Assembly: GCF_015711605.1 (NCBI RefSeq)
Contig: NZ_JABTEZ010000005.1
Coordinates: forward strand, 124,001 to 188,000
Reading direction: 5' to 3'
DNA from: Planomonospora sp. ID67723
GTDB lineage: Bacteria; Actinomycetota; Actinomycetes; Streptosporangiales; Streptosporangiaceae
DNA: 64,000 nt
In this document: one piece after another, positions 1 through 64,000 of the stretch
How the letters are laid out: each line of letters starts with the position of its first letter
How positions within the stretch are numbered: position 1 is the stretch's first letter
The notes under the pieces: generated by a model
Told to the model about the DNA's origin: nothing
Databases searched by the model: none
What the model saw: only the letters and a program-made list of their open reading frames with translations
Program-made: the position numbers and the translations under genes

Positions 1-1
1 G

Positions 2-307
2 ACCGGAGCGCGGGTGCGGGAGCTCGCCCTGCTGCGCCTGGTCGGCGGCACCCGGCGGCAGGTGCTCGGCATGATCCGCTGGGAGGCGCTGCTGATCGGC
101 GGCATCGCGGTGACCACGGGCGCGATGATCACCGCGCCGACGCTGATGGCGCTCGGCTACGGTGTGACGGGCTCGCTGCTTCCCCACGTACCCCCGGTGA
201 CCTGCGCGGTCATGGTGGCCGCGACGCTGGGCCTGGCGCTGGCCGCCACGCTGCTGCCCGCCCGCGCCGCGCTGCTGGGCAGGCCCGCGGACCGGATCCG
301 CGGCTGA
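2..307 (+). CDS. FtsX-like ABC permease, C-terminal fragment (cut by window edge)
   Basis: Open from the left edge and ending in TGA at 305-307, this is the last ~101 residues of a longer protein. An Arg-rich cytoplasmic stretch (RELALLRLVGGTRRQVL) leads into a transmembrane helix, a short loop and a final helix ending at a basic tail. The 'E-x-ALLRLVGGTRRQV' pattern before the penultimate helix is typical of the C-terminal FtsX domain of MacB/LolC-type ABC permeases, which act in the cytoplasmic membrane with an ATPase partner. That partner should lie to the left of the window. Substrate cannot be inferred. Confidence 0.75.
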   Translation, partial: TGARVRELALLRLVGGTRRQVLGMIRWEALLIGGIAVTTGAMITAPTLMALGYGVTGSLLPHVPPVTCAVMVAATLGLALAATLLPARAALLGRPADRIRG

Positions 308-393
308 CCGGGGCCCGCCGCCCGGCTCGGTGGAGGGCTCCCGCGAGGAGGCCTCCACCCCTGTCTAGAGTGGTGCGGCGTGAGGAGGCGGGG

Positions 394-873
394 ATGAGCG
401 AGTTCACGGAGGCGATGGCGCAGGTCGCCGGGGCGGTCTCGGTCGTGACCGTGCAGGACGGGCGCGACGACGTGGGCACGACCGTGACCACCTTCGCCTC
501 CCTCTCCCTCGATCCGCCCCTGGTGATGGTCAGCCTGGCCGGCAGCGGCTACCTCAACGAGCTGCTGCTGCGCCGGGACCGCTGGGCGGTGAGCGTGCTG
601 TCGGCCGGGCAGAAGGCGATCGCCAGCCGTTTCGCCACCCCCGGCCGCCCCGGAGCCCGCCTGCTGCTCGCCGGCACCCCGCACCACCGGGGCAGGCTGA
701 GCGAGGCACTCGTCGTGGAGGGCGGCGTCACCGCCCTGGAGGCGGAGACCGCCCAGGTCGTCCCCGCGGGGGACCACACCCTCTACATCGCCCAGCTCCT
801 GGCCGTCGACTACGTCGACGCGTCGGCCGCCCCGCTCGTACGGCTCCGCGGACGCTACCGCCCCGTCGGCTGA
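394..873 (+). CDS. flavin reductase domain protein (HpaC/RutF-like)
   Basis: A 159-residue protein of the flavin reductase-like (FMN-binding split barrel) family. These enzymes use NAD(P)H to reduce free FMN/FAD, usually for a two-component monooxygenase. The family pattern is visible: an early 'AGAVSVVTVQDG' strand, 'GTTVTTFASLSLDPPLVMVSL' (residues ~30-50, flavin phosphate region) and the 'YLNELLLRRDRWAVSVLS' helix-strand. I chose ATG 394 over GTG 370 because GAGGAGG at 382-388 sits five bases before it. Length matches the family. No oxygenase partner is adjacent, so the physiological use is open. Confidence 0.85.
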   Translation: MSEFTEAMAQVAGAVSVVTVQDGRDDVGTTVTTFASLSLDPPLVMVSLAGSGYLNELLLRRDRWAVSVLSAGQKAIASRFATPGRPGARLLLAGTPHHRGRLSEALVVEGGVTALEAETAQVVPAGDHTLYIAQLLAVDYVDASAAPLVRLRGRYRPVG

Positions 874-1012
874 CGGCCGGGGCACAGGGTGCCCGTCGGG
901 CCTCCCCATCAGGCCCCGGCGCGGACGTCGCGATCCGCACCGGCCCGAAGGCCCCCACCCGTCGCGGGGTCGTCCGCCCGTGCCGTCCCGGATCCGATCT
1001 CCGCGATCGCGG

Positions 1013-2713
1013 CTAGCGGATCGTCCAGGTCCCGGGGAGGATGAGCGGGCCGTACGACGGCAGGCCGAGTTCGCCGGCGAGACCGGCGAGCGGGCCCCAG
1101 GCCTCCACCCGGACCCGGGCCAGCGCGGCGGCCCTGTCCTCGCTGGACTCCGGCGGGCGCAGGCGCTCCAGCGGGTGCAGCTTGGGGTAGGTCCGCACCG
1201 GCGCGTCAGTGGAGAGCCCGGCGCGCTTGCGGGCCAGGGCGAGGGCGTCCTCCAGCCCGCCGAGCTCGTCGACCAGCCCGCCCTCGCGGGCGTCGGAGCC
1301 GGTCCAGACCCGGCCCCTGGCCAGCTCGTGGGCGCGCTCGCGGGTCAGGCCGCGGCCCTGGGCCGCCTTGCCGACGAAGTCGTCGTAGATCCGGTCGAGC
1401 CAGGCGTTGACCCGCGCCCACTGGGCCTCGGAGAAGCCGTGCGCGGTGGAGAACATCGCCGCGTTGGCGCCCTCGCCCACGGTCTCGGAGGTCACGCCGA
1501 TCCGGTCCAGCAGCTCGCCGATGACGGGCTTGCCGCCGAACACGCCGATGGAGCCGGTGAGCGTGCCCGGCTGCGCCATGATCACGTCGGCGGCCATCGA
1601 GACGAAGTAGCCGCCGGAGGCGGCCAGGTCGCCCATCGAGACGATGACCGGCTTGCCGGCCTCGCGGGTCAGCACGACCTCGCGCCAGATGGCGTCGGAG
1701 GCGACGTAGGAGCCGCCGGGGCTGTCCACCCGGAACACGACCGCCTTCACGTGGTCGTCGCGGCGGGCCGCGCGCAGGGCGGCGCAGATCGTGTCGGAAC
1801 CGATCGCGCCGCCGCCGCCGAGCGGGCTGCGCCCGCTCCGGCCGAGCTTGATCGGGCCGCTGCCCTGGACCAGCGCCACGACCTGCTCGCCGGGGTGCGG
1901 GAGCTTCCTCGCCAGGCCGTTCCGGTGGTAGCGGGCGACGTAGAGCAGCAGGGCGTCCTCACCGACGGCGCGCTTGGTCTCGTCGTAGACCTCGTCGCGG
2001 TAGGCGAGCCGGTCCACCAGCCCCGCGTCGACCGCCTCGGAGCCGATGAACGGGCCCTGGTCGATCAGCTCGCGGACCTTGGCCGGGTCCAGTCCGCGCC
2101 CGTCGGCGATGCCCGCGACGATCTGCTCGGTGACGGAGGCGGCCAGGCGGGTCACCGACTCGCGGTGCGCGTCGGTCATGCGGTCCTGGGTGAACATGTT
2201 GGCGGCGGTCTTGTACTCGTGGCGCTGGCCCAGTTCGTACTCCACGCCGAGCTTGCCGAGCGCGCCCCGGACGAAACGCTGCTCCAGCGAGACGCCGGTC
2301 AGCCCGACGTCGCCCGAGGGCTGGAGGTAGACCCGCTCGAAGGCGCTGGCCAGGTAGTAGGGGACGGTGCCCGCGCCGAACTCGCCGAACGTCTCGGAGA
2401 ACACCACCGTCAGCTTGCCCGCCGCCCGGAAGCGGACCACCGCCTGACGCAGCTCCTGCACCATCGCCAGGCCCAGCGGGTTCGTGCCGATCTTGACGAC
2501 CAGCGCCTTGACGCGGCTGTCCTGCCTGGCGCGCTTCAGCCCGGACAGCACGTCCGACAGGCGCGACTTGCGCATGGACAGGATCGCGCCCAGCGGATCC
2601 GTCGGCGGCTTGTCGGTCAGGCCCTCGGTGAGATCGAGCTCGAGCACCAGCGGGGCGTTGCGCCGCTGCCGGATCCGGTCGACGGTATCGGTGATCACCT
2701 TGGTCGCGTCCAT
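1013..2713 (-). CDS. sppA: signal peptide peptidase SppA (long form, S49 family)
   Basis: A 566-residue S49 serine peptidase of the double-domain SppA type, which degrades signal peptides and other short membrane peptides. The N-terminal repeat carries the general-base Lys168 in QRHEYKTAANMF; the C-terminal repeat carries the nucleophile Ser366 in MGDLAASGGYF. This is the Lys/Ser dyad split across two domains known from E. coli SppA. Unlike E. coli SppA, no N-terminal membrane anchor is visible, so this one may be cytosolic or only peripherally bound. ATG 2713 is preferred; GTG 2722 in frame would add three residues. It converges with the upstream flavin reductase gene. Confidence 0.9.
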   Translation of the reverse strand: MDATKVITDTVDRIRQRRNAPLVLELDLTEGLTDKPPTDPLGAILSMRKSRLSDVLSGLKRARQDSRVKALVVKIGTNPLGLAMVQELRQAVVRFRAAGKLTVVFSETFGEFGAGTVPYYLASAFERVYLQPSGDVGLTGVSLEQRFVRGALGKLGVEYELGQRHEYKTAANMFTQDRMTDAHRESVTRLAASVTEQIVAGIADGRGLDPAKVRELIDQGPFIGSEAVDAGLVDRLAYRDEVYDETKRAVGEDALLLYVARYHRNGLARKLPHPGEQVVALVQGSGPIKLGRSGRSPLGGGGAIGSDTICAALRAARRDDHVKAVVFRVDSPGGSYVASDAIWREVVLTREAGKPVIVSMGDLAASGGYFVSMAADVIMAQPGTLTGSIGVFGGKPVIGELLDRIGVTSETVGEGANAAMFSTAHGFSEAQWARVNAWLDRIYDDFVGKAAQGRGLTRERAHELARGRVWTGSDAREGGLVDELGGLEDALALARKRAGLSTDAPVRTYPKLHPLERLRPPESSEDRAAALARVRVEAWGPLAGLAGELGLPSYGPLILPGTWTIR

Positions 2714-2743
2714 GGTTTTCACCCTAAGCGACGCATCCGGGAC

Positions 2744-4750
2744 TCATGCGGTACGGCGGGCGTTCAGATACTTTCGTAGGGTCGAGACGGGTCCGGAGAG
2801 GGACGCGCCCTTCAGCCGCCTCTTCTCGGCGGAGGTGAGGACGTCCTTGACGGTGCTCGTCCCGCCGGCCTTCGCGGTGAAGTTGACCGCGCCGTTCGCC
2901 CAGTTCAGCCAGGCGGCCAGCAGCTCGCCGTCCAGTTTGGCCCTCGCGCTCCTCGCCGCCTTCCCGGAGGGCTTGAGCACCCGGTAGGCCGTGCCCAGGG
3001 TGGAGGCGCGCGTCACCTCGGGGAAGACCGCGCTGGCCTTGGAGACCAGGCGCAGGTAGCAGCCGAGCATCTCGTCCGGGATCGCGCCCTTGCCCCGGGC
3101 GACCTCCACGGCCCACTGCGCGGCGGTCAGGGTGTGCTTCGCCCGGCCCCGGGTGCAGACGGCCGGAGCGGCGGCCGGGGGCGTGGCGGTCACAGTCACC
3201 GTGACGGTCACCGTGGGCAGCGGGACCGGGGCCGGGTCGGCCGGGGGCGGGGTGTCCTCCGGGCCGGGAGTCGGCTGCGGGCCGGAGCTGGGGTCCGGGC
3301 TCGGGTCGTCGGACGGGTCCTCCCCGGGGTCGTCCCCCGGGCCGTCGCCGGGGGCGGGCTCCTGGGTGACCGCCGGCTGGGGCGTCCCGCCGATGATCGC
3401 GACGCCCAGGTCGAGGCGGGGAGTGGTGATCCCGCCGTAGACGATCGGGCGGCCCGCGGCCCTGAGCCTCTCCAGGAGCGCGTCCGGGGTCTCACCGGGG
3501 AACTTCTCCGCCATCAGCGCGAACGCGCCGGCGACGTGCGGGGTCGACATGGAGGTGCCGCTGTAGACCTGGGTCGTGCCACCCGGCACCGCGGAGTCGA
3601 TCTCGACGCCCGGGGCGAACAGATCCAGCACGGAGCCGTGGTTCGACCAGCCGGGAACGCGGTCGTCGTCGCCGGTCGCGCCGACGGTCACCGCGCCGGA
3701 GAAGCAGCCGGGCGCCCCGGCGCCGGCGAAGGCCTCGTTCCCGGCGGCGGCGACCACCGCCACGCCTCCGGCGCGCAGGGCCTCGACCTTCTCCTTCATC
3801 GCCCGGAGCTCGGGGACGTCGTCGCAGGCGCCGTCGGAGAGACCGCCGCCGAGGCTGAGGTTGACCGCGACCAGGCCGGGGACGGAGGCCTTCAGCGCGG
3901 CGACGTGGTCGAGGGCGAGCAGGAGGGAGGACTCGTAGGCGGTCAGGCAGACCTCGCCGGTCCCCATGCAGTCGTCGTCCCGGCTGAAGACCTGGATCGC
4001 CACGATGTCGGCGCCGGGGGCGACGGCGTGCGCGATGCCCGCCACGTGGGTGCCGTGGTCGCACAGGTTGGCGCCGTTGTGCCGGCACCTGTCCGTGTTG
4101 GCGTCGGCCGACGCGTCCTCCTCCGCCCCGTTCGGGCACAGGGACTGCACCCCCTCGGCCGCGGCGGAGAAGCACGCCTGCCGTACGACCTTGCCACCGA
4201 GGGCGGGGTGACCGGCGTCGATCCCGGTGTCGATGACGGCGATCGTCCGGCCCTGGCCCCGGATCCCGGCGGTGTCGTGGACCCGGTCGGCCCCGATCAC
4301 CCGGAGGCTGGAGTCCAGCACGGCGGGGGAGTAGGTGCGGTCCCGCCGTACCGAGACCACGCGCGGGTCCTCGGCCAGCGCGGCCAAGGACTCGCCGGTG
4401 GCCTCGACCACGATGAAGGAGGTGCCCGGAGGCCGGAGGACGACCTCGGCGTCCGGCAGGGCCTGCGCCTCGCCCGCCACCGGGGCGGCCTCGGCCGGGG
4501 CGGTCACCTCGACGATGACACGGGCCCCGTCCTTGTCGGAGGCGAGCCCGTCCTCCAGCTTCGGCGTGTGCTCCGCGGGGGGAGTGTTCCCGTCGGAAGG
4601 CGGGTCCCCGGCGCCGGGCGCGGGACTCTCGGCGGCGGTCGGGTTCTCGGCCGCCGCCGGAGGCGGTGCGGGCGGGCCCTCGGCGAGCGCGGGCGCGGCC
4701 GGGATGATGGTGAACACGATCGCCATGGCCGCGAGGGCTCGAAGTCGCAC
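2744..4750 (-). CDS. secreted S8 subtilisin-like serine peptidase, paralogue 1
   Basis: A 668-residue secreted subtilase. Residues 1-23 are a signal peptide (basic start, hydrophobic core, ALA-EG cut). A Pro/Ala-rich low-complexity stretch and an I9-like propeptide (~75-145) follow. The catalytic domain (~150-450) has Asp174 (AVIDTGID), His232 (DHGTHVAG), oxyanion Asn338 (AAGNE) and Ser400 (GTSMSTPHVAG). A Pro/Asp/Thr linker (~455-545) leads to a ~125-residue C-terminal domain with motifs LTAAQWA, CYL, VFPEV, LLAAWLNWANG and SAEKRRL. That domain is shared with the peptidase ending at 6937. GTG 4750 is supported by CGGAGGAC just upstream. Likely substrate is extracellular protein. Confidence 0.93.
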   Translation of the reverse strand: MRLRALAAMAIVFTIIPAAPALAEGPPAPPPAAAENPTAAESPAPGAGDPPSDGNTPPAEHTPKLEDGLASDKDGARVIVEVTAPAEAAPVAGEAQALPDAEVVLRPPGTSFIVVEATGESLAALAEDPRVVSVRRDRTYSPAVLDSSLRVIGADRVHDTAGIRGQGRTIAVIDTGIDAGHPALGGKVVRQACFSAAAEGVQSLCPNGAEEDASADANTDRCRHNGANLCDHGTHVAGIAHAVAPGADIVAIQVFSRDDDCMGTGEVCLTAYESSLLLALDHVAALKASVPGLVAVNLSLGGGLSDGACDDVPELRAMKEKVEALRAGGVAVVAAAGNEAFAGAGAPGCFSGAVTVGATGDDDRVPGWSNHGSVLDLFAPGVEIDSAVPGGTTQVYSGTSMSTPHVAGAFALMAEKFPGETPDALLERLRAAGRPIVYGGITTPRLDLGVAIIGGTPQPAVTQEPAPGDGPGDDPGEDPSDDPSPDPSSGPQPTPGPEDTPPPADPAPVPLPTVTVTVTVTATPPAAAPAVCTRGRAKHTLTAAQWAVEVARGKGAIPDEMLGCYLRLVSKASAVFPEVTRASTLGTAYRVLKPSGKAARSARAKLDGELLAAWLNWANGAVNFTAKAGGTSTVKDVLTSAEKRRLKGASLSGPVSTLRKYLNARRTA

Positions 4751-4885
4751 ACGTCCTCCGGGGGATGAAACGGGCGATTCGGAGTCTAGATAGCCGATCC
4801 CGCTTGGTGAATACCCTCACCCCGGTTGAATGGATCTTCCCAGCGGATGTTCGGCTCCGGGCGTGCCGCGTCCGGCTCGGCCCGT

Positions 4886-4954
4886 GCGGAGGGCGCGTCC
4901 CGCGGGACGCGGAGGAGGCCGATCCCGCGGCCTGCGCGGAGGGCGCGTCCCGCG
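4886..4954. repeat. 19-bp direct repeat, two copies
   Basis: GCGGAGGGCGCGTCCCGCG occurs at 4886-4904 and again, identical, at 4936-4954, inside the gap between the first S8 peptidase start and the chitinase stop. Its role is unknown; it could be chance in GC-rich DNA or part of the peptidase upstream region. Confidence 0.6.
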
Positions 4955-4994
4955 ATGCGGAAGGGCGCGGGAGCCGTGCGTCCTCCGGACACGG

Positions 4995-5032
4995 CTCGGC
5001 CCCCCGCGGCGTGACGCGCACGGAGGGCCGAG
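4995..5032 (-). terminator. hairpin downstream of chitinase gene
   Basis: CTCGGCCC (4995-5002) and GGGCCGAG (5025-5032) form a perfect 8-bp stem. It begins 12 bases past the stop of the minus-strand chitinase gene. There is no clear U-tract, as is common in actinobacteria, so this is a candidate rather than a certain terminator. Confidence 0.45.
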
Positions 5033-5043
5033 TGTCGGAAATA

Positions 5044-6693
<1,650 letters not shown>

Positions 6694-6732
6694 GGGTCGC
6701 TCCAGGTCAGAGAGTGCTAGGCCCCCGTATTC

Positions 6733-6749
6733 ATAGGAAAGTTTCCTAT
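6733..6749. promoter_or_regulatory. palindromic operator upstream of chitinase
   Basis: ATAGGAAAGTTTCCTAT is a perfect 8-bp inverted repeat around a single central base (6741). It lies about 40 bases before the chitinase start and just downstream of the -10-like element, where a repressor would block transcription. GGAAA/TTTCC palindromes of this sort are common ahead of actinobacterial glycan-degradation and sugar-uptake genes. The cognate regulator is not in the window. Confidence 0.6.
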
Positions 6750-6759
6750 TAGTTAATGG

Positions 6760-6789
6760 AGGGTAGGGTTCACGTTCCCGTACGGTCAA
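6760..6789 (-). promoter_or_regulatory. sigma70-like promoter of chitinase gene
   Basis: On the minus strand TTGACC (6789-6784) and TACCCT (6765-6760) are separated by 18 bases, a plausible -35/-10 pair. The predicted start of transcription would fall next to the palindrome at 6733-6749. Confidence 0.5.
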
Positions 6790-6861
6790 CACCTGGGATG
6801 CGGTTATAAGCCGGGCATAAGGTGGATTTAAGGTGCGTCGATCATGCCCCGGACACGCGAA

Positions 6862-6890
6862 GGGCCGGTCACGCACAGCGTGACCGGCCC
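6862..6890 (-). terminator. hairpin terminator downstream of second S8 peptidase
   Basis: GGGCCGGTCACG (6862-6873) and CGTGACCGGCCC (6879-6890) are a perfect 12-bp stem with a five-base loop. It lies 47 bases past the stop of the minus-strand peptidase gene and upstream of the chitinase promoter, so it would insulate the two. Confidence 0.75.
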
Positions 6891-6936
6891 GGATACGCGA
6901 AGGTTTAATCCGCTGGATCCTTGCGTCGCCCGGTGC

Positions 6937-8874
6937 TTACTTCGCCCGGTTGACGTTCTTGTTCAGGTACACGGCGGACTTGAGGATCTGGGCGGAGGTC
7001 GCCTTGGGGTTGAGGCGGTGCTTCTCGGCGATCGCCACGGCGCTCTTGAGGGTGGTGGCGCCCTTGACCTTGGTGGAGCCGTTGTAGACGCCGTGGGCGT
7101 AGTTCAGCCAGGCGGCCAGCAGCTCGCGGTCGAGGACGGCCTTGCCGCTCTTGCCCTTGAGGATCGTGTACGCCTTGCCGAGCGAACCGGCGTTCCTGAC
7201 CTCGGGGAAGACCTTGCTGCCGTTCTGGGCGATGCTCAGGTAGCAGACCAGGGTCTGGTCCGACAGGGCGCCGGTCTTCCTGTGCATCTCCCTGGCCCAG
7301 CCGGCCGCGCTCAGGGCCTTGGTGCCCTTGCCGCGCTCGCACACGTCCGGGACGGGGAGCGGGTCGAGGTCACTGCCGCCGCCCGGCTGCGTGTGCGTCG
7401 GGGTCGGGGTCGGCTTCGGCGTGGCGGTGGGGGCGACCGTCGGCGTGGCGGTGGGGGTCACCGTGGGCGTCGGCGTCGGGGTCACCGTGGGCGTCGGGGT
7501 GGGCGTCGGGGTGGGGGTCGGCTTGCCAGGCTTGTCGAGGGCCTCGAAGAGGTCGATGCGCGGAGTCTTGACCTTGACATCCCCGCTGGTGTACTCGATC
7601 AGCTTGCCGGTCGACCGCAGCTTCTCCAGGCCCTGGGCCGGGGTCAGCGCGGGGTTCTTGCTGCGCAGCAGGGCGAAGGCGCCGGCGACGTGCGGGGTCG
7701 CCATCGAGGTGCCGCCGTAGACGGCGTAGGCGTCGTCGGGGATCGAGGACTCGATCGCCACGCCGGGCGCGAACAGGTCGAGGAGCGTGCCCCGGTTGGA
7801 GAAGGACGCCACAGCGTCGGCGTCATCGGTGGCGCCGACGGTCACGGCTGAGGAGATGCAGGCGGGCCAGCCGACGGCGCTGCCGAAGTACTCGTTGCCC
7901 GAGGCGATCACGGTCGCGACGCCCTTGGTGGCGAGCTGGTCGATCGTCGGCTTGAGGAACTCGCCTTCGGGGGTGGCGTCACAGGCGTTGTCGTACTTCC
8001 CGCCTCCGAGGCTGAGGTTCGCCGCGGCGATCTTGTGGGTGGCGCTCAGCGTGCCGACGTACTTGAGCGCCTCGAGCAGCGCGCCCTCGTAGGCCAGGAC
8101 GCAGGGAGCCCGTCCGGCGCCGCAGCCGTTCTGCTCGTCCTCACTGTTGACGCGGCTGAACACCTGGATAGCGATGATCTTCGCGCCCGGGGCCACACCA
8201 CCGCTCTTGCCGTTCGCGTTCTTGCCCGCCGCGATGCCGGCCACGTGGGACCCGTGGGTGCAGAGGTTCTTGGCCCCGTCGAGGCAACGGGCGGTCTCGG
8301 CGTCCGCCGAACCGGCGCCGGTCTGGATCTCCTGACCGCTGGGGCAGAGCGACTTGACGTCGTCGCCCTCGGGGTTGTCGGCGGAGAAGCATGCTTCGGC
8401 GACGATCTGTCCCGCGAAAGCGGGATGGTCGCGGTCGATGCCGGTGTCCAGGATCGCGACGGTCTGGCCCTCACCGGTGATGCCGGCCTCGTGGACCTTG
8501 TCGCCGCCGATCACCTTGAGGCTGCTGAGCAGAGAGGGGCGGACGGCCTTCTCCTTGCGGATGGACAGGACGTTCGGGTCCGCGGCCAGCTTCTTGAGGT
8601 CGTTGCCGTCACCCGTCACCACGATGAAGGGGTTGAGCTTCGGCTGCTGGGCGACCTCGGTGTCGGGAAGCTTTTCGGCCTTGGCCGCGATGGCGCCGAT
8701 GTTGCTTGTGCTCTTGAGCTCGACGAAGGCGCGCACCTCCTTGGTGGAGGCGGCCAGCGAAGGGGCGATCTTGCCGTCGATGGGGTCGATCACGGCGGCT
8801 GCGGGTGTCGCCGCGAGCGTGACCGAGGTGGCGGCGAGCGCGATGGCTCCCGCCAGGAGACGTCGAAGTCTCAA
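6937..8874 (-). CDS. secreted S8 subtilisin-like serine peptidase, paralogue 2
   Basis: A 645-residue paralogue of the peptidase at 2744-4750. A signal peptide (1-27) precedes an I9-like propeptide (~35-115). The catalytic residues are Asp143 (AILDTGID), His207 (THGSHVAG), oxyanion Asn327 and Ser390 (GGTSMATPHVAG). A Pro-Thr repeat linker similar to that in the neighbouring chitinase leads to the same ~130-residue C-terminal domain as paralogue 1 (CERGKG, SAAGWARE, CYL, VFPEV, LLAAWLNYAHG). TTG 8874 is chosen because GGAGG lies four bases upstream and it gives a clean signal peptide; MRLR is then the first sequence in both paralogues. Confidence 0.93.
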   Translation of the reverse strand: MRLRRLLAGAIALAATSVTLAATPAAAVIDPIDGKIAPSLAASTKEVRAFVELKSTSNIGAIAAKAEKLPDTEVAQQPKLNPFIVVTGDGNDLKKLAADPNVLSIRKEKAVRPSLLSSLKVIGGDKVHEAGITGEGQTVAILDTGIDRDHPAFAGQIVAEACFSADNPEGDDVKSLCPSGQEIQTGAGSADAETARCLDGAKNLCTHGSHVAGIAAGKNANGKSGGVAPGAKIIAIQVFSRVNSEDEQNGCGAGRAPCVLAYEGALLEALKYVGTLSATHKIAAANLSLGGGKYDNACDATPEGEFLKPTIDQLATKGVATVIASGNEYFGSAVGWPACISSAVTVGATDDADAVASFSNRGTLLDLFAPGVAIESSIPDDAYAVYGGTSMATPHVAGAFALLRSKNPALTPAQGLEKLRSTGKLIEYTSGDVKVKTPRIDLFEALDKPGKPTPTPTPTPTPTVTPTPTPTVTPTATPTVAPTATPKPTPTPTHTQPGGGSDLDPLPVPDVCERGKGTKALSAAGWAREMHRKTGALSDQTLVCYLSIAQNGSKVFPEVRNAGSLGKAYTILKGKSGKAVLDRELLAAWLNYAHGVYNGSTKVKGATTLKSAVAIAEKHRLNPKATSAQILKSAVYLNKNVNRAK

Positions 8875-9289
8875 AGGTCCTCCGGGGAGATGCGCCGCGC
8901 CGTACGGTGGCGCGGCCGTGAACATGAGAGATCGGCCCAGCGGGGAGATCAGCGGGGCCGAACGGGGAGGCCGTACATGCAGGTCGGTGCCGGGAGGGGA
9001 GGTGAGGGCGTCACGCGTTCACACTCGAGCCCTCCGCACCGCTCGCTGTTGGTTATCCCGAAAAAGCCGGGCAGATAAGGAACTTCTGCTCGGCATGAGG
9101 CACAAGGGTAAAGAAGTTGACGTTGGAGCGTAAGGAGCGAGACTGTTTTGTGATGAACGCCGGAAATAGGTAGCTTTGTTGTCTTTTGGGGAGAGGGTGT
9201 GTTTCCGCAGGAACGAGGCCTGCGGACGTCTGGCGGCTCGTCACCGATGAGGGGATCGGTGACCGAGAACACGCAGGAATGAGCCGCTC
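8875..9289. other. intergenic, AT-richer stretch, no gene recognised
   Basis: This gap holds the upstream region of the S8 peptidase gene. The part around 9055-9185 has a visibly lower GC content than its surroundings, with several T-runs and A-runs, consistent with promoter DNA or foreign remnant. No coding region with protein-like sequence is evident on either strand. Confidence 0.5.
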
Positions 9290-9430
9290 GCCCCGCCCGC
9301 CGGGGCGAAGCGCGGCGACGTTGGCGAACGCGGCGACCGGTTCCCCGAAGCACATCGCCCTCGTGCGGCTGACCGCCACGTCGAACGACCCCGCCTCGAA
9401 GAGTGGATCTGTGCGCCACTCTGCTCGAAA
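9290..9430 (-). pseudogene. relic of a class I SAM-dependent methyltransferase
   Basis: Read on the minus strand, one frame gives EAGSFDVAVSRTRAMCFGEP followed by VAAFANVAALRPGGR. This is the post-motif region of a family of class I methyltransferases, which normally read like 'F-D-V-x-I-S-R-x-G-x-M-F-F-x-D-P-V-A-A-F-x-N-I-x-x-x-L-R-P-G-G-R'. The SAM-binding glycine motif that should come earlier and the C-terminal half that should follow are both absent; the frame becomes unrelated sequence on both sides. I call it a decayed fragment. Confidence 0.6.
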
Positions 9431-9511
9431 CGGATGGTCGCGCTCGGCTGCTGAGGATGAAAGCCGGAGGTTACACCTGAGCGGAGATCACGATCCCGGT
9501 CTCGGCGATGA

Positions 9512-9919
9512 ACCCATCCAGCAGGTCAGGCCGGCTGGGGCTGCCGAGACTTCGCCCGCGACGCGGACGAGAGCCTGTACGGCGGCTTCCCCTCCGAGGT
9601 CGGCTCCGGAGTCGTCGGCGACCCGGCCAACCGCACCCGGATCGAGGTCGACGTGGTCGTCCTGGCCGCCCAGGAGCCTGGCTGCCCCCGCCGGGTCCTG
9701 TCGCTGGGCGAGGCCAAGTGGGGTGAGACCATGAACGGCCACCACGTCGAACGCCTGGCGAGAGCCCGCGACCTCCTCGGGGACAAGGGCTATGAGACCC
9801 GGGACACGGTCCTGGCCTGCTACAGCGGCTCAGGCTTCACCGACGACCTGCGGCAGGCGGCCGAAGAAGACGACCGCCTCCGCCTGATCGGCCTGAACGC
9901 TCTCTACCGGCCCTGCTGA
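9512..9919 (+). pseudogene. C-terminal relic of an ATP-binding protein with DUF234-type nuclease-like tail
   Basis: After an in-frame stop at 9509-9511, the frame reads CRDFARD, then EVGSGVV, RTRIEVDVVVL, LGEAKWGETM and HHVERLARARDLL to a stop at 9919. This matches the C-terminal DUF234-type region of archaeal-type AAA ATPases: a conserved Glu before the EVDVV strand and the EAKW motif, resembling PD-(D/E)XK folds. The ATPase domain with Walker motifs is missing. With the methyltransferase relic next to it, this looks like a decayed island. GTG 9653 could still start an 88-residue product, but I doubt it is functional. Confidence 0.6.
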
Positions 9920-10124
9920 CAGGTCCGAGCCCAGACGTCGCGAAGCCCGGGCTCCCGTCGTCCGGCGGTCCACCCGGGCTCACTTCCATTCCCCCCGCAG
10001 GAGGCGGCGCATTCACCGTATCCACGTCGTCGCGGTCTGTCACCTCGGATCCGGTCACACACCTGTCCGGGCTCCCACAGGCCATCGGGGCCGCATCATG
10101 CACATGCCGTACGGTGTGCCGGGC

Positions 10125-12317
10125 CTATTCGATCTCGTCCGCGATCATCAGGGACTCCGGGTCCGGGGTGCGGCGCAGCCAGAGGGTGCCGAGCGGCGGG
10201 ACGCGCAGGCGGGCGGAGTACGGCAGGCCGTGGTGGGGCACCTCGACGGCGGCCACCCCGCCCAGGTTGCCCACGCCGCTGCCGGCATAGTCGTAGGCGT
10301 CGGTGTTGACGACCTCCTCCCACGACCCGCCCGACGGCAGCCCGAGGGAGTAGTCCTCGTGCGGCCCGCCGGAGAAGTTGGCCACGCAGGCCAGCGCCGA
10401 GCCGTCGGGAGCCTGCCGCAGGAACGAGAAGACGTTCCCGGAGGCGTCGTCGGCGTCGATCCAGCGGAAGCCTTCGGGGGAGTTGTCGGCCTTCCACAGC
10501 GCGGGCGTCTCCTTGTAGACCCGGTTGAGGTCGCGCACCAGCTTCTGCACGCCCTTGTGCCCGTCGAAGTCGAGCACCCACCAGTCGAGCCCGCGCTCCT
10601 CCGACCACTCCGAGCCCTGGCCGAACTCCCCGCCCATGAACAGCAGCTGCTTTCCGGGGTGAGCCCACATGAAGGCGTACAGCGCGCGCAGGTTGGCGAA
10701 GCGCTGCCACTCGTCGCCCGGCATCTTGCCCAGCAGCGAGCCCTTGCCGTGCACCACCTCGTCGTGCGAGAGCGGCAGCACGAAGTTCTCCGAGTAGGCG
10801 TACATCAGCGAGAACGTCATCTGGTGGTGGTGGTACTGCCGGAAGACCGGCTCGTGCTTGAGATACGCCAGCGTGTCGTGCATCCAGCCCATGTTCCACT
10901 TGAACCCGAACCCGAGCCCGCCCAGGTAGGCGGGCCTCGACACGCCCGGCCAGGCGGTGGACTCCTCGGCGATCGTGACGATGCCCGGGGCCTCGCGGTA
11001 GCAGACGGCGTTCATCTCCTTGAGGAACTCCACCGCGTCGAGGTTCTCCCGCCCGCCGTACTGGTTGGGCGTCCACTCGCCCTCGCGCCGCGAGTAGTCG
11101 AGGTAGAGCATCGAGGCGACCGCGTCCACCCGGAGCCCGTCGATGTGGAACTCGCGCAGCCAGTACAGCGCGTTGGCGACCAGGAAGTTGCGCACCTCCC
11201 GGCGGCCGAAGTCGAAGATGTAGGTGCCCCACTCGGGGTGCTCGCCCCGCGCCGGGTCGGCGTGCTCGTACAGCGGGGTGCCGTCGAAGCGGGCCAGCGC
11301 CCAGTCGTCCATCGGGAAGTGCGCGGGCACCCAGTCCAGCAGCACCCCGATCCCGGCCTCGTGCAGCTTGTCCACGAGATACCGGAAGTCGTCCGGGGAG
11401 CCGAACCGGGCCGTCGGCGCGTAGTAGGACGTCACCTGGTAGCCCCACGAGCCGCCGAACGGGTGCTCGGCCACCGGGAGCAGCTCCACGTGGGTGAAGC
11501 CCATGTCCCTGACGTAGTCCACCAGCTCGGTGGCGAGCTCCCGGTAGGACAGGCCGGGCCGCCACGAGGCCAGGTGCACCTCGTAGACGCTCATCGGCTC
11601 CTCCAGGGCGCGGCTGTCGGCCCGGGTCCGCATCCACGCCGCGTCCTGCCAGCCGTACGACGAGCGCTCGATCACCGACGCGGTCGCGGGCGGGACCTCG
11701 GTACGGCGGGCCATCGGGTCGGCCTTGTCCCGCCAGACCCCGTCCGAGCCGAGGATCGAGAACTTGTAGCGGTCGCCCTCCGACAGGCCCGGGATGAACA
11801 GCTCCCACACCCCGGAGCGGCCCAGCGAGCGCATCGGGTGGCCGACGCCGTCCCAGTGGTTGAAGTCACCGACCACCCGGACCCCGCGCGCGTTCGGCGC
11901 CCAGACGGTGAAGGCGGTGCCCTCGACGTCCTCGTGGCGCATGACCCGGGCGCCGAGCGCGTCCCAGAGCCGCTCGTGACGCCCCTCGCCGATCAGGTGC
12001 AGGTCCACCTCGCCGAGCGTGGGCCAGTGCCGGTAGGGGTCGGCGGTCTCGTACGGCTCGGCACCGGCGTACATGACCCGGAGCCGGTAGTCGGGGGTCT
12101 TGTCGAGCCCCGGGACCGTCACAGCGAACACCCCGTGGGCCATGTGTTCCATGTCGTGGACCTCGTCGCCCACGATCACCTGCACCCGCTCCGCCAGCGG
12201 CCGCAGCGCCCTGATGGTCACGCCTCCGGGTCCCGGATGCGCTCCGAGGATCGAATGGGGGTCGTGGTGCGCTCCGCCCGCCAGCCGGTCGAGATCCAGG
12301 TCCAGGTGCACGCTCAT
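10125..12317 (-). CDS. glgB: 1,4-alpha-glucan branching enzyme GlgB
   Basis: A 730-residue GH13 branching enzyme, which cuts alpha-1,4 chains and re-attaches them as alpha-1,6 branches in glycogen or alpha-glucan. It has the N-terminal carbohydrate-binding modules (~1-230), then the barrel with [10 protein letters not shown] (285-294), nucleophile Asp398 (DGLRVDAV), acid/base Glu451 (TIAEES) and the downstream [12 protein letters not shown]. The length is the usual ~730 residues when starting at ATG 12317; longer in-frame starts add non-conserved sequence. It lies on the same strand as mak-treS-glgE, separated from them by the amine oxidase pair, and completes the GlgE pathway. Confidence 0.96.
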
Positions 12318-12551
12318 GGGTGAGTCACTCCCGTAAGTCGGATATCCCCTAACCCTGCCCGCTTGTGGGCGTTCAACCCATGAGATTCGGGGCATGCCAG
12401 GAAAGATCTTTGCACCGGCTTCGGTACACCGCCCCCGGAATCGGAAGATCACAGAGGCGGGGGCCGGACGTGAGGGCCTCACGGCCGCCGGTAGGGGGTT
12501 TCCCTCCTCTCCGCACGTCCTCGGCGGCCTCTGCGAGGGCTCGTCCGCGGG

Positions 12552-13748
12552 TCAGCGCGGGTTCTTCGCCGTCACGTCGCGCGGGGTGATGCGGAACCCC
12601 TGCCAGTGGACCGGCATGGGGTCGGCGTCCTCGTCGCGGGCGACGTGGTGGTAGCCCACGTTGACCCAGAGCACGGGGTCGGTGAGCCGCTCGGCGTTGA
12701 CGTAGCGGTCGACGCTCATCGCGCAGTCGGGGGTGGGGTTGTTGGTCGCCAGCCGCTCGCAGGAGCGGTATTGGCTCACGTAGAGGTCGGCCCGGGTGAA
12801 CTTCTCGTCCTCGGGGCCCCGGTACTGCGCGCTGGCGGAGTTGTTGATCTCCCAGGAGATCCGGTGCCCGTCGGCGTTGCGGCTGCGGGTGTCGACCACT
12901 CGCCACCACCGGGTCCGGCCGTTGACGGCCTTCGCCTCCTTGGTGAACCTCGTGCGGACGAGGGTGCGCTTGGCCGTGCCGGAGCCGGTGAAGTCGTACT
13001 GCTCGACGACGTCGTCCTTCTTGCCGTCGACGTCGAAGTCGAGCCGCCAGAAGATGTTGTGGCTGTGGCTCTGCTCGACGTGGGCGGTGCCCCTCCCGGT
13101 CTGCCAGCCGTGGCCGGAGGCGGAGGTGAAGCCGGACAGGGAGCCGGTCGCGCCCACGCGCGGGGTGATGGCGCCGTCGTCGGAGAACGCCCACTCGACC
13201 AGGTAGGTGTACCAGCCCACCTGGAAGGCGGCGTACACCGCCAGGTCGTGGCCCTGGGCGGAGAGGCTCGGCTCCTCGAAGCGCGACTTCAGGTAGGCGT
13301 GGCCGCGCGGGCGGGTGGTCACGCAGACGTACTGCCCGCGGCGCTCCCCGCCGGGGCAGTCGGCCGCCTGGAGCGCCACGGCGATCTCGCCCAGGGTGCC
13401 GATGTCGTGGAAGCGGGGCTCGCCGCTGTCGTAGGGCACGTGGATCTGGGCCAGGGCGGTGCTGCGCAGCACGCCGACCTCCCGCCCGCCGACCGGCGTG
13501 TAGAGGACGTCGGTGAGGGTGAGCCCCTCGATGGTGCGCATCTCCCAGCAGAGCCGCCAGCGCGCGCCGTTCGGCAGCTTGTGGTCGACGAGGTACGGCG
13601 CGCGGCACGCGGGCCGGGCCGGCGCCGGGGCGGGCGCGCCGCTCGCGGGAAGGGCGCGGGCCGGGCCGGCGCCGGTGGCCGCGGTGACGGGGACGCCCGC
13701 GAGACCGGTGGCCAGGACGAGGGAGAGGAGGGTCAGGGGGAACCGCAC
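12552..13748 (-). CDS. secreted copper amine oxidase-like catalytic subunit
   Basis: A 398-residue secreted protein matching only the catalytic C-terminal domain of copper/TPQ amine oxidases, which oxidise primary amines to aldehydes with H2O2 and NH3. Visible features: signal peptide (~1-24), base-Asp region PYDSGEPRFHDIG (105-117), cofactor region VGWYTYLVEW (177-186), copper ligands His228/His230 (HSHNIFWRLDFDVDG) and a late GYHHVARDEDADPMPVHW with the third His. Canonical enzymes have N-Y-D/E-Y at the cofactor; here it is W-Y-T-Y, with Tyr180 as the candidate TPQ precursor. The N2/N3 domains are missing and appear to be in the upstream gene. GTG 13748 has GGAG eight bases before; GTG 13754 is an alternative. 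Confidence 0.75.
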   Translation of the reverse strand: MRFPLTLLSLVLATGLAGVPVTAATGAGPARALPASGAPAPAPARPACRAPYLVDHKLPNGARWRLCWEMRTIEGLTLTDVLYTPVGGREVGVLRSTALAQIHVPYDSGEPRFHDIGTLGEIAVALQAADCPGGERRGQYVCVTTRPRGHAYLKSRFEEPSLSAQGHDLAVYAAFQVGWYTYLVEWAFSDDGAITPRVGATGSLSGFTSASGHGWQTGRGTAHVEQSHSHNIFWRLDFDVDGKKDDVVEQYDFTGSGTAKRTLVRTRFTKEAKAVNGRTRWWRVVDTRSRNADGHRISWEINNSASAQYRGPEDEKFTRADLYVSQYRSCERLATNNPTPDCAMSVDRYVNAERLTDPVLWVNVGYHHVARDEDADPMPVHWQGFRITPRDVTAKNPR

Positions 13749-13750
13749 GG

Positions 13751-14425
13751 TCACCACTCCAGGGCGAGGATCTTCTTGGCGGACAGGTCGACGGCGATCC
13801 GGGTGGTGTCCAGCCAGGAGCCGTCGGGCAGCCGGACGAAGAGCCGCATGCAGCGGTGGGTGCGGCAGGCCTCGGCGGCCGCGCCGTGCCGGCGCGGCGT
13901 GTAGATCATCGCGCGCAGGCCCAGGTCGGAGGCAGAACGCAGGGCCCTGCCCGCCGCCGCGGCGTAGGCGGCGCGGATCCGCCGCCCGTGCTCGGGGTCG
14001 GCCAGCAGCAGCTCGGCGGCCCTGGCCTCCTCGGCCCTGGACGGGGGAGGCCGCACCCCCCGGTCCGCGCTCTCGGCCACGACCTTGCCCTGGCCGAGGT
14101 CGACGGTCCGTACGATGAGCCGGTCGGCGCCGTAGTCGTAGATGTAGGCGTCGGCCCGGCGCAGGTGCGCGGCGGCCTTGTCGTCGTCGCGCTCGACGTA
14201 GAGGAGCTCGACCCGCCCGGTCGACATGCGCGTGCGCAGCGTCGCCGAGGCGATCTCGCCCGCCCGCGCGATCTCGTCGCCGGTCAGGGGATCTCCGAGG
14301 GCGGGCGGTCCCAGGGAGGACCGGGCCGCCTGGGGCCCCTGGTCCCCGGCCGTCAGCAACAGCGACCCCGCCAGGGCGAGCGCGCCCGCGCCCGCCAGCG
14401 CCATCACGGTCCGGCCGCGCCTCAT
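13751..14425 (-). CDS. exported partner protein resembling amine oxidase N2-N3 domains
   Basis: A 224-residue exported protein with a signal peptide or signal anchor (1-26). DPLTGDEIARAGEIA (~44-58) looks like the start of a copper amine oxidase N2 domain. A second part (~138-200), with ELLLADPEHGRRIRAAYAAA and later AMIYTPRR, resembles N3. No catalytic residues are present. It ends two bases before the start of the catalytic subunit, so the two are co-translated and probably assemble into one enzyme, a split copper amine oxidase. AAGGAG lies just before ATG 14425. A 34-bp inverted repeat abuts this ribosome binding site. Confidence 0.65.
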   Translation of the reverse strand: MRRGRTVMALAGAGALALAGSLLLTAGDQGPQAARSSLGPPALGDPLTGDEIARAGEIASATLRTRMSTGRVELLYVERDDDKAAAHLRRADAYIYDYGADRLIVRTVDLGQGKVVAESADRGVRPPPSRAEEARAAELLLADPEHGRRIRAAYAAAAGRALRSASDLGLRAMIYTPRRHGAAAEACRTHRCMRLFVRLPDGSWLDTTRIAVDLSAKKILALEW

Positions 14426-14435
14426 GACGGCTCCT

Positions 14436-14469
14436 TTACTGTTCGCATAGATTCGTATGCGAACAGTAA
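14436..14469. promoter_or_regulatory. 34-bp perfect inverted repeat next to the amine oxidase start
   Basis: TTACTGTTCGCATA (14436-14449) and TATGCGAACAGTAA (14456-14469) are exact reverse complements with a six-base spacer. One end touches the AAGGAG ribosome binding site of the gene starting at 14425. It lies 86 bases after the maltokinase stop. It could be a repressor operator (TetR-like size) or a terminator hairpin for the trehalose genes; no T-run supports the second. Confidence 0.65.
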
Positions 14470-14554
14470 TGGCTTTCGGGATGGCGGGGGCGGGAATCCG
14501 GTGATCGGTTCAGCCGCGATGCGATCGCCGGTCCAGCGGCCGGTCCGGGGCGGC

Positions 14555-15868
14555 TCAGTGGCCGAAGGCCGCCAGCGGGATGGGGAGCCACGAGGGGCGG
14601 TTGCGCGCCTCGTAGACCACCTCGTAGACGGCCTTGGCCAGCTCCAGGGCGCGCAGCAGGACGGCGTCCTCCCCGCGCAGCCGCCCGCCTCCCGCCGAGT
14701 AGCCGGCCAGGAACGACGAACGGTTGAGCTCGGCCCACTCGGTCGCCCGCGGGAGCAGGTCCTCGGCCTCGTCGTGGTCGGCCAGCAGGTGCCGGGCGGC
14801 GTAGTCGAACGAGCGCAGCATCCCGGCCACGTCACGCAGCGGGGAGCTCAGCGCGCGGCGCTCGTCGAGGGGCTGGCCCGGCTCACCCTCGAAGTCGAGC
14901 ACGATCCAGTCGGTCGGGGTGCGCATCACCTGGCCGAGGTGGTAGTCGCCGTGGACCCGCTGGACGGGGACATCGTGCGCCACGTCGACGACCCGCTGGT
15001 AGGCGTCGTCGGCGACGTGGGCGTACTTCGCCAGCTCGGGGACCTCGTCGACGGCCTGGGACAGCCTGCGGCGCTGGTCCTCGACCATGCGCTTGACCTC
15101 CGGCGCGTCCATCACCCCGGTCGGGAACGCGGCGGCCATCTCCTGGTGGACCTCGGCGGTGGCCGTGCCGAGCCGGAACGCCTCGGCGCTGAAGTCGCCG
15201 CCCGCGTCGGAGGCCGACTCCTCCATGGAGGCGTACAGGTCGCGGACGCTCGCCAGGGCCAGCGCCCAGCCGTCGTTGGCGTTGGACAGGAACTCCTGGT
15301 TCATCGCGAGCGTGGTGGGCTCGCCGTCGAGGTCGATCTCGATCCAGCCGTACGGCTGCGCGATGTGAGCCGCCTTGCGCATCGCCAGCGCGTTGACGAT
15401 CTCCAGCTCGGGGTTGACGCCCGGGATCAGGCGGCGGAACAGCTTGCAGATGTAGGCGTCGCCGTACACCAGGGAGGTGTTGGACTGCTCGGCGCCGAGC
15501 ACCAGGCTCCGCGGCGAGGTGTCGATGTGCACGCCCTCCAGGTGGCGGAAGCGCAGCGGGCCGATGTCGCGCCCGGCGGCCATCGCCTCCAGCAGCACGC
15601 CGGTCAGGTTGGCGTCGTGGGCGGCGTCGTAGAAGCCGCCGCCGATCTGCGCGTGCCAGAGCTTGTCGGGCACGCCGCCGTCGTCGCAGCAGCCCAGGAG
15701 GACCTGGTAGCGGTCGCGCGTGCCGTTCTGGCGGACCGAGACGATGAGATGGCGCAGGCCCGGGGTGAGCTCGACGTCGGATTCGACGTCGAGCCCGTCG
15801 ATCGGACGCCCCTTACCGGCGAACCAGCGCTGGTGCGTCATCCATCCGGTAAGGAGCTCCGTCAACAT
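14555..15868 (-). CDS. mak: maltokinase (Pep2-type)
   Basis: A 437-residue maltokinase, which phosphorylates maltose with ATP to maltose-1-phosphate, the donor precursor for GlgE. The N-terminal HQRWFAGKGRPI is characteristic of the actinobacterial enzyme. The C-terminal lobe has an aminoglycoside-kinase-like active site: VHGDYHLGQVM with His306-Gly-Asp308, then IVLDFEGEPGQP for metal binding. The gene begins three bases after treS ends, with GGAGG inside the treS tail, so they are co-translated. In several actinobacteria the two are fused or form a TreS:Pep2 complex. Confidence 0.95.
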   Translation of the reverse strand: MLTELLTGWMTHQRWFAGKGRPIDGLDVESDVELTPGLRHLIVSVRQNGTRDRYQVLLGCCDDGGVPDKLWHAQIGGGFYDAAHDANLTGVLLEAMAAGRDIGPLRFRHLEGVHIDTSPRSLVLGAEQSNTSLVYGDAYICKLFRRLIPGVNPELEIVNALAMRKAAHIAQPYGWIEIDLDGEPTTLAMNQEFLSNANDGWALALASVRDLYASMEESASDAGGDFSAEAFRLGTATAEVHQEMAAAFPTGVMDAPEVKRMVEDQRRRLSQAVDEVPELAKYAHVADDAYQRVVDVAHDVPVQRVHGDYHLGQVMRTPTDWIVLDFEGEPGQPLDERRALSSPLRDVAGMLRSFDYAARHLLADHDEAEDLLPRATEWAELNRSSFLAGYSAGGGRLRGEDAVLLRALELAKAVYEVVYEARNRPSWLPIPLAAFGH

Positions 15869-15871
15869 GGC

Positions 15872-17575
<1,704 letters not shown>

Positions 17576-17740
17576 GCCGCCTCCTTCGTCGGCAGCGCTC
17601 GCGGGGCTGCTGTGCTCATTGGCGTGCTCGCTTCGCTCGCTCGCGCCGCCTCCTTCGCCGGCAGCGCTCGCGGGGCTGCTGTGCTCATTGGCGTGCTCGC
17701 TTCGCTCGCTCGCGCCGCCTCCTTCGCCGACAGCGTGCGC
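17576..17740. repeat. 69-bp tandem repeat, two full copies and a partial third
   Basis: Copy 1 (17576-17644) and copy 2 (17645-17713) differ at one position near the start; a third, diverging part-copy begins at 17714. The unit is 23 codons long and stays open on the minus strand. There it would encode a repeated 23-residue block ([10 protein letters not shown], then [12 protein letters not shown]) ending in a stop that overlaps the treS GTG start. The internal TCGCTTCGCTCGCTCGC is itself repetitive. The tract fills most of the glgE-treS gap and contains the treS ribosome binding site. Confidence 0.8.
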
Positions 17741-17813
17741 CGACTGCTGGGCTGGTTGGTTCGCTGACTCACGTAGGACTCTCCGCTGCTCTGCCGGATC
17801 GCGCCCGACCGGT

Positions 17814-19931
17814 TCACCTGTGGCTGGCCGCCGAGCGCAGGGTGAAGACGTGCGCTGGGTGGATGTGGGGATCGAGGCGCACGTAGTTCGACTGCCGCCA
17901 GCGGTACGACTCGCCGGACAGTTCGTCGTCGACGACGAACTCGGCGTGCCAGTCGAGACCGAGGGCGGGCATGTCCAAGGACACCGTCGCCTCGTGGGTG
18001 TGGTGCGGATCGAGATTGACGACTGCCAGAACGACGTCGCCCAGGCCGTGCCGTCGTGAGGCCGTGTCGTGGGAGCCCGGGAGCCGCTTGGAGAAGCAGA
18101 CGATATCCGGGTGGTCGACGCTGTGGAACCGTAGATTACGCAATTCCTGGAGCGCCGGGTGGGCTCTTCGGAACAAATTCAGTTGCGTGATGAACGGCGC
18201 CAGACTTCGCCCGTCTCGTTCTGCTTCAGCCCAATTGCGAGGTCTATACTGATATTTCTCACTGTCAAGGTATTCTTCACTGCCAGGCCGGACCGGGATG
18301 TTCTCCGCGAGCTCGTATCCCGCGTACACGCCCCAGGTCGGTCCGGTCAGGGCCGCGAGGACCGCTCTGATGCGGAACGCCGGAACGCCTCCATGTTGCA
18401 GATATTCATGAAGAATGTCCGGAGTGTTAACAAACAGGTTTGGTCGCATGAAATGCGAGGTCTCGTGGGAGAGCTCGCCCAGGTAGGACTCGACGTCCTG
18501 CCGGGAGTTCTTCCACGTGTAGTACGTGTAGGACTGGTGAAAACCGATCTTGGCCAGCGCCCGCATCATCGCCGGACGGGTGAACGCCTCCGCAAGGAAC
18601 AACACGTCCGGGTCGGTGGTGTGGATGTCGGCCAGCAGCCGCTCCCAGAAGGCCACCGGCTTGGTGTGCGGGTTGTCCACCCGGAAGATCCGCACGCCGT
18701 GGTCCATCCACAGCTTCACCACCCGCTTGACCTCGGAGTAGATGCCCTCCGGGTCGTTGTCGAAGTTGAGCGGGTAGATGTCCTGGTACTTCTTGGGAGG
18801 GTTCTCCGCGTACGCGATCGAGCCGTCGGCGCGGATATTGAACCACTCCGGGTGGTCCTTGACCCACGGGTGGTCGGGCGAGCACTGCAGGGCCAGGTCG
18901 AGGGCGATCTCCATGCCGAGCTCGCGGGCCCTGCCCACGAAGGCGTCGAAGTCCTCGAAGGTGCCGAGGTCGGGATGGATCGCGTCGTGCCCGCCCTCCT
19001 CGGAGCCGATCGCCCACGGTGACCCCGGGTCGTACGGCTCGGGCGTCAGCGTGTTGTTGCGGCCCTTGCGGAAGCTGTGCCCGATCGGGTGGATCGGCGG
19101 CAGGTAGACGACGTCGAAGCCCATCTTCGCGACGGCGGGCAGCCGCTCGGTCGCGGTCCGGAAGGTCCCCGACTTCGGGGCGGCGCCGGGCTCGACGATC
19201 GCCCCCTCCGAGCGGGGGAAGAACTCGTACCAGGACCCGAACAGCGCGCGGCGCCGGTGGACCACGACCGAGTGCCGGGGCGACTTCGTCACCAGGTCGC
19301 GCAGCGGGTGCGCGTGCAGCAGCTCGGCCGTCTCCGGCAACTGCGCCACGGCGAACCGGGCCCGCGGGTCGATGGACTCGTCGCGCAGCCGGGCGGCCAC
19401 CGCCTGGAGTGCCGCCCGGTGCCCGCACGAGCCGTTCCTGCCGCCCTTCGCCTGCCCGGCGTGCTCGTTGCCGTTCGCGCCGCCCTCGCCCGCATCGTCC
19501 TCATCCGGCGGGGCGTACCTGGCCGCGCAGTCCGCAGGCCGTACGGCCCGCGCCGCGCGGTCGAAGAGCCTGGCGCCCTCCTCGCACATCAGGTCGGCGT
19601 CCATGCCGCGGGGGATCTTGATGCCCGCGTCGTGCATCCAGGTGGCCAGGGGATCGCTCCACGCCTCGACGCGGAAGTGCCACGTGCCCTCGGTGGGCAG
19701 CGTCACCTCCACACCCCAGCGGTCGGTTCCGGGGGCGAGCTCGTGCATGCGCAGCAGCGGCCCGCGCACGCCGTCCGGGCCGATCAGCACGGCGCCGGCG
19801 GCCACCGCGTCGTGTCCCTCGCGGAACACGACGGCGGTGATCTCGAAGGTCTCACCCGCGGCGGCCTTGGCGGGGCGGCGCCCGCACTCGACGGTGGGGT
19901 GAATGTCCTGGATAGGGATTCGTCCGATCAT
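17814..19931 (-). CDS. glgE: alpha-1,4-glucan:maltose-1-phosphate maltosyltransferase GlgE
   Basis: A 705-residue GH13 subfamily 3 enzyme that extends alpha-1,4-glucan two glucose units at a time from maltose-1-phosphate. It starts with [20 protein letters not shown], typical of GlgE. The barrel has [16 protein letters not shown] (278-293), nucleophile Asp419 ([11 protein letters not shown]) and acid/base Glu448 ([10 protein letters not shown]). An Asp/Gly/Asn-rich insertion at ~140-170 is longer than I would expect for the family. It is the first gene of the minus-strand alpha-glucan run, divergent from glgP. Confidence 0.96.
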
Positions 19932-20278
19932 CGCGTCTCACGGTAGCGACGGCACACCCGGTACCGCCGGGAGGTTTCGGGCAAGAAAGACCCTTTGCTT
20001 CTTCAAGCATCCCTTTGGCCGGCCCCGGGGCACGACGACGCGCTGTTCCGGTATGGACGGCCGGATCCCCGGAACAGACCGATGTTCATAGGTTGGGTTG
20101 CCCCAATAGTCGCCCTTCATGCCTGCCCGCGGAAGAGTCGGCTCCCCTCTTCTGAACAGATTTTTCGTCGGTCACAGGCGTCGGCGCGCCGTGTTTGGAC
20201 CGGGGCAATAGCGGTGAGGGGGAGACGCGTGAGCATTCTGGTCGCCCTCGTGGCGTTGAGTAACTAGGGTCTGGCAGC
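19932..20278. other. divergent upstream region of glgE and glgP
   Basis: This 347-base gap separates the starts of glgE (minus) and glgP (plus) and must hold both promoters. I see no protein-like coding sequence and no perfect long palindrome. There is no convincing -35/-10 pair that I would commit to, and glgP has only a weak purine stretch (AGGG) ahead of its GTG. Confidence 0.6.
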
Positions 20279-22861
20279 GTGAGAGCTATCCGCAGGTTCA
20301 CCGTCCGAACTGTCCTTCCTTCGGAGCTGGCCTCTCTCGGCGAGCTCGTGCAGAACCTCCGCTGGTCCTGGCACCCCGAGACGCTCGACCTGTTCGCCGA
20401 GGTCGACCCGGTCACCTGGGAGCGGGTCGGCCACGACCCCGTGGCGCTGCTCGGCGCGGTCGAGCCCGAGCGCCTCCGCGAGCTGGCCGCCGACCGCCGC
20501 TTCCTGCGGCGGCTCGCCGACGCGGCCGACGACTTGCGCGAATACATGACCGCCCCGCGGTGGTACCAGTCCCTTCCGGACGCCGCCCGGGCCATCGGCT
20601 ACTTCTCCCCCGAGTACGGCATCGCCGCCGCGCTGCCGCAGTACTCCGGGGGCCTCGGCATCCTCGCCGGGGACCACCTCAAGGCCGCCAGCGACCTCGG
20701 CGTGCCGATCCTCGCGGTCGGCCTGCTCTACCGGCACGGCTACTTCACCCAGTCCCTGTCGCCCGAGGGCTGGCAGCTGGAGCACTACCCGTCGCTCGAC
20801 CCCGGCGGCCTGCCGCTGACGCTCCTGAAGGAGGAGGACGGCACGCCCGTCCGGATCCGGATCGGCCTGCCCGAGCACCGCGTGCTCCACGCCCAGGTCT
20901 GGGTGGCCCAGGTGGGCAGGGTCCCGCTGCTGCTGCTCGACTCCGACGTGGCCGAGAACGACAACGCCGCCCGCGATGTCACCGACCGCCTGTACGGCGG
21001 CGGCACCGACCACCGCCTCAAGCAGGAGCTGCTGCTCGGCATCGGCGGCGTGCGCGCCATCCGCGCCTACTGCAGGAGCACCGGCCACCCCGAGCCCGAG
21101 GTCTTCCACACCAACGAGGGCCACGCCGGCTTCCTCGGCCTGGAGCGCATCCGCGAGCTCACCGAGGCCAGACTCTCCTTCGAGGAGGCGCTGGAGGCGG
21201 TGCGCGCCGGGACCGTCTTCACCACCCACACCCCGGTGCCCGCCGGGATCGACCGCTTCCCGACCGAGCTGATCGCCCGCCAGTTCGGGGGAGAGAACTC
21301 CTGGCCGACGGTCCCGGTCGACCGCATCCTGGCGCTCGGCGCCGAGGAGGAGCCCGGCAAGTTCAACATGGCCGCGATGGGCATGCGCCTGGCCCAGCGG
21401 GTCAACGGCGTCTCGGAGCTGCACGGCGAGGTCAGCCGGGAGATGTTCCAGGGGCTCTGGCCGGGCTTCGACGTGGCCGAGGTGCCGATCGGCTCGATCA
21501 CCAACGGGGTGCACGCCCCCACCTGGGTCGGCCGGGAGATCATGGAACTGGCCGGTCGGGAGCTGCCCTCGCTGGTGGACCGGGCCCAGGGCTGGGAGGG
21601 CGTGAGCAAGATCTCCGACGAGGAGATCTGGGGCATCCGCGGAAGGCTCCGCGCCCGCCTCGTCGAGGCGGCCCGGGTCCGGCTCCGCCGCTCCTGGATG
21701 GACCGGGGGGCGTCCGCCGCCGAGCTCGGCTGGATCGACGACGCCCTCGACCCGGAGGTGCTGACCATCGGCTTCGCCCGCCGGGTGCCCTCCTACAAGC
21801 GCCTGACCCTGATGCTCTCGGACCCGGTACGGCTCCGCGGGCTGCTGCTCGACCCCGACAAGCCGGTGCAGATCGTGATCGCGGGCAAGGCCCACCCGGC
21901 CGACGAGGGCGGCAAGAAGCTCATCCAGCAGATCGTGAAGTTCGCCGACCAGGAGAGCGTGCGGCACCGCATCGTCTTCCTGCCCGACTACGACATGGCC
22001 CTGGGCCAGCTCATGGTCCAGGGCTGCGACGTGTGGATGAACAACCCGCTGCGTCCGCTGGAGGCCTGCGGGACCAGCGGCATGAAGGCCGCGCTCAACG
22101 GCGGGCTCAACCTCTCCATCCGCGACGGCTGGTGGGACGAGTGGTACGACGGCACCAACGGCTGGGCCGTCCCCACCGCCGACGGCGTCGCCGACCCCGA
22201 CCGCCGCGACGAGCTGGAGGCGGGCGCGCTCTACGACCTGATCGACCACGAGGTGGCCGACCGGTTCTACGACCGGCCCGCCGACGGCCTGCCCCGCCGC
22301 TGGCTGGAGATGGTCCGCCACACCCTGTCCTCGCTGGGCCCCAAGGTCCTGGCCGGCCGGATGCTGCGCGACTACGTCGTGGGCCTCTACACCCCCGCCG
22401 CCAAGTCGGCGCGGGTCCTCACGGCGGACGGCAACGAGCAGGCCAAGGGCTTCGCCGCCTGGAAGCTGCGGGTCGGCCGGGCCTGGCCCGGCGTGCGGGT
22501 CGAGCACGTCGAGGCCGCAGGGCTGGGCGACACCCCCGAGGTCGGGGCCGCGCTGGAGCTGCGGGCCACGATCGCCCTGGGCGAGCTGGAGCCCGGGGAC
22601 ATCCAGGTCCAGGCCGCCTACGGCCGGGTCGGCCTCCACGACGAGCTGGTCTCACCCGCCTACTCGTCCCTGAGCGTCGAGTCCGAGGGCGACGACGGCA
22701 GGGCGGTCTTCAGCGGCACGATCCCGCTGGTGCGCACCGGGGCCTTCGGCTACACCGTCCGCGTCGTCCCGGCGCACCCGCTGATGGCAGCCTCCGCCGA
22801 GCTCGGCCTGATCGCCGTGCCCGAGGAACCCGCCGGCATGACCAACGGCACCCTCCGCTGA
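20279..22861 (+). CDS. glgP: alpha-glucan phosphorylase (GT35)
   Basis: An 860-residue PLP-dependent phosphorylase, releasing glucose-1-phosphate from alpha-glucan ends. It has the short-type N terminus (VRTVLPSELASLGELVQNLRW) seen in actinobacterial and archaeal GlgP rather than the rabbit type. The PLP lysine is Lys603 in GTSGMKAALNGG, preceded by the substrate loop DVWMNNPLRPLEACG. FSPEYGIAAALPQYSGGLG (~108-126) marks the glucan-binding N-terminal domain. The GTG start at 20279 begins the conserved sequence. Placed divergently from glgE, it pairs glucan breakdown with the GlgE synthesis genes. Confidence 0.95.
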   Translation: MRAIRRFTVRTVLPSELASLGELVQNLRWSWHPETLDLFAEVDPVTWERVGHDPVALLGAVEPERLRELAADRRFLRRLADAADDLREYMTAPRWYQSLPDAARAIGYFSPEYGIAAALPQYSGGLGILAGDHLKAASDLGVPILAVGLLYRHGYFTQSLSPEGWQLEHYPSLDPGGLPLTLLKEEDGTPVRIRIGLPEHRVLHAQVWVAQVGRVPLLLLDSDVAENDNAARDVTDRLYGGGTDHRLKQELLLGIGGVRAIRAYCRSTGHPEPEVFHTNEGHAGFLGLERIRELTEARLSFEEALEAVRAGTVFTTHTPVPAGIDRFPTELIARQFGGENSWPTVPVDRILALGAEEEPGKFNMAAMGMRLAQRVNGVSELHGEVSREMFQGLWPGFDVAEVPIGSITNGVHAPTWVGREIMELAGRELPSLVDRAQGWEGVSKISDEEIWGIRGRLRARLVEAARVRLRRSWMDRGASAAELGWIDDALDPEVLTIGFARRVPSYKRLTLMLSDPVRLRGLLLDPDKPVQIVIAGKAHPADEGGKKLIQQIVKFADQESVRHRIVFLPDYDMALGQLMVQGCDVWMNNPLRPLEACGTSGMKAALNGGLNLSIRDGWWDEWYDGTNGWAVPTADGVADPDRRDELEAGALYDLIDHEVADRFYDRPADGLPRRWLEMVRHTLSSLGPKVLAGRMLRDYVVGLYTPAAKSARVLTADGNEQAKGFAAWKLRVGRAWPGVRVEHVEAAGLGDTPEVGAALELRATIALGELEPGDIQVQAAYGRVGLHDELVSPAYSSLSVESEGDDGRAVFSGTIPLVRTGAFGYTVRVVPAHPLMAASAELGLIAVPEEPAGMTNGTLR

Positions 22862-22929
22862 CCCGCCCGGGGCCGGATCGTCCCGCGGTGGGTCCGGTCC
22901 CGCCGTTCGGCGGATAAGGTTCTCCCGCT

Positions 22930-24369
22930 ATGGGGAGAAGCGCTGATCTGGTGGTGCTGGGAGCCGGGCCGTCCGGCCTGGCGGCGGCGTGGCGGGCGGC
23001 CCGGCGAGGGCTGTCCGTCGTCGTGCTGGAGCGGGCCGGGCACGTGGGCGGGCTGTCGGCGAGCTTCGAGGTGGCCGGGGTCCGGGTCGACCACGGCAGC
23101 CACCGGCTCCATCCGGCCACCCCGCCCCACCTCATGGCCGACCTGCGCGGCCTGCTCGGCGACGACCTGCAGACGCGCCCGCGCAACGGCAGGCTCCGGA
23201 TCGCCGGGCGGTTCGTCGGTTTCCCCCTGCGGGCGGGAGAACTGGCCAGGCGGCTGCCCCCGGGCCTGTTGGCCGGGGTGGCGCGCGACACGGTGGCGGC
23301 GCCCTTGCGGGGCGGGAGCCGTACGTCCCCGGCCGGAGGCGGTGCGCCCGGTCGTGCGGACACCTATGCCGGGGCGCTGCGCGCGAGTCTCGGCCCGGCC
23401 CTCTACGACGCGCTCTACGCGCCGTACGCCGTGAAGCTCTGGGGCCTGCCGGGCGAGGAGATCGACGGGGACCAGGCCCGCAAGCGGGTCACCGCCGACA
23501 GCCCGTGGAAGATCGCCAGGCGGATCCTGCGCGGGCAGTCGAACGGGCAGGGGAAGATCTTCCACTACCCCCGGCGCGGCTTCGGCCAGATCGTCGACGC
23601 GCTCGCCGAGGCCGCCACGGCGGCCGGGGCGGAGATCCGCCTCGGTACGGCCTGCACCCGGATCGAACCCGCCGAGGACTCCGTGGTGGTACACACCTCC
23701 GGAGAACGGGAAGCCGCGGCGGGGGACCGCATCGAGGCCGGGCGGGTGTTCTCCACGATCCCGATGCCCGCGCTGGCCCGGCTGGTGCGGCCCGGACCGC
23801 CGGAGGAGGTCGTCCGGGCGGCCGGGCGGCTCGCGTTCCGGGCGATGACGCTGGTCTACGCGGTGCACGAGGGAGGCCGGTGGACACCGTACGACGCGCA
23901 CTACCTTCCCGGTCCGGAGACCCCGGTGACCCGGATCTCCGAGCCGGCCAACTACCGCATCAGCGCCGACGACCCGGCCGGCCGCACCGTGCTCTGCTTC
24001 GAGATCCCGTGCGCCGCCGGTGACGAGATCTGGACGACGGAGGACTTCTCCGGACTGGTCCGCGAGACCCTCGCCGTCTCGGGGCTGCCCCCGGTCGACC
24101 TGGCGGACGTGGTCGTACGGCGGGTGCCGCACGTCTACCCGGTCTACGAGACCGGGTACGCCGCCCACCTGGCGGGCCTGGACGCCTGGGCCGGGACCGT
24201 CCCGAACGTGACCACCTTCGGCCGCCTCGGGCTGTTCGCGCACGACAACACCCATCACGCCATGGCCATGGGCTACGACGCCGTCGACTCCCTCACCTCC
24301 GCCGGCTGGGACGTCTCCGCCTGGCGGGCCGCCCGCAGCCGCTTCGCCGAGCACGTCGTCGAGGACTGA
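22930..24369 (+). CDS. FAD-dependent oxidoreductase (protoporphyrinogen oxidase / amine oxidase-like)
   Basis: A 479-residue flavoprotein. The N terminus is a dinucleotide-binding fold, LVVLGAGPSGLAAAW (7-21), ending in an acidic residue (VVLERAGHVGGLSA). HGSHRLHP and FPLRAGELARRLPPG follow, then DALYAPYAVKLWGLPGEEI and HYPRRGFGQIVDAL, a pattern shared with protoporphyrinogen oxidase-like and UDP-galactopyranose mutase-like enzymes found near surface-polysaccharide genes. The C-terminal FAD contact is GRLGLFAHDNTHHAMAMG. Substrate unknown. It follows glgP by 68 bases. Confidence 0.75.
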   Translation: MGRSADLVVLGAGPSGLAAAWRAARRGLSVVVLERAGHVGGLSASFEVAGVRVDHGSHRLHPATPPHLMADLRGLLGDDLQTRPRNGRLRIAGRFVGFPLRAGELARRLPPGLLAGVARDTVAAPLRGGSRTSPAGGGAPGRADTYAGALRASLGPALYDALYAPYAVKLWGLPGEEIDGDQARKRVTADSPWKIARRILRGQSNGQGKIFHYPRRGFGQIVDALAEAATAAGAEIRLGTACTRIEPAEDSVVVHTSGEREAAAGDRIEAGRVFSTIPMPALARLVRPGPPEEVVRAAGRLAFRAMTLVYAVHEGGRWTPYDAHYLPGPETPVTRISEPANYRISADDPAGRTVLCFEIPCAAGDEIWTTEDFSGLVRETLAVSGLPPVDLADVVVRRVPHVYPVYETGYAAHLAGLDAWAGTVPNVTTFGRLGLFAHDNTHHAMAMGYDAVDSLTSAGWDVSAWRAARSRFAEHVVED

Positions 24370-24487
24370 CGGCGGAGAGGCGCCGTCCCCGCCCGGCCGG
24401 TCGGCGTGCGCCGTCCCCGTCGCGGAAGATGATCGGCTGCGCCTCTGTCAATTCGCCGGATTCTGAGGGAAACTGCCGGGTGTGGTT

Positions 24488-24503
24488 GTTGAACATGTTC
24501 AAC
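24488..24503. promoter_or_regulatory. 16-bp perfect palindrome
   Basis: GTTGAACATGTTCAAC is exactly self-complementary. It ends two bases before ATG 24506 of the membrane protein gene, so it would overlap the -10 region if that gene is leaderless. It resembles a one-dimer repressor site; no regulator gene is adjacent. Confidence 0.55.
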
Positions 24504-24505
24504 GA

Positions 24506-25147
24506 ATGAAGGTGGCCGGCAGGGCGTTCGTCGCGGGCCTGCTGGGCGGCGCCGTGGCGGGGGCGGTCACCGCTCCGCTCAGCCTCGCTGTCATCGTCGT
24601 CATCGAGCTCGTCGCCCCCGGTCCCGACCCCGCGCTCGGCACCACCCCGGCCCCCGACAGCGACTCCGCCGCCTCCGGTGACGACTCCGTCGCCCTCGGG
24701 GTGATCCAGCTCATCCTCGCCATGCTGAACCTCTCCATCCTGGGCGGGCTGGTCGGGCTGGTCGTGGGACTGGTCGTGGCCCTGCCCGTCGCCCCGGTCG
24801 TGGCGCTCGCGGCGCCGTGGCTGGCCGGCCGGCCCGAGCAGGCGCGGCTGGTGTGCGCCTGCGCGTACGGACTCGCCGCCGCCGCCTTCGAGACGGCGAT
24901 CGTGGCGGTGAGCGGAGGTGAGGACTGGGGGCGGTCGTTCTTCGCGAATCCCCTGTTCCTGGTGCCTCCTCTGGTGATCGCGCTGATCGTGGGATACCGG
25001 TACGGACCCCGCCTGATCGACGGCGCCCCGGAGCCCCCGCAGCCGTCCGAGGGGACCGGGCCGTCCCCGGCGAGCGCCCCCGGGCCTGACGCCACGGGGC
25101 ACGACCGGGCCGGACGATCGGGTGAGGACCTCGGACCCCCGGAGTGA
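24506..25147 (+). CDS. integral membrane protein of unknown function
   Basis: A 213-residue protein with about five hydrophobic segments: ~7-37, ~70-85, ~85-115 rich in Gly/Val/Leu, ~123-140 and ~155-172. A Pro/Ser/Gly-rich soluble tail (~178-213) ends it. An acidic loop (PDSDSAASGDDS) separates the first two helices. No family motif is recognised. ATG 24506 was preferred; GTG 24482 in frame would place the palindrome inside the gene. No Shine-Dalgarno is visible for either, so translation may be leaderless. Confidence 0.6.
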   Translation: MKVAGRAFVAGLLGGAVAGAVTAPLSLAVIVVIELVAPGPDPALGTTPAPDSDSAASGDDSVALGVIQLILAMLNLSILGGLVGLVVGLVVALPVAPVVALAAPWLAGRPEQARLVCACAYGLAAAAFETAIVAVSGGEDWGRSFFANPLFLVPPLVIALIVGYRYGPRLIDGAPEPPQPSEGTGPSPASAPGPDATGHDRAGRSGEDLGPPE

Positions 25148-25212
25148 GGAGCCGGTGAGGGCGCCGGGGCCTCGGGGCGGGCCAGGGCGCTCGGTATGCT
25201 GACGGGATTCCC

Positions 25213-25731
25213 ATGACCGAGACACCCTCCGACCGCCTGGACGATCGCCCGGAGCCGCCGGTCGACCCCGACGTGGACCTGCGGATCCCCGAGCAGCGGG
25301 ACGAGCTGCGGCGGGCCCCGTGGAGCACGCTGGCGGCGGTCTCGGCCGGCGGGGTGATCGGGGCGCTGGCCCGCCACGGGCTCTCCGAGGCGTTCCCGCG
25401 CCCGGCAGGCGGTTTCCCCTGGGCCACGTTCGCGGTCAACGTGATCGGGTGCGCGCTGATCGGCGTGCTGATGGTGCTCATCGGCGAGACCCGGGCGGCG
25501 CACCGGCTGGCCCGTCCGTTCCTCGGGGTCGGGGTGCTGGGCGGGTTCACCACGTTCTCCGCCTACGTCGCCGACATCGGGCGGCTGGCCGCCGGCGGCG
25601 CCCCGCGGCTCGCCCTGGTCTACCTGTTCGGCACCGTCGCCGCCGCGGTGGCCGCCACCCAGCTCGCCGCCTCCGGGACCCGCGCGATCACCCGGCTCCG
25701 CCGTACGGACCGGCCGGCGGGCGGCTCATGA
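25213..25731 (+). CDS. crcB: fluoride efflux channel CrcB/FluC, subunit 1
   Basis: A 172-residue CrcB/Fluc protein, a dimeric fluoride-selective channel of the cytoplasmic membrane. It has four membrane segments, FPWATFAVNVIGC (~73-85) with the conserved pore Asn, and GGFTTFSAY (~113-121), the sodium/fluoride site. The ~38-residue acidic N-terminal extension (DRLDDRPEPPVDPDVDLR) is unusual for the family. A second crcB follows 118 bases later, so the two may form a heterodimer as known for paired Fluc genes. Confidence 0.93.
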   Translation: MTETPSDRLDDRPEPPVDPDVDLRIPEQRDELRRAPWSTLAAVSAGGVIGALARHGLSEAFPRPAGGFPWATFAVNVIGCALIGVLMVLIGETRAAHRLARPFLGVGVLGGFTTFSAYVADIGRLAAGGAPRLALVYLFGTVAAAVAATQLAASGTRAITRLRRTDRPAGGS

Positions 25732-25849
25732 GGCCGAGACTACCGCGGTGGAGCGGTGTGAACCTCTGCGGATCGAGGGGACCGGTGCACGGTCCGGCCC
25801 ACCGGCGGAATCCGGTCGTGGGGCCGTACCGCTTCACCGGGGGGCCGGG

Positions 25850-26209
25850 GTGAGCGCGCTGCTGGTCGCGCTGGGCGCGGCCCTCGGCGCGCCGCTGCGC
25901 TACCTGGCCGACCGGGCCGTCCAGGCCCGCCACGACGGGACCTTCCCGTGGGGCACCTTCGCCGTCAACACGGCCGGATCGGCGCTGTTCGGCCTCCTGC
26001 TGGCGCTGCCCGCCGACGGCTGGGTGACGGCGCTGGCCGGGACCGGGTTCTGCGGCGCGCTGACCACCTACTCCACCTTCGCCTACGAGACGGTACGGCT
26101 GGCGGAGACCGGCGAGCGCCCTCGGGCACTCCTCAACGTCGTCGCGAGCGTCGTCGGCGGCCTGGGCGCCGCCTGGTGCGGCACCCTCCTGGCCCAGGCC
26201 CTGTCCTGA
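25850..26209 (+). CDS. crcB: fluoride efflux channel CrcB/FluC, subunit 2
   Basis: A 119-residue second CrcB protein with four membrane segments, FPWGTFAVNTAGS (pore Asn) and GALTTYSTFAYE (ion site). The usual length is reached with GTG 25850, which has a run of G upstream; the longer in-frame ATG 25748 would add a non-family, basic N terminus. Together with the first copy it forms the crcB pair seen in Gram-positive bacteria, in which the subunits face opposite ways in the membrane. Confidence 0.92.
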   Translation: MSALLVALGAALGAPLRYLADRAVQARHDGTFPWGTFAVNTAGSALFGLLLALPADGWVTALAGTGFCGALTTYSTFAYETVRLAETGERPRALLNVVASVVGGLGAAWCGTLLAQALS

Positions 26210-26327
26210 CCCGTCCGGGCCATGCACCTCCGTGCGCCCTCGGCCAGGGGAACGTCTTCGCAGGCGGCGCTCATGACGTCCGCACTCCTTCGGATGAAGG
26301 CGCTCGACGGCGGGCGCCGCCGACCGG

Positions 26328-28079
26328 TCAGGGGGAGTTGAGCTCGCGGTGGACGGCGGGGATGACCTTGCGGAGGTAGCGGCCCAGCTTGACGAAGGAC
26401 TCGCCGGTGGCGCGGAAGGCGTAGCGGATCGGGACCTCGTGGTAGCGGTAGCCCTTGGCGAGCAGGTCGAGGGTGAGGATCTGGGCGTAGTTGTAGTCGT
26501 GGATCACCTCGGCGGCGCGTGCCGCACCGGGCGAGAAGGCCCGGTAGCCGCTCTGGCCGTCGGTGACGGCGTGCCGGGTCATCCAGCGGACCCAGGCGGT
26601 GAGGACCCGGTTGCCGAAGCGCCGGTGCGGGAGCATCCGGTCGATGGTCCCGGCGAACCGGGAGCCCACCACGTAGTCGGCCTCGCCGGACAGCACCGGC
26701 TCCGCCAGGGACTCGACGTCCTCGGGGAAGTACTCCAGATCGGCGTCCAGGTAGACCACCGCCGCCGGGTCGAGCCGCACGGCCTCCGCCAGCCCCCGGC
26801 GTACGGCGGCGCCCAGACCGAGGTTGTGCGGCTGGGAGACCACGGTCGCGCCGGCGTCGAGGGCGAGGGAGGCCGAGGCGTCCGAGGAGCCGTCGTCGAT
26901 CACGATCGTGACCAGCGGGCGCCCGGCGACGACGGCAGGAAGGCGCTTGACGACCTCGGCGACCGTCGCCTCCTCGTTGAAGACGGGGACGAACGCGACC
27001 ACCGGCGCGTGCGGGGCGACCGGCAGCGGGTGAGGACGGGGGGGAAGGGTCCGGGGCAGCCTGAGCCTGGTGGGAGTCACGAGCGCGACACCTCCGACGA
27101 CGAGGGAGTAGGCGGTCTTCAGGGCGTGGGTGAGCAGGGCGACCGCGAAGGCCGGGCCGGAGGCGACGCCGAGCGCGGTCAGCGCCGCCGTCGCCGCGGC
27201 CTCGTAGGAGCCGAACCCGCCGGGGGTCACGGCCACGGTCTGGGCGGCGATGGTCACGGCCGTCACGGCCACCGCCTCGGGAGGGGTCAACCCTACTCCG
27301 GTCAGCCGCGCCACCTCGTAGACCACCGCCGCCTCCAGCACCCAGGCCGCCGCGGCCGCGGCGAAGACGACGGGGAGAAGCGCCGTCCCGCTCCCGCGCC
27401 GCCGGGCCCGCCCGCCCTCGCTCCGCTCGGAATCGCCGGCGGCACCGGGGGCGGAGGACGGGAGGCGGCCCAGCCAGACCGCCCCCGCGAGCGTCGCGAG
27501 GGCCAGTGCGGCGGCCAGCGGCCAGATCCAGGGGCCGGTCAGGCCGGTGACCAGGGCAGGGGCGGCGACGAGGGCCAGGAGCGCGACGGCGAGCAGGTCG
27601 GCGGAGCGGAGGGTCACGGTGGAGGCGATCACCGGGGCGGCGGGCAGGGAGGTCCGGCGCAGGACCGTGGTCACCCGCAGGGCCTCGCCCAGGCGGAACG
27701 GCAGGACGTGGTTGCCGAGCAGGGAGACGTGCAGCGCGGCCCAGGACAGGCCGGGGGACAGGCCCGGCAGCACCCGGCACCAGGACCACGTTCGCAGGCC
27801 GAACGCGCAGCCGTACATCGCGAGCGCGAGAAGCACCCCGAGCGGGTCGCGCAGCAGCGCCCGGCCCGCCGAGAGGAGGTCGGGACCGGAGACGACCCGG
27901 GCGAGGTAGACCGCGGCGGCGGCGAGGACCGCCAGGCCGAGACCGCGCCGGACCACCTTGAGGAGGGGCGGACGCCGGGCCGACCCGGAGGGGGGCGTCC
28001 GCGGCACCCGCGCCGGCCCGGCGAGAACGAGGAGGGCACGTCGGACCTGCTCAGAGAGGGGTCGGGATGGAGCACGCAC
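26328..28079 (-). CDS. fusion of flippase-like membrane domain and GT2 glycosyltransferase
   Basis: A 583-residue fusion. Residues ~40-330 are a polytopic domain of the YbhN/lysylphosphatidylglycerol-synthase-membrane type, with LGNHVLPFRLGEALRV and the typical VAVTPGGFGSYEAAA. Residues ~345-583 are a GT2 domain of the dolichol-phosphate-mannose synthase kind: FVPVFNEEATV, IVIDDGSSDAS, YLDADLEYFPED and VVGSRFAG. It probably glycosylates a polyprenyl-phosphate or lipid carrier at the membrane. GTG 28079 has AAAGGA seven bases upstream. It diverges from the Fe(III) transport operon and shares its iron box. Confidence 0.85.
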   Translation of the reverse strand: MRAPSRPLSEQVRRALLVLAGPARVPRTPPSGSARRPPLLKVVRRGLGLAVLAAAAVYLARVVSGPDLLSAGRALLRDPLGVLLALAMYGCAFGLRTWSWCRVLPGLSPGLSWAALHVSLLGNHVLPFRLGEALRVTTVLRRTSLPAAPVIASTVTLRSADLLAVALLALVAAPALVTGLTGPWIWPLAAALALATLAGAVWLGRLPSSAPGAAGDSERSEGGRARRRGSGTALLPVVFAAAAAAWVLEAAVVYEVARLTGVGLTPPEAVAVTAVTIAAQTVAVTPGGFGSYEAAATAALTALGVASGPAFAVALLTHALKTAYSLVVGGVALVTPTRLRLPRTLPPRPHPLPVAPHAPVVAFVPVFNEEATVAEVVKRLPAVVAGRPLVTIVIDDGSSDASASLALDAGATVVSQPHNLGLGAAVRRGLAEAVRLDPAAVVYLDADLEYFPEDVESLAEPVLSGEADYVVGSRFAGTIDRMLPHRRFGNRVLTAWVRWMTRHAVTDGQSGYRAFSPGAARAAEVIHDYNYAQILTLDLLAKGYRYHEVPIRYAFRATGESFVKLGRYLRKVIPAVHRELNSP

Positions 28080-28105
28080 TCGGGGTCCTTTAAGGTTTCG
28101 CTCAG

Positions 28106-28124
28106 TGAGGTTAGGCTACCTTTA
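28106..28124. promoter_or_regulatory. iron box (DmdR/IdeR-type operator)
   Basis: TGAGGTTAGGCTACCTTTA matches the actinobacterial iron-box consensus TTAGGTTAGGCTAACCTAA at 15 of 19 positions. It is framed by GCTCAGT and ACTGAGC, a further perfect inverted repeat (28100-28130). It lies 23 bases before the epimerase start and 27 bases from the divergent GT2 fusion start, so one iron-bound repressor dimer pair could control both directions. Family knowledge: DmdR/IdeR represses iron-uptake genes when Fe(II) is plentiful. Confidence 0.75.
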
Positions 28125-28146
28125 CTGAGCGTGAGGAGAGGACCGG

Positions 28147-29049
28147 GTGTCAGCTGTCGTGACCGGCTCGGCCGGATTCATCGGCCGGATGCTGGTCGAG
28201 ACGCTCGTCGCCTCGGGGGAGAGGGTCATCGGCATCGACCGGGTGGCCCAGCCGCCGAGGCCCGGCCTGACCGTTCTCACCGCCGACCTCCTCTCCGGCG
28301 ACGAGCTCGTCCGGGCCGCCCTGGAGGACGCCGACGTCGTCTACCACCTCGCCGGCTGCCCCGGCGTGCGCGACCGCAGCTCCGACGTCGCCTGGCGGCG
28401 GCGGCGCGACAACGTGCTCGCCGGGGCCCGGGTCCTCGACGCCGTCCCCCGGAACGTCCCGCTGCTCGTCGCCTCCTCCAGCTCGGTGTACGGCGGGGCG
28501 CGCGACGGCCGTCCCAGCCACGAGGCCGATCCGCTGCGCCCCGTCGGCGGTTACGCCAGGAGCAAGACCGTGCTGGAGCGCCTGTGCGCCGAGCGGCTCG
28601 CCCGCGGCGGCCGTACCACCGTGATCCGGCCGTTCACCGTGGCGGGTGAGGGCCAACGGCCCGACATGGCGCTCTCGCTCTGGCTGGCGGCGGCCCGCCG
28701 CGGGCGCCCGCTCCGGGTGCTCGGCTCGCTCGACCGCACCCGTGACGTGACCGACGTACGGCAGGCCGCCCGGGCCATGGCCGACCTCGCCGCCACGGGC
28801 GCCCAGGGCGTCGTGAACGTCGGCACGGGCCGCGGCCAGAGCCTCCGCGCGATGGCCGCCGCCGTCGCCGAGGCCCTGGGCACCGAGGTCTCCTTCGCCG
28901 TCGAGCCGGCCCCCGGCGTCGAGCCCGGCGCCTCCCTCGCCGACACGCGCCGGCTCCGCTCGCTGATCGGCTGGTCCCCCGAGACCGACCTCCGCGACCT
29001 CGTCCGCCGCCAGGCCGCCGCCTCCCGTCCCCTGGTGGAGGCGACATGA
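28147..29049 (+). CDS. NAD-dependent sugar epimerase/dehydratase
   Basis: A 300-residue extended short-chain dehydrogenase. TGSAGFIGRML (6-16) is the NAD-binding GxxGxxG loop. The catalytic site is SSSSVYGG followed by GGYARSKTVLE with the Tyr-x3-Lys pair (~138-142). FTVAGEGQ and the C-terminal W-x-P-E-T-D-L match nucleotide-sugar epimerases. Substrate is unknown. GTG 28147 follows GAGGAGAGG closely and lies just after the iron box. Its stop overlaps the next gene's start (ATGA), so it leads a translationally coupled operon. Confidence 0.88.
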   Translation: MSAVVTGSAGFIGRMLVETLVASGERVIGIDRVAQPPRPGLTVLTADLLSGDELVRAALEDADVVYHLAGCPGVRDRSSDVAWRRRRDNVLAGARVLDAVPRNVPLLVASSSSVYGGARDGRPSHEADPLRPVGGYARSKTVLERLCAERLARGGRTTVIRPFTVAGEGQRPDMALSLWLAAARRGRPLRVLGSLDRTRDVTDVRQAARAMADLAATGAQGVVNVGTGRGQSLRAMAAAVAEALGTEVSFAVEPAPGVEPGASLADTRRLRSLIGWSPETDLRDLVRRQAAASRPLVEAT

Positions 29050-30719
29050 CCGCCGGGCACCCGCCGGAGACCCCTGCCCCGGGCGGTTCCAGGGCAGCGG
29101 CTCCGGCGGTTCCGGCGGGCGCCGTGGCCCTGGCGGCGGTGGTCGCGACGGCGGCGGCGCTGCTCGGGATCGGGGTGCGGGCGCGGTTCGGCGGGCACGT
29201 TGCCGTCGACGAGCCGCAGTACCTCCTCACCGCACTGTCGCTCTTCGAGGACTTCGACCTCGACATCACCGACGAGCTGGCCGAGCGGCGCTGGGCGCCC
29301 TGGGCGGGGACCGAGCCGCTGCCGGTGCAGACCGAGGTGCTCGCCGACGGCACGCAGATCAGCCCGCACGACCCGCTGCTGCCGATCGTCCTGGCCGCCC
29401 CGATGGGCCTGGGCGGGTGGGTCGCGGCCAAGGCCGTCATGGCGCTCATGGCGGGCGTGCTCGCCGCGCTGACCCTGTGGACGGCGGTCAGGAGGTTCGC
29501 GGTCCCGGTGCGGCTCGCCACCGGCGGCGTGCTCCTCGCCTCGGCCTCCGCGCCCTTCGCGGTCTACGGACAGCAGGTCTACCCGGAGCTCCCGGCGGCG
29601 CTGGCCGTCGCCGCCGCACTGGCCGTGCTGACCGGGCCCGCCTTCGCGGGCCGGACGCGCAGGGCGGGGACGGAACCCGGAACCGGAGGCCCGCCGGTGC
29701 GGCGGGTCATGCGGGACGCCGCCGCGTTCGGGCTGTCGATCACCGCGCTGCCGTGGCTGTCGGTCAAGTACGCCCCGGTCGCCGCGGCGCTCGCCCTGCT
29801 CGGCCTGTGGCGGCTGCGGGGCGACCGGGGCGTGCTGCTCTCCCTGACCGGCGGCTTCGCCGCGATGGGCGCCGCCTACCTGGTGATCCACCGCCTCGTC
29901 TGGGGCGGCTGGACGGTCTACGCCAGCGGCGACCACTTCCAGGAGTCGGGCGAGTTCGGCGTGATGGGCTTCGACCCCAACTATCTGGGCCGCGCCGTAC
30001 GACTGGTCGGGCTGATGGTCGACCGGGGATACGGCCTGGCCGCCTGGCAGCCCGCCTGGCTGCTGCTCCTGCCCGCCACCGGGTACGGCCTCTGGCTCGT
30101 CCTGCGCCCGCGCGGTCCCCACGGGGCCCCGGCCTCCCCCGGCGTGCCCGCCGCCGATCACCGTGCCGATCACCGTGCCGATCACAGTGCCGCCGGTCGC
30201 AGCCCCTTCGGCGCCGCCGTGCTGCTGCTCCCGCTGACCGCGGGCTGGCTGACCGCGACCTTCGTCGCGCTGACCATGAACGGCTACTGGTGGCCGGGCC
30301 GCCAGACCGTGGTGGTGCTCCCGCTCGCCCTCCTGCTCGTCCTGGTCCTCCTGCGCGACAGGCCCGGCCCGCTCCGCCTGACCGGGCTCGGGCTCGGCCT
30401 GGCCGGGCTGGCGAACTACGCCTGGCTGCTGGCCGACGGCTACGCCGTGCGGATCACCTGGGTGAGCGGTTTCGAGCAGGTCGGCTCGCCGGTCTACCGG
30501 GCCGTCCGCCCCCTCCTGCCCGACTACCGGCTCGGCTGGGACGGCTTCTGGCCGCTCCACCTGGGCTGGATCCTGGTCTCCCTCCTCCTGATCGCGTACG
30601 GCACGCCGTACCTCACGAAAGGAAGAACACATGAAGTCCACCCCGATCCGGGTGACCGCGACGGTGCTGGCCCTGGCCGGCGCACTGACGTTCGGCCTGA
30701 CCGCCTGCGGCGGCGGTAA
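29046..30719 (+). CDS. polytopic membrane glycosyltransferase-like protein (GT-C type)
   Basis: A 557-residue membrane protein with roughly ten hydrophobic segments. After the first helix comes an outside-facing loop with VAVDEPQYLLTALSL (~54-68); an acidic D-E-P-x-Y motif there is characteristic of GT-C/GT39-like enzymes that use polyprenyl-phosphate sugars. Later helices alternate with Gly/Leu-rich stretches, and a Tyr/Trp-rich external loop (VWGGWTVYASGDHF) follows. The last ~33 residues are charged and run 89 bases over the next gene in another frame, so the true end is sure but the tail is not conserved-looking. Function is inferred from architecture only. Confidence 0.7.
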   Translation: MTAGHPPETPAPGGSRAAAPAVPAGAVALAAVVATAAALLGIGVRARFGGHVAVDEPQYLLTALSLFEDFDLDITDELAERRWAPWAGTEPLPVQTEVLADGTQISPHDPLLPIVLAAPMGLGGWVAAKAVMALMAGVLAALTLWTAVRRFAVPVRLATGGVLLASASAPFAVYGQQVYPELPAALAVAAALAVLTGPAFAGRTRRAGTEPGTGGPPVRRVMRDAAAFGLSITALPWLSVKYAPVAAALALLGLWRLRGDRGVLLSLTGGFAAMGAAYLVIHRLVWGGWTVYASGDHFQESGEFGVMGFDPNYLGRAVRLVGLMVDRGYGLAAWQPAWLLLLPATGYGLWLVLRPRGPHGAPASPGVPAADHRADHRADHSAAGRSPFGAAVLLLPLTAGWLTATFVALTMNGYWWPGRQTVVVLPLALLLVLVLLRDRPGPLRLTGLGLGLAGLANYAWLLADGYAVRITWVSGFEQVGSPVYRAVRPLLPDYRLGWDGFWPLHLGWILVSLLLIAYGTPYLTKGRTHEVHPDPGDRDGAGPGRRTDVRPDRLRRR

Positions 30720-30762
30720 CGAGGACGACGGCGGTTCCGGCTCCTCCAGCTCCTCCGAGTGA
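30631..30762 (+). CDS. 43-residue iron-operon lipoprotein
   Basis: A small gene within the overlap region: ATG 30631, stop 30760-30762, with GAAAGGAA seven bases upstream. The product has a basic start (MKSTPIR), a hydrophobic core and lipobox GLTAC with Cys26. Only 18 residues would remain after processing: Gly-rich, acidic (NEDD) and Ser-rich (SGSSSSS). It sits between the GT-C protein and the Fe(III)-binding lipoprotein, the first 89 bases inside the former. A coincidental signal sequence is possible but the lipobox, ribosome site and operon position make it credible. Role unknown. Confidence 0.7.
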   Translation: MKSTPIRVTATVLALAGALTFGLTACGGGNEDDGGSGSSSSSE

Positions 30763-30799
30763 CCCCCACCGAGTGATCGAGTAAAGGAAAGAAACACCG

Positions 30800-31816
30800 A
30801 TGTCGCTGCGCAGGCTGGTCGCCGCCGCTCTGATCCCCTTGGCGCTGCTCGCGTCCGCCTGCGGCGGCGGAGACGGAGAGAGCTTCGACGACGACTCCCT
30901 CGTCATCTACTCCGGGCGCAACAAGAACCTCGTCGGCCCGCTGCTCGACAAGCTGAAGACCGCGACCGGCCTGGACGTCCAGGTCCGGTACGGCGACAGC
31001 GCCGAGCTGGCCGCGCAGATCCTCGAAGAGGGCGCGGACACGCGGGCCGACCTGTTCTTCTCCCAGGACGCCGGGGCGCTCGGCGCGCTGGGCAAGCACC
31101 AGGCGCTCGCCCCGGTGGCCCCGGAGGCGCTGGCGAAGGTCCCGGCCGAGTACCGCGGCTCCGACGGCACCTGGGTGGGGGTCTCCGGCCGGTCCCGTGT
31201 GATCGTCTACGACCCCCGGACCGTCACCGTCCCGCCCAAGAGCGTCTTCGAGCTGACCGACCCCAAGTGGCGGGGCCAGGTCGGCTGGGCTCCGACGAAC
31301 GCCTCCTTCCAGTCCTTCGTCACCGCGATGCGCGTGGTCTCCGGTGAGGACAAGGCCCGGCAGTGGCTTGAGGCGATGAAGGCCAACGGCGCGCAGACCT
31401 TCTCCAACAACGTCAACATCCTCGACGCGGTCGACGGGGGCAAGCTCCGGCTCGGCCTGATCAACCACTACTACTGGTACGAGAAGGTGGCCGAGAAGGG
31501 CCAGGGCGGGGTGCCGTCCCGGCTGGCCTACCTGCCCGGCGGCGATCCGGGCGCGCTGGTCAACGTGGCGGGCGTGGGCGTGCTGAAGGGCTCCAAGCAC
31601 GCCGCCGCCGCGCACAAGGCGGTGGACTTCCTGCTCGGCACCGAGGCGCAGAAGTTCTTCGCCGACACCACCAAGGAGTACCCGCTGGTCTCAGGCGTGG
31701 CGATCGCCCCCGGGCTGCCGCCGTTCGACTCGCTCAAGGGCCCCCAGGTCGACCTGTCCAAGCTCGACTCGATCGAGCAGACCATCGCCCTGCTGCAAGA
31801 CGTGGGCCTGATCTGA
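30800..31816 (+). CDS. Fe(III) ABC transporter substrate-binding lipoprotein (FbpA-like)
   Basis: A 338-residue iron-binding lipoprotein of the ferric-binding (FbpA/FutA) class. The lipobox is LASAC with Cys21; the mature protein starts Gly-Gly-Gly-acidic. IYSGRNKNLVGPLL begins domain 1, and RADLFFSQDAGALGAL is the class marker. The iron-ligand tyrosines are in NHYYWYE, Tyr224/Tyr225, as in FbpA. It is followed two bases later by the permease gene. AAAGGAAAG precedes ATG 30800. Family knowledge: it captures free or weakly chelated Fe(III) and passes it to the permease. Confidence 0.93.
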   Translation: MSLRRLVAAALIPLALLASACGGGDGESFDDDSLVIYSGRNKNLVGPLLDKLKTATGLDVQVRYGDSAELAAQILEEGADTRADLFFSQDAGALGALGKHQALAPVAPEALAKVPAEYRGSDGTWVGVSGRSRVIVYDPRTVTVPPKSVFELTDPKWRGQVGWAPTNASFQSFVTAMRVVSGEDKARQWLEAMKANGAQTFSNNVNILDAVDGGKLRLGLINHYYWYEKVAEKGQGGVPSRLAYLPGGDPGALVNVAGVGVLKGSKHAAAAHKAVDFLLGTEAQKFFADTTKEYPLVSGVAIAPGLPPFDSLKGPQVDLSKLDSIEQTIALLQDVGLI

Positions 31817-31818
31817 CG

Positions 31819-33381
31819 ATGGCGATTCGCCAGATTTCGGCTGGAACGGCGACTCGCCGGACTCCGGCGGGGACGGCCGCCCGCCGCATCCCGGCGGGGC
31901 TGCTGGCGCCGGCCGGGGTGACGGCGGCGCTGGCGCTCCTGCCGGTGGGATACCTGCTGGTGCGCGCGGGCGAGGGCGGCGTCGGCGGCGTGACCGGGAC
32001 CCTGCTGCGGACCAGGACGGCGGAGCTGGCCCTGCGCAGCCTGGGCCTGGCCGCCGTGGTGACCGCGCTCTGCGTGGCCATCGGGATCTCCCTGGCCTGG
32101 CTGGTCGTCCGGAGCGACCTGCCGGGCCGCCGGGTCTTCGGCGTGCTGGCGGCGCTGCCGCTCGCCGTGCCGTCCTACGTCGCCGCCTACACCTGGGTGG
32201 CCGCGACCGACATCGAGGGGTTCGCCGGGTCGGTTCTGGTGCTGACGCTCTGCAGCTACCCCTACGTCTACCTGCCGGTGGCCGCTGCCCTCAGCCGGAT
32301 GGACCCGGCGACGGAGGAGGTCGCGCTCTCCCTGGGGCGGGGGCGGCTCGGCGTCGTGCTCCGGCAGCTGCGGCCCTCGGCCGCCGCCGGGGCGCTGCTG
32401 GTCGCCATGTACGTGCTCGCCGAGTTCGGCGCGGTGGCGATCATGCGGTTCGACGTGTTCACCACGCAGATCTACACCTCCTACCGGGCCGGCTTCAACC
32501 GGACCCCGGCCGCGGTGCTCGGCCTGCTGCTGGTGCTGGTCACGCTGCTGATCGTGGCGGCCGAGTCCCGCACCCGGGGCCGGGCCGCCTACGCCATGCG
32601 CGGCGCCCCGGCGCGCAGGCCGCCGGTGATCCGGCTCGGCGGCGCGGCCCGGGCGGGAGCGCTGGCCTGGTGCGCCGCGCTGGCCGGGCTCGCGGTCGGC
32701 TTCCCGCTGGTGAGCATCTGCTACTGGCTGGCCGACGGCTCCTCGGCGGGGGTGGACGCGACCGTGCTCGCCGAGGCGGTCGCCGCCACGCTCGGCGTCG
32801 CGGCGGCGGGAGCGCTGCTCACCACGGCGCTGGCCGTGCCGGTCGGCGTCGTCGCGGCCCGGTACCGCGGACGCACCGCGGCCTTCCTCGAGCAGTCCAC
32901 CTATGTCGGGCACTCGCTGCCGGGCATCGTCATGGCGCTCTCCCTGGTGTTCTTCGCGGTCCGCTACGTCCCGGCGATCTACCAGCGCTGGCCGTTGCTG
33001 GTGATCGCCTACGCGGTGCTGTTCATGCCCGCGGCCGTCGGCGCCGTGCGGGCCTCGGTGCTGCAGTCGCCGCCGGTCCTGGAGGAGGTCGCCCGCTCGC
33101 TGGGGCGCAGTCCGCTGCGGGCCCTGCGCGAGGTCACCCTCCCGCTCGCCCTGCCCGGCGTGCTCGCCGGGGCGGCGCTGGTCTTCCTGACCGCGATGAA
33201 GGAACTGCCCGCGACCCTGCTGCTGCGGCCCACCGGCGTGGAGACCCTCGCCACCGAGCTGTGGACGCAGACCGGCTCGGGGGCATACGGCGCCGCCGCG
33301 CCGTACGCCGCGCTGCTGATGCTGCTCGCGGCCGTCCCCGGGTTCGTGCTCGGCCGCCGCTCTCTCAAGGAGGTCTCTTGA
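31819..33381 (+). CDS. Fe(III) ABC transporter permease (FbpB-like, fused double domain)
   Basis: A 520-residue permease with about twelve hydrophobic segments forming two BPD-transporter domains in one chain, as in FbpB. Each half ends with the EAA loop: EEVALSLGRGRLGVVLRQL (~174-192) and EEVARSLGRSPLRALREV (~421-438), where the ATPase docks. The first ~35 residues are an Arg/Ala/Thr-rich cytoplasmic tail. It begins two bases after the binding protein stop and ends overlapping the ATPase start (TTGA), so the three genes are translationally coupled. Confidence 0.93.
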   Translation: MAIRQISAGTATRRTPAGTAARRIPAGLLAPAGVTAALALLPVGYLLVRAGEGGVGGVTGTLLRTRTAELALRSLGLAAVVTALCVAIGISLAWLVVRSDLPGRRVFGVLAALPLAVPSYVAAYTWVAATDIEGFAGSVLVLTLCSYPYVYLPVAAALSRMDPATEEVALSLGRGRLGVVLRQLRPSAAAGALLVAMYVLAEFGAVAIMRFDVFTTQIYTSYRAGFNRTPAAVLGLLLVLVTLLIVAAESRTRGRAAYAMRGAPARRPPVIRLGGAARAGALAWCAALAGLAVGFPLVSICYWLADGSSAGVDATVLAEAVAATLGVAAAGALLTTALAVPVGVVAARYRGRTAAFLEQSTYVGHSLPGIVMALSLVFFAVRYVPAIYQRWPLLVIAYAVLFMPAAVGAVRASVLQSPPVLEEVARSLGRSPLRALREVTLPLALPGVLAGAALVFLTAMKELPATLLLRPTGVETLATELWTQTGSGAYGAAAPYAALLMLLAAVPGFVLGRRSLKEVS

Positions 33382-34391
33382 AGCTCACCGTCACGGACGT
33401 GCACAAATCCTTCGGCGCGACCCAGGTGCTGCGCGGGGCCTCGCTCACCGTGCAGGAGGGCGACCTCGCCGCGGTGCTCGGTCCGTCCGGCTGCGGCAAG
33501 ACCACGCTGCTGCGGATCGTGGCGGGCTTCGAGAACCTGGACACCGGGTCGGTGCGGATCGGTGACCGCGAGGTCGCCGGTCTCCCGCCGGAGAAGCGCA
33601 AGGTCGGGATCGTGCCGCAGGAGGCGGCGCTCTTCCCGCACCTGTCGGTGGCCCGCAACGTCGGGTTCGGGCTGCCGCGCGGGTCGTCGGGGCGGACCGA
33701 GCGGATCGAGGAGTGCCTGGAGCTGGTCGGGCTGGCCGGGTACGGCGAGCGCATGCCGCACCAGATCTCCGGCGGGCAGCAGCAGCGGGTGGCCCTGGCC
33801 CGGGCGCTCGCCCCCCGGCCCGGGGTGGTCCTGCTGGACGAGCCGTTCAACGCGCTGGACCGGTCCCTGAGGGTGAGCGTCCGCGACGAGGTCCGGGCGG
33901 CGCTGAAGCGGGCCGGGGCGACCGCCGTGCTCGTCACGCACGATCAGGAGGAGGCGCTGTCCATGGCCGACACCGTCGCGGTCATGCGGGAGGGGCTGAT
34001 CGTCCAGGAGGGCACGCCCGCCGCGGTCTACGCCGCCCCGCGCGACCTCGGCGTGGCGACGTTCGTGGGCGAGGCGGTGGTCCTCGCGGCCTCCGGGGGC
34101 GGCCGGGACACCGTCTCGTGCGAGCTCGGCAGCCTGCCGCGGCGGGGCGACGGGCCCGCCGGGCCGGGCCGGGTCGCGCTCCGGCCGGAGCAGTTCGTGC
34201 TCCGCACGCCCGGGGAGGGTTCCGGCGGGCTGGTCGAGCGGGTGGAGTTCTTCGGGCACGACGCGGCCGTGACGGTCGCGCTGGAGTCGGGGACCGTGAT
34301 CCGGGCCCGCACGCGCGGCGACGTGCCGCACCGGCCGGGCGACCGGGTCGGCGTCACGGTCGAGGGGCCGGTGCTGTTCTTCGCCGGGTGA
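33378..34391 (+). CDS. Fe(III) ABC transporter ATP-binding protein (FbpC-like)
   Basis: A 337-residue ATPase. Walker A is GPSGCGKTT (34-42), the Q-loop VPQEAALFPHLSV, the signature ISGGQQQRVALARALA and Walker B VVLLDEPFNALD, with the switch His in VTHDQEEALS. A C-terminal TOBE-like domain (~245-337) includes VALRPEQ, typical of the FbpC class. TTG 33378 with AAGGAGG upstream overlaps the permease stop. It energises the permease for ferric iron import. It is the last gene of the iron-box operon; a GC-rich gap follows. Confidence 0.95.
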   Translation: MKLTVTDVHKSFGATQVLRGASLTVQEGDLAAVLGPSGCGKTTLLRIVAGFENLDTGSVRIGDREVAGLPPEKRKVGIVPQEAALFPHLSVARNVGFGLPRGSSGRTERIEECLELVGLAGYGERMPHQISGGQQQRVALARALAPRPGVVLLDEPFNALDRSLRVSVRDEVRAALKRAGATAVLVTHDQEEALSMADTVAVMREGLIVQEGTPAAVYAAPRDLGVATFVGEAVVLAASGGGRDTVSCELGSLPRRGDGPAGPGRVALRPEQFVLRTPGEGSGGLVERVEFFGHDAAVTVALESGTVIRARTRGDVPHRPGDRVGVTVEGPVLFFAG

Positions 34392-34551
34392 GCCCGGCCC
34401 GCCCCCGCGGGGTCTCCGCGGAGGCGTGCCGCCCTCGGGAGAGCGGCCCGCCACCGTGCTGACAAGGTGAAACGTGAAGCTTTCCGTTCCTTCCCCCCAG
34501 AGCGGGGAAGAGAGGTGAGGGTGCCGGAAACTCACATCTCGGGGGAGATCC

Positions 34552-36663
34552 GTGAACGCATGGACGTTCGAGACCCAGCCGGGCGCGCTGGGCGACAGCG
34601 CGGTGACACTGGTTGAGGGCAGCTCCTTCTGCGTCTGTTCGAGCAGCGGTGACATCGTGCCGGGCGGGGCGCAGGGGATCTACCACGCCGACACCCGGTT
34701 GTTGTCGCGCTGGGAGCTGAAGGTGGACGAGTCCCCGGTCGAGCCGCTCCGGGTGCTCCCCGCCGAGCCCTACCACGCGACGTTCCTCGGCCGGACGCGC
34801 CCGAGGCCGGGCCAGGCGGAGAGCACCCTGATGGTGATCAGGGACCGCTACGTCGGCGGCGGGCTGCGGGAGGACCTGACCCTGCGCAACCTGTCCGACG
34901 AGGCCGCGGGCTGCGTGGTCACCCTTCAGATCGGCTCCGACATGGCCGACCTGTTCGAGGTGAAGGGCGGCCACGTCCAGCACCTGTCGGACGTGGAGGT
35001 GACGGCCGACACGTCGGGGCTGCTGATCATGGCGGCCGGCCGGTCGCGCGGGGCCCGGGTGGTGACCGATCCCATACCGTCGGCCACGCCGGGGCTGCTC
35101 ACCTTCCGGGCGGTCGTGCCCGGCCGCGGCGACTGGGTCGTCACCGTGCAGGTCAATCCGATCCTGGAGGGGGAGGAGTCGCCCGCCTGGTTCTCCACCC
35201 AGCACCCGCTGGAGCACGCCGAGCCCGCCAGGCGGCGCGCCGACTGGGAGCGGATGAGCCCGGTCGTCACCACCTCCAACCGCGTCCTCGCCCAGATCCT
35301 GCGCCAGTCCAGGGAGGATCTCGGCTCCCTGCGGCTCTTCGAGCCGGACAAACCCGGCGAGCCGCCGTCGGTCGCCGCGGGCGCGCCGTGGTTCATGACG
35401 CTGTTCGGCCGCGACTCCCTGCTGACCTCCTGGATGGCGCTCCCCCTGGACCAGTCCCTGGCCCTGGGCACCCTGCGCCGCCTGGCCCGCCTGCAGGGCA
35501 CCGTGGACGACCCGCTCACCGAGGAGGAACCGGGCAAGATCCTGCACGAGATCCGCTTCGGGGCGCAGACCGGCACGACGCCGTTCGCCAGCCACGCCTA
35601 CTACGGCTCCGTCGACTCCACCGCGCTGTTCGTGATGCTCCTGGGCGAGCTGCGCCGGTGGGGCCTGCACAAGGAGGCGGTCGACGAGCTCATGCCGTAC
35701 GCCGACGCCGCCCTCGGATGGATCTCCCGCTCGGCCGACCCGTTCCTGTACTACCGCCGCAAGACCGACCACGGCCTGCTCAACCAGGGCTGGAAGGACT
35801 CCTTCGACGGGATCAACTTCGCCGACGGGACCCTGGCCCGCCCGCCCATCGCCCTGGCCGAGGTGCAGGGATACGTCTACGCCGCCTACATCGCCCGTTC
35901 CCACTTCGCCCGCGAGGCCGGGGACCGGGCGCTGGAGGAGCGGTGGACCTCCCGGGCGGTGCGGATCAGGGAGGCGTTCAACGAGCGGTTCTGGCTGCCG
36001 GACCGCGGCTACTACGCGATGGGCCTCGACGGCGGCGGGCGGGCCATCGACGGCCTCGGCTCCAACATGGGCCACTGCCTGTGGACCGGCATCGTCGACG
36101 AGGACAAGGCGGGCGCCGTCGCCGAGCACCTGCTCTCACCCGCGATGTTCACCGGGTACGGCGTGCGCACCCTGGCCTCCACGATGGGCGCCTACAACCC
36201 GATGAGCTACCACAACGGCTCGGTCTGGCCGCACGACAACGCCCTGGTCGCGGCGGGCCTGATGCGCTACGGCTTCGCCGAGGGGGCGCGCCGGATCGCG
36301 TTCGGGCTGATGGACGCGGCCAAGGCCTTCAACTGGCGGCTGCCGGAGCTGTTCTGCGGGTTCGACCGGACCGAGTTCGGCGTGCCGGTGCCGTACCCCA
36401 CCTCGTGCGCCCCGCAGGCCTGGGCCGCCGCCGCCCCCATCCAGCTCGTCCGGACCCTGCTCCGCCTCGATCCGTGGGTGACGCACAACCAGGTGTGGCT
36501 GGATCCGGTCGGGCTGAAGAACCTGCGCATCTCGGGGCTCCAGATCGCGGGCGCCCGGGTCACGATCGAGGTGGGTGACGAGGGAGTCTCCGTCACCGGG
36601 CTGCCGGAGGGAGTGACCCTGTTCAACGAACCGCGAAGTCCGATGACCGCAGCCCTGCGGTAG
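34552..36663 (+). CDS. glycogen debranching-type amylo-alpha-1,6-glucosidase
   Basis: A 703-residue protein. An N-terminal debranching-enzyme domain (~10-230), with GDIVPGGAQGIYHADTRLLSRWEL, precedes an (alpha/alpha)6 barrel (~240-690) of the amylo-alpha-1,6-glucosidase kind. AAGAPWFMTLFGRDSLLTSW, KTDHGLLNQGWKDSFD and PHDNALVAAGLMRYG carry the conserved Asp, Trp and Glu/Asp residues of this fold. It probably removes alpha-1,6 branches, or hydrolyses a related alpha-glucoside; the exact substrate is not shown. GTG 34552 has GGGGGAG upstream. It belongs functionally with the alpha-glucan genes at 10-23 kb although separate. Confidence 0.85.
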   Translation: MNAWTFETQPGALGDSAVTLVEGSSFCVCSSSGDIVPGGAQGIYHADTRLLSRWELKVDESPVEPLRVLPAEPYHATFLGRTRPRPGQAESTLMVIRDRYVGGGLREDLTLRNLSDEAAGCVVTLQIGSDMADLFEVKGGHVQHLSDVEVTADTSGLLIMAAGRSRGARVVTDPIPSATPGLLTFRAVVPGRGDWVVTVQVNPILEGEESPAWFSTQHPLEHAEPARRRADWERMSPVVTTSNRVLAQILRQSREDLGSLRLFEPDKPGEPPSVAAGAPWFMTLFGRDSLLTSWMALPLDQSLALGTLRRLARLQGTVDDPLTEEEPGKILHEIRFGAQTGTTPFASHAYYGSVDSTALFVMLLGELRRWGLHKEAVDELMPYADAALGWISRSADPFLYYRRKTDHGLLNQGWKDSFDGINFADGTLARPPIALAEVQGYVYAAYIARSHFAREAGDRALEERWTSRAVRIREAFNERFWLPDRGYYAMGLDGGGRAIDGLGSNMGHCLWTGIVDEDKAGAVAEHLLSPAMFTGYGVRTLASTMGAYNPMSYHNGSVWPHDNALVAAGLMRYGFAEGARRIAFGLMDAAKAFNWRLPELFCGFDRTEFGVPVPYPTSCAPQAWAAAAPIQLVRTLLRLDPWVTHNQVWLDPVGLKNLRISGLQIAGARVTIEVGDEGVSVTGLPEGVTLFNEPRSPMTAALR

Positions 36664-36715
36664 GTTCCCTGGCCGCCTCTGCCCGGCGGGCCGGGCGGCC
36701 GTAGGCGAGGTTGAC

Positions 36716-37858
36716 ATGCTTTTCAGTGACGTTCCGGCCGATTCCCCTTCCCCGGAGGGGCCCGGCGGGATGCGCATCGTGATGATCGCGCCTCCCTGGT
36801 ACGAGGTGCCGCCCCGGGGATACGGGGGGATCGAGTCGATGCTGGCCGATCTCGTCGACGGGCTCTCCCGCCGCGGGCACGACGTCGTCCTGATCGGGGC
36901 GGGCCGGGCGGGGACGTCCGCGCGCTTCCTGTGCACCTACGACCCGCCGCCCTCCGAGCGGATCGGCGAGTCGATGCCCGAGGTGGTGCACGCCGCCAAG
37001 GCGTCCCGGATGGTCGCGGGGCTCGGCGCGGACGTCGTCCACGACCACTCCACGGCCGGGCCGCTGACCGCGGCCGCGCGCGGCGTGCCCACCGTGGTCA
37101 CCTGCCACGGTGACGTGGACGGCGAGCTGGTCGAGTACTACCGGGCCCTCGGGCGCGACGTCTCCGTGGTCGCGATCTCCGAGGCCCAGCGGCGGGTCGC
37201 CCCCGACCTGAACTGGGCCGGGGTGGTCCACAACGCCGTCGACACCGCCTCCTTCCCCTTCCGGAAGGACAAGGAGGACTGGGTGCTCTGGCTCGGCCGG
37301 TTCAACCCGGACAAGGGCGTGCATCTGGCCATCGACGCCGCCCGCGCGGCGGGCAGGCGGATCCTGCTGGCGGGCAAGCTCACCGAGCAGGTCGAGAAGG
37401 ACTACTTCGACGAGCAGATCAAGCCCCGGCTCGGCCCCGGCGTCGAGTACGTCGGCGAGGCCGGCACCGCCCGCAAACGCGAGCTGCTCTCGGCCGCGCG
37501 CTGCCTGGTCTTCCCGATCATCTGGGCGGAGCCGTTCGGGATGGTCATGATCGAGGCCATGGCCTGCGGGACCCCGGTGGTCGCCCTCGACCGGGGAGCC
37601 GTGCCCGAGGTGGTCGTGGACGGGGTCACCGGGTTCGTCCTGAGCCGGGAGGAGGATCTTCCCGGGGCCATCGGGGCCGTCGGCGCCATCCGGCCGGAGG
37701 ACTGCCGCTCCCACGTCCGGCGGAAGTTCGACGTCACGGTCATGGCCAGAGGGTACGAACGGGTCTACCGCCAGGTGATCGCGGGCGCGTCCGTATCCGG
37801 GAGGAGAGCGGTGGACCTCGCGCTGCCCGCCGCGCCGGACGGCCTTATGTTGGGGTGA
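36716..37858 (+). CDS. GT4-family glycosyltransferase
   Basis: A 380-residue retaining GT-B glycosyltransferase. The N-terminal lobe has MIAPPWYEVPPRGYGGIESM (~22-41), common in actinobacterial GT4 proteins. The C-terminal lobe has LWLGRFNPDKGVHLAIDAA (donor binding) and the E-x7-E motif in WAEPFGMVMIEAMACGTPV. Donor and acceptor are unknown. ATG 36716 has GAGG five bases before; ATG 36770 would remove a 18-residue acidic/Pro-rich start and is the other option. It lies 52 bases after the debranching gene. Confidence 0.87.
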   Translation: MLFSDVPADSPSPEGPGGMRIVMIAPPWYEVPPRGYGGIESMLADLVDGLSRRGHDVVLIGAGRAGTSARFLCTYDPPPSERIGESMPEVVHAAKASRMVAGLGADVVHDHSTAGPLTAAARGVPTVVTCHGDVDGELVEYYRALGRDVSVVAISEAQRRVAPDLNWAGVVHNAVDTASFPFRKDKEDWVLWLGRFNPDKGVHLAIDAARAAGRRILLAGKLTEQVEKDYFDEQIKPRLGPGVEYVGEAGTARKRELLSAARCLVFPIIWAEPFGMVMIEAMACGTPVVALDRGAVPEVVVDGVTGFVLSREEDLPGAIGAVGAIRPEDCRSHVRRKFDVTVMARGYERVYRQVIAGASVSGRRAVDLALPAAPDGLMLG

Positions 37859-37904
37859 CGACATTCGGCGGCGCTGCGGACGCCGTACAGCGGAGAGGAC
37901 GGCC

Positions 37905-38678
37905 ATGGGTGAGTTCGTGCGGGTCGAGACGGACGGCGGAGTGGCGACGATCAGGCTCGACCGGCCGAAGATGAACGCGCTCAACGGACAGGTCCAGCGG
38001 GAGATCGGCGAGTGCGCCCGGCAGGTCGACGCCGACCCGGCCGTCGCCGCCGTGGTGATCTACGGCGGTGAGCGGGTCTTCGCGGCGGGCGCCGACATCA
38101 AGGAGATGGCGGACATGTCCTACGCCGACATGTCGACGCACTCCTCGGTGCTGCAGGACTGCTTCACCGCCGTCGCGAGGATCGGCAAGCCGGTCATCGC
38201 GGCGATCACCGGGTACGCGCTCGGCGGCGGGTGCGAGCTGGCCCTGTGCGCCGACGTCCGGATCGCGGGCGAGTCGGCCAGGCTGGGCCAGCCGGAGATC
38301 CTGCTCGGCATCATCCCCGGCGCCGGCGGCACCCAGCGCCTGCCCCGGCTGATCGGCCCGGCCAGGGCCAAGGACCTCATCTTCACCGGCCGCCACGTGA
38401 CCGCCGACGAGGCGCTGCGGATCGGGCTGGTCGACCGGGTGGTCCCGGACGCCGACGTCTACACCGAGGCCCTGGCCTACGCGGCGAAGTTCGCCGGCGG
38501 CCCGGCGGTGGCGCTGCGCGCGGCCAAGCAGGCGATCGACCACGGCCTGGAGGCCGATCTGGACACCGGCCTGGAGGTGGAGCGGCTCCAGTTCTCGGCG
38601 CTGTTCGCCACGGACGACGCCAAGATCGGCATGCGTGCCTTCGCGGAGAAGACGCAGGCGAAGTTCACCGGCCGCTGA
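37905..38678 (+). CDS. enoyl-CoA hydratase/isomerase (crotonase family)
   Basis: A 257-residue crotonase-fold enzyme, hydrating trans-2-enoyl-CoA in fatty-acid or amino-acid breakdown. Oxyanion-hole segments are VFAAGADIKEM (58-68) and ALGGGCELALCAD (105-117). The first catalytic Glu is Glu131 in GQPEILLGIIPGAGGTQRL; the second site has Asp157 (RAKDLIFTG) where the mitochondrial enzyme has Glu. The C terminus FAEKTQAKFTGR is normal. ATG 37905 has GAGAGGA upstream. Its neighbours are unrelated in pathway, so its operon role is unclear. Confidence 0.93.
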   Translation: MGEFVRVETDGGVATIRLDRPKMNALNGQVQREIGECARQVDADPAVAAVVIYGGERVFAAGADIKEMADMSYADMSTHSSVLQDCFTAVARIGKPVIAAITGYALGGGCELALCADVRIAGESARLGQPEILLGIIPGAGGTQRLPRLIGPARAKDLIFTGRHVTADEALRIGLVDRVVPDADVYTEALAYAAKFAGGPAVALRAAKQAIDHGLEADLDTGLEVERLQFSALFATDDAKIGMRAFAEKTQAKFTGR

Positions 38679-38736
38679 GGCGGCTGTTGGCTGATCTGTC
38701 CTGGTAGATCAGGCTTTAACGGTATCGTGCACATTT

Positions 38737-39201
38737 ATGGTGCGGTTGGTGAAGCGTGCTCTGATCCCGGCGGGCCTGCGGCGGGTGGTCCGCGGCTGGT
38801 TCGACGCCCGGTACATCTCCCGGGCCGACCACCGGCAGGACATCAAGGACGCCCTGTGGGAGGTCCGGACACTGAGCCGCGAGGTCACCGTGCTCCGTGC
38901 GGAGGTCGAGCGGCTCCGCGCCCAGGCGGCCGGGTCCCGGGGCGGGACCGGGACCGGGACCGGCGTCAGGGTCGACCAGGCCCAGGTGCGGCGGTGGGAC
39001 GACGCGCACCGCCTGGCCACCGAGACCGCGGTCGCGATGGACCGGATGCTCCAGAACGAGGTGCTGCTCTGGCAGGCCGTGGACCGCGTCTCGCAGGGTA
39101 CGGCAGCAGGTGCGGAGCCGGGCGCGGACGCCGCGCCGTCCACGCGGGCGGACGCGGCCGGACGCCCCGGCCGGGCCCTGCCCTCCGGGAGCGCGGCGTG
39201 A
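38737..39201 (+). CDS. small coiled-coil protein, partner of the PP-loop gene
   Basis: A 154-residue protein with a basic N terminus (VRLVKRALIPAGLRRVVRG) and a predicted coiled-coil helix (~45-73: heptads with Leu/Val and Glu/Arg). A Gly/Thr repeat spacer follows, then a second helix (~85-118), and an Ala/Pro-rich tail. No family recognised. TATCGT at 38723-38728 sits eight bases before ATG, suggesting a leaderless transcript. The stop overlaps the PP-loop ATPase GTG (GTGA), so the two are co-translated and likely interact. Confidence 0.65.
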   Translation: MVRLVKRALIPAGLRRVVRGWFDARYISRADHRQDIKDALWEVRTLSREVTVLRAEVERLRAQAAGSRGGTGTGTGVRVDQAQVRRWDDAHRLATETAVAMDRMLQNEVLLWQAVDRVSQGTAAGAEPGADAAPSTRADAAGRPGRALPSGSAA

Positions 39202-40439
39202 GGATCGCCTGGGAGACCGGGGGGTCCGGGGGGTCCGGGGGGAAGGTCTGGCACCTCACCTTCCGGCTGGACGCCGAGGACGCCATCACCGGCCACTGCT
39301 CCGACGGCCAGGCGCTCAAGCTGGCCACGAACTCGTTCCGGGTGGAGCTGCCGCGCGCGCCGCGGGAGATCCACCCCGACCTGCTCGCCCTCGCCGCGTG
39401 GACCGTCGTCGCGCCCTGGACGCGGCGGCGGATCGCCTTCGACCGGCCCGTCTCCCCGGAGCTGGCCGAGGCGATCGAGACGGGCTGGGGGATCGAGGCC
39501 GGGCCGGTCGGCGGGGCCCCGCGCTCGGGGAGCAGGCCGGCGATCTCCTACAGCGGCGGGGCGGACTCCGTGGCGGTGGCGGCGATGCTGCCCGACGCGC
39601 CGCTGGTGCACTTCCAGCGGGTCCCGCACCCGCGCGTGCCCAACCGCTGGACCCACTACCGCTCCGACGTGCTGGCCAGGCTCGCCGCGGAGACCGGCCG
39701 CGAGCCGGTGATCGTCCGATCCGACCTGGAGTTCACGATCGCCGAGCCCCGGCCCGGCTATCCCGAGCACCACGCGGTGGCCGCCGGGGCGCTGCTGCTG
39801 GCAGACGAGCTCGACCTGGGCGGTCTCGCCTTCGGCTACGAGCTGGGCTCGCGCTGGCTGGGCGGTGACCGCTACCTGCTCAGGTACACCCCCGACAACC
39901 CGATGTGGTCCGCGCACGGCGCCTGGGGACGGGCGTTCGCCGCGGCCGGCCTGCACATCGTGCTCCCGGTCGGCGGGGTCAGCGAGGCGGTCACCATGCG
40001 GCTCGCCCTCGGCTCCTCCCTGCGCGAGCAGGTCCGCTGGTGCCTGCGCGGGACCGACGGGCCCTGCGGGACGTGCGGCAAGTGCCTCTACAAGGAGCTC
40101 ATCCAGGCGGCGGTCGAGCGCCGCCCGCTGCGCACCACGGTCACCGCGGACCGCGGGGTCGCCCGCAAGTGGCAGCAGCCCCCGCCGTACGGCGGGCAGG
40201 AGATGATCGAGTACGGCTGCGCCCGGGTGCCGGGCATCGAGGAGACCGTCTTCGCGACGGCCGCCGGGTTCCTGCAGGCGACCGAGGCGTCCACCGCCTG
40301 GCTGGAGCGCTGCTACCCGCCCGCGGTCGAGGAGGTCCCCGAGCCGTGGCGCAAGCAGGTCCACGACTTCATGGCCACGGAGATCGGGTTCATGAGCGAG
40401 GATGAGGCGCGCCGCGTCGAGACGTGGGGGCTGTCATGA
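39198..40439 (+). CDS. QueC-like PP-loop ATPase of unknown product (DUF6395-type)
   Basis: A 413-residue protein. Residues ~1-110 are a beta-rich domain of its own. The PP-loop is SGGADS (119-124), the pyrophosphate-binding loop of ATP pyrophosphatases that adenylate a carbonyl or thiolate. A later Cys cluster, Cys282-x7-Cys290-x2-Cys293-x2-Cys296 (WCLRGTDGPCGTCGKC), matches the zinc motif of QueC, which makes the nitrile of preQ0. The rest does not look like QueC and no queuosine gene is nearby. It may build an amide, thioamide or nitrile. GTG 39198 is coupled to the coiled-coil gene. Confidence 0.7.
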   Translation: MRIAWETGGSGGSGGKVWHLTFRLDAEDAITGHCSDGQALKLATNSFRVELPRAPREIHPDLLALAAWTVVAPWTRRRIAFDRPVSPELAEAIETGWGIEAGPVGGAPRSGSRPAISYSGGADSVAVAAMLPDAPLVHFQRVPHPRVPNRWTHYRSDVLARLAAETGREPVIVRSDLEFTIAEPRPGYPEHHAVAAGALLLADELDLGGLAFGYELGSRWLGGDRYLLRYTPDNPMWSAHGAWGRAFAAAGLHIVLPVGGVSEAVTMRLALGSSLREQVRWCLRGTDGPCGTCGKCLYKELIQAAVERRPLRTTVTADRGVARKWQQPPPYGGQEMIEYGCARVPGIEETVFATAAGFLQATEASTAWLERCYPPAVEEVPEPWRKQVHDFMATEIGFMSEDEARRVETWGLS

Positions 40440-40464
40440 GGGGAGCGGCTGTGGGGGTGCTGCC

Positions 40465-41307
40465 GTGAAGGTGTACGTGTCGGTGGACATGGAGGGCGTC
40501 ACCGGACTGACCGACCCGGAGGAGATGCACGCCGGGGGGCGGGGATACGAGCGCGGCTGCGAGCTGATGACCGGCGACGCCAACGCGGTGGTGCGGGGGG
40601 CGTTCGACGCCGGGGCCGAGTCCGTGCGGGTCAACGACGCCCACGGCTCGACCAAGAACCTCAGGATCGACCTGCTCGACGAGCGCGCCACCCTGGTCCG
40701 CGGGCCGGGCAAGCCGATGCGGATGGGCCAGGGACTCGACGGGACCTACGCCGCGGCCTGCTTCGCCGGCTACCACGCGAGGGCCGGGGTCCAGCACGGC
40801 GTGCTCAACCACACCTGGATGGGCAAGGAGATCCAGAACGTCTACCTCAACGGCGAGATCTGCGGGGAGACCCGCCTGGTCGCGGCGTTCGCCGGGGCGC
40901 TCGGCGTGCCGGTGGCCCTGGTCACCGGGGATGAGGCGGTCTGCGAGGAGGCCCGCGAGCTGCTCGGCGACGTCGAGACCGTGGCGGTCAAGAACGGCAT
41001 CGACCGGTTCTCCGCCGAGCTCCTCCCGCCGGCCGTCGCCCACGCCCGCATCCGCGAGGTCACCTCCCGCGCGCTCGGCCGCCTGGCCGACTTCCGCCCG
41101 TACACGGTCGAGCCTCCCTACACGCTGGCCGTCGAGTGGAACTCCACCGCGATCGCCGCCGGATGCGCGGTGATCCCGGGCGTGCGCTCCACCGGCCCCC
41201 GGCACACGGAGTTCACGACCGGCGACTTCGGCGAGATCATGGCCCTGTTCGGCATCTTCGCCATGGTCGGCGGCCAGGTCGCCTGCGGCAGCGGGATCTA
41301 CGGTTGA
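40465..41307 (+). CDS. M55 D-aminopeptidase (DppA-like)
   Basis: A 280-residue M55 metallopeptidase, which releases N-terminal D-residues such as D-Ala from short peptides. Asp8 and Glu10 (VSVDMEGVTG), His60 (VNDAHGST) and His104 (GYHARAG) coincide with the zinc ligands of B. subtilis DppA, and LNHTWMGKE carries the active-site His nearby. The C-terminal GFALF-type helix is present as MALFGIFAMVGGQVACG. GTG 40465 gives the conserved M-K-V-Y-V-S start. It sits 25 bases after the PP-loop gene and two bases before the FAD oxidase gene. Confidence 0.9.
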   Translation: MKVYVSVDMEGVTGLTDPEEMHAGGRGYERGCELMTGDANAVVRGAFDAGAESVRVNDAHGSTKNLRIDLLDERATLVRGPGKPMRMGQGLDGTYAAACFAGYHARAGVQHGVLNHTWMGKEIQNVYLNGEICGETRLVAAFAGALGVPVALVTGDEAVCEEARELLGDVETVAVKNGIDRFSAELLPPAVAHARIREVTSRALGRLADFRPYTVEPPYTLAVEWNSTAIAAGCAVIPGVRSTGPRHTEFTTGDFGEIMALFGIFAMVGGQVACGSGIYG

Positions 41308-41309
41308 CG

Positions 41310-42938
41310 ATGGGCGAGTCCAGCGGGGCCGGGCCCGCGGGAACCGGGACGGCCGGAGGCGACGGCCGTACGGGCGCCGCGACCGGGACGATGACGCGGC
41401 GGGCGCTGCTCGTCGGCGTCGGGGCGGCCGGGGGCGCCGGGGCGATGTTCGCCGCCATGGGCGCGCTGGGGCTGGCTCCCGACGCGCAGGACAGGGCCTT
41501 CGCCCCGCCGCAGGGGTCGGACTTCTCGCTGCAGGGCCGGGGGGCGGCGAAGATCGTGGTCCTGGGAGCCGGGGTCGCCGGTCTGACCTGCGCCTACGAG
41601 CTGGGCAAGGCCGGCTACGACTGCACGGTTCTGGAGGCCTCCGACCGGGTCGGCGGCAGGAGCCTCACGCTGCGGGGCGGGGACCGGCTGGCCGAGCTGG
41701 GCGGGCAGACGCAGACGGCGGGGTTCGGCGAGGGGACCTACTTCAACGCCGGGCCGGGGCGGATCGCGCCCTGGATGCTCACCATGGACTACTGCCGCGA
41801 GCTGGGCGTCCCTCTCGAGGTCTTCGTCAACAACAACGCCTCGGCGTACATCTACACCCGCGGCATGACCGCCCCGGTCCGCGCCCGCACGGCCCGCGCC
41901 GACATGTACGGATACGTTGCCGAACTGCTCGCCAAGGCCGCCGACGCCGGAGCGCTCGACCGGCGGCTGACGGGAGAGGACCGCGAGCGGCTGCTGGAGT
42001 TCCTGCGGCGCTTCGGCGACATCGGCCAGGACCTGGCCTACCGGGGCTCGGACCGCCGGGGCTTCACGACCTATCCGGGCAGCGCGGAGGGGGTTCCCCT
42101 CGCCGGGCCGTCCTCCCTGGCCGAGGTGCTCTCCGCCGGGACCGGCCGGGCGATCACCATGGACTTCGGCGTCGAGCAGGCGATGCCCATGTTCCAGCCG
42201 GTCGGCGGGATGGACGCGATCGTGACGGCGCTGGCCCGCGCGGTCGGCGAGGACCGGATCGTGACCGGCGCCCCGGTCACCCGGATCACGAACCTGCCCG
42301 ACGGCGTCGAGGTGACCCACCCCGGCGGCGTCGTCCGCGCCGACTACTGCGTCGCCGCGCTTCCGCCCCACCTGCTCGCCCGCCTCCCGCACAACCTCGG
42401 GACCGAGGTCACGGCCGCCCTGCGCACCCCCGTGCCGGTCGCCGCCGGAAAGATCGGCCTGGAGTACGGCAGGCGCTGGTGGGAGACCGAGGACCGCATC
42501 TACGGCGGCATCACCGAGACCGACCTCGACATCACGCACATCTGGTACCCCTCGCACGGCTACCACACGAGGAGCGGGCTGATCGTCGGCTACTACAACA
42601 CCGGCGCGGAAGCGGAGGTCTACGGGGCCCTTCCGCACCGCGACCGCCTGCGCCGCGCGCTCACCCAGGGCAAGAAGATCCACGGCGAGAAGTACCGCGC
42701 CGAGCTGCGCTCCAGCGTCTCCGTGGCCTGGCACCGCAGGCCGTACGTCGAGGGCGGCTGGGTCCGCTGGCCGTCCCACGACGGCGGCTTCGCCCTGCTG
42801 CGGCGCCCGGCGGGCCGCGTCTACTTCGCCGGCGACTGGCTGACCCGCCTGGTCGCCTGGCAGGCCGGCGCCATGGAGTCGGCGCGCGAGGCCGTCACCG
42901 CCATCCACCGGCGCGCCCTGGCGGAACCGCCGACGTAG
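41310..42938 (+). CDS. Tat-exported FAD-dependent amine/amino-acid oxidase
   Basis: A 542-residue flavin amine oxidase. A long signal (~1-60) holds MTRRALLVGVGAAGG, a Tat twin-arginine-like motif, so it is probably exported folded. The FAD fold begins IVVLGAGVAGLTCAYELG (~77-94), with EASDRVGGRS. The last FAD contact is VYFAGDWLTRLVAWQAGAMESA near the C terminus, as in L-amino-acid and monoamine oxidases. Central Tyr/Trp-rich stretches could form the substrate cavity. ATG 41310 follows the peptidase stop by two bases. It may oxidise the amino acids the peptidase frees. Confidence 0.87.
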   Translation: MGESSGAGPAGTGTAGGDGRTGAATGTMTRRALLVGVGAAGGAGAMFAAMGALGLAPDAQDRAFAPPQGSDFSLQGRGAAKIVVLGAGVAGLTCAYELGKAGYDCTVLEASDRVGGRSLTLRGGDRLAELGGQTQTAGFGEGTYFNAGPGRIAPWMLTMDYCRELGVPLEVFVNNNASAYIYTRGMTAPVRARTARADMYGYVAELLAKAADAGALDRRLTGEDRERLLEFLRRFGDIGQDLAYRGSDRRGFTTYPGSAEGVPLAGPSSLAEVLSAGTGRAITMDFGVEQAMPMFQPVGGMDAIVTALARAVGEDRIVTGAPVTRITNLPDGVEVTHPGGVVRADYCVAALPPHLLARLPHNLGTEVTAALRTPVPVAAGKIGLEYGRRWWETEDRIYGGITETDLDITHIWYPSHGYHTRSGLIVGYYNTGAEAEVYGALPHRDRLRRALTQGKKIHGEKYRAELRSSVSVAWHRRPYVEGGWVRWPSHDGGFALLRRPAGRVYFAGDWLTRLVAWQAGAMESAREAVTAIHRRALAEPPT

Positions 42939-43275
42939 GGCGCCTTCGGACGGGCAGGCCGAAGGAGGCGGAGACGGCGATCACGCCGCTGGGACCGATC
43001 GAGGGGCGGCCGGTCCTCGTGGACGAGGAGGTGGCGGCCCATCCCGGCGTCGTCGTCGGGGGCGTGCGCCACCCGGAACCGGCGCTTCCCGGCGCGGCGC
43101 CGGCGGGACTGGAGAACGCGGAGGTCCTGCGCCTGGCAAACTGAAGCCGAATTGAGATTGCGTGTTACCCCCGCTTGGGAAACCGTTGAGGTGTGCCAGA
43201 CGTTGTTGAGACGGGGAATGTGACCTGATGGTTCATCTCGTAAGCGGGGTTTAAGCCGGTATGGTGCTTCATGCC
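42939..43275. other. gap with a short unconvincing open frame
   Basis: Between the oxidase and the first kinase, one plus-strand frame stays open to TGA 43142-43144 and could start at GTG 43019 (~41 residues, acidic/Val-rich). It has no recognised relatives and no clear ribosome site, so I do not call it a gene. The stretch 43145-43275 is AT-richer and probably holds the kinase promoter. Confidence 0.5.
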
Positions 43276-45510
43276 ATGAATCAGGACGACCGACTGGGTC
43301 CATACCGACTGCTGCGGCGGCTCGGTGAGGGCGGCATGGGCGTGGTCCACCTGGCCGTCGACCCTCAGGGGCGGCAGGTCGCGGTGAAGGTGCTGCGCTC
43401 CGAGGTGGCGGGCGACGAGGTCGCGCGCCGCCGGCTCTCGCGCGAGGTGGACACCATGCGGCGGGTGCGCAGCGAGTACATCGCCGAGGTGCTCGACGCC
43501 GACGTCACCGGCCACCGGCCCTACATCGTCACCCGGTACGTCCCCGGCCGCCCGCTGGACGAGGTCGTCAAGCAGGACGGCCCGCTGGACCTGCCCGCCC
43601 TGCTCAAGCTCGCCTACGGGGTCGCCTCGGCGCTGGCGTCCGTGCACTCCGTCGGGGTGATCCACCGGGACCTCAAGCCCGGCAACGTGCTCATCCTGGA
43701 CGGCGAGCCCGTCCTCATCGACTTCGGCATCGCGCAGGCGGTGGACGCCACCAGGCTCACCCAGACGGGCATGTTCATCGGCACGCCCGGCTACCTCGCC
43801 CCCGAGATCATCGAGGGTCACGAGGCAGGTCCCGAGGTGGACGTGCACGCCTGGGCGGGCACCCTGGTCTTCGCGGCCACCGGCGAGCCGCCCTTCGGCA
43901 AGGGCACGCTGGAGATGATCTTCTACAACATCACCGCGGGCAAGGCGAACGTGGCCGGAACGCCCCGGGAGCTCCAGCCGGTGCTGCGCGCCGCACTCCA
44001 GCGCGACCCCGCCCAACGGCCCCCGGCCGCCGAGCTGGCCGCCCAGGTGGGGCGCCTGATGTCGTCCCGGGGCGGCGGGCCGGACCGGCCCCGCGTCCCC
44101 GACGAGATCACCACGGTCCCGCACTTCGACGACTCCGGCCGGCCGCACACCGGCGGCACGGGCGGGGGCGTGGGGTTCGGCACGGGCTCGCTCCTCCCGC
44201 CGGACCCGGGAGAGGTGCCGACGCCGGTGGCGTCGCGCCCCACCGGGGCCGCCCCCGCCACGCCCTGGCCTCCGGTGCCCGTGGCCCAGCCGCGCGAATA
44301 CGTCTCGCTGCTCGACGACCAGGCCGACCCCTGGCCCACCCGCCGGGTGACCCCTGAGGAGCTGCGCCAGGCCGCCGCCGGCCAGGCCGCCTCCCACGAG
44401 GTCCCCACCGGGATGCTGGACCCGCAGGACATTCCCACGGGCCGGGTGCCGGCGCGTGACCGGGCCGCGCAGACCGGCCCCGGCACGCCTCCGCAGGCCG
44501 GTCCCGGGGCGTCCGCCCGGACCGGTTCCGGCGTCACCGGCGAGCTGGGCGCCACCGCCCCGGTGGCCGACGGGGACATCCCGACCCAGCGGGTCCGCCC
44601 CGGCGACCTGCCCGAGCACCTGCGCGGGCACGCGCCGTCGCAGTCCGCCCGGCCGGGCGCCGAGCCCGCCCAGCGGCCGCAGTACCCGCCGCAGCCCTAC
44701 CCCCGGCAGCACGCGCCGGCGGGCCCGCAGCAGGGCCCGCCGTACCCGCAGCACGCCTCCTTCGAGCAGACGCCGCATCTGCGGCAGTCCGCCACGCCGC
44801 CGCCCTACCCGTACGCGCACCCGCAGGGCCCCGCCCATCAGGGGCACGTGAACCAGGCGCCCGCGCCCGGCCCGCTTCACCCGGGCCAGCGGCCCGGCCA
44901 CGCGCTGCAGCGTTCCAAGGCGTACGGCGTGGCGAGCACGCTGCTGCTGGTCACCGTGACGATCGCGGCCGTCATCGCTCCGATCGCCGTCGCCGCGGTG
45001 GCGGTCCCGGCGGCGATCCTGCTGCGCGCCGCCGACATCGCCCAGCCGAGGCTCAACACCCGCCGGCACGCGGGCGCCGCCGCGGCCGACGTGTTCCGGG
45101 TGTTCGGCCAGCCGGCCGCGCTGCTGAAGTCGGTCGGCGTCACCGCCGCGCTCGTGCCGTACGCGCTCATCCTCGGCCTGCCGGTGACGTTGCTGCTCAC
45201 CGTGCTGGTCCCCGTGATGCCGGTCACCAACGCGCTCAGCTGGGGGGCGGCGGTCGCGCTGTGGACGGTCTGCGCGGGTCCGGGAGTGGAGGGCCCGGGT
45301 CGCCAGATGCGACGTACTCTGGCATCACTGCTGCCTTCCCGGAGCGCGGCCGTCATCACGGCCGCGGTGCTGGGGGCGGCGGCCGCGCTGATGGTCTTCC
45401 TCGCCGTGGACACCGTGGGTGACGGGGCGCGGAGGGCGACGTGGACACCCGTCGGCGTCGAGACGGTGGTGAACGAGCTGAGAGACCTACGAAAGCAGGC
45501 CACGCGATGA
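43276..45510 (+). CDS. Ser/Thr protein kinase with polytopic C-terminal domain, first of three
   Basis: A 744-residue PknB-type kinase. Kinase domain ~7-260: glycine loop LGEGGMGVV, Lys38 (VAVKVL), catalytic Asp132 (HRDLKPGN), metal Asp149 (DFGIAQ) and the activation segment TQTGMFIGTPGYLAPE. A Pro/Gln/Ala-rich linker (~275-545) with Thr-Arg repeats follows, then ~four hydrophobic segments (~550-720) instead of the usual single helix with PASTA repeats. No sensor domain is visible outside. ATG 43276 puts LGPYRLL at the same distance as in the sister kinases; ATG 43261 is possible. It overlaps the next kinase by ATGA. Confidence 0.9.
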   Translation: MNQDDRLGPYRLLRRLGEGGMGVVHLAVDPQGRQVAVKVLRSEVAGDEVARRRLSREVDTMRRVRSEYIAEVLDADVTGHRPYIVTRYVPGRPLDEVVKQDGPLDLPALLKLAYGVASALASVHSVGVIHRDLKPGNVLILDGEPVLIDFGIAQAVDATRLTQTGMFIGTPGYLAPEIIEGHEAGPEVDVHAWAGTLVFAATGEPPFGKGTLEMIFYNITAGKANVAGTPRELQPVLRAALQRDPAQRPPAAELAAQVGRLMSSRGGGPDRPRVPDEITTVPHFDDSGRPHTGGTGGGVGFGTGSLLPPDPGEVPTPVASRPTGAAPATPWPPVPVAQPREYVSLLDDQADPWPTRRVTPEELRQAAAGQAASHEVPTGMLDPQDIPTGRVPARDRAAQTGPGTPPQAGPGASARTGSGVTGELGATAPVADGDIPTQRVRPGDLPEHLRGHAPSQSARPGAEPAQRPQYPPQPYPRQHAPAGPQQGPPYPQHASFEQTPHLRQSATPPPYPYAHPQGPAHQGHVNQAPAPGPLHPGQRPGHALQRSKAYGVASTLLLVTVTIAAVIAPIAVAAVAVPAAILLRAADIAQPRLNTRRHAGAAAADVFRVFGQPAALLKSVGVTAALVPYALILGLPVTLLLTVLVPVMPVTNALSWGAAVALWTVCAGPGVEGPGRQMRRTLASLLPSRSAAVITAAVLGAAAALMVFLAVDTVGDGARRATWTPVGVETVVNELRDLRKQATR

Positions 45511-47549
45511 CGGGGGACACGCGAGCGCCCGAGCGGCTGGGGCCGTACCGGCTGCTGAGAAAGATCGGTGAGGGCGGTATGGGGGCCGTCCACCTGGGGC
45601 TCGACGAAGACGGGCGGGAGGTGGCCGTCAAGGTCCTGCACTCGCACGTGGCCGCCGACCTCAAGGCGCGCGACCGGCTCACCCGCGAGGTGGAGACAAT
45701 GCGGCGGGTCCGGAGCCCGCACGTCGCGGAGGTGCTGGACGCCCAGCTGACCGGTGCGCAGCCGTACATCGTGACCCGTTTCGCCCCCGGCCGCACGCTG
45801 GAGGAGACCGTCCTGTCGGACGGCCCGCTCCCCGCCGACCGGCTCGTCAGGCTGGCCCAGGGCATGTGCGCGGCGCTGGTGGCCATCCACGCCGCCGACG
45901 TCATCCACCGCGACTTCAAACCGGCCAACGTGATGCTCGTCGACGGCGACCCGCTGGTCATCGACTTCGGCATCGCGCATCTGGTCAACGCGACCAGGCT
46001 CACCCAGACGGGCATGTTCGTCGGCACGCCCGGCTACCTCGCCCCGGAGATCATCCGGGACTCCGAGATCACCCAGGCGGCCGACGTGCACGCGCTGGCC
46101 TCCACGGTCTTCTTCGGGGCGACCGGCAAGCCGCCGTTCGGGACCGGGAGCTTCGAGGTCGTCTGCTTCAACATCATGGAGGGCCGGGCCAACATCGACC
46201 TGGCCCCCGCCTGGCTGCGCGGCTGGCTGCGGCAGGCGCTGGACGTGGACCCCGCGGCCCGGCCGAGCGCGCAGCAGTTGCACCGCATGGCCCGCGCCCT
46301 CGACCCGGCGGTGACGGCCTTCCACGAGGAGCCCCCGCCGACCGCCGTGCTGGACCCGGGGACGAAGGTGCTCGGCGGCCCCCCGCCGCCCCCGCCGAAC
46401 GGCACGCGCGTTCTCGGCGACGCCCCGCCGCCCCCGCCCGGCACCCGGGTGCTCGGTGACGTCCCGCCGCCTCCCGCGCCGAACGGCGCCCGCATGCCGA
46501 ACGGCGGGGCCCCTCCGGCGAACGGCACGCGGGCGCTGCCGCAGGACGAGAGCTACTCCGACCTGCTCCCGCCGGTGGAGTACGCCAAGCCCGACCGGCG
46601 TGAGCGCAGGCCCCGGACCGAGCCGGGCCGCGACGCCGGACAGGCCGGCGCCGCCGCGCCGCCGCCCTACGTCCCGGCCCCGCCGCCGTACGTGCCCGCC
46701 CCGCCCGGAGCCCGGCAGCCTGCGGCCTTCGCGCCGCCGCCCTACCCCGACCAGCGGGTCGCCGGATACCCGGCGCCGCAGCCGACCGGCCCGGCGCGGC
46801 CGTACGCGCCCCCGGCCGGCCAGCCCCGGCCCTACACGCCGCCGGCCCCGCCGCGGCAGGACCGGCCTCCGTACCGCACCGGCCACCCGCTGGCCGGTGC
46901 GCTCCTGCTGACGATCGTGGTCGCGCTGGCCTGCGTGCTGCCCGTCGTCGTCAGCGCGGCCGCGCTGGTCGCGGCGGTCTGCCTGCGCGTGGGCGAATAC
47001 CTCTTCGGGGACCTGGCCCAGCGCCGCTCGGTGCGGGGCAGCAGCGCCTCCGACCCGCTGATCGCACTGGTCGGCACGCCGTGGGCGCTGATCAAGGCCG
47101 GCGCGGTGACGATGGTGAGCGGCCCACTGGCCGCGATGTTCGGCATGTGCGTCTGGGGAGCCCTGGTCTACATCGGGCAGATGGACACCGACCCGGCCGC
47201 CGCCTACGCCGCCGGCGCCTTCGTCGCCGGGCTGTTCGTGCTGCCCGGCGGCGGCAAGCCGCGCAAGGCCGTCTCCCGCGTGCTGACCGGGGTGATCCGC
47301 AGTCCGGGCGCGGCCATGGTGACCACGATCGTCCTGGGCACGATCGCCTTCTTCACGGTGATGGCCGCGCTGAGCATGGTCCCGTCCTTCGAGCCCTGGG
47401 CGCCGCCCTCCAAGGTGGTGGACAAGCTGACGACGCAGTGGCAGGCCCAGGCGCACGAGAGCGCGATGGGCGTGATGGACCTCGTCGGAGGTCTCGTGGA
47501 CGACCTGCTGAAGAGCGTCGGCCTCGGGTTCCTGTCCTTCTGGAAGTGA
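45507..47549 (+). CDS. Ser/Thr protein kinase with polytopic C-terminal domain, second of three
   Basis: A 680-residue sister of the upstream kinase. The kinase domain (~11-270) has IGEGGMGAV, Lys42, catalytic Asp136 and Asp153 (DFGIAH). The catalytic loop is HRDFKPAN rather than HRDLKPxN, a mild change. A Pro-rich linker (~285-460) contains repeated P-P-P-P and L-G-D/G-G units. The C-terminal part (~465-680) has about four or five membrane segments followed by an amphipathic tail ending in LGFLSFWK. It starts inside the upstream stop (ATGA), so both are made together and may cross-phosphorylate. Confidence 0.9.
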   Translation: MTGDTRAPERLGPYRLLRKIGEGGMGAVHLGLDEDGREVAVKVLHSHVAADLKARDRLTREVETMRRVRSPHVAEVLDAQLTGAQPYIVTRFAPGRTLEETVLSDGPLPADRLVRLAQGMCAALVAIHAADVIHRDFKPANVMLVDGDPLVIDFGIAHLVNATRLTQTGMFVGTPGYLAPEIIRDSEITQAADVHALASTVFFGATGKPPFGTGSFEVVCFNIMEGRANIDLAPAWLRGWLRQALDVDPAARPSAQQLHRMARALDPAVTAFHEEPPPTAVLDPGTKVLGGPPPPPPNGTRVLGDAPPPPPGTRVLGDVPPPPAPNGARMPNGGAPPANGTRALPQDESYSDLLPPVEYAKPDRRERRPRTEPGRDAGQAGAAAPPPYVPAPPPYVPAPPGARQPAAFAPPPYPDQRVAGYPAPQPTGPARPYAPPAGQPRPYTPPAPPRQDRPPYRTGHPLAGALLLTIVVALACVLPVVVSAAALVAAVCLRVGEYLFGDLAQRRSVRGSSASDPLIALVGTPWALIKAGAVTMVSGPLAAMFGMCVWGALVYIGQMDTDPAAAYAAGAFVAGLFVLPGGGKPRKAVSRVLTGVIRSPGAAMVTTIVLGTIAFFTVMAALSMVPSFEPWAPPSKVVDKLTTQWQAQAHESAMGVMDLVGGLVDDLLKSVGLGFLSFWK

Positions 47550-47574
47550 CGCCCTCCGGTGGAGACCGGGTCGC

Positions 47575-47654
47575 GGGAATCAGGCACTGCGGGAATCAGG
47601 TGCCGGGGGAATCAGGTGCCGGGGGAATCAGGTGCCGGGGGAATCGGGCGCAGG
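47575..47654. repeat. 16-bp tandem repeat, five copies
   Basis: The unit GGGAATCAGGTGCCGG recurs at 47591, 47607 and 47623 exactly, with diverged copies at 47575 and 47639. It begins 26 bases after the second kinase stop. The remainder of the gap to 47872 has no protein-like sequence; AT-richer DNA around 47690-47740 probably holds the third kinase's promoter. No spacers differ, so this is not CRISPR. Confidence 0.8.
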
Positions 47655-47872
47655 ACCCGCCGGACGGGCGGGTGGCGGCAGGTTTGCCGCGACATTTTGG
47701 GCGGTTCTCGGGCAATCAATGTCAAGTCGGCTTCAAGCTGAGTGGTTCGCGAGGGAGACCCGGACCGCCCGGTGTGTGTTCCGTGTCCGGGGACGGGCGG
47801 TTTCTTGCAATCTCTCCGTGCGAGACGGTCCTGTCTGGGGCACGATGAAGGGGACAGGCCGGAGGGAGTCGC

Positions 47873-49177
47873 ATGGGAGCGCCGGACGGTGATTGTCTTG
47901 GCCCGTACCGCCTACTCTCGCCGCTGGGGGCGGGAGGCTTCGGCGAGGTCCATCTCGCGCTGGACCCCGAGGGGCGCACGGTCGCCATCAAGATCCTGCA
48001 TCCGCACGTCGCCGCCGACGAAGGGGCGCTGACCCGCCTGGCCCGCGAGGTGGAGGCCATGCGGCGGGTCCAGGGCCCGCACGTCGCCGAGATCCTCGAC
48101 GCCTCGCTGACCGGTAGCCGTCCGTACCTGGCCACCCGCTACGTCCAGGGCCGCCCGCTCGCCGCGGTGGTCTCCGGCGACGGCCCGATCAGGGGCGACG
48201 ACCTCGTACGGCTGGCGCGCGGTCTCGCCGAGGCCCTGGCCGCCGTCCACTCCGCCGGGGTGATCCACCGGGACCTGAAGCCCGGCAACGTGATCCTGAC
48301 CGACGGCGAGCCTGTCGTGATCGACTTCGGGATCGCGTGCATGCTCGACTCGGCCTCGGTCACCACGTCGGGCGCGGTCCTGGGCACGCCCGGCTACCTG
48401 GCCCCGGAGATCCTGGAGGGCGGCGAGACCGGGCCGGAGGCCGATGTCTTCTCCTTCGCGGCCACGCTCGCCTTCGCCGCCACCGGACGGCATCCGTACG
48501 GCACCGGCCCGGCCTCCGCGGTCGGTTACCGGGTGGTCCACCACGAGCCCGACCTGGACGGCGTGCCGCCCTGGCTGGAGCCGCTGCTCCGGGAGTGCAT
48601 GGTGCGCGACCCCGCCGCCCGCCCACCGGCCAGCATGCTGCTGGCCCGGCTCGGCGCGGCGGCCCCCGTCGTCCGCGTCGCGGCCCCGCCGCTCCCGGCC
48701 TTCGCGGCGGCCGAGAGCCGGGAGCCGCTCCAGGAGACCGCTCACCGCGCGCCGCGGGGCGCCTCCCGCGGAGGCGGGGTGCACAGCCTCACCACCCGGG
48801 AGTGGCGGCCGGGCCGCGGCCGCCGGTCGGGGGACCGGACGCCGGAGGAGGTCCGCGAGCGCCGCCGCGCGGTGATCCACCGCCGGTGGGTCGTCGGCAC
48901 CGGCCTGCTCGTGGCGCTGACCGCCGCGGCGGCCAAGAGCCCGCTGCCCGAGGTCTCGCTGCTGCTTCTGACGATCTACGGCGCGGTCATGCTCGTCGAC
49001 GGGGGCGTCGCCCTGCTCGCCCGACAGAACCGTCCACGGCTCGCCGTGGACCTGGCGGGCGCCGGCGGGTCCATCGCACTGTGGTTCGTGCTCGGCGCGT
49101 TCTTCAGCCCGCTCACTCTCGGCCTGGCGTTGGCGACGGTCGTGTTCGTCCTGGTCGTGATCCTGCTGAGCAGTTGA
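47873..49177 (+). CDS. Ser/Thr protein kinase with polytopic C-terminal domain, third of three
   Basis: A 434-residue kinase with the same plan as the two upstream but a short linker. Kinase domain ~9-265: LGAGGFGEV, Lys40 (VAIKIL), Asp134 (HRDLKPGN), Asp151 (DFGIAC) and SGAVLGTPGYLAPE. The activation segment lacks the TQTGM of the sisters. A basic, Arg-rich segment (~295-340) precedes three or four membrane helices (~342-434) that end in LVVILLSS. There is no outside domain. GGAGGG lies before ATG 47873. It has its own upstream region with the 16-bp repeats. Confidence 0.9.
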   Translation: MGAPDGDCLGPYRLLSPLGAGGFGEVHLALDPEGRTVAIKILHPHVAADEGALTRLAREVEAMRRVQGPHVAEILDASLTGSRPYLATRYVQGRPLAAVVSGDGPIRGDDLVRLARGLAEALAAVHSAGVIHRDLKPGNVILTDGEPVVIDFGIACMLDSASVTTSGAVLGTPGYLAPEILEGGETGPEADVFSFAATLAFAATGRHPYGTGPASAVGYRVVHHEPDLDGVPPWLEPLLRECMVRDPAARPPASMLLARLGAAAPVVRVAAPPLPAFAAAESREPLQETAHRAPRGASRGGGVHSLTTREWRPGRGRRSGDRTPEEVRERRRAVIHRRWVVGTGLLVALTAAAAKSPLPEVSLLLLTIYGAVMLVDGGVALLARQNRPRLAVDLAGAGGSIALWFVLGAFFSPLTLGLALATVVFVLVVILLSS

Positions 49178-49505
49178 ACCGCCGGTTCGCGGGTAGGACG
49201 GGAGTACCGCCCGCCGGTTCCGGAACATAGTTCGGTATGGTGGGGAACGGCTCGCCGGGCGGCGGCCGGTCCGGTCGGCTCATGCCGTACGGGCCGGTGG
49301 TTTGCGCCTAAGCTACCGATGGGTAACATGATGCCGGGGGACCAGGACGGGCGCGACCCGGCCGGGCCACCCGCTGTCACGACGCCCTCGGGCACCTGGC
49401 AGTCTTGGCATCACGTGCACGTGCCCCGCGTGCGCGTACCGAGCATCCGGCGCCGACCGCGACGAAGCGGTGGCGCACGCGAACACGGGAGGTCGGCCAC
49501 CGGCC
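49178..49505. other. upstream region of etfB, no gene called
   Basis: A plus-strand frame from ATG 49319 to beyond the etfB start is open, but it is Arg/His/Pro-rich and overlaps etfB in another frame, so I treat it as chance. The region must contain the etfBA promoter. I see no long palindrome or riboswitch-like structure. Confidence 0.5.
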
Positions 49506-50285
49506 ATGAACATCGTCGTCTGCGTGAAGCAGGTCCCCGACACGGCGACCGAGCGCAAGCTGAGGTCCGATGACAAGACGCTCGACCGCGACGCCGCCGA
49601 CGGCGTCGTCAACGAGCTCGACGAGTACGCGGTCGAGGAGGCGCTGCGGCTCAAGGAAGCTCACGGCGGTGAGGTGACCGTCCTCACCATGGGCCCCGAC
49701 AAGGCCAGCGAGACCATCCGCAAGGCCCTGGCCATGGGCGCCGACAAGGCGGTCCACCTGGTGGACGACGCGCTGCACGGCTCCGACGCGCTGGGCACCT
49801 CCTACGCCCTGGCGCAGGCCCTGAAGAAGATCGGGTTCGACCTGGTCGTGCTCGGCTCCGAGTCCACCGACGCCCGCACCGGCGTGCTCGCCGCGATGCT
49901 GGCCGAGCGCCTGGGCGTGCCGCAGCTCACCTTCGCCAACAAGGTCGAGGTCGCCGGCTCGTCCATCGCGATCCAGCGCGTCACCGACTACGGCTACGAC
50001 AAGGTCGAGGCCTCGCTGCCCGCCGTCGTCTCCGTGGTCGAGAAGATCAACGAGCCGCGCTACCCGTCCTTCAAGGGCATCATGGCGGCCAAGAAGAAGC
50101 CGGTCGAGAAGCTGGGCGTCGCCGACGCCGAGATCGACGCCGCGCAGGTGGGCCTGGCCAACTCGTGGAGCGAGGTGGCCGACTTCGCCGCCGCCCCGCC
50201 GCGCGCGGCCGGCACGATCGTCAAGGACGAGGGCGACGGCGGCGTGAAGGCCGCCGACTTCCTCGCGTCGAAGAAGTTCGTCTGA
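49506..50285 (+). CDS. etfB: electron transfer flavoprotein beta subunit
   Basis: A 259-residue EtfB/FixA protein. With EtfA it forms the soluble ETF that carries electrons from acyl-CoA dehydrogenases to the respiratory chain. MNIVVCVKQVPDTA is the family start, followed by DAADGVVNELDEYAVEEALRL and VLTMGPDKASETIRKALAMGADKAVHL with the AMP-binding region. ATG 49506 begins exactly at the conserved residue. It is followed by etfA after 19 bases, with a GGGGGGTT leader, so they form one operon. Both are followed by a strong terminator. Confidence 0.96.
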   Translation: MNIVVCVKQVPDTATERKLRSDDKTLDRDAADGVVNELDEYAVEEALRLKEAHGGEVTVLTMGPDKASETIRKALAMGADKAVHLVDDALHGSDALGTSYALAQALKKIGFDLVVLGSESTDARTGVLAAMLAERLGVPQLTFANKVEVAGSSIAIQRVTDYGYDKVEASLPAVVSVVEKINEPRYPSFKGIMAAKKKPVEKLGVADAEIDAAQVGLANSWSEVADFAAAPPRAAGTIVKDEGDGGVKAADFLASKKFV

Positions 50286-50304
50286 GAACGGGGGGTTAAC
50301 TGAG

Positions 50305-51258
50305 ATGTCCGAGGTTCTCGTTCTCGTCGAGCACGTCGAAGGCCAGGTCAAGAAGGTCACCCTGGAGCTGCTGACGCTCGCCCGCAGGCTGGGCGAGCCG
50401 TCGGCCGTCTGGACCGGCCCCGGCTACTCCGCCGAGGCCAAGGCCAAGCTGGCCGAGTACGGCGCCGAGAAGATCTACGTCGCCGACTCCGCCGACATCG
50501 TCGACTACGTGGTCGCCCCCAAGGCGGAGCTGCTCGCCCAGCTCGTCTCCTCGGCGTCCCCGGCCGCGGTGCTCGTCGCCGCGACGGCCGAGGCGAAGGA
50601 GATCGCCGGCCGGCTGGCCATCAAGATCGATTCCGGTGTGCTGACCGACGCCGTCGGCATCGGGGAGGGCCTGGTCGCCGACCAGTCCATCTTCGGCGGC
50701 GGGGTCAACGTGCGGTCCCGCGTGACCAAGGGCACCCCGATCATCGCGGTCCGGCCGAACGCGACCCCGGTCGAGGCCGCCGCCGGCGCCGGCGCCGAGG
50801 AGCAGGTCTCCGTGGCCGTCTCCGACGCCGCCAAGGCCGCGAAGGTCGTGGACCGCGTCAAGGAGGAGAAGGGCGCCCGCCCCGAGCTCACCGAGGCCGC
50901 GATCGTGGTCTCCGGCGGCCGCGGCGTGGGTTCGGCCGAGAACTTCTCGATCATCGAGAAGCTGGCCGACTCGCTCGGTGCGGCGGTCGGCGCCTCCCGC
51001 GCCGCCACCGACGCCGGCTGGTACCCGCACCAGTTCCAGGTGGGCCAGACCGGCAAGACCGTCTCGCCGCAGCTCTACATCGCGGCCGGCATCTCCGGGG
51101 CCATCCAGCACCGGGCCGGCATGCAGACGGCCAAGACGATCATCGCGATCAACAAGGACCCCGAGGCGCCGATCTTCGAGCTCGCCGACTTCGGTGTCGT
51201 GGGTGACCTGAACCAGGTCGTCCCGCAGCTGACCGACGAGGTCGTCAAGCGCAAGTAA
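50305..51258 (+). CDS. etfA: electron transfer flavoprotein alpha subunit
   Basis: A 317-residue EtfA/FixB protein that binds FAD. The N-terminal Rossmann-like domain begins [14 protein letters not shown]. The C-terminal FAD domain (~195-317) has [44 protein letters not shown] and [16 protein letters not shown], and ends in [19 protein letters not shown]. All are canonical. Two hydrogen-bonding residues to the flavin (Ser/Arg region SRAATD) are present. It ends 21 bases before the hairpin terminator. Confidence 0.96.
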
Positions 51259-51279
51259 GCCCTCGGGCCCGCAGAGCGC

Positions 51280-51313
51280 GACGGCGCCGCACGGACTTCC
51301 GTGCGGCGCCGTC
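51280..51313 (+). terminator. strong hairpin terminator after etfBA
   Basis: GACGGCGCCGCACGG (51280-51294) and CCGTGCGGCGCCGTC (51299-51313) are a perfect 15-bp stem with a four-base loop ACTT. It lies 21 bases after the etfA stop. No T-run follows, typical for GC-rich actinobacteria. Confidence 0.85.
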
Positions 51314-51386
51314 CGGCGTCGTCCGGCGGGTGCCCGGGCCGCCTCGGGGCGGGCCTGCGGGAGGTCCGGACCGCCCGGGAGGGGTC

Positions 51387-52583
51387 TCAGGCCGCCATGG
51401 AGAGCTTGTTCCCGCGGGGCCCGGCCGGGGCGGCGGAAGTCGTACCGGGCCGGGGCAGGAACCGGCCGGCCACGGCGATCAGGACGCCGAGCACGACGGC
51501 GACGCCGAGCGCGGTCCTGAGCGAGGCCAGGTCGGAGAGGAAGCCGATGATCACCGGGCCGAGGAGCAGGCCCGCGTAACCCATCGCACCCGTCTGGGCG
51601 ATGGCGGGACCGGGGTTGCCGGTCGCCTCTCCCGCCAGGGAGAAGGCGACCGGGGAGATCGTCGCCACCGCGAGGCCCACGAACAGCATGGCCGAGACGG
51701 CGACCGCGACCGAGGAGGACGTGACGACCACGGCGAAGGTCGCCGCAGTGGCCAGTCCGGAAACGATGATCATCCCTCGCGCGCCGAACCGGGTGCGGAC
51801 CCGGTCGCCGGCGAGACGGCCGATCAGCATGCCTCCCTCGAAGACCGGGTAGCCGAGCGCCGCCACGGCCTCGGAGGCGCCGAGTTCGTTGCGCAGGTAG
51901 AGGCCGTTCCAGTCGGCCATCGTGCCCTCGACCATGAAGGCGCAGAACGCGATCGCGCCCAGCAGGTAGATCACCGGCGGCATCCGGCGGCGGGTTCCCT
52001 CTCCGGCGCTCGCCGGCTCGGGGGCGGGGTCGGGCAGGTAGGTGCGGCTGAGCATGGCCGCCGCGGGCAGCGAGACCAGGGCGACCAGGGCCAGGTGGGC
52101 CGTGAACGAGAGCCCGGCCGCGATGGCCGCGGTGCCGAGCAGGCCCGCGGAGATCGCGCCCACGCACCAGCCGGCGTGCATGCCGTTCATCAGCGGGAGA
52201 CCGTGGGCGCGCTCGACCGTCGAGCCCTGCGCGTTCATCGCGATGTCCAGCGCGCCGAACGCCAGGCCGAACAGCACGGAGGCGACCAGCAGCAGCGGGA
52301 ACGACGGTGCGAGCGCGAGCATGGCGAGGGTGACGGCGCACAGGGGCGCGGCGACCCGCAGGATGCTCCGGCTGCCGAAACGCGTCATCACCCCGCGCAT
52401 CGACTGCATGGTCACCAGTGCGCCCAGGCTCCACGCGAGCAGGGAGGCGCTGATCGACGCCTCGGACAGGCCGAGTTTGTCGGACAGCGCGGGCAGGCGC
52501 ACGGTTATCGATCCACACATCAGTCCGCCGAGAACAAAAGTGAGGATTGCCCCGTTACGGGCAGTCCTCAGATCGCGGGTCAT
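51387..52583 (-). CDS. MFS transporter
   Basis: A 398-residue major-facilitator transporter with about twelve membrane segments. The first helix region (NGAILTFVLGGLMCGSITVRLPAL) and 'D-K-L-G-L-S' loop resemble the FucP/YbjJ-like branch of putative sugar or drug transporters. ATG 52583 is chosen because AGGA sits seven bases upstream; GTG 52586 directly precedes it. A TetR-family gene on the same strand lies 212 bases upstream, so export or import of a small molecule under its control is likely. Substrate unknown. Confidence 0.87.
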   Translation of the reverse strand: MTRDLRTARNGAILTFVLGGLMCGSITVRLPALSDKLGLSEASISASLLAWSLGALVTMQSMRGVMTRFGSRSILRVAAPLCAVTLAMLALAPSFPLLLVASVLFGLAFGALDIAMNAQGSTVERAHGLPLMNGMHAGWCVGAISAGLLGTAAIAAGLSFTAHLALVALVSLPAAAMLSRTYLPDPAPEPASAGEGTRRRMPPVIYLLGAIAFCAFMVEGTMADWNGLYLRNELGASEAVAALGYPVFEGGMLIGRLAGDRVRTRFGARGMIIVSGLATAATFAVVVTSSSVAVAVSAMLFVGLAVATISPVAFSLAGEATGNPGPAIAQTGAMGYAGLLLGPVIIGFLSDLASLRTALGVAVVLGVLIAVAGRFLPRPGTTSAAPAGPRGNKLSMAA

Positions 52584-52795
52584 CACACAATCCTTTCAAC
52601 GGAGGTTTTCGAGCTGTGCCGGCCGGGCACAGAGAATCCGGTCGCTTCCGCGGATGCGGAAGCGACCACCAGTGCGTACGGACAGTCACCTGGACGAGGG
52701 CGGACATGGCCGGTCGGCGCGGACGGGGGAGGCGGGACCGGCGGGCGCCGCCAGGCGGGCCCGGATGGAGGGAGCCGGTCGGACGACCGGTCCGG

Positions 52796-53302
52796 TCAGG
52801 CGGACAGCAGATCCAGCAGGCGCTGTTCCAGCTCCGCGTAGTGGCCGTCGTCGTAGAGGCCGGGGTCGTGGCTGGCCACGTCCCACAACCCTTCGCAGGC
52901 CAGGCGGACGATCTGTGCGGCCGCCGGGTCGGGCTCGGACTCCAGCCCCTCGCGGTGCCAGCGGGCCATCGCCTCCCGCAGCGGCGCGAGCAGATAGAGG
53001 TTGCCGGAGGCCCCGGTGACCACCGCCCAGCGTCGCAGCCGGCCGCTCCGCACGGCGGCGAACGTGGCGGCCAGGTAGTTCTTGGTGTAGGTGTCGCGGC
53101 CCTGGGCGGCGACGAGCTCGTCGAACTCCTCGATCAGCCGCTCGACCATGCTCTTGATCAGGGCTTCCTTGGTGCTGAAGTGATAGAGCAGGCCGCCTTT
53201 GCTGCAGCCCGCGCGTTCTGCGACGGCCGCCAGCGTGAGCGCGGAGGAGCCCTGATCGGCCAGCAGTTCTTCCGCCGCGTCCAGCAGTTCCTCTCGTCTC
53301 AT
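52796..53302 (-). CDS. TetR-family transcriptional regulator
   Basis: A 168-residue TetR-type repressor. The N-terminal helix-turn-helix (~1-47) has LLDAAEELLADQGSSALTLA, then AVAERAGCSKGGLLYHFSTKEAL, the family core. The C-terminal ligand-binding part (~60-168) is shorter than usual and hydrophobic; W and Tyr residues may line the pocket. ATG 53302 begins right beside a near-palindrome at 53311-53332, likely its own operator. The MFS gene downstream on the same strand is its probable target, giving a one-regulator, one-pump arrangement. Confidence 0.92.
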   Translation of the reverse strand: MRREELLDAAEELLADQGSSALTLAAVAERAGCSKGGLLYHFSTKEALIKSMVERLIEEFDELVAAQGRDTYTKNYLAATFAAVRSGRLRRWAVVTGASGNLYLLAPLREAMARWHREGLESEPDPAAAQIVRLACEGLWDVASHDPGLYDDGHYAELEQRLLDLLSA

Positions 53303-53310
53303 GCTCTTTA

Positions 53311-53332
53311 CTGTACCGTCTGGACGGTTCAG
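53311..53332. promoter_or_regulatory. candidate TetR operator
   Basis: ACCGTC-TG-GACGGT (53315-53328) is a perfect 6-bp inverted repeat, extended by CTG and CAG at 53311-53313 and 53330-53332. It lies nine bases upstream of the TetR start codon, between it and the divergent cysteine desulfurase gene, and overlaps where a promoter must be. Sites of this kind are common for TetR autoregulation. Confidence 0.65.
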
Positions 53333-53412
53333 TGGTCAACGCGGGGGCGGGGGTCCGCGCGGGCGCGGATACGCTTGGAAGGCTGAAATAAGTTGCGGAG
53401 GGGAGTGCGGCC

Positions 53413-54576
53413 GTGCAGTCCGCCTATCTCGATCATGCGGCGACCACGCCGATGCTTCCCGAGGCCATCGAGGCGATGACCGCCCACCTCGGCAGGGTCG
53501 GCAACGCCTCGTCGTTGCACGCGGCGGGCCGCCGTACCCGCCAGGTCGTGGAGGAGTCGCGCGAGAGCATCGCGGACGCACTCGGCGCCCGGCCCAGCGA
53601 GGTCGTTTTCACCTCGGGCGGCACCGAGGCCGACAACCTGGCCATCAAGGGCCTCTACTGGGCCCGCCGCGCCGCGGGGGCGACCCGCATCCTGATCAGT
53701 GCGGTCGAGCACCACGCCGCGCTCGACCCCGCGCACTGGCTGGGCGACCGGCAGGGCGCGACCGTCGAGCTGCTCGACGTCGACGAGTCCGGCCGGGTGC
53801 ACCCGCAGACCCTGCGCGAGGCCGTCGAGCGCGACCCGGACAGCGTCGCGCTGGTGAGCGTCATGTGGGCCAACAACGAGGTCGGCACTGTCCAGCCGGT
53901 CCGGGTGCTGGCCGCGATCGCCCGCGACCACGGCATCCCGTTCCACACTGACGCGGTCCAGGCGATCGGCCAGCTCCCGGTGGACTTCGCCGACTCCGGA
54001 GCGGACGCCCTGACGCTCTCCGGTCACAAGGTCGGAGGCCCGATGGGCGTCGGCGCGCTGCTGCTGGCCCGGGGCGTCGACCCGGTGCCGGTGCTGCACG
54101 GCGGCGGCCAGGAGCGCGACGTCCGCTCCGGCACCCTCGACGCCCCCTCGGTCGCCGGCCTCGCGGTGGCGGTGCAGACCGCGGTGGCCCGCCAGGCCGA
54201 GACCGCCGCCCGGCTGTCCGGCCTCCGCGACGAGCTGATCCGCCGGGTACGGCAGGCGGTCCCCGACGTGATCCTCAACGGCGACCCGGAGAACCGGCTC
54301 CCCGGCAACGCCCACTTCTCCTTCCCCGGGTGCGAGGGGGACGCCCTGCTCATGCTGCTGGACGCCAAGGGGGTGGAGTGCTCGACCGGCTCCGCCTGCT
54401 CGGCCGGGGTGGCCCAGCCCTCCCACGTCCTGCTCGCCATGGGCGCCGACGGCGTCCGGGCCCGGGGCTCCCTGCGATTCTCCCTCGGCCACACCTCGAC
54501 CGAGGCCGACGTCGACCGCGTCGCCGACGTCATCGGCCTGGTCGTGGAGCGCGCCCGCCGCGCGGGCCTGTCCTGA
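53413..54576 (+). CDS. cysteine desulfurase (NifS/IscS-like)
   Basis: A 387-residue PLP enzyme that takes sulfur from cysteine as a persulfide for tRNA thiolation or Fe-S assembly. Family start [13 protein letters not shown] contacts in HHAALD; the PLP lysine is Lys206 ([12 protein letters not shown]). The persulfide Cys is Cys329 in [10 protein letters not shown]. It lies near mnmA, with one unrelated minus-strand gene between them, so it is the likely sulfur donor to MnmA. GTG 53413 has GAGGGGAG upstream. Some groups name this form NifS-like or IscS; the substrate partner is inferred. Confidence 0.94.
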
Positions 54577-54672
54577 CCCGGCGCCCCATGACCGGGGTCC
54601 TGCGACCCGGAGGTTCCGCGGCCGGCCCGCACTCCCCGTCCGGGCCCGGTGCGGCTGTAGGGGGGGGAGGGG

Positions 54673-55719
54673 TCAGTTGAGGAAGGGGGCGACGGCGGTC
54701 CAGGCGGGATCGCCGACGACGTCCACGCGGGGCTGGCCCTCCTCCCAGCTGATGATCAGCTCCTTGGCGTGGATCGCCGCGTCGCCCACCGGATCGGCGT
54801 ATACGTGCAGCACCCGCTGTCCTTCGGCGCTCATGTGGGCGGCGAGCACGGCGGTCCCGTTCAGCCTGCTGATCCGGCCTGCGAGGCGCTCCTCGAAGTC
54901 GCGCAGGGCGTCCAGGGACGGCCCGGCGGGCAGGCCGTCGGCGTCGCGGTGCAGGTAGGGCAGGGTGATCGCGATGTGCTGGTCGAACAGGGGGTAGTCG
55001 ACCGGGCGGAGAGGGTAGCGGGCGGTGGCGATCAGCCGGGCGCCGGTGGCCGTCTCGCCCTCCAGCAGCGCCCACTGCTCCTCCTGGAAGCCCGAGGCGA
55101 GGTCGGCGACCACACCGGGCAGGTGGACGGCGGGCACGGCGTCGATCGGCGGGAACTGGACGGCGGAGATCTCGCCGACCCAGCGGGCCACGTCGTCCTC
55201 GCCGAGCAGCCAGTCGAGGGCGAGCAGGGCGGCCTCGGTCCGGGTCTCCTCGTCGAGGATGCCGAAGATCGGGTGGTGGGCGACCACGTCGACGCGGGGG
55301 TTGCCGTGCGGGGCCCGCAGGCCCAGCACGAGCTTGTCCAGCGCGAACTCGTAGCCGTCCACGTCGAGGGTGAGATCCATGGCGTTCGGGTTGGCCCGCC
55401 GGGACGGGTGGAACTCCCACCGGCCGTCGGCGGGCGGCGCGGCGGCGGCCCAGCGGTGCGCCACGGCGCGCAGCCCGGGGTCGCCCGCGGCGGTGACCAC
55501 CAGGGCCTGGTCGGCGGTGAACCCGGGGGTGATCTCCCACACCAGGGAGGGGTGGACGACCGTCACCGCGGGACCGATCCACTCGGCCAGCCGCTCGGCC
55601 TCCCCGGCGGCGACCATCGCATCCAGCTCAGATCTGGCCTCGGCCCACCAGGTCCAGAACTCGCCGATGCCGTCGGCGGGGTCTTCGGCGGCTTCGCTCT
55701 TGCGCCCGAACAGTCGCAT
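54673..55719 (-). CDS. conserved hypothetical protein, possibly DUF695-type
   Basis: A 348-residue soluble protein. It starts [18 protein letters not shown] and has an aromatic N-terminal motif [13 protein letters not shown] (~21-33). No signal or membrane segment is present. A mid-part with [25 protein letters not shown] (~117-140) and a C-terminal part with [19 protein letters not shown] are strand-rich. I recognise the general look of DUF695-containing proteins but cannot be certain. ATG 55719 is preferred; longer reading frames run against mnmA and look like non-coding sequence. It lies convergent with cysteine desulfurase and divergent from mnmA. Confidence 0.75.
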
Positions 55720-55863
55720 GACCCCGGATTCTCCCAGTCCGGCGAGATCTGTGCCAACAGCCGGGCCGCACGGGCGACCGGCCGGGTTCGTGCGGCCCGC
55801 GGGGCGCGGTGGCACGCGCGGCCACGCAGGAATGTCCTGCGGCGCGGGTACGCTCAGAGGGCT

Positions 55864-56934
55864 ATGAGTCTTCGTGTGCTTGCCGCCATGTCCGGGGGCG
55901 TCGATTCCGCGGTTGCCGCCGCCCGCATCGCCGAGGCGGGTCATGACGTCACCGGTGTCCATCTGGCGCTCTCCGCCAACCCGCAGTCCTACCGGACCGG
56001 CGCGCGCGGGTGCTGCACGATCGAGGACTCCAGGGACGCCCGCCGGGCCGCCGACGTGATCGGGATCCCCTTCTACGTCTGGGACATGGCCGAGCGCTTC
56101 CATCGCGACGTGGTCGAGGACTTCGTCAGCGAGTACGCCGCGGGCCGCACGCCCAACCCCTGTCTGCGCTGCAACGAGAAGATCAAGTTCGAGGCGGTGC
56201 TCGACCGGGCCCTCGCGCTCGGGTTCGACGCCGTCGCCACCGGCCACCACGCCCGGATCGCCGACGGCGTGCTCAGCCGCAGCCCCGACGCCGGCAAGGA
56301 CCAGTCCTACGTGCTCGGCGTGCTCACCCGCGAGCAGCTCAAGCACGCGATCTTCCCGCTCGGCGACTCGACCAAGGCGGAGGTCCGCGAGGAGGCCGCA
56401 CGGCGCGGGCTCATGGTGGCCGACAAGCCCGACAGCCATGACATCTGCTTCATCGCCGACGGCGACACCCGGGGCTTCCTCGCCGACCGCCTCGGCGCGG
56501 CCGAGGGCCCGATCGTGGACGAGTCGGGCGAGGTCGTCGGCAGCCACGAGGGCGCGTACGGCTTCACCGTCGGCCAGCGCAAGGGCCTGCGCATCGACCG
56601 CCCGGCCCCCGACGGCAGGCCGCGCTACGTGCTGTCCATCGAGCCGGTCTCCAACACGGTCACGGTCGGCCCGCGCTCGTCCCTGGAGGTCACGTCCATC
56701 GTGGCGTCCCGGCCCGTCTGGAACGGCCCGGTCGACGCGCCCGTCGAGCCGCTGTCCTGCACGGTCCAGCTCCGCGCCCACGGCGAGGTGTACGGCTGCC
56801 GCGCCCGGCTCTCCGGCGAGGAGGTCCACATCACGCTGGACGCCCCGGCCGCCGGGGTGGCGGCGGGCCAGGCCGCGGTGCTCTACCTCGGCGACACCGT
56901 GATCGGCTCGGCCACCATCGCCTCCGCTTCCTGA
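55864..56934 (+). CDS. mnmA: tRNA 2-thiouridylase MnmA
   Basis: A 356-residue PP-loop enzyme that puts sulfur on U34 of Lys, Glu and Gln tRNAs. The PP-loop is SGGVDSA (10-16). The catalytic pair is Cys103 ([12 protein letters not shown]) and Cys195 (DSHDICFI), as in E. coli MnmA. TGHHAR, KDQSYVL and GQRKGL mark the tRNA-binding region, and a beta-barrel ends the protein. ATG 55864 begins the conserved sequence; no strong ribosome site is visible (GAGGGCT). The cysteine desulfurase nearby supplies sulfur. Confidence 0.96.
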
Positions 56935-56999
56935 TCCCGTCCCGGCGGGTCAAGGGGGCCGGTCTCGCGGAGCCGGGCCGCCGTATTCCTCTGAGAGGA

Positions 57000-57018
57000 T
57001 GACATTTCCTAAATGTCA
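57000..57018. promoter_or_regulatory. 19-bp perfect inverted repeat upstream of the secreted protein
   Basis: TGACATTTCCTAAATGTCA has 8-bp arms (57000-57007, 57011-57018) around a three-base spacer, in a locally AT-rich stretch. It ends 23 bases before GTG 57042 and overlaps the expected promoter, so it looks like an operator. An RNA hairpin is possible but weak. Confidence 0.6.
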
Positions 57019-57041
57019 CCTTTTGGAAAGGATCGAGACCC

Positions 57042-57953
57042 GTGAAACGATGGGTTTCCCTGGTGGCCGTCGTATTGATCGCCTCGGTGCCGTTCGCCGT
57101 CCCCGCTGCGGCACAGACGGGTCCCGCCGATCCGGTGCAGGCGCTCAAGCGGCAGTTCCGGGCCGAACGCGGTGTCCACATCGCCGAGGTCACGCGCCTG
57201 GTCTTCGATGAAAAGAACTCGGTGCGATTCCGCTACAACGGCAGGGTGCAGCTCGGTCCCTCCGGGCCGGTGGCCTCCGACTCGACCCTCCAACTGGTTA
57301 TCGACCCGCCGCTCAGGAAGTTGCTGGAGCAGACGCTGGAGGGCGAGAGCGAGGGTGGGAGCGGGGACGCATCGAAGGGCCTCGGCCTGGAGGAACCGCA
57401 CCACGCGATCGCCGTCGGCGGGTACCACTACACCTCCGACGGCATATTGCCCCTCCCGCACGGCAAGACCTGGGTGCGCAGGCCGGGCCCGGGGCGCCTG
57501 CTCAACGTCGCCACCGTTCAGCCGATCGACGTGTTCGAGCCCGCCGTCCTGAAGACCATGCTCAGGGGTGCGAAGGGTGAGCCCGTATCCGGCGGTCTCT
57601 TCTACCAGGGCACGGTGAGCTACGCGCAACTGGCCAAGGCGTCCAGGCACGCCTCCTGGCAACTGACGGGCATGACGCTCTTCGGTGACGCCAAAAAGAA
57701 GATCGCATGGCGGCTGTGGACCGACGGCACGGGCCTGCCCACCCGTCTGATGACCGTCCAGAACAGCCGGTGGGATGAGGACACTTCGCTGATCCAGCGG
57801 ACCGACACCCGTTACGGGGACTGGGGGTCGCACATCCTGGTGATGGCCCCGCCCGCCGACGAGGTCGTCGACGAGAAGGAGCTCTCCTACGACCCGTTCG
57901 ACGTCACCGAGCCCAAGGAGCTCATCAACACGCTTTCCGGCTCCACGCGGTAG
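57042..57953 (+). CDS. secreted protein of unknown function
   Basis: A 303-residue exported protein. A signal peptide (1-24, cut near AAA-QTG) precedes a beta-rich body with RVQLGPSGPVASDSTLQLV (~69-87), VGGYHYTSDGILPLPHGKTWVR and WRLWTDGTGLPTRLMT (~224-240). No Cys remain after the signal, and no catalytic motif stands out. It resembles the general plan of small actinobacterial LppX/LprG-like or RseB-like folds, but I would not assign it. GTG 57042 has GGAAAGGA upstream and a palindrome ahead of it. It has no evident operon partner. Confidence 0.7.
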   Translation: MKRWVSLVAVVLIASVPFAVPAAAQTGPADPVQALKRQFRAERGVHIAEVTRLVFDEKNSVRFRYNGRVQLGPSGPVASDSTLQLVIDPPLRKLLEQTLEGESEGGSGDASKGLGLEEPHHAIAVGGYHYTSDGILPLPHGKTWVRRPGPGRLLNVATVQPIDVFEPAVLKTMLRGAKGEPVSGGLFYQGTVSYAQLAKASRHASWQLTGMTLFGDAKKKIAWRLWTDGTGLPTRLMTVQNSRWDEDTSLIQRTDTRYGDWGSHILVMAPPADEVVDEKELSYDPFDVTEPKELINTLSGSTR

Positions 57954-58023
57954 CCGGGGCGGGCGGGAGCGGCGCGGAGAAGGGACCGGCCGTCCCCGCC
58001 CGACCCGCGGTCACGGGGCCTGC

Positions 58024-58665
58024 TCAGGACAGGGTGACGGACTCCCCGGGCTGCAGGCGGCGGATGTCCGCCTTCTGCTGGTCGGCCTCCATCTCCAACC
58101 AGCGGTCGACCAGCCCCAGCCCGATCTCGTTGAGCAGGCCGTCGTGGGTGGAGAAGGCCCGGGCGGGGCGGACCTCGCGCAGATAGGCGACCATCTCCAT
58201 GCCCTTCAGCCACGGGGCGTTGGTCGGCACCAGCAGCGTGGGCACCTCGACGCCCGGCGAGGTGAGGGCGTCACCGGGGTAGAAGACCTCCTCGTCGACG
58301 AGGAAGCCGATGTTCTGCACGATCGGCAGGTCGGGATGGTTCGGGGCGTGCCACTCGCCGACGGCCTTCACCGCGAAACCCGCCGTGCCGAACGTGTCGC
58401 CGTGCCGTACCGTCTGGATCTTCGCCGGGACGTCGGCCAGCGTGGCGGCCACGCCCTCGCAGGTCCAGATCTCCAGCGACGGGTTGCCCTCGGCGGCCCG
58501 GCGCAGCCGGTCGGGCTCCACGTGGTCGAAGTGCTCATGGGTGATGAGCACGGCCTGGGCGCCGTCGAGGGCCGACTCCTCGCTGAAGGAGCCGGGGTCG
58601 ATGACAAGGACCGAGCCGTCCTTCTCCAGGCGGACGCAGGCGTGCCCGAACTTCGTTAGCTTCAT
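58024..58665 (-). CDS. metallo-beta-lactamase-fold hydrolase (UlaG-like)
   Basis: A 213-residue metal-dependent hydrolase. MKLTKFGHACVRLE and IDPGSFSEES begin it, and the metal site is THEHFDHV (His43, His45, Asp47, His48). Later HAPNHPD and FYPGDAL give the further metal ligands. This matches the short UlaG/YtkL-like branch of the metallo-beta-lactamase superfamily, whose substrates are often unknown. ATG 58665 has GAGG close upstream. It is divergent from the MetE-like gene, sharing a ~170-base upstream region. Confidence 0.9.
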   Translation of the reverse strand: MKLTKFGHACVRLEKDGSVLVIDPGSFSEESALDGAQAVLITHEHFDHVEPDRLRRAAEGNPSLEIWTCEGVAATLADVPAKIQTVRHGDTFGTAGFAVKAVGEWHAPNHPDLPIVQNIGFLVDEEVFYPGDALTSPGVEVPTLLVPTNAPWLKGMEMVAYLREVRPARAFSTHDGLLNEIGLGLVDRWLEMEADQQKADIRRLQPGESVTLS

Positions 58666-58837
58666 GCCCCTCACCCTATGGCGGCGGGGCGGCCCGGCCG
58701 AAGGTCGTCCGGGCGGCAGCGGCGGCGGCTTCCGCGACGGGGGCCGACGGGGGCCGACGGGGGCGGAGCGGGTCGCCGGGTGCGCGATGCCGGTCACTGT
58801 CGCGGGAGGTGCGCGACGGGGTCCTAAGCTGACCTCC

Positions 58838-59851
58838 GTGAACACGTTTCCGTGGAGTGAGGCGACCGCGACCGGTGTCGGGTCGCACCCGGGGGAGGAT
58901 CACATCGAGGCGGTCAAGGCCGTCTTCGGTGAGCTCCCCGCGCTGCCGTACCTTCCGGAGCTGCCGGGGCGCGGCGTCGGCGCGGACATGGTCGGCAGGG
59001 CCGCGTCGCTGCTGGTGGAGCTGCCGGTGGAGGTGCAGCCGTCGGGCTGGCGCTTCACCGACCGGCCCGGCAGGGACGCCAAACGGGCCTACGACCACCT
59101 CGCGCGCGACCTCGACGCGCTGGAGGAGGCGGCCCTGGGGTACACGGGGCCGTTCAAGGTCCAGACGTGCGGGCCGTGGACGCTGGCGGGCGCCGTCGAG
59201 CTGCGGCACGGTGACAAGGCGCTCGCCGACGCGGGGGCCGTACGGGATCTGGTGGGGTCGTTCGCCGAAGGGCTCGCCGCGCACGTCGCCGAGGTGCGCA
59301 GGCGGGTGCCGGGGGCCACGAAGGTCGTGGTCCAGCTGGACGAGCCCGGTCTGCCCGGTGCGCTGGCGGGCACCGTGCCGACGGCCTCGGGCTTCGGGCG
59401 GCTGCGCGCGGTGGAGGCACCGGTGGCGGTGGAACGGCTCCGCGAGGTGCTGGCGGAGCTGCCCGGCGAGACGTTCCCGATCGTGCACTGCTGCGCCCCC
59501 GGCGTGCCGTTCGAGGTGATCCGCAGGGCCGGGGCCAGGGGCGTCTCGCTGGACGCCGCGCTGCTGCGGCGGCGCGACGAGGACGCGATCGGCGAGTCCG
59601 TGGAGGCGGGAACGGCCCTCTTCCTCGGTGTCGTGCCCGGCAGGGACGCCGCGCTGCCGGACGTCGGCGTGGTCGCCCGGCCGGCCGTCGAGCTCTGGCG
59701 CCGGCTCGGCTTCTCTCCCGCGACCCTCGCCTCCCAGGTCGTGCTCACGCCCGCCTGCGGGCTGGCCGGGGCCTCGCCCGCCTACGCGAAGGCGGCCCTG
59801 GCCGCCTGCCGCCGGGCGGCCCTCGTGCTGCGGGAGGACCCCGGGGAGTGA
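58838..59851 (+). CDS. MetE-like protein (cobalamin-independent methionine synthase C-terminal fold)
   Basis: A 337-residue protein with the fold of the MetE catalytic half. ATGVGSHPGEDH begins it; VQTCGPWTLAGAVEL, VQLDEPGLPGALAG, PIVHCCAPGVPFE (zinc-type Cys/His region) and TPACGLAGASPAYAKAAL follow. Full MetE is about 750 residues, so this is a short family member, not obviously an authentic methionine synthase. A counterpart lies next to ligA in mycobacteria (Rv3015c-Rv3014c), and ligA is the second gene downstream here. Its reaction is unproven. GTG 58838 has ACCT/AGCT only, so the start is moderately certain. Confidence 0.8.
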   Translation: MNTFPWSEATATGVGSHPGEDHIEAVKAVFGELPALPYLPELPGRGVGADMVGRAASLLVELPVEVQPSGWRFTDRPGRDAKRAYDHLARDLDALEEAALGYTGPFKVQTCGPWTLAGAVELRHGDKALADAGAVRDLVGSFAEGLAAHVAEVRRRVPGATKVVVQLDEPGLPGALAGTVPTASGFGRLRAVEAPVAVERLREVLAELPGETFPIVHCCAPGVPFEVIRRAGARGVSLDAALLRRRDEDAIGESVEAGTALFLGVVPGRDAALPDVGVVARPAVELWRRLGFSPATLASQVVLTPACGLAGASPAYAKAALAACRRAALVLREDPGE

Positions 59852-59993
59852 GGTGCGGCAGGGCCGCGTGCGGTCCTGGCTTCAACGGGTTCTCAAGTGG
59901 TCTGCAAGTACGGGTGTCTATTCATTGACATGTTGAGGAATCGCACCGATCGCACCGATCGTGCCAATCGTTCTACATGTCTGGAGCTGTTTC

Positions 59994-62751
<2,758 letters not shown>

Positions 62752-62911
62752 GCGCAGGGCTGTGCGGCGAGGCGCCGGCGGGTGCTGTCGTGGATGGGTT
62801 CGAGTCTTCCGCCGGGATGATGATTCGATTATCTCACCCTGGACAGTGACGGAACGTGCCCAACCGGTTTCGCGAAGTGGTCCGCAGGCCGTACTCTCCC
62901 ATAGTGAACTA

Positions 62912-64000
62912 ATGGGGGTTTTGTTACTCATGGCTGACCCAACTGACACCCGCGACATCGGGCCGCGCGTCGGCTCGCCTCTGTGGACCTACCTGACGGT
63001 CGTCACTGTGCTGGGGATCGTCGCCCTGGTCGCGGCCCAGTGGTGGACCGACCTCGACGAGCTCGCGGGCCTCGTGCACTCGCCGTTGTTCTGGACCCTC
63101 ACCGTCCTGGTCGTGCTGGGCGAGCTCCGGCCGGTGATGCTCTCCTCGTCGATGGCGGTGGGGGGCACCTATCCGTCGACGATGTTCACCTTCGCGGCGC
63201 TCCTGCACTACGGGCTGCCGGTCGCCCTGCTGGTCCAGACGGTCGCCATCCTGATCAACGGGGCCGTCACCCGCAAGGCCCGGCACCGGGTGCTGTTCAA
63301 CCTGGCGCAGGTGACGCTGGCCTACGCGGCGGCCGGGATCGTTCTGGGGATGTTCGGGCACCGGCCGGCTCCGGCCTGGGTGCCCGTCGGGACCGACCTG
63401 CTCGCGATCGGGCTGGCCGGGTTCGCCTACTTCGTGGCCAGGGCGCTGCTGGTCTCCGGGGCGGTCGCGCTGCACGAGCGCCGCTCGATCCACCGGGTGA
63501 TCCGCACCACGATCGGCCACCAGAGCCTGGTCTACGCCGGGCTGCTGGGCCTGGCCCCGCTGGTCGTGGTGGTCATGAACCACTCCCCGGCGCTGGTGCC
63601 GCTGTTCGTCGCGCCGATGGCCGCGGTCTACTTCACCGCCACCCTGTCGGTCCGCCGCGACCACCAGGCGATGCACGACGGGCTCACCGGGCTGCCCAAC
63701 CGCAAGCTGCTCGTGCTCAGGACCGAGGAGGCGCTCGCCGAGGCGAGGGCGCGCGAGGGCGAGCGGGTCGGCCTGCTCCTGCTGGACCTCGACCGTTTCA
63801 AGGAGGTCAACGACACCCTCGGCCACCCGGTGGGCGACCGGCTGCTGCAGATGGTGGCGCACCGGCTCACCCACAGCGTGCGCCCGGGCGACGTGGTGGC
63901 CCGGCTCGGCGGCGACGAGTTCGCGGTGCTGCTCCCTTCGGTCAGGGACGCCGCCGCGGCGCGGGAGGTGGCCGCCCGGCTCCGGGTGGCGCTCACCGAA
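62912..64000 (+). CDS. membrane-anchored GGDEF protein (truncated by window edge)
   Basis: The first ~363 residues of a longer protein. Residues ~20-240 form six to eight membrane segments with a conserved-looking STMFTFAALLHYG. A GGDEF domain starts HDGLTGLPNRKLLVL and includes LLLDLDRFKEVNDTLGHPVGD and ARLGGDEFAVLLP with an intact GGDEF, so it should make c-di-GMP. Similar actinobacterial proteins often have an EAL domain after it, beyond the edge. In-frame ATG 62912, TTG 62921 and ATG 62930 all fit; 62912 lies just after a CATAGT -10-like element and may be leaderless. Confidence 0.87.
   Translation, partial: MGVLLLMADPTDTRDIGPRVGSPLWTYLTVVTVLGIVALVAAQWWTDLDELAGLVHSPLFWTLTVLVVLGELRPVMLSSSMAVGGTYPSTMFTFAALLHYGLPVALLVQTVAILINGAVTRKARHRVLFNLAQVTLAYAAAGIVLGMFGHRPAPAWVPVGTDLLAIGLAGFAYFVARALLVSGAVALHERRSIHRVIRTTIGHQSLVYAGLLGLAPLVVVVMNHSPALVPLFVAPMAAVYFTATLSVRRDHQAMHDGLTGLPNRKLLVLRTEEALAEARAREGERVGLLLLDLDRFKEVNDTLGHPVGDRLLQMVAHRLTHSVRPGDVVARLGGDEFAVLLPSVRDAAAAREVAARLRVALTE

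Follow-up and report, generated by a model that had tools for sequence, protein, structure and literature searches.

Regulation by iron-dependent repressors of the DmdR/IdeR/DtxR type, Fe(III) import by FbpABC/HitABC/FutABC transporters and sugar transfer by GT-C enzymes that use lipid-phosphate sugars are the described systems closest to the locus of this work. It shares with the first the box consensus, the position of the box over the -10 region and the presence of one Fe_dep_repr_C gene in the genome, but here the predicted targets include a whole lipid-linked sugar pathway. With the ferric importers it has in common a binding protein, a two-domain permease and an ATPase with a TOBE domain, although in this case the importer is genetically tied to a glycosylation module. 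The lipid-phosphate-sugar GT-C systems include ArnC/ArnT, RgtE/RgtA-D, PpgS/Rv3779 and the protein O-mannosyltransferases, and like them the locus presents a predicted GT2 polyprenyl-phosphate sugar synthase together with a GT-C transferase; it differs from them in the fusion of GT2 to an LPG_synthase-type transmembrane (TM) domain, in the predicted uronic acid, in the iron control and in the iron lipoproteins that are its likely acceptors.

Two further comparisons concern these lipoproteins. PEP-CTERM/exosortase is a tag-and-enzyme system, and the resemblance lies in a short conserved signature on unrelated cargo in genomes with a dedicated enzyme set, whereas the signature described here is N-terminal, adjoins the lipobox and the presumed modification is a sugar. 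The N-terminal positions of the NCBIfam model NF038033 (FEA1-related lipoprotein), ∼1-60 and up to 119, match signature lipoproteins whose cargo is different or absent; the scores, 31-57 bits, do not reach the 250-bit cut-off of the model. Its name covers the Fea1 cargo and says nothing of the shared N-terminus, of the link to the glycosylation genes or of the forms without cargo.

The initial annotation of the DNA analysed here (the window, a stretch of 64,000 nucleotides at G000:C5:124001-188000) had proposed a 19-bp iron box framed by an inverted repeat, which would control glycan and Fe(III) transport genes jointly in an arrangement considered non-standard. Here we have followed up this proposal by computation in the window, in its genome and in related loci.

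Results

The iron box TGAGGTTAGGCTACCTTTA lies at 28106-28124 (no strand assigned), within a 67-bp gap (28080-28146) with divergent genes on either side, and agrees at 15 of 19 positions with TTAGGTTAGGCTAACCTAA, which we take to be the DmdR/IdeR consensus, just as had been annotated. The whole genome (8.3 Mb) holds 11 sites with at most three mismatches to this consensus and none for the reversed control pattern. The position matrix used for scoring was built on eight of these 11 sites (the other three were omitted, their neighbours being unscanned); seven of the eight adjoin genes with a family match (hydroxamate siderophore biosynthesis, FecCD, siderophore-binding protein, FhuF, ABC ATPase and ATP-grasp) and one adjoins a gene without any. 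Scoring with such a matrix had been proposed as a check of the site, and it gave 19.1 bits for the window box, while the second-best non-overlapping site within the 64 kb reached 7.4 bits and the maxima of 200 dinucleotide shuffles averaged 7.2 bits (SD 2.6), none of the 200 attaining 19.1. The same 19-mer is present in 8 of the 12 relatives compared (L041, L042, L043, L046, L049, L052, L053 and L060), and GTGAGGTTAGGCTAYCTTTA is conserved in 10 of the 13 sequences compared. The box is therefore real, as it is far above background and conserved in place.

The 7-bp inverted repeat said to frame the site does exist in the window (arms GCTCAGT, 28100-28106, and ACTGAGC, 28124-28130), but it is not conserved: the arms agree at 7/7 positions in the window only, at 5/7 in the nearest relative and at 2-6/7 in nine others. 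Because full agreement is confined to the window, we rejected the repeat as a part of the site and regard it as probably incidental. A putative sigma-70-type promoter can be read on the plus strand at 28089-28117, with TTTAAG (28089-28094), a 17-bp spacer and TAGGCT (28112-28117), so that the box overlaps this -10-like hexamer. Given this overlap and the 67-bp divergent gap, both divergent genes would be expected to start beside the box and both directions to be affected. A single Fe_dep_repr_C gene (109 bits) was found in the genome, and its product would be the cognate repressor; the gene of the DmdR/IdeR homologue is at G000:C1:1644347.

Domain matches agree with the annotated surroundings of the box, between a flippase-like/GT2 fusion and an operon with an epimerase, a GT-C-like protein and FbpABC. 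The importer is predicted from its three components, all on the plus strand. The FbpA-type Fe(III)-binding lipoprotein (30800-31816) matches FbpA, HitA and YfuA in the PDB with E values down to 9e-73, and its HYY aligns with the NYY or HYY of solved ferric-binding proteins, which contains the tyrosine pair that functions in ferric binding. It is followed by an FbpB-type permease with two BPD_transp_1 stretches (31819-33381) and by an FbpC-type ATPase with a TOBE domain (33378-34391). The plural "lipoproteins" of the annotated operon is also borne out, with FbpA and a 43-aa lipoprotein at 30631-30762. We considered whether FbpA itself has a Ser-Gly linker and rejected this, as the FbpA linkers are short wherever a lipobox was recognised.

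Other genes in and around the module were also recorded. Tandem genes for CrcB (fluoride channel) lie at 25213-25731 and 25748-26209, between the UGM-like gene described below and the GT2 fusion, and the matrix scan of the window gave no high-scoring box at them. The module is flanked by glycogen phosphorylase-like (20279-22861), debranching enzyme-like (34552-36663) and GT4 (36716-37858) genes. Outside it, a protein with a C-terminal DUF6395 (38727-40439) adjoins an M55 D-aminopeptidase gene (40402-41307).

The first gene to the right of the box (28147-29049, plus strand) encodes a UDP-glucuronate 4-epimerase-like SDR epimerase, whose best PDB match is MoeE5 (E 6e-34). The arginine of its motif GQRPDMA aligns with Arg185 of the Bacillus cereus UDP-glucuronate 4-epimerase (UGAepi), which is described as holding the carboxylate of UDP-galacturonate (PMC12338863). 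This critical arginine is present in 24/24 orthologues, as RPDM in 19 of them and as RPGM or RSDM in the other five. Moreover, a second type of epimerase found at module loci (n = 20; below 150 bits and 28-36% identity to the window enzyme) has RPDM in 19 of 20 cases, mostly as YFTVYGPRQRPDM. That the same substrate mark appears in two epimerases so unlike each other speaks for UDP-galacturonate. A flavoprotein resembling UDP-galactopyranose mutase (UGM) is encoded at 22930-24369 (plus strand) and belongs to the conserved set although it lies 2 kb from the GT2 fusion here; its model (pLDDT 91.6) is structurally closest to UDP-galactopyranose mutases and has the UGM fold. We name it only UGM-like because its score with the NCBIfam UGM equivalog is 32.5 bits, far below the cut-off of 303.75. 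A furanose form of the sugar is made possible by this protein, as judged from its modelled fold, and the active-site motifs and folds together suggest that the sugar is probably galacturonic acid. UDP-glucose dehydrogenase was tried as a discriminating partner and rejected as uninformative because UDP-sugar dehydrogenases are present alike in genomes with and without the module (44/44 genomes checked, 22 of each).

To the left of the box, the fusion of an LPG_synthase_TM (flippase-like) domain with a DPM1/ArnC-like GT2 domain is encoded on the minus strand at 26328-28079 (Pfam PF03706 and PF00535; PDB matches to dolichol-P-mannose synthase and ArnC), and we predict that it is a polyprenyl-phosphate sugar synthase plus, possibly, a flippase. 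The GT-C membrane glycosyltransferase (557 aa; 29046-30719, plus strand) has no Pfam family and its nearest named relative is from Planomonospora venezuelensis. Its model (pLDDT 87.6) shows the GT-C fold of ArnT, Pmt4, ALG12 and oligosaccharyltransferases, and the acidic pair near its N-terminus, D55 E56, is invariant in 60 sequences. ArnT is among the best structural matches, protein O-mannosyltransferases fit equally well, and the GT-C arabinosyltransferases AftB and EmbB, which act on wall polysaccharide, also appear. That the acceptor would be the Ser/Thr of a protein is suggested by linkage only.

An alignment of 11 GT-C proteins, used alone as query, yielded 78 loci in named records, from the best 80 of 103. 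They are spread across Actinomycetota, in Streptosporangiales, Pseudonocardiales, Mycobacteriales, Propionibacteriales, Nitriliruptorales, Euzebyales, Egibacterales, Acidimicrobiales and other orders, and the set that recurs in them comprises the GT2-flippase fusion, the UDP-glucuronate-4-epimerase-like protein, the UGM-like flavoprotein, the GT-C protein and the Fe(III) importer, in an order that varies among loci. The 48 loci with full flanks (at least 4.5 kb on both sides) contain the GT2 fusion in 46 cases, the ferric binding protein in 44, the permease in 42, the UGM-like gene in 41, the epimerase in 35 and a DtxR-type repressor gene in 21, and the clade structure of the sample weakens these and all the other co-occurrence counts. 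By ORF clustering, a DtxR/IdeR-family repressor gene is close to the module in 26/78 loci (for example L076:13427-14098). L092 and L108, whose records bear the titles Euryarchaeota and Acidobacteria, respectively, were probably mis-binned. Neither an FbpA-like protein nor a permease was found at four full-flank loci that have the GT-C gene (L086, L090, L117 and L057); two of them, L086 and L090, have the GT2 fusion directly beside the GT-C gene and a gene of the Fea1 family close by.

When 149 relatives were searched, the GT-C protein was found in 11 genomes, a twelfth match (G056) being a weak fragment. The sole FbpA-like match (E ≤1e-15) falls inside the GT-C neighbourhood in 9 of these 11; in G100 this match is on a different contig, and G101 gave none. 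FbpA-like proteins are also present in 39 of the searched genomes that have no GT-C protein, which means that import does not need the glycan genes. In a sample of 296 genomes of the phylum, 29 have a GT-C match at E ≤1e-20, and we compared 15 strong and 11 weak loci (G000 and two partial matches were left out). The binding protein is present at 11/15 strong loci vs 0/11 weak ones, which are distant homologues; one of these 11 (L165) has the GT2 fusion and the repressor gene.

Classed by an N-terminal motif rule, the binding proteins are FbpA-like in 44 cases (window included) and FutA-like in 14, L055 being placed in the latter class by a loose fit. The class has changed at least eight times on a quick GT-C tree, a count from one tree in which 21 of 68 inner branches are open. 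Unlike Fe(III) binding proteins thus seem to have been paired repeatedly with the same glycan enzymes, suggesting that the link is to Fe(III) and not to one neighbour. In two loci of the window's family (L123 and L125) glgP, the box and FbpABC follow each other directly, and tblastn found there no GT2 fusion, epimerase, GT-C or UGM-like gene, only a distant flavoprotein (39-45 bits) downstream. We read these two loci as a natural empty site, compatible with either gain or loss of the glycan genes.

Iron boxes recur at the relatives. A box of at least 15 bits is present in the leader (upstream of the GT2 fusion, the epimerase or the binding protein) in 35 of 65 scorable loci, counted per locus with near relatives included and 13 of the 78 loci being unscorable, vs 45 of 3250 control windows taken from those loci (1.4%), and 50 column-permuted matrices gave a mean of 0.44/65 and a maximum of 9/65. 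Leader starts were taken from HMM matches; the earlier tblastn starts, which were poor for the GT2 fusion, gave a box at the GT2 fusion in 14/62, at the epimerase in 21/46 and at the binding protein in 20/57. A second locus sample, which shares several contigs with the first and is not independent of it, had such a box in 8/12 (control 10/600). In the remaining 30 of the 65 loci no box reaches 15 bits; the GC content is under 0.5, where the matrix discriminates poorly, in 12 of them, and GC-rich loci without a box (L062, L065, L108 and L116) count against our main reading. The distant GT-C homologues have no such box before the gene (0/11), and two of them (L166 and L167) have a 19-20-bit box elsewhere in the locus. 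The glycan promoter has its own box in L048 (31.1 bits), L050 (20.7), L070 (25.6), L102 (20.7) and L162 (22.1), in all of which the importer is apart or was not found nearby. In L050, L070 and L102 the glycan genes are separated from the transporter and both have a box, which supports the joint iron control that had been proposed for the window.

The 43-aa lipoprotein (30631-30762, plus strand), our proposed glycan acceptor, is read in a different frame from the GT-C gene, whose 3' end it overlaps, and has GAAAGGAAG before its ATG, the lipobox LTAC followed by GGGNEDDGGSGSSSSSE, and a Gly/Ser/acidic tail. It is found in the same place in L041, L042, L043 and L052, and with another sequence in L045, L046 and L054; it was not found after the GT-C gene in the Streptosporangium/Nonomuraea loci (L044, L060, L049 and L053). 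A small Ser/Gly-tailed lipoprotein without the VR signature described below follows the GT-C gene in 10/78 loci. Very short lipoproteins with CGSDDGRHVRDV and without Ser-Gly repeats lie beside the epimerase at L095:12983-13132 and L105:12982-13125.

In 34/78 loci there are lipoproteins that carry the signature C-x-DDGAxVRx[ILV], after which Ser/Gly/Ala repeats come in most cases. Ten longer ones were compared with Pfam: three match Fea1, one M75/EfeO, one Iron_transport (barely above the cut-off) and one cupredoxin, one more cupredoxin is below the cut-off and three have no match. Others end after the Ser-Gly repeats and are thus cargo-free, and some have their own iron box (L050, 20.7 bits; L067, 22.7; L078, 26.6; L082, 23.1). 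A 32-position model of the signature scores at least 33 bits in 15/25 module genomes vs 0/38 others (Fisher 2.7e-8), a limit set after seeing the matches, the top match without the module being 29.9 bits (G261); without the nine genomes that supplied rows to the model the figures are 6/16 vs 0/38 (3e-4), and within the stratum of the same phylum 12/15 vs 0/11. Clade partly confounds the occurrence of the signature. No match at this limit was found in the five module genomes from the window's own family, and the window mini-lipoprotein lacks the VR signature and has no match to NF038033.

EfeO proteins show a similar feature. An M75 match is present in 12/25 module genomes and 10/33 others, and EfeO has a Ser-Gly linker in 6 of these 12 (G101, G105, G127, G160, G174 and G385; G090 and G100 were not read), while none of 11 EfeO proteins from module-free genomes has it. 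In four module genomes of the window's family the Ser-Gly stretch of EfeO is short (SSGDDGADGGSSSGSGS in the window's genome) or absent. In G127 and G105, at a distance of ∼20 kb from the GT-C gene, EfeO-type lipoproteins with Ser-Gly segments at both ends are encoded (L207:2567-3592 and L208:2436-3455, respectively), and their iron boxes score 24.9 and 26.5 bits. By a strict rule, (SG/SA) at least five times after the lipobox, there are 30 such lipoproteins in 1,270,763 bases of module loci (30/78 loci), one in 338,637 control bases and none elsewhere in the window (47,301 bases); the short tail of the window mini-lipoprotein fails this rule. It counts against our main reading that Ser/Gly/Ala-rich linkers are also present in other lipoproteins of the window's genome; those near its other iron boxes are of an ordinary kind.

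Discussion

The box and its conservation, the linkage of the genes, the folds and the lipoprotein signature come directly from the computations, and the predicted regulation and linkage of the module are well supported. We consider it fairly probable that iron starvation de-represses an O-glycosylation pathway that adds an acidic sugar to Ser-Gly segments of iron-uptake lipoproteins. With ample iron, a repressor of the DtxR family would occupy the box at 28106-28124 and shut both divergent transcripts, and under starvation the FbpABC importer and a dedicated envelope glycosylation pathway would both be expressed. The epimerase would convert UDP-glucuronate to UDP-galacturonate, which the UGM-like flavoprotein would perhaps turn into its furanose form; the GT2 domain would put the sugar on polyprenyl phosphate, the fused TM domain would aid flipping, and the GT-C enzyme would move the sugar, outside the cell, to serines in the Ser/Gly-rich tails or linkers of lipoproteins. 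The acceptors would be the mini-lipoprotein in the window and Fea1, EfeO and cupredoxin lipoproteins in relatives, and the resulting acidic, membrane-anchored glycan could gather Fe(III) near FbpA, or protect and space these proteins. We infer the repression itself, the identity of the sugar, the acceptor and the role in iron capture; the acceptor, for which linkage and co-occurrence are the basis, is the least certain step.

The main rival to a lipoprotein acceptor is that in iron-starved cells the glycan genes add an acidic sugar to a general wall polymer (teichoic acid- or arabinogalactan-like), in the way that ArnT or mycobacterial GT-C enzymes modify lipid A or polysaccharide, the Ser-Gly lipoproteins being mere spacers. 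The structural likeness of the GT-C model to ArnT, AftB and EmbB fits this explanation, as do the 21 of 48 full-flank loci in which no Ser-Gly lipoprotein was found by our set rule. However, the model fits protein O-mannosyltransferases no less well than ArnT, the signature lipoproteins are concentrated in module genomes, in or near the module, and some of them carry an iron box of their own, and we judge wall decoration to be rather unlikely.

That the importer alone is purposefully iron-regulated, and the glycan genes ride along through the shared neighbourhood or read-through, seems very improbable to us. FbpABC without glycan genes nearby does keep its box (7/7 loci, L123-L129, 13.0-37.2 bits); but glycan promoters have separate boxes, the linkage survives changes in gene order and in binding-protein class, and the distant GT-C homologues have the binding protein in 0/11 loci and the GT2 fusion in one only. 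It would also be conceivable that the glycan, an acidic polysaccharide or glycolipid that is secreted or bound to the membrane, itself acts in a siderophore-like way and is held by the lipoproteins, since the epimerase and the UGM-like enzyme predict an unusual acidic sugar. The families present in at least six loci include, however, no further obvious polymerising or exporting glycan gene, and the single GT-C and single GT2 suggest one added sugar, so we regard such a product as very improbable.

Going back to glycosylated lipoproteins, a broader form of this reading is that there is a phylum-wide, iron-repressed tag-and-glycosylate system, in which C-x-DDGAxVRx[IL] and Ser-Gly repeats would mark extracytoplasmic iron proteins (Fea1, EfeO/imelysin, Fe2+-transport-like, cupredoxin and cargo-free mini-lipoproteins) for the addition of galacturonic, possibly galactofuranuronic, acid by the GT2-flippase/GT-C pair, giving a proteoglycan-like, iron-gathering coat of serglycin-like build beside the Fe(III) importer. 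We put this forward tentatively, as an idea that is quite possible and still somewhat doubtful.

All the parts of the module are of known kinds; its combination, iron control and signature lipoproteins are described in no title or abstract among the matches listed from the open-licence literature. The arrangement is no local oddity, since it recurs across the phylum. If our reading is true, an iron-regulated surface glycan would take part in Fe(III) uptake without siderophores in many Actinomycetota, uncultured lineages from marine and soil habitats among them, and a modification tag would exist for iron lipoproteins. Testable functions would also follow for an unclassified GT-C family, the GT2-flippase fusion, the UGM-like flavoprotein and lipoproteins of 40-90 aa, a class so far overlooked, and FEA1-type iron assimilation proteins would be linked with glycosylation.
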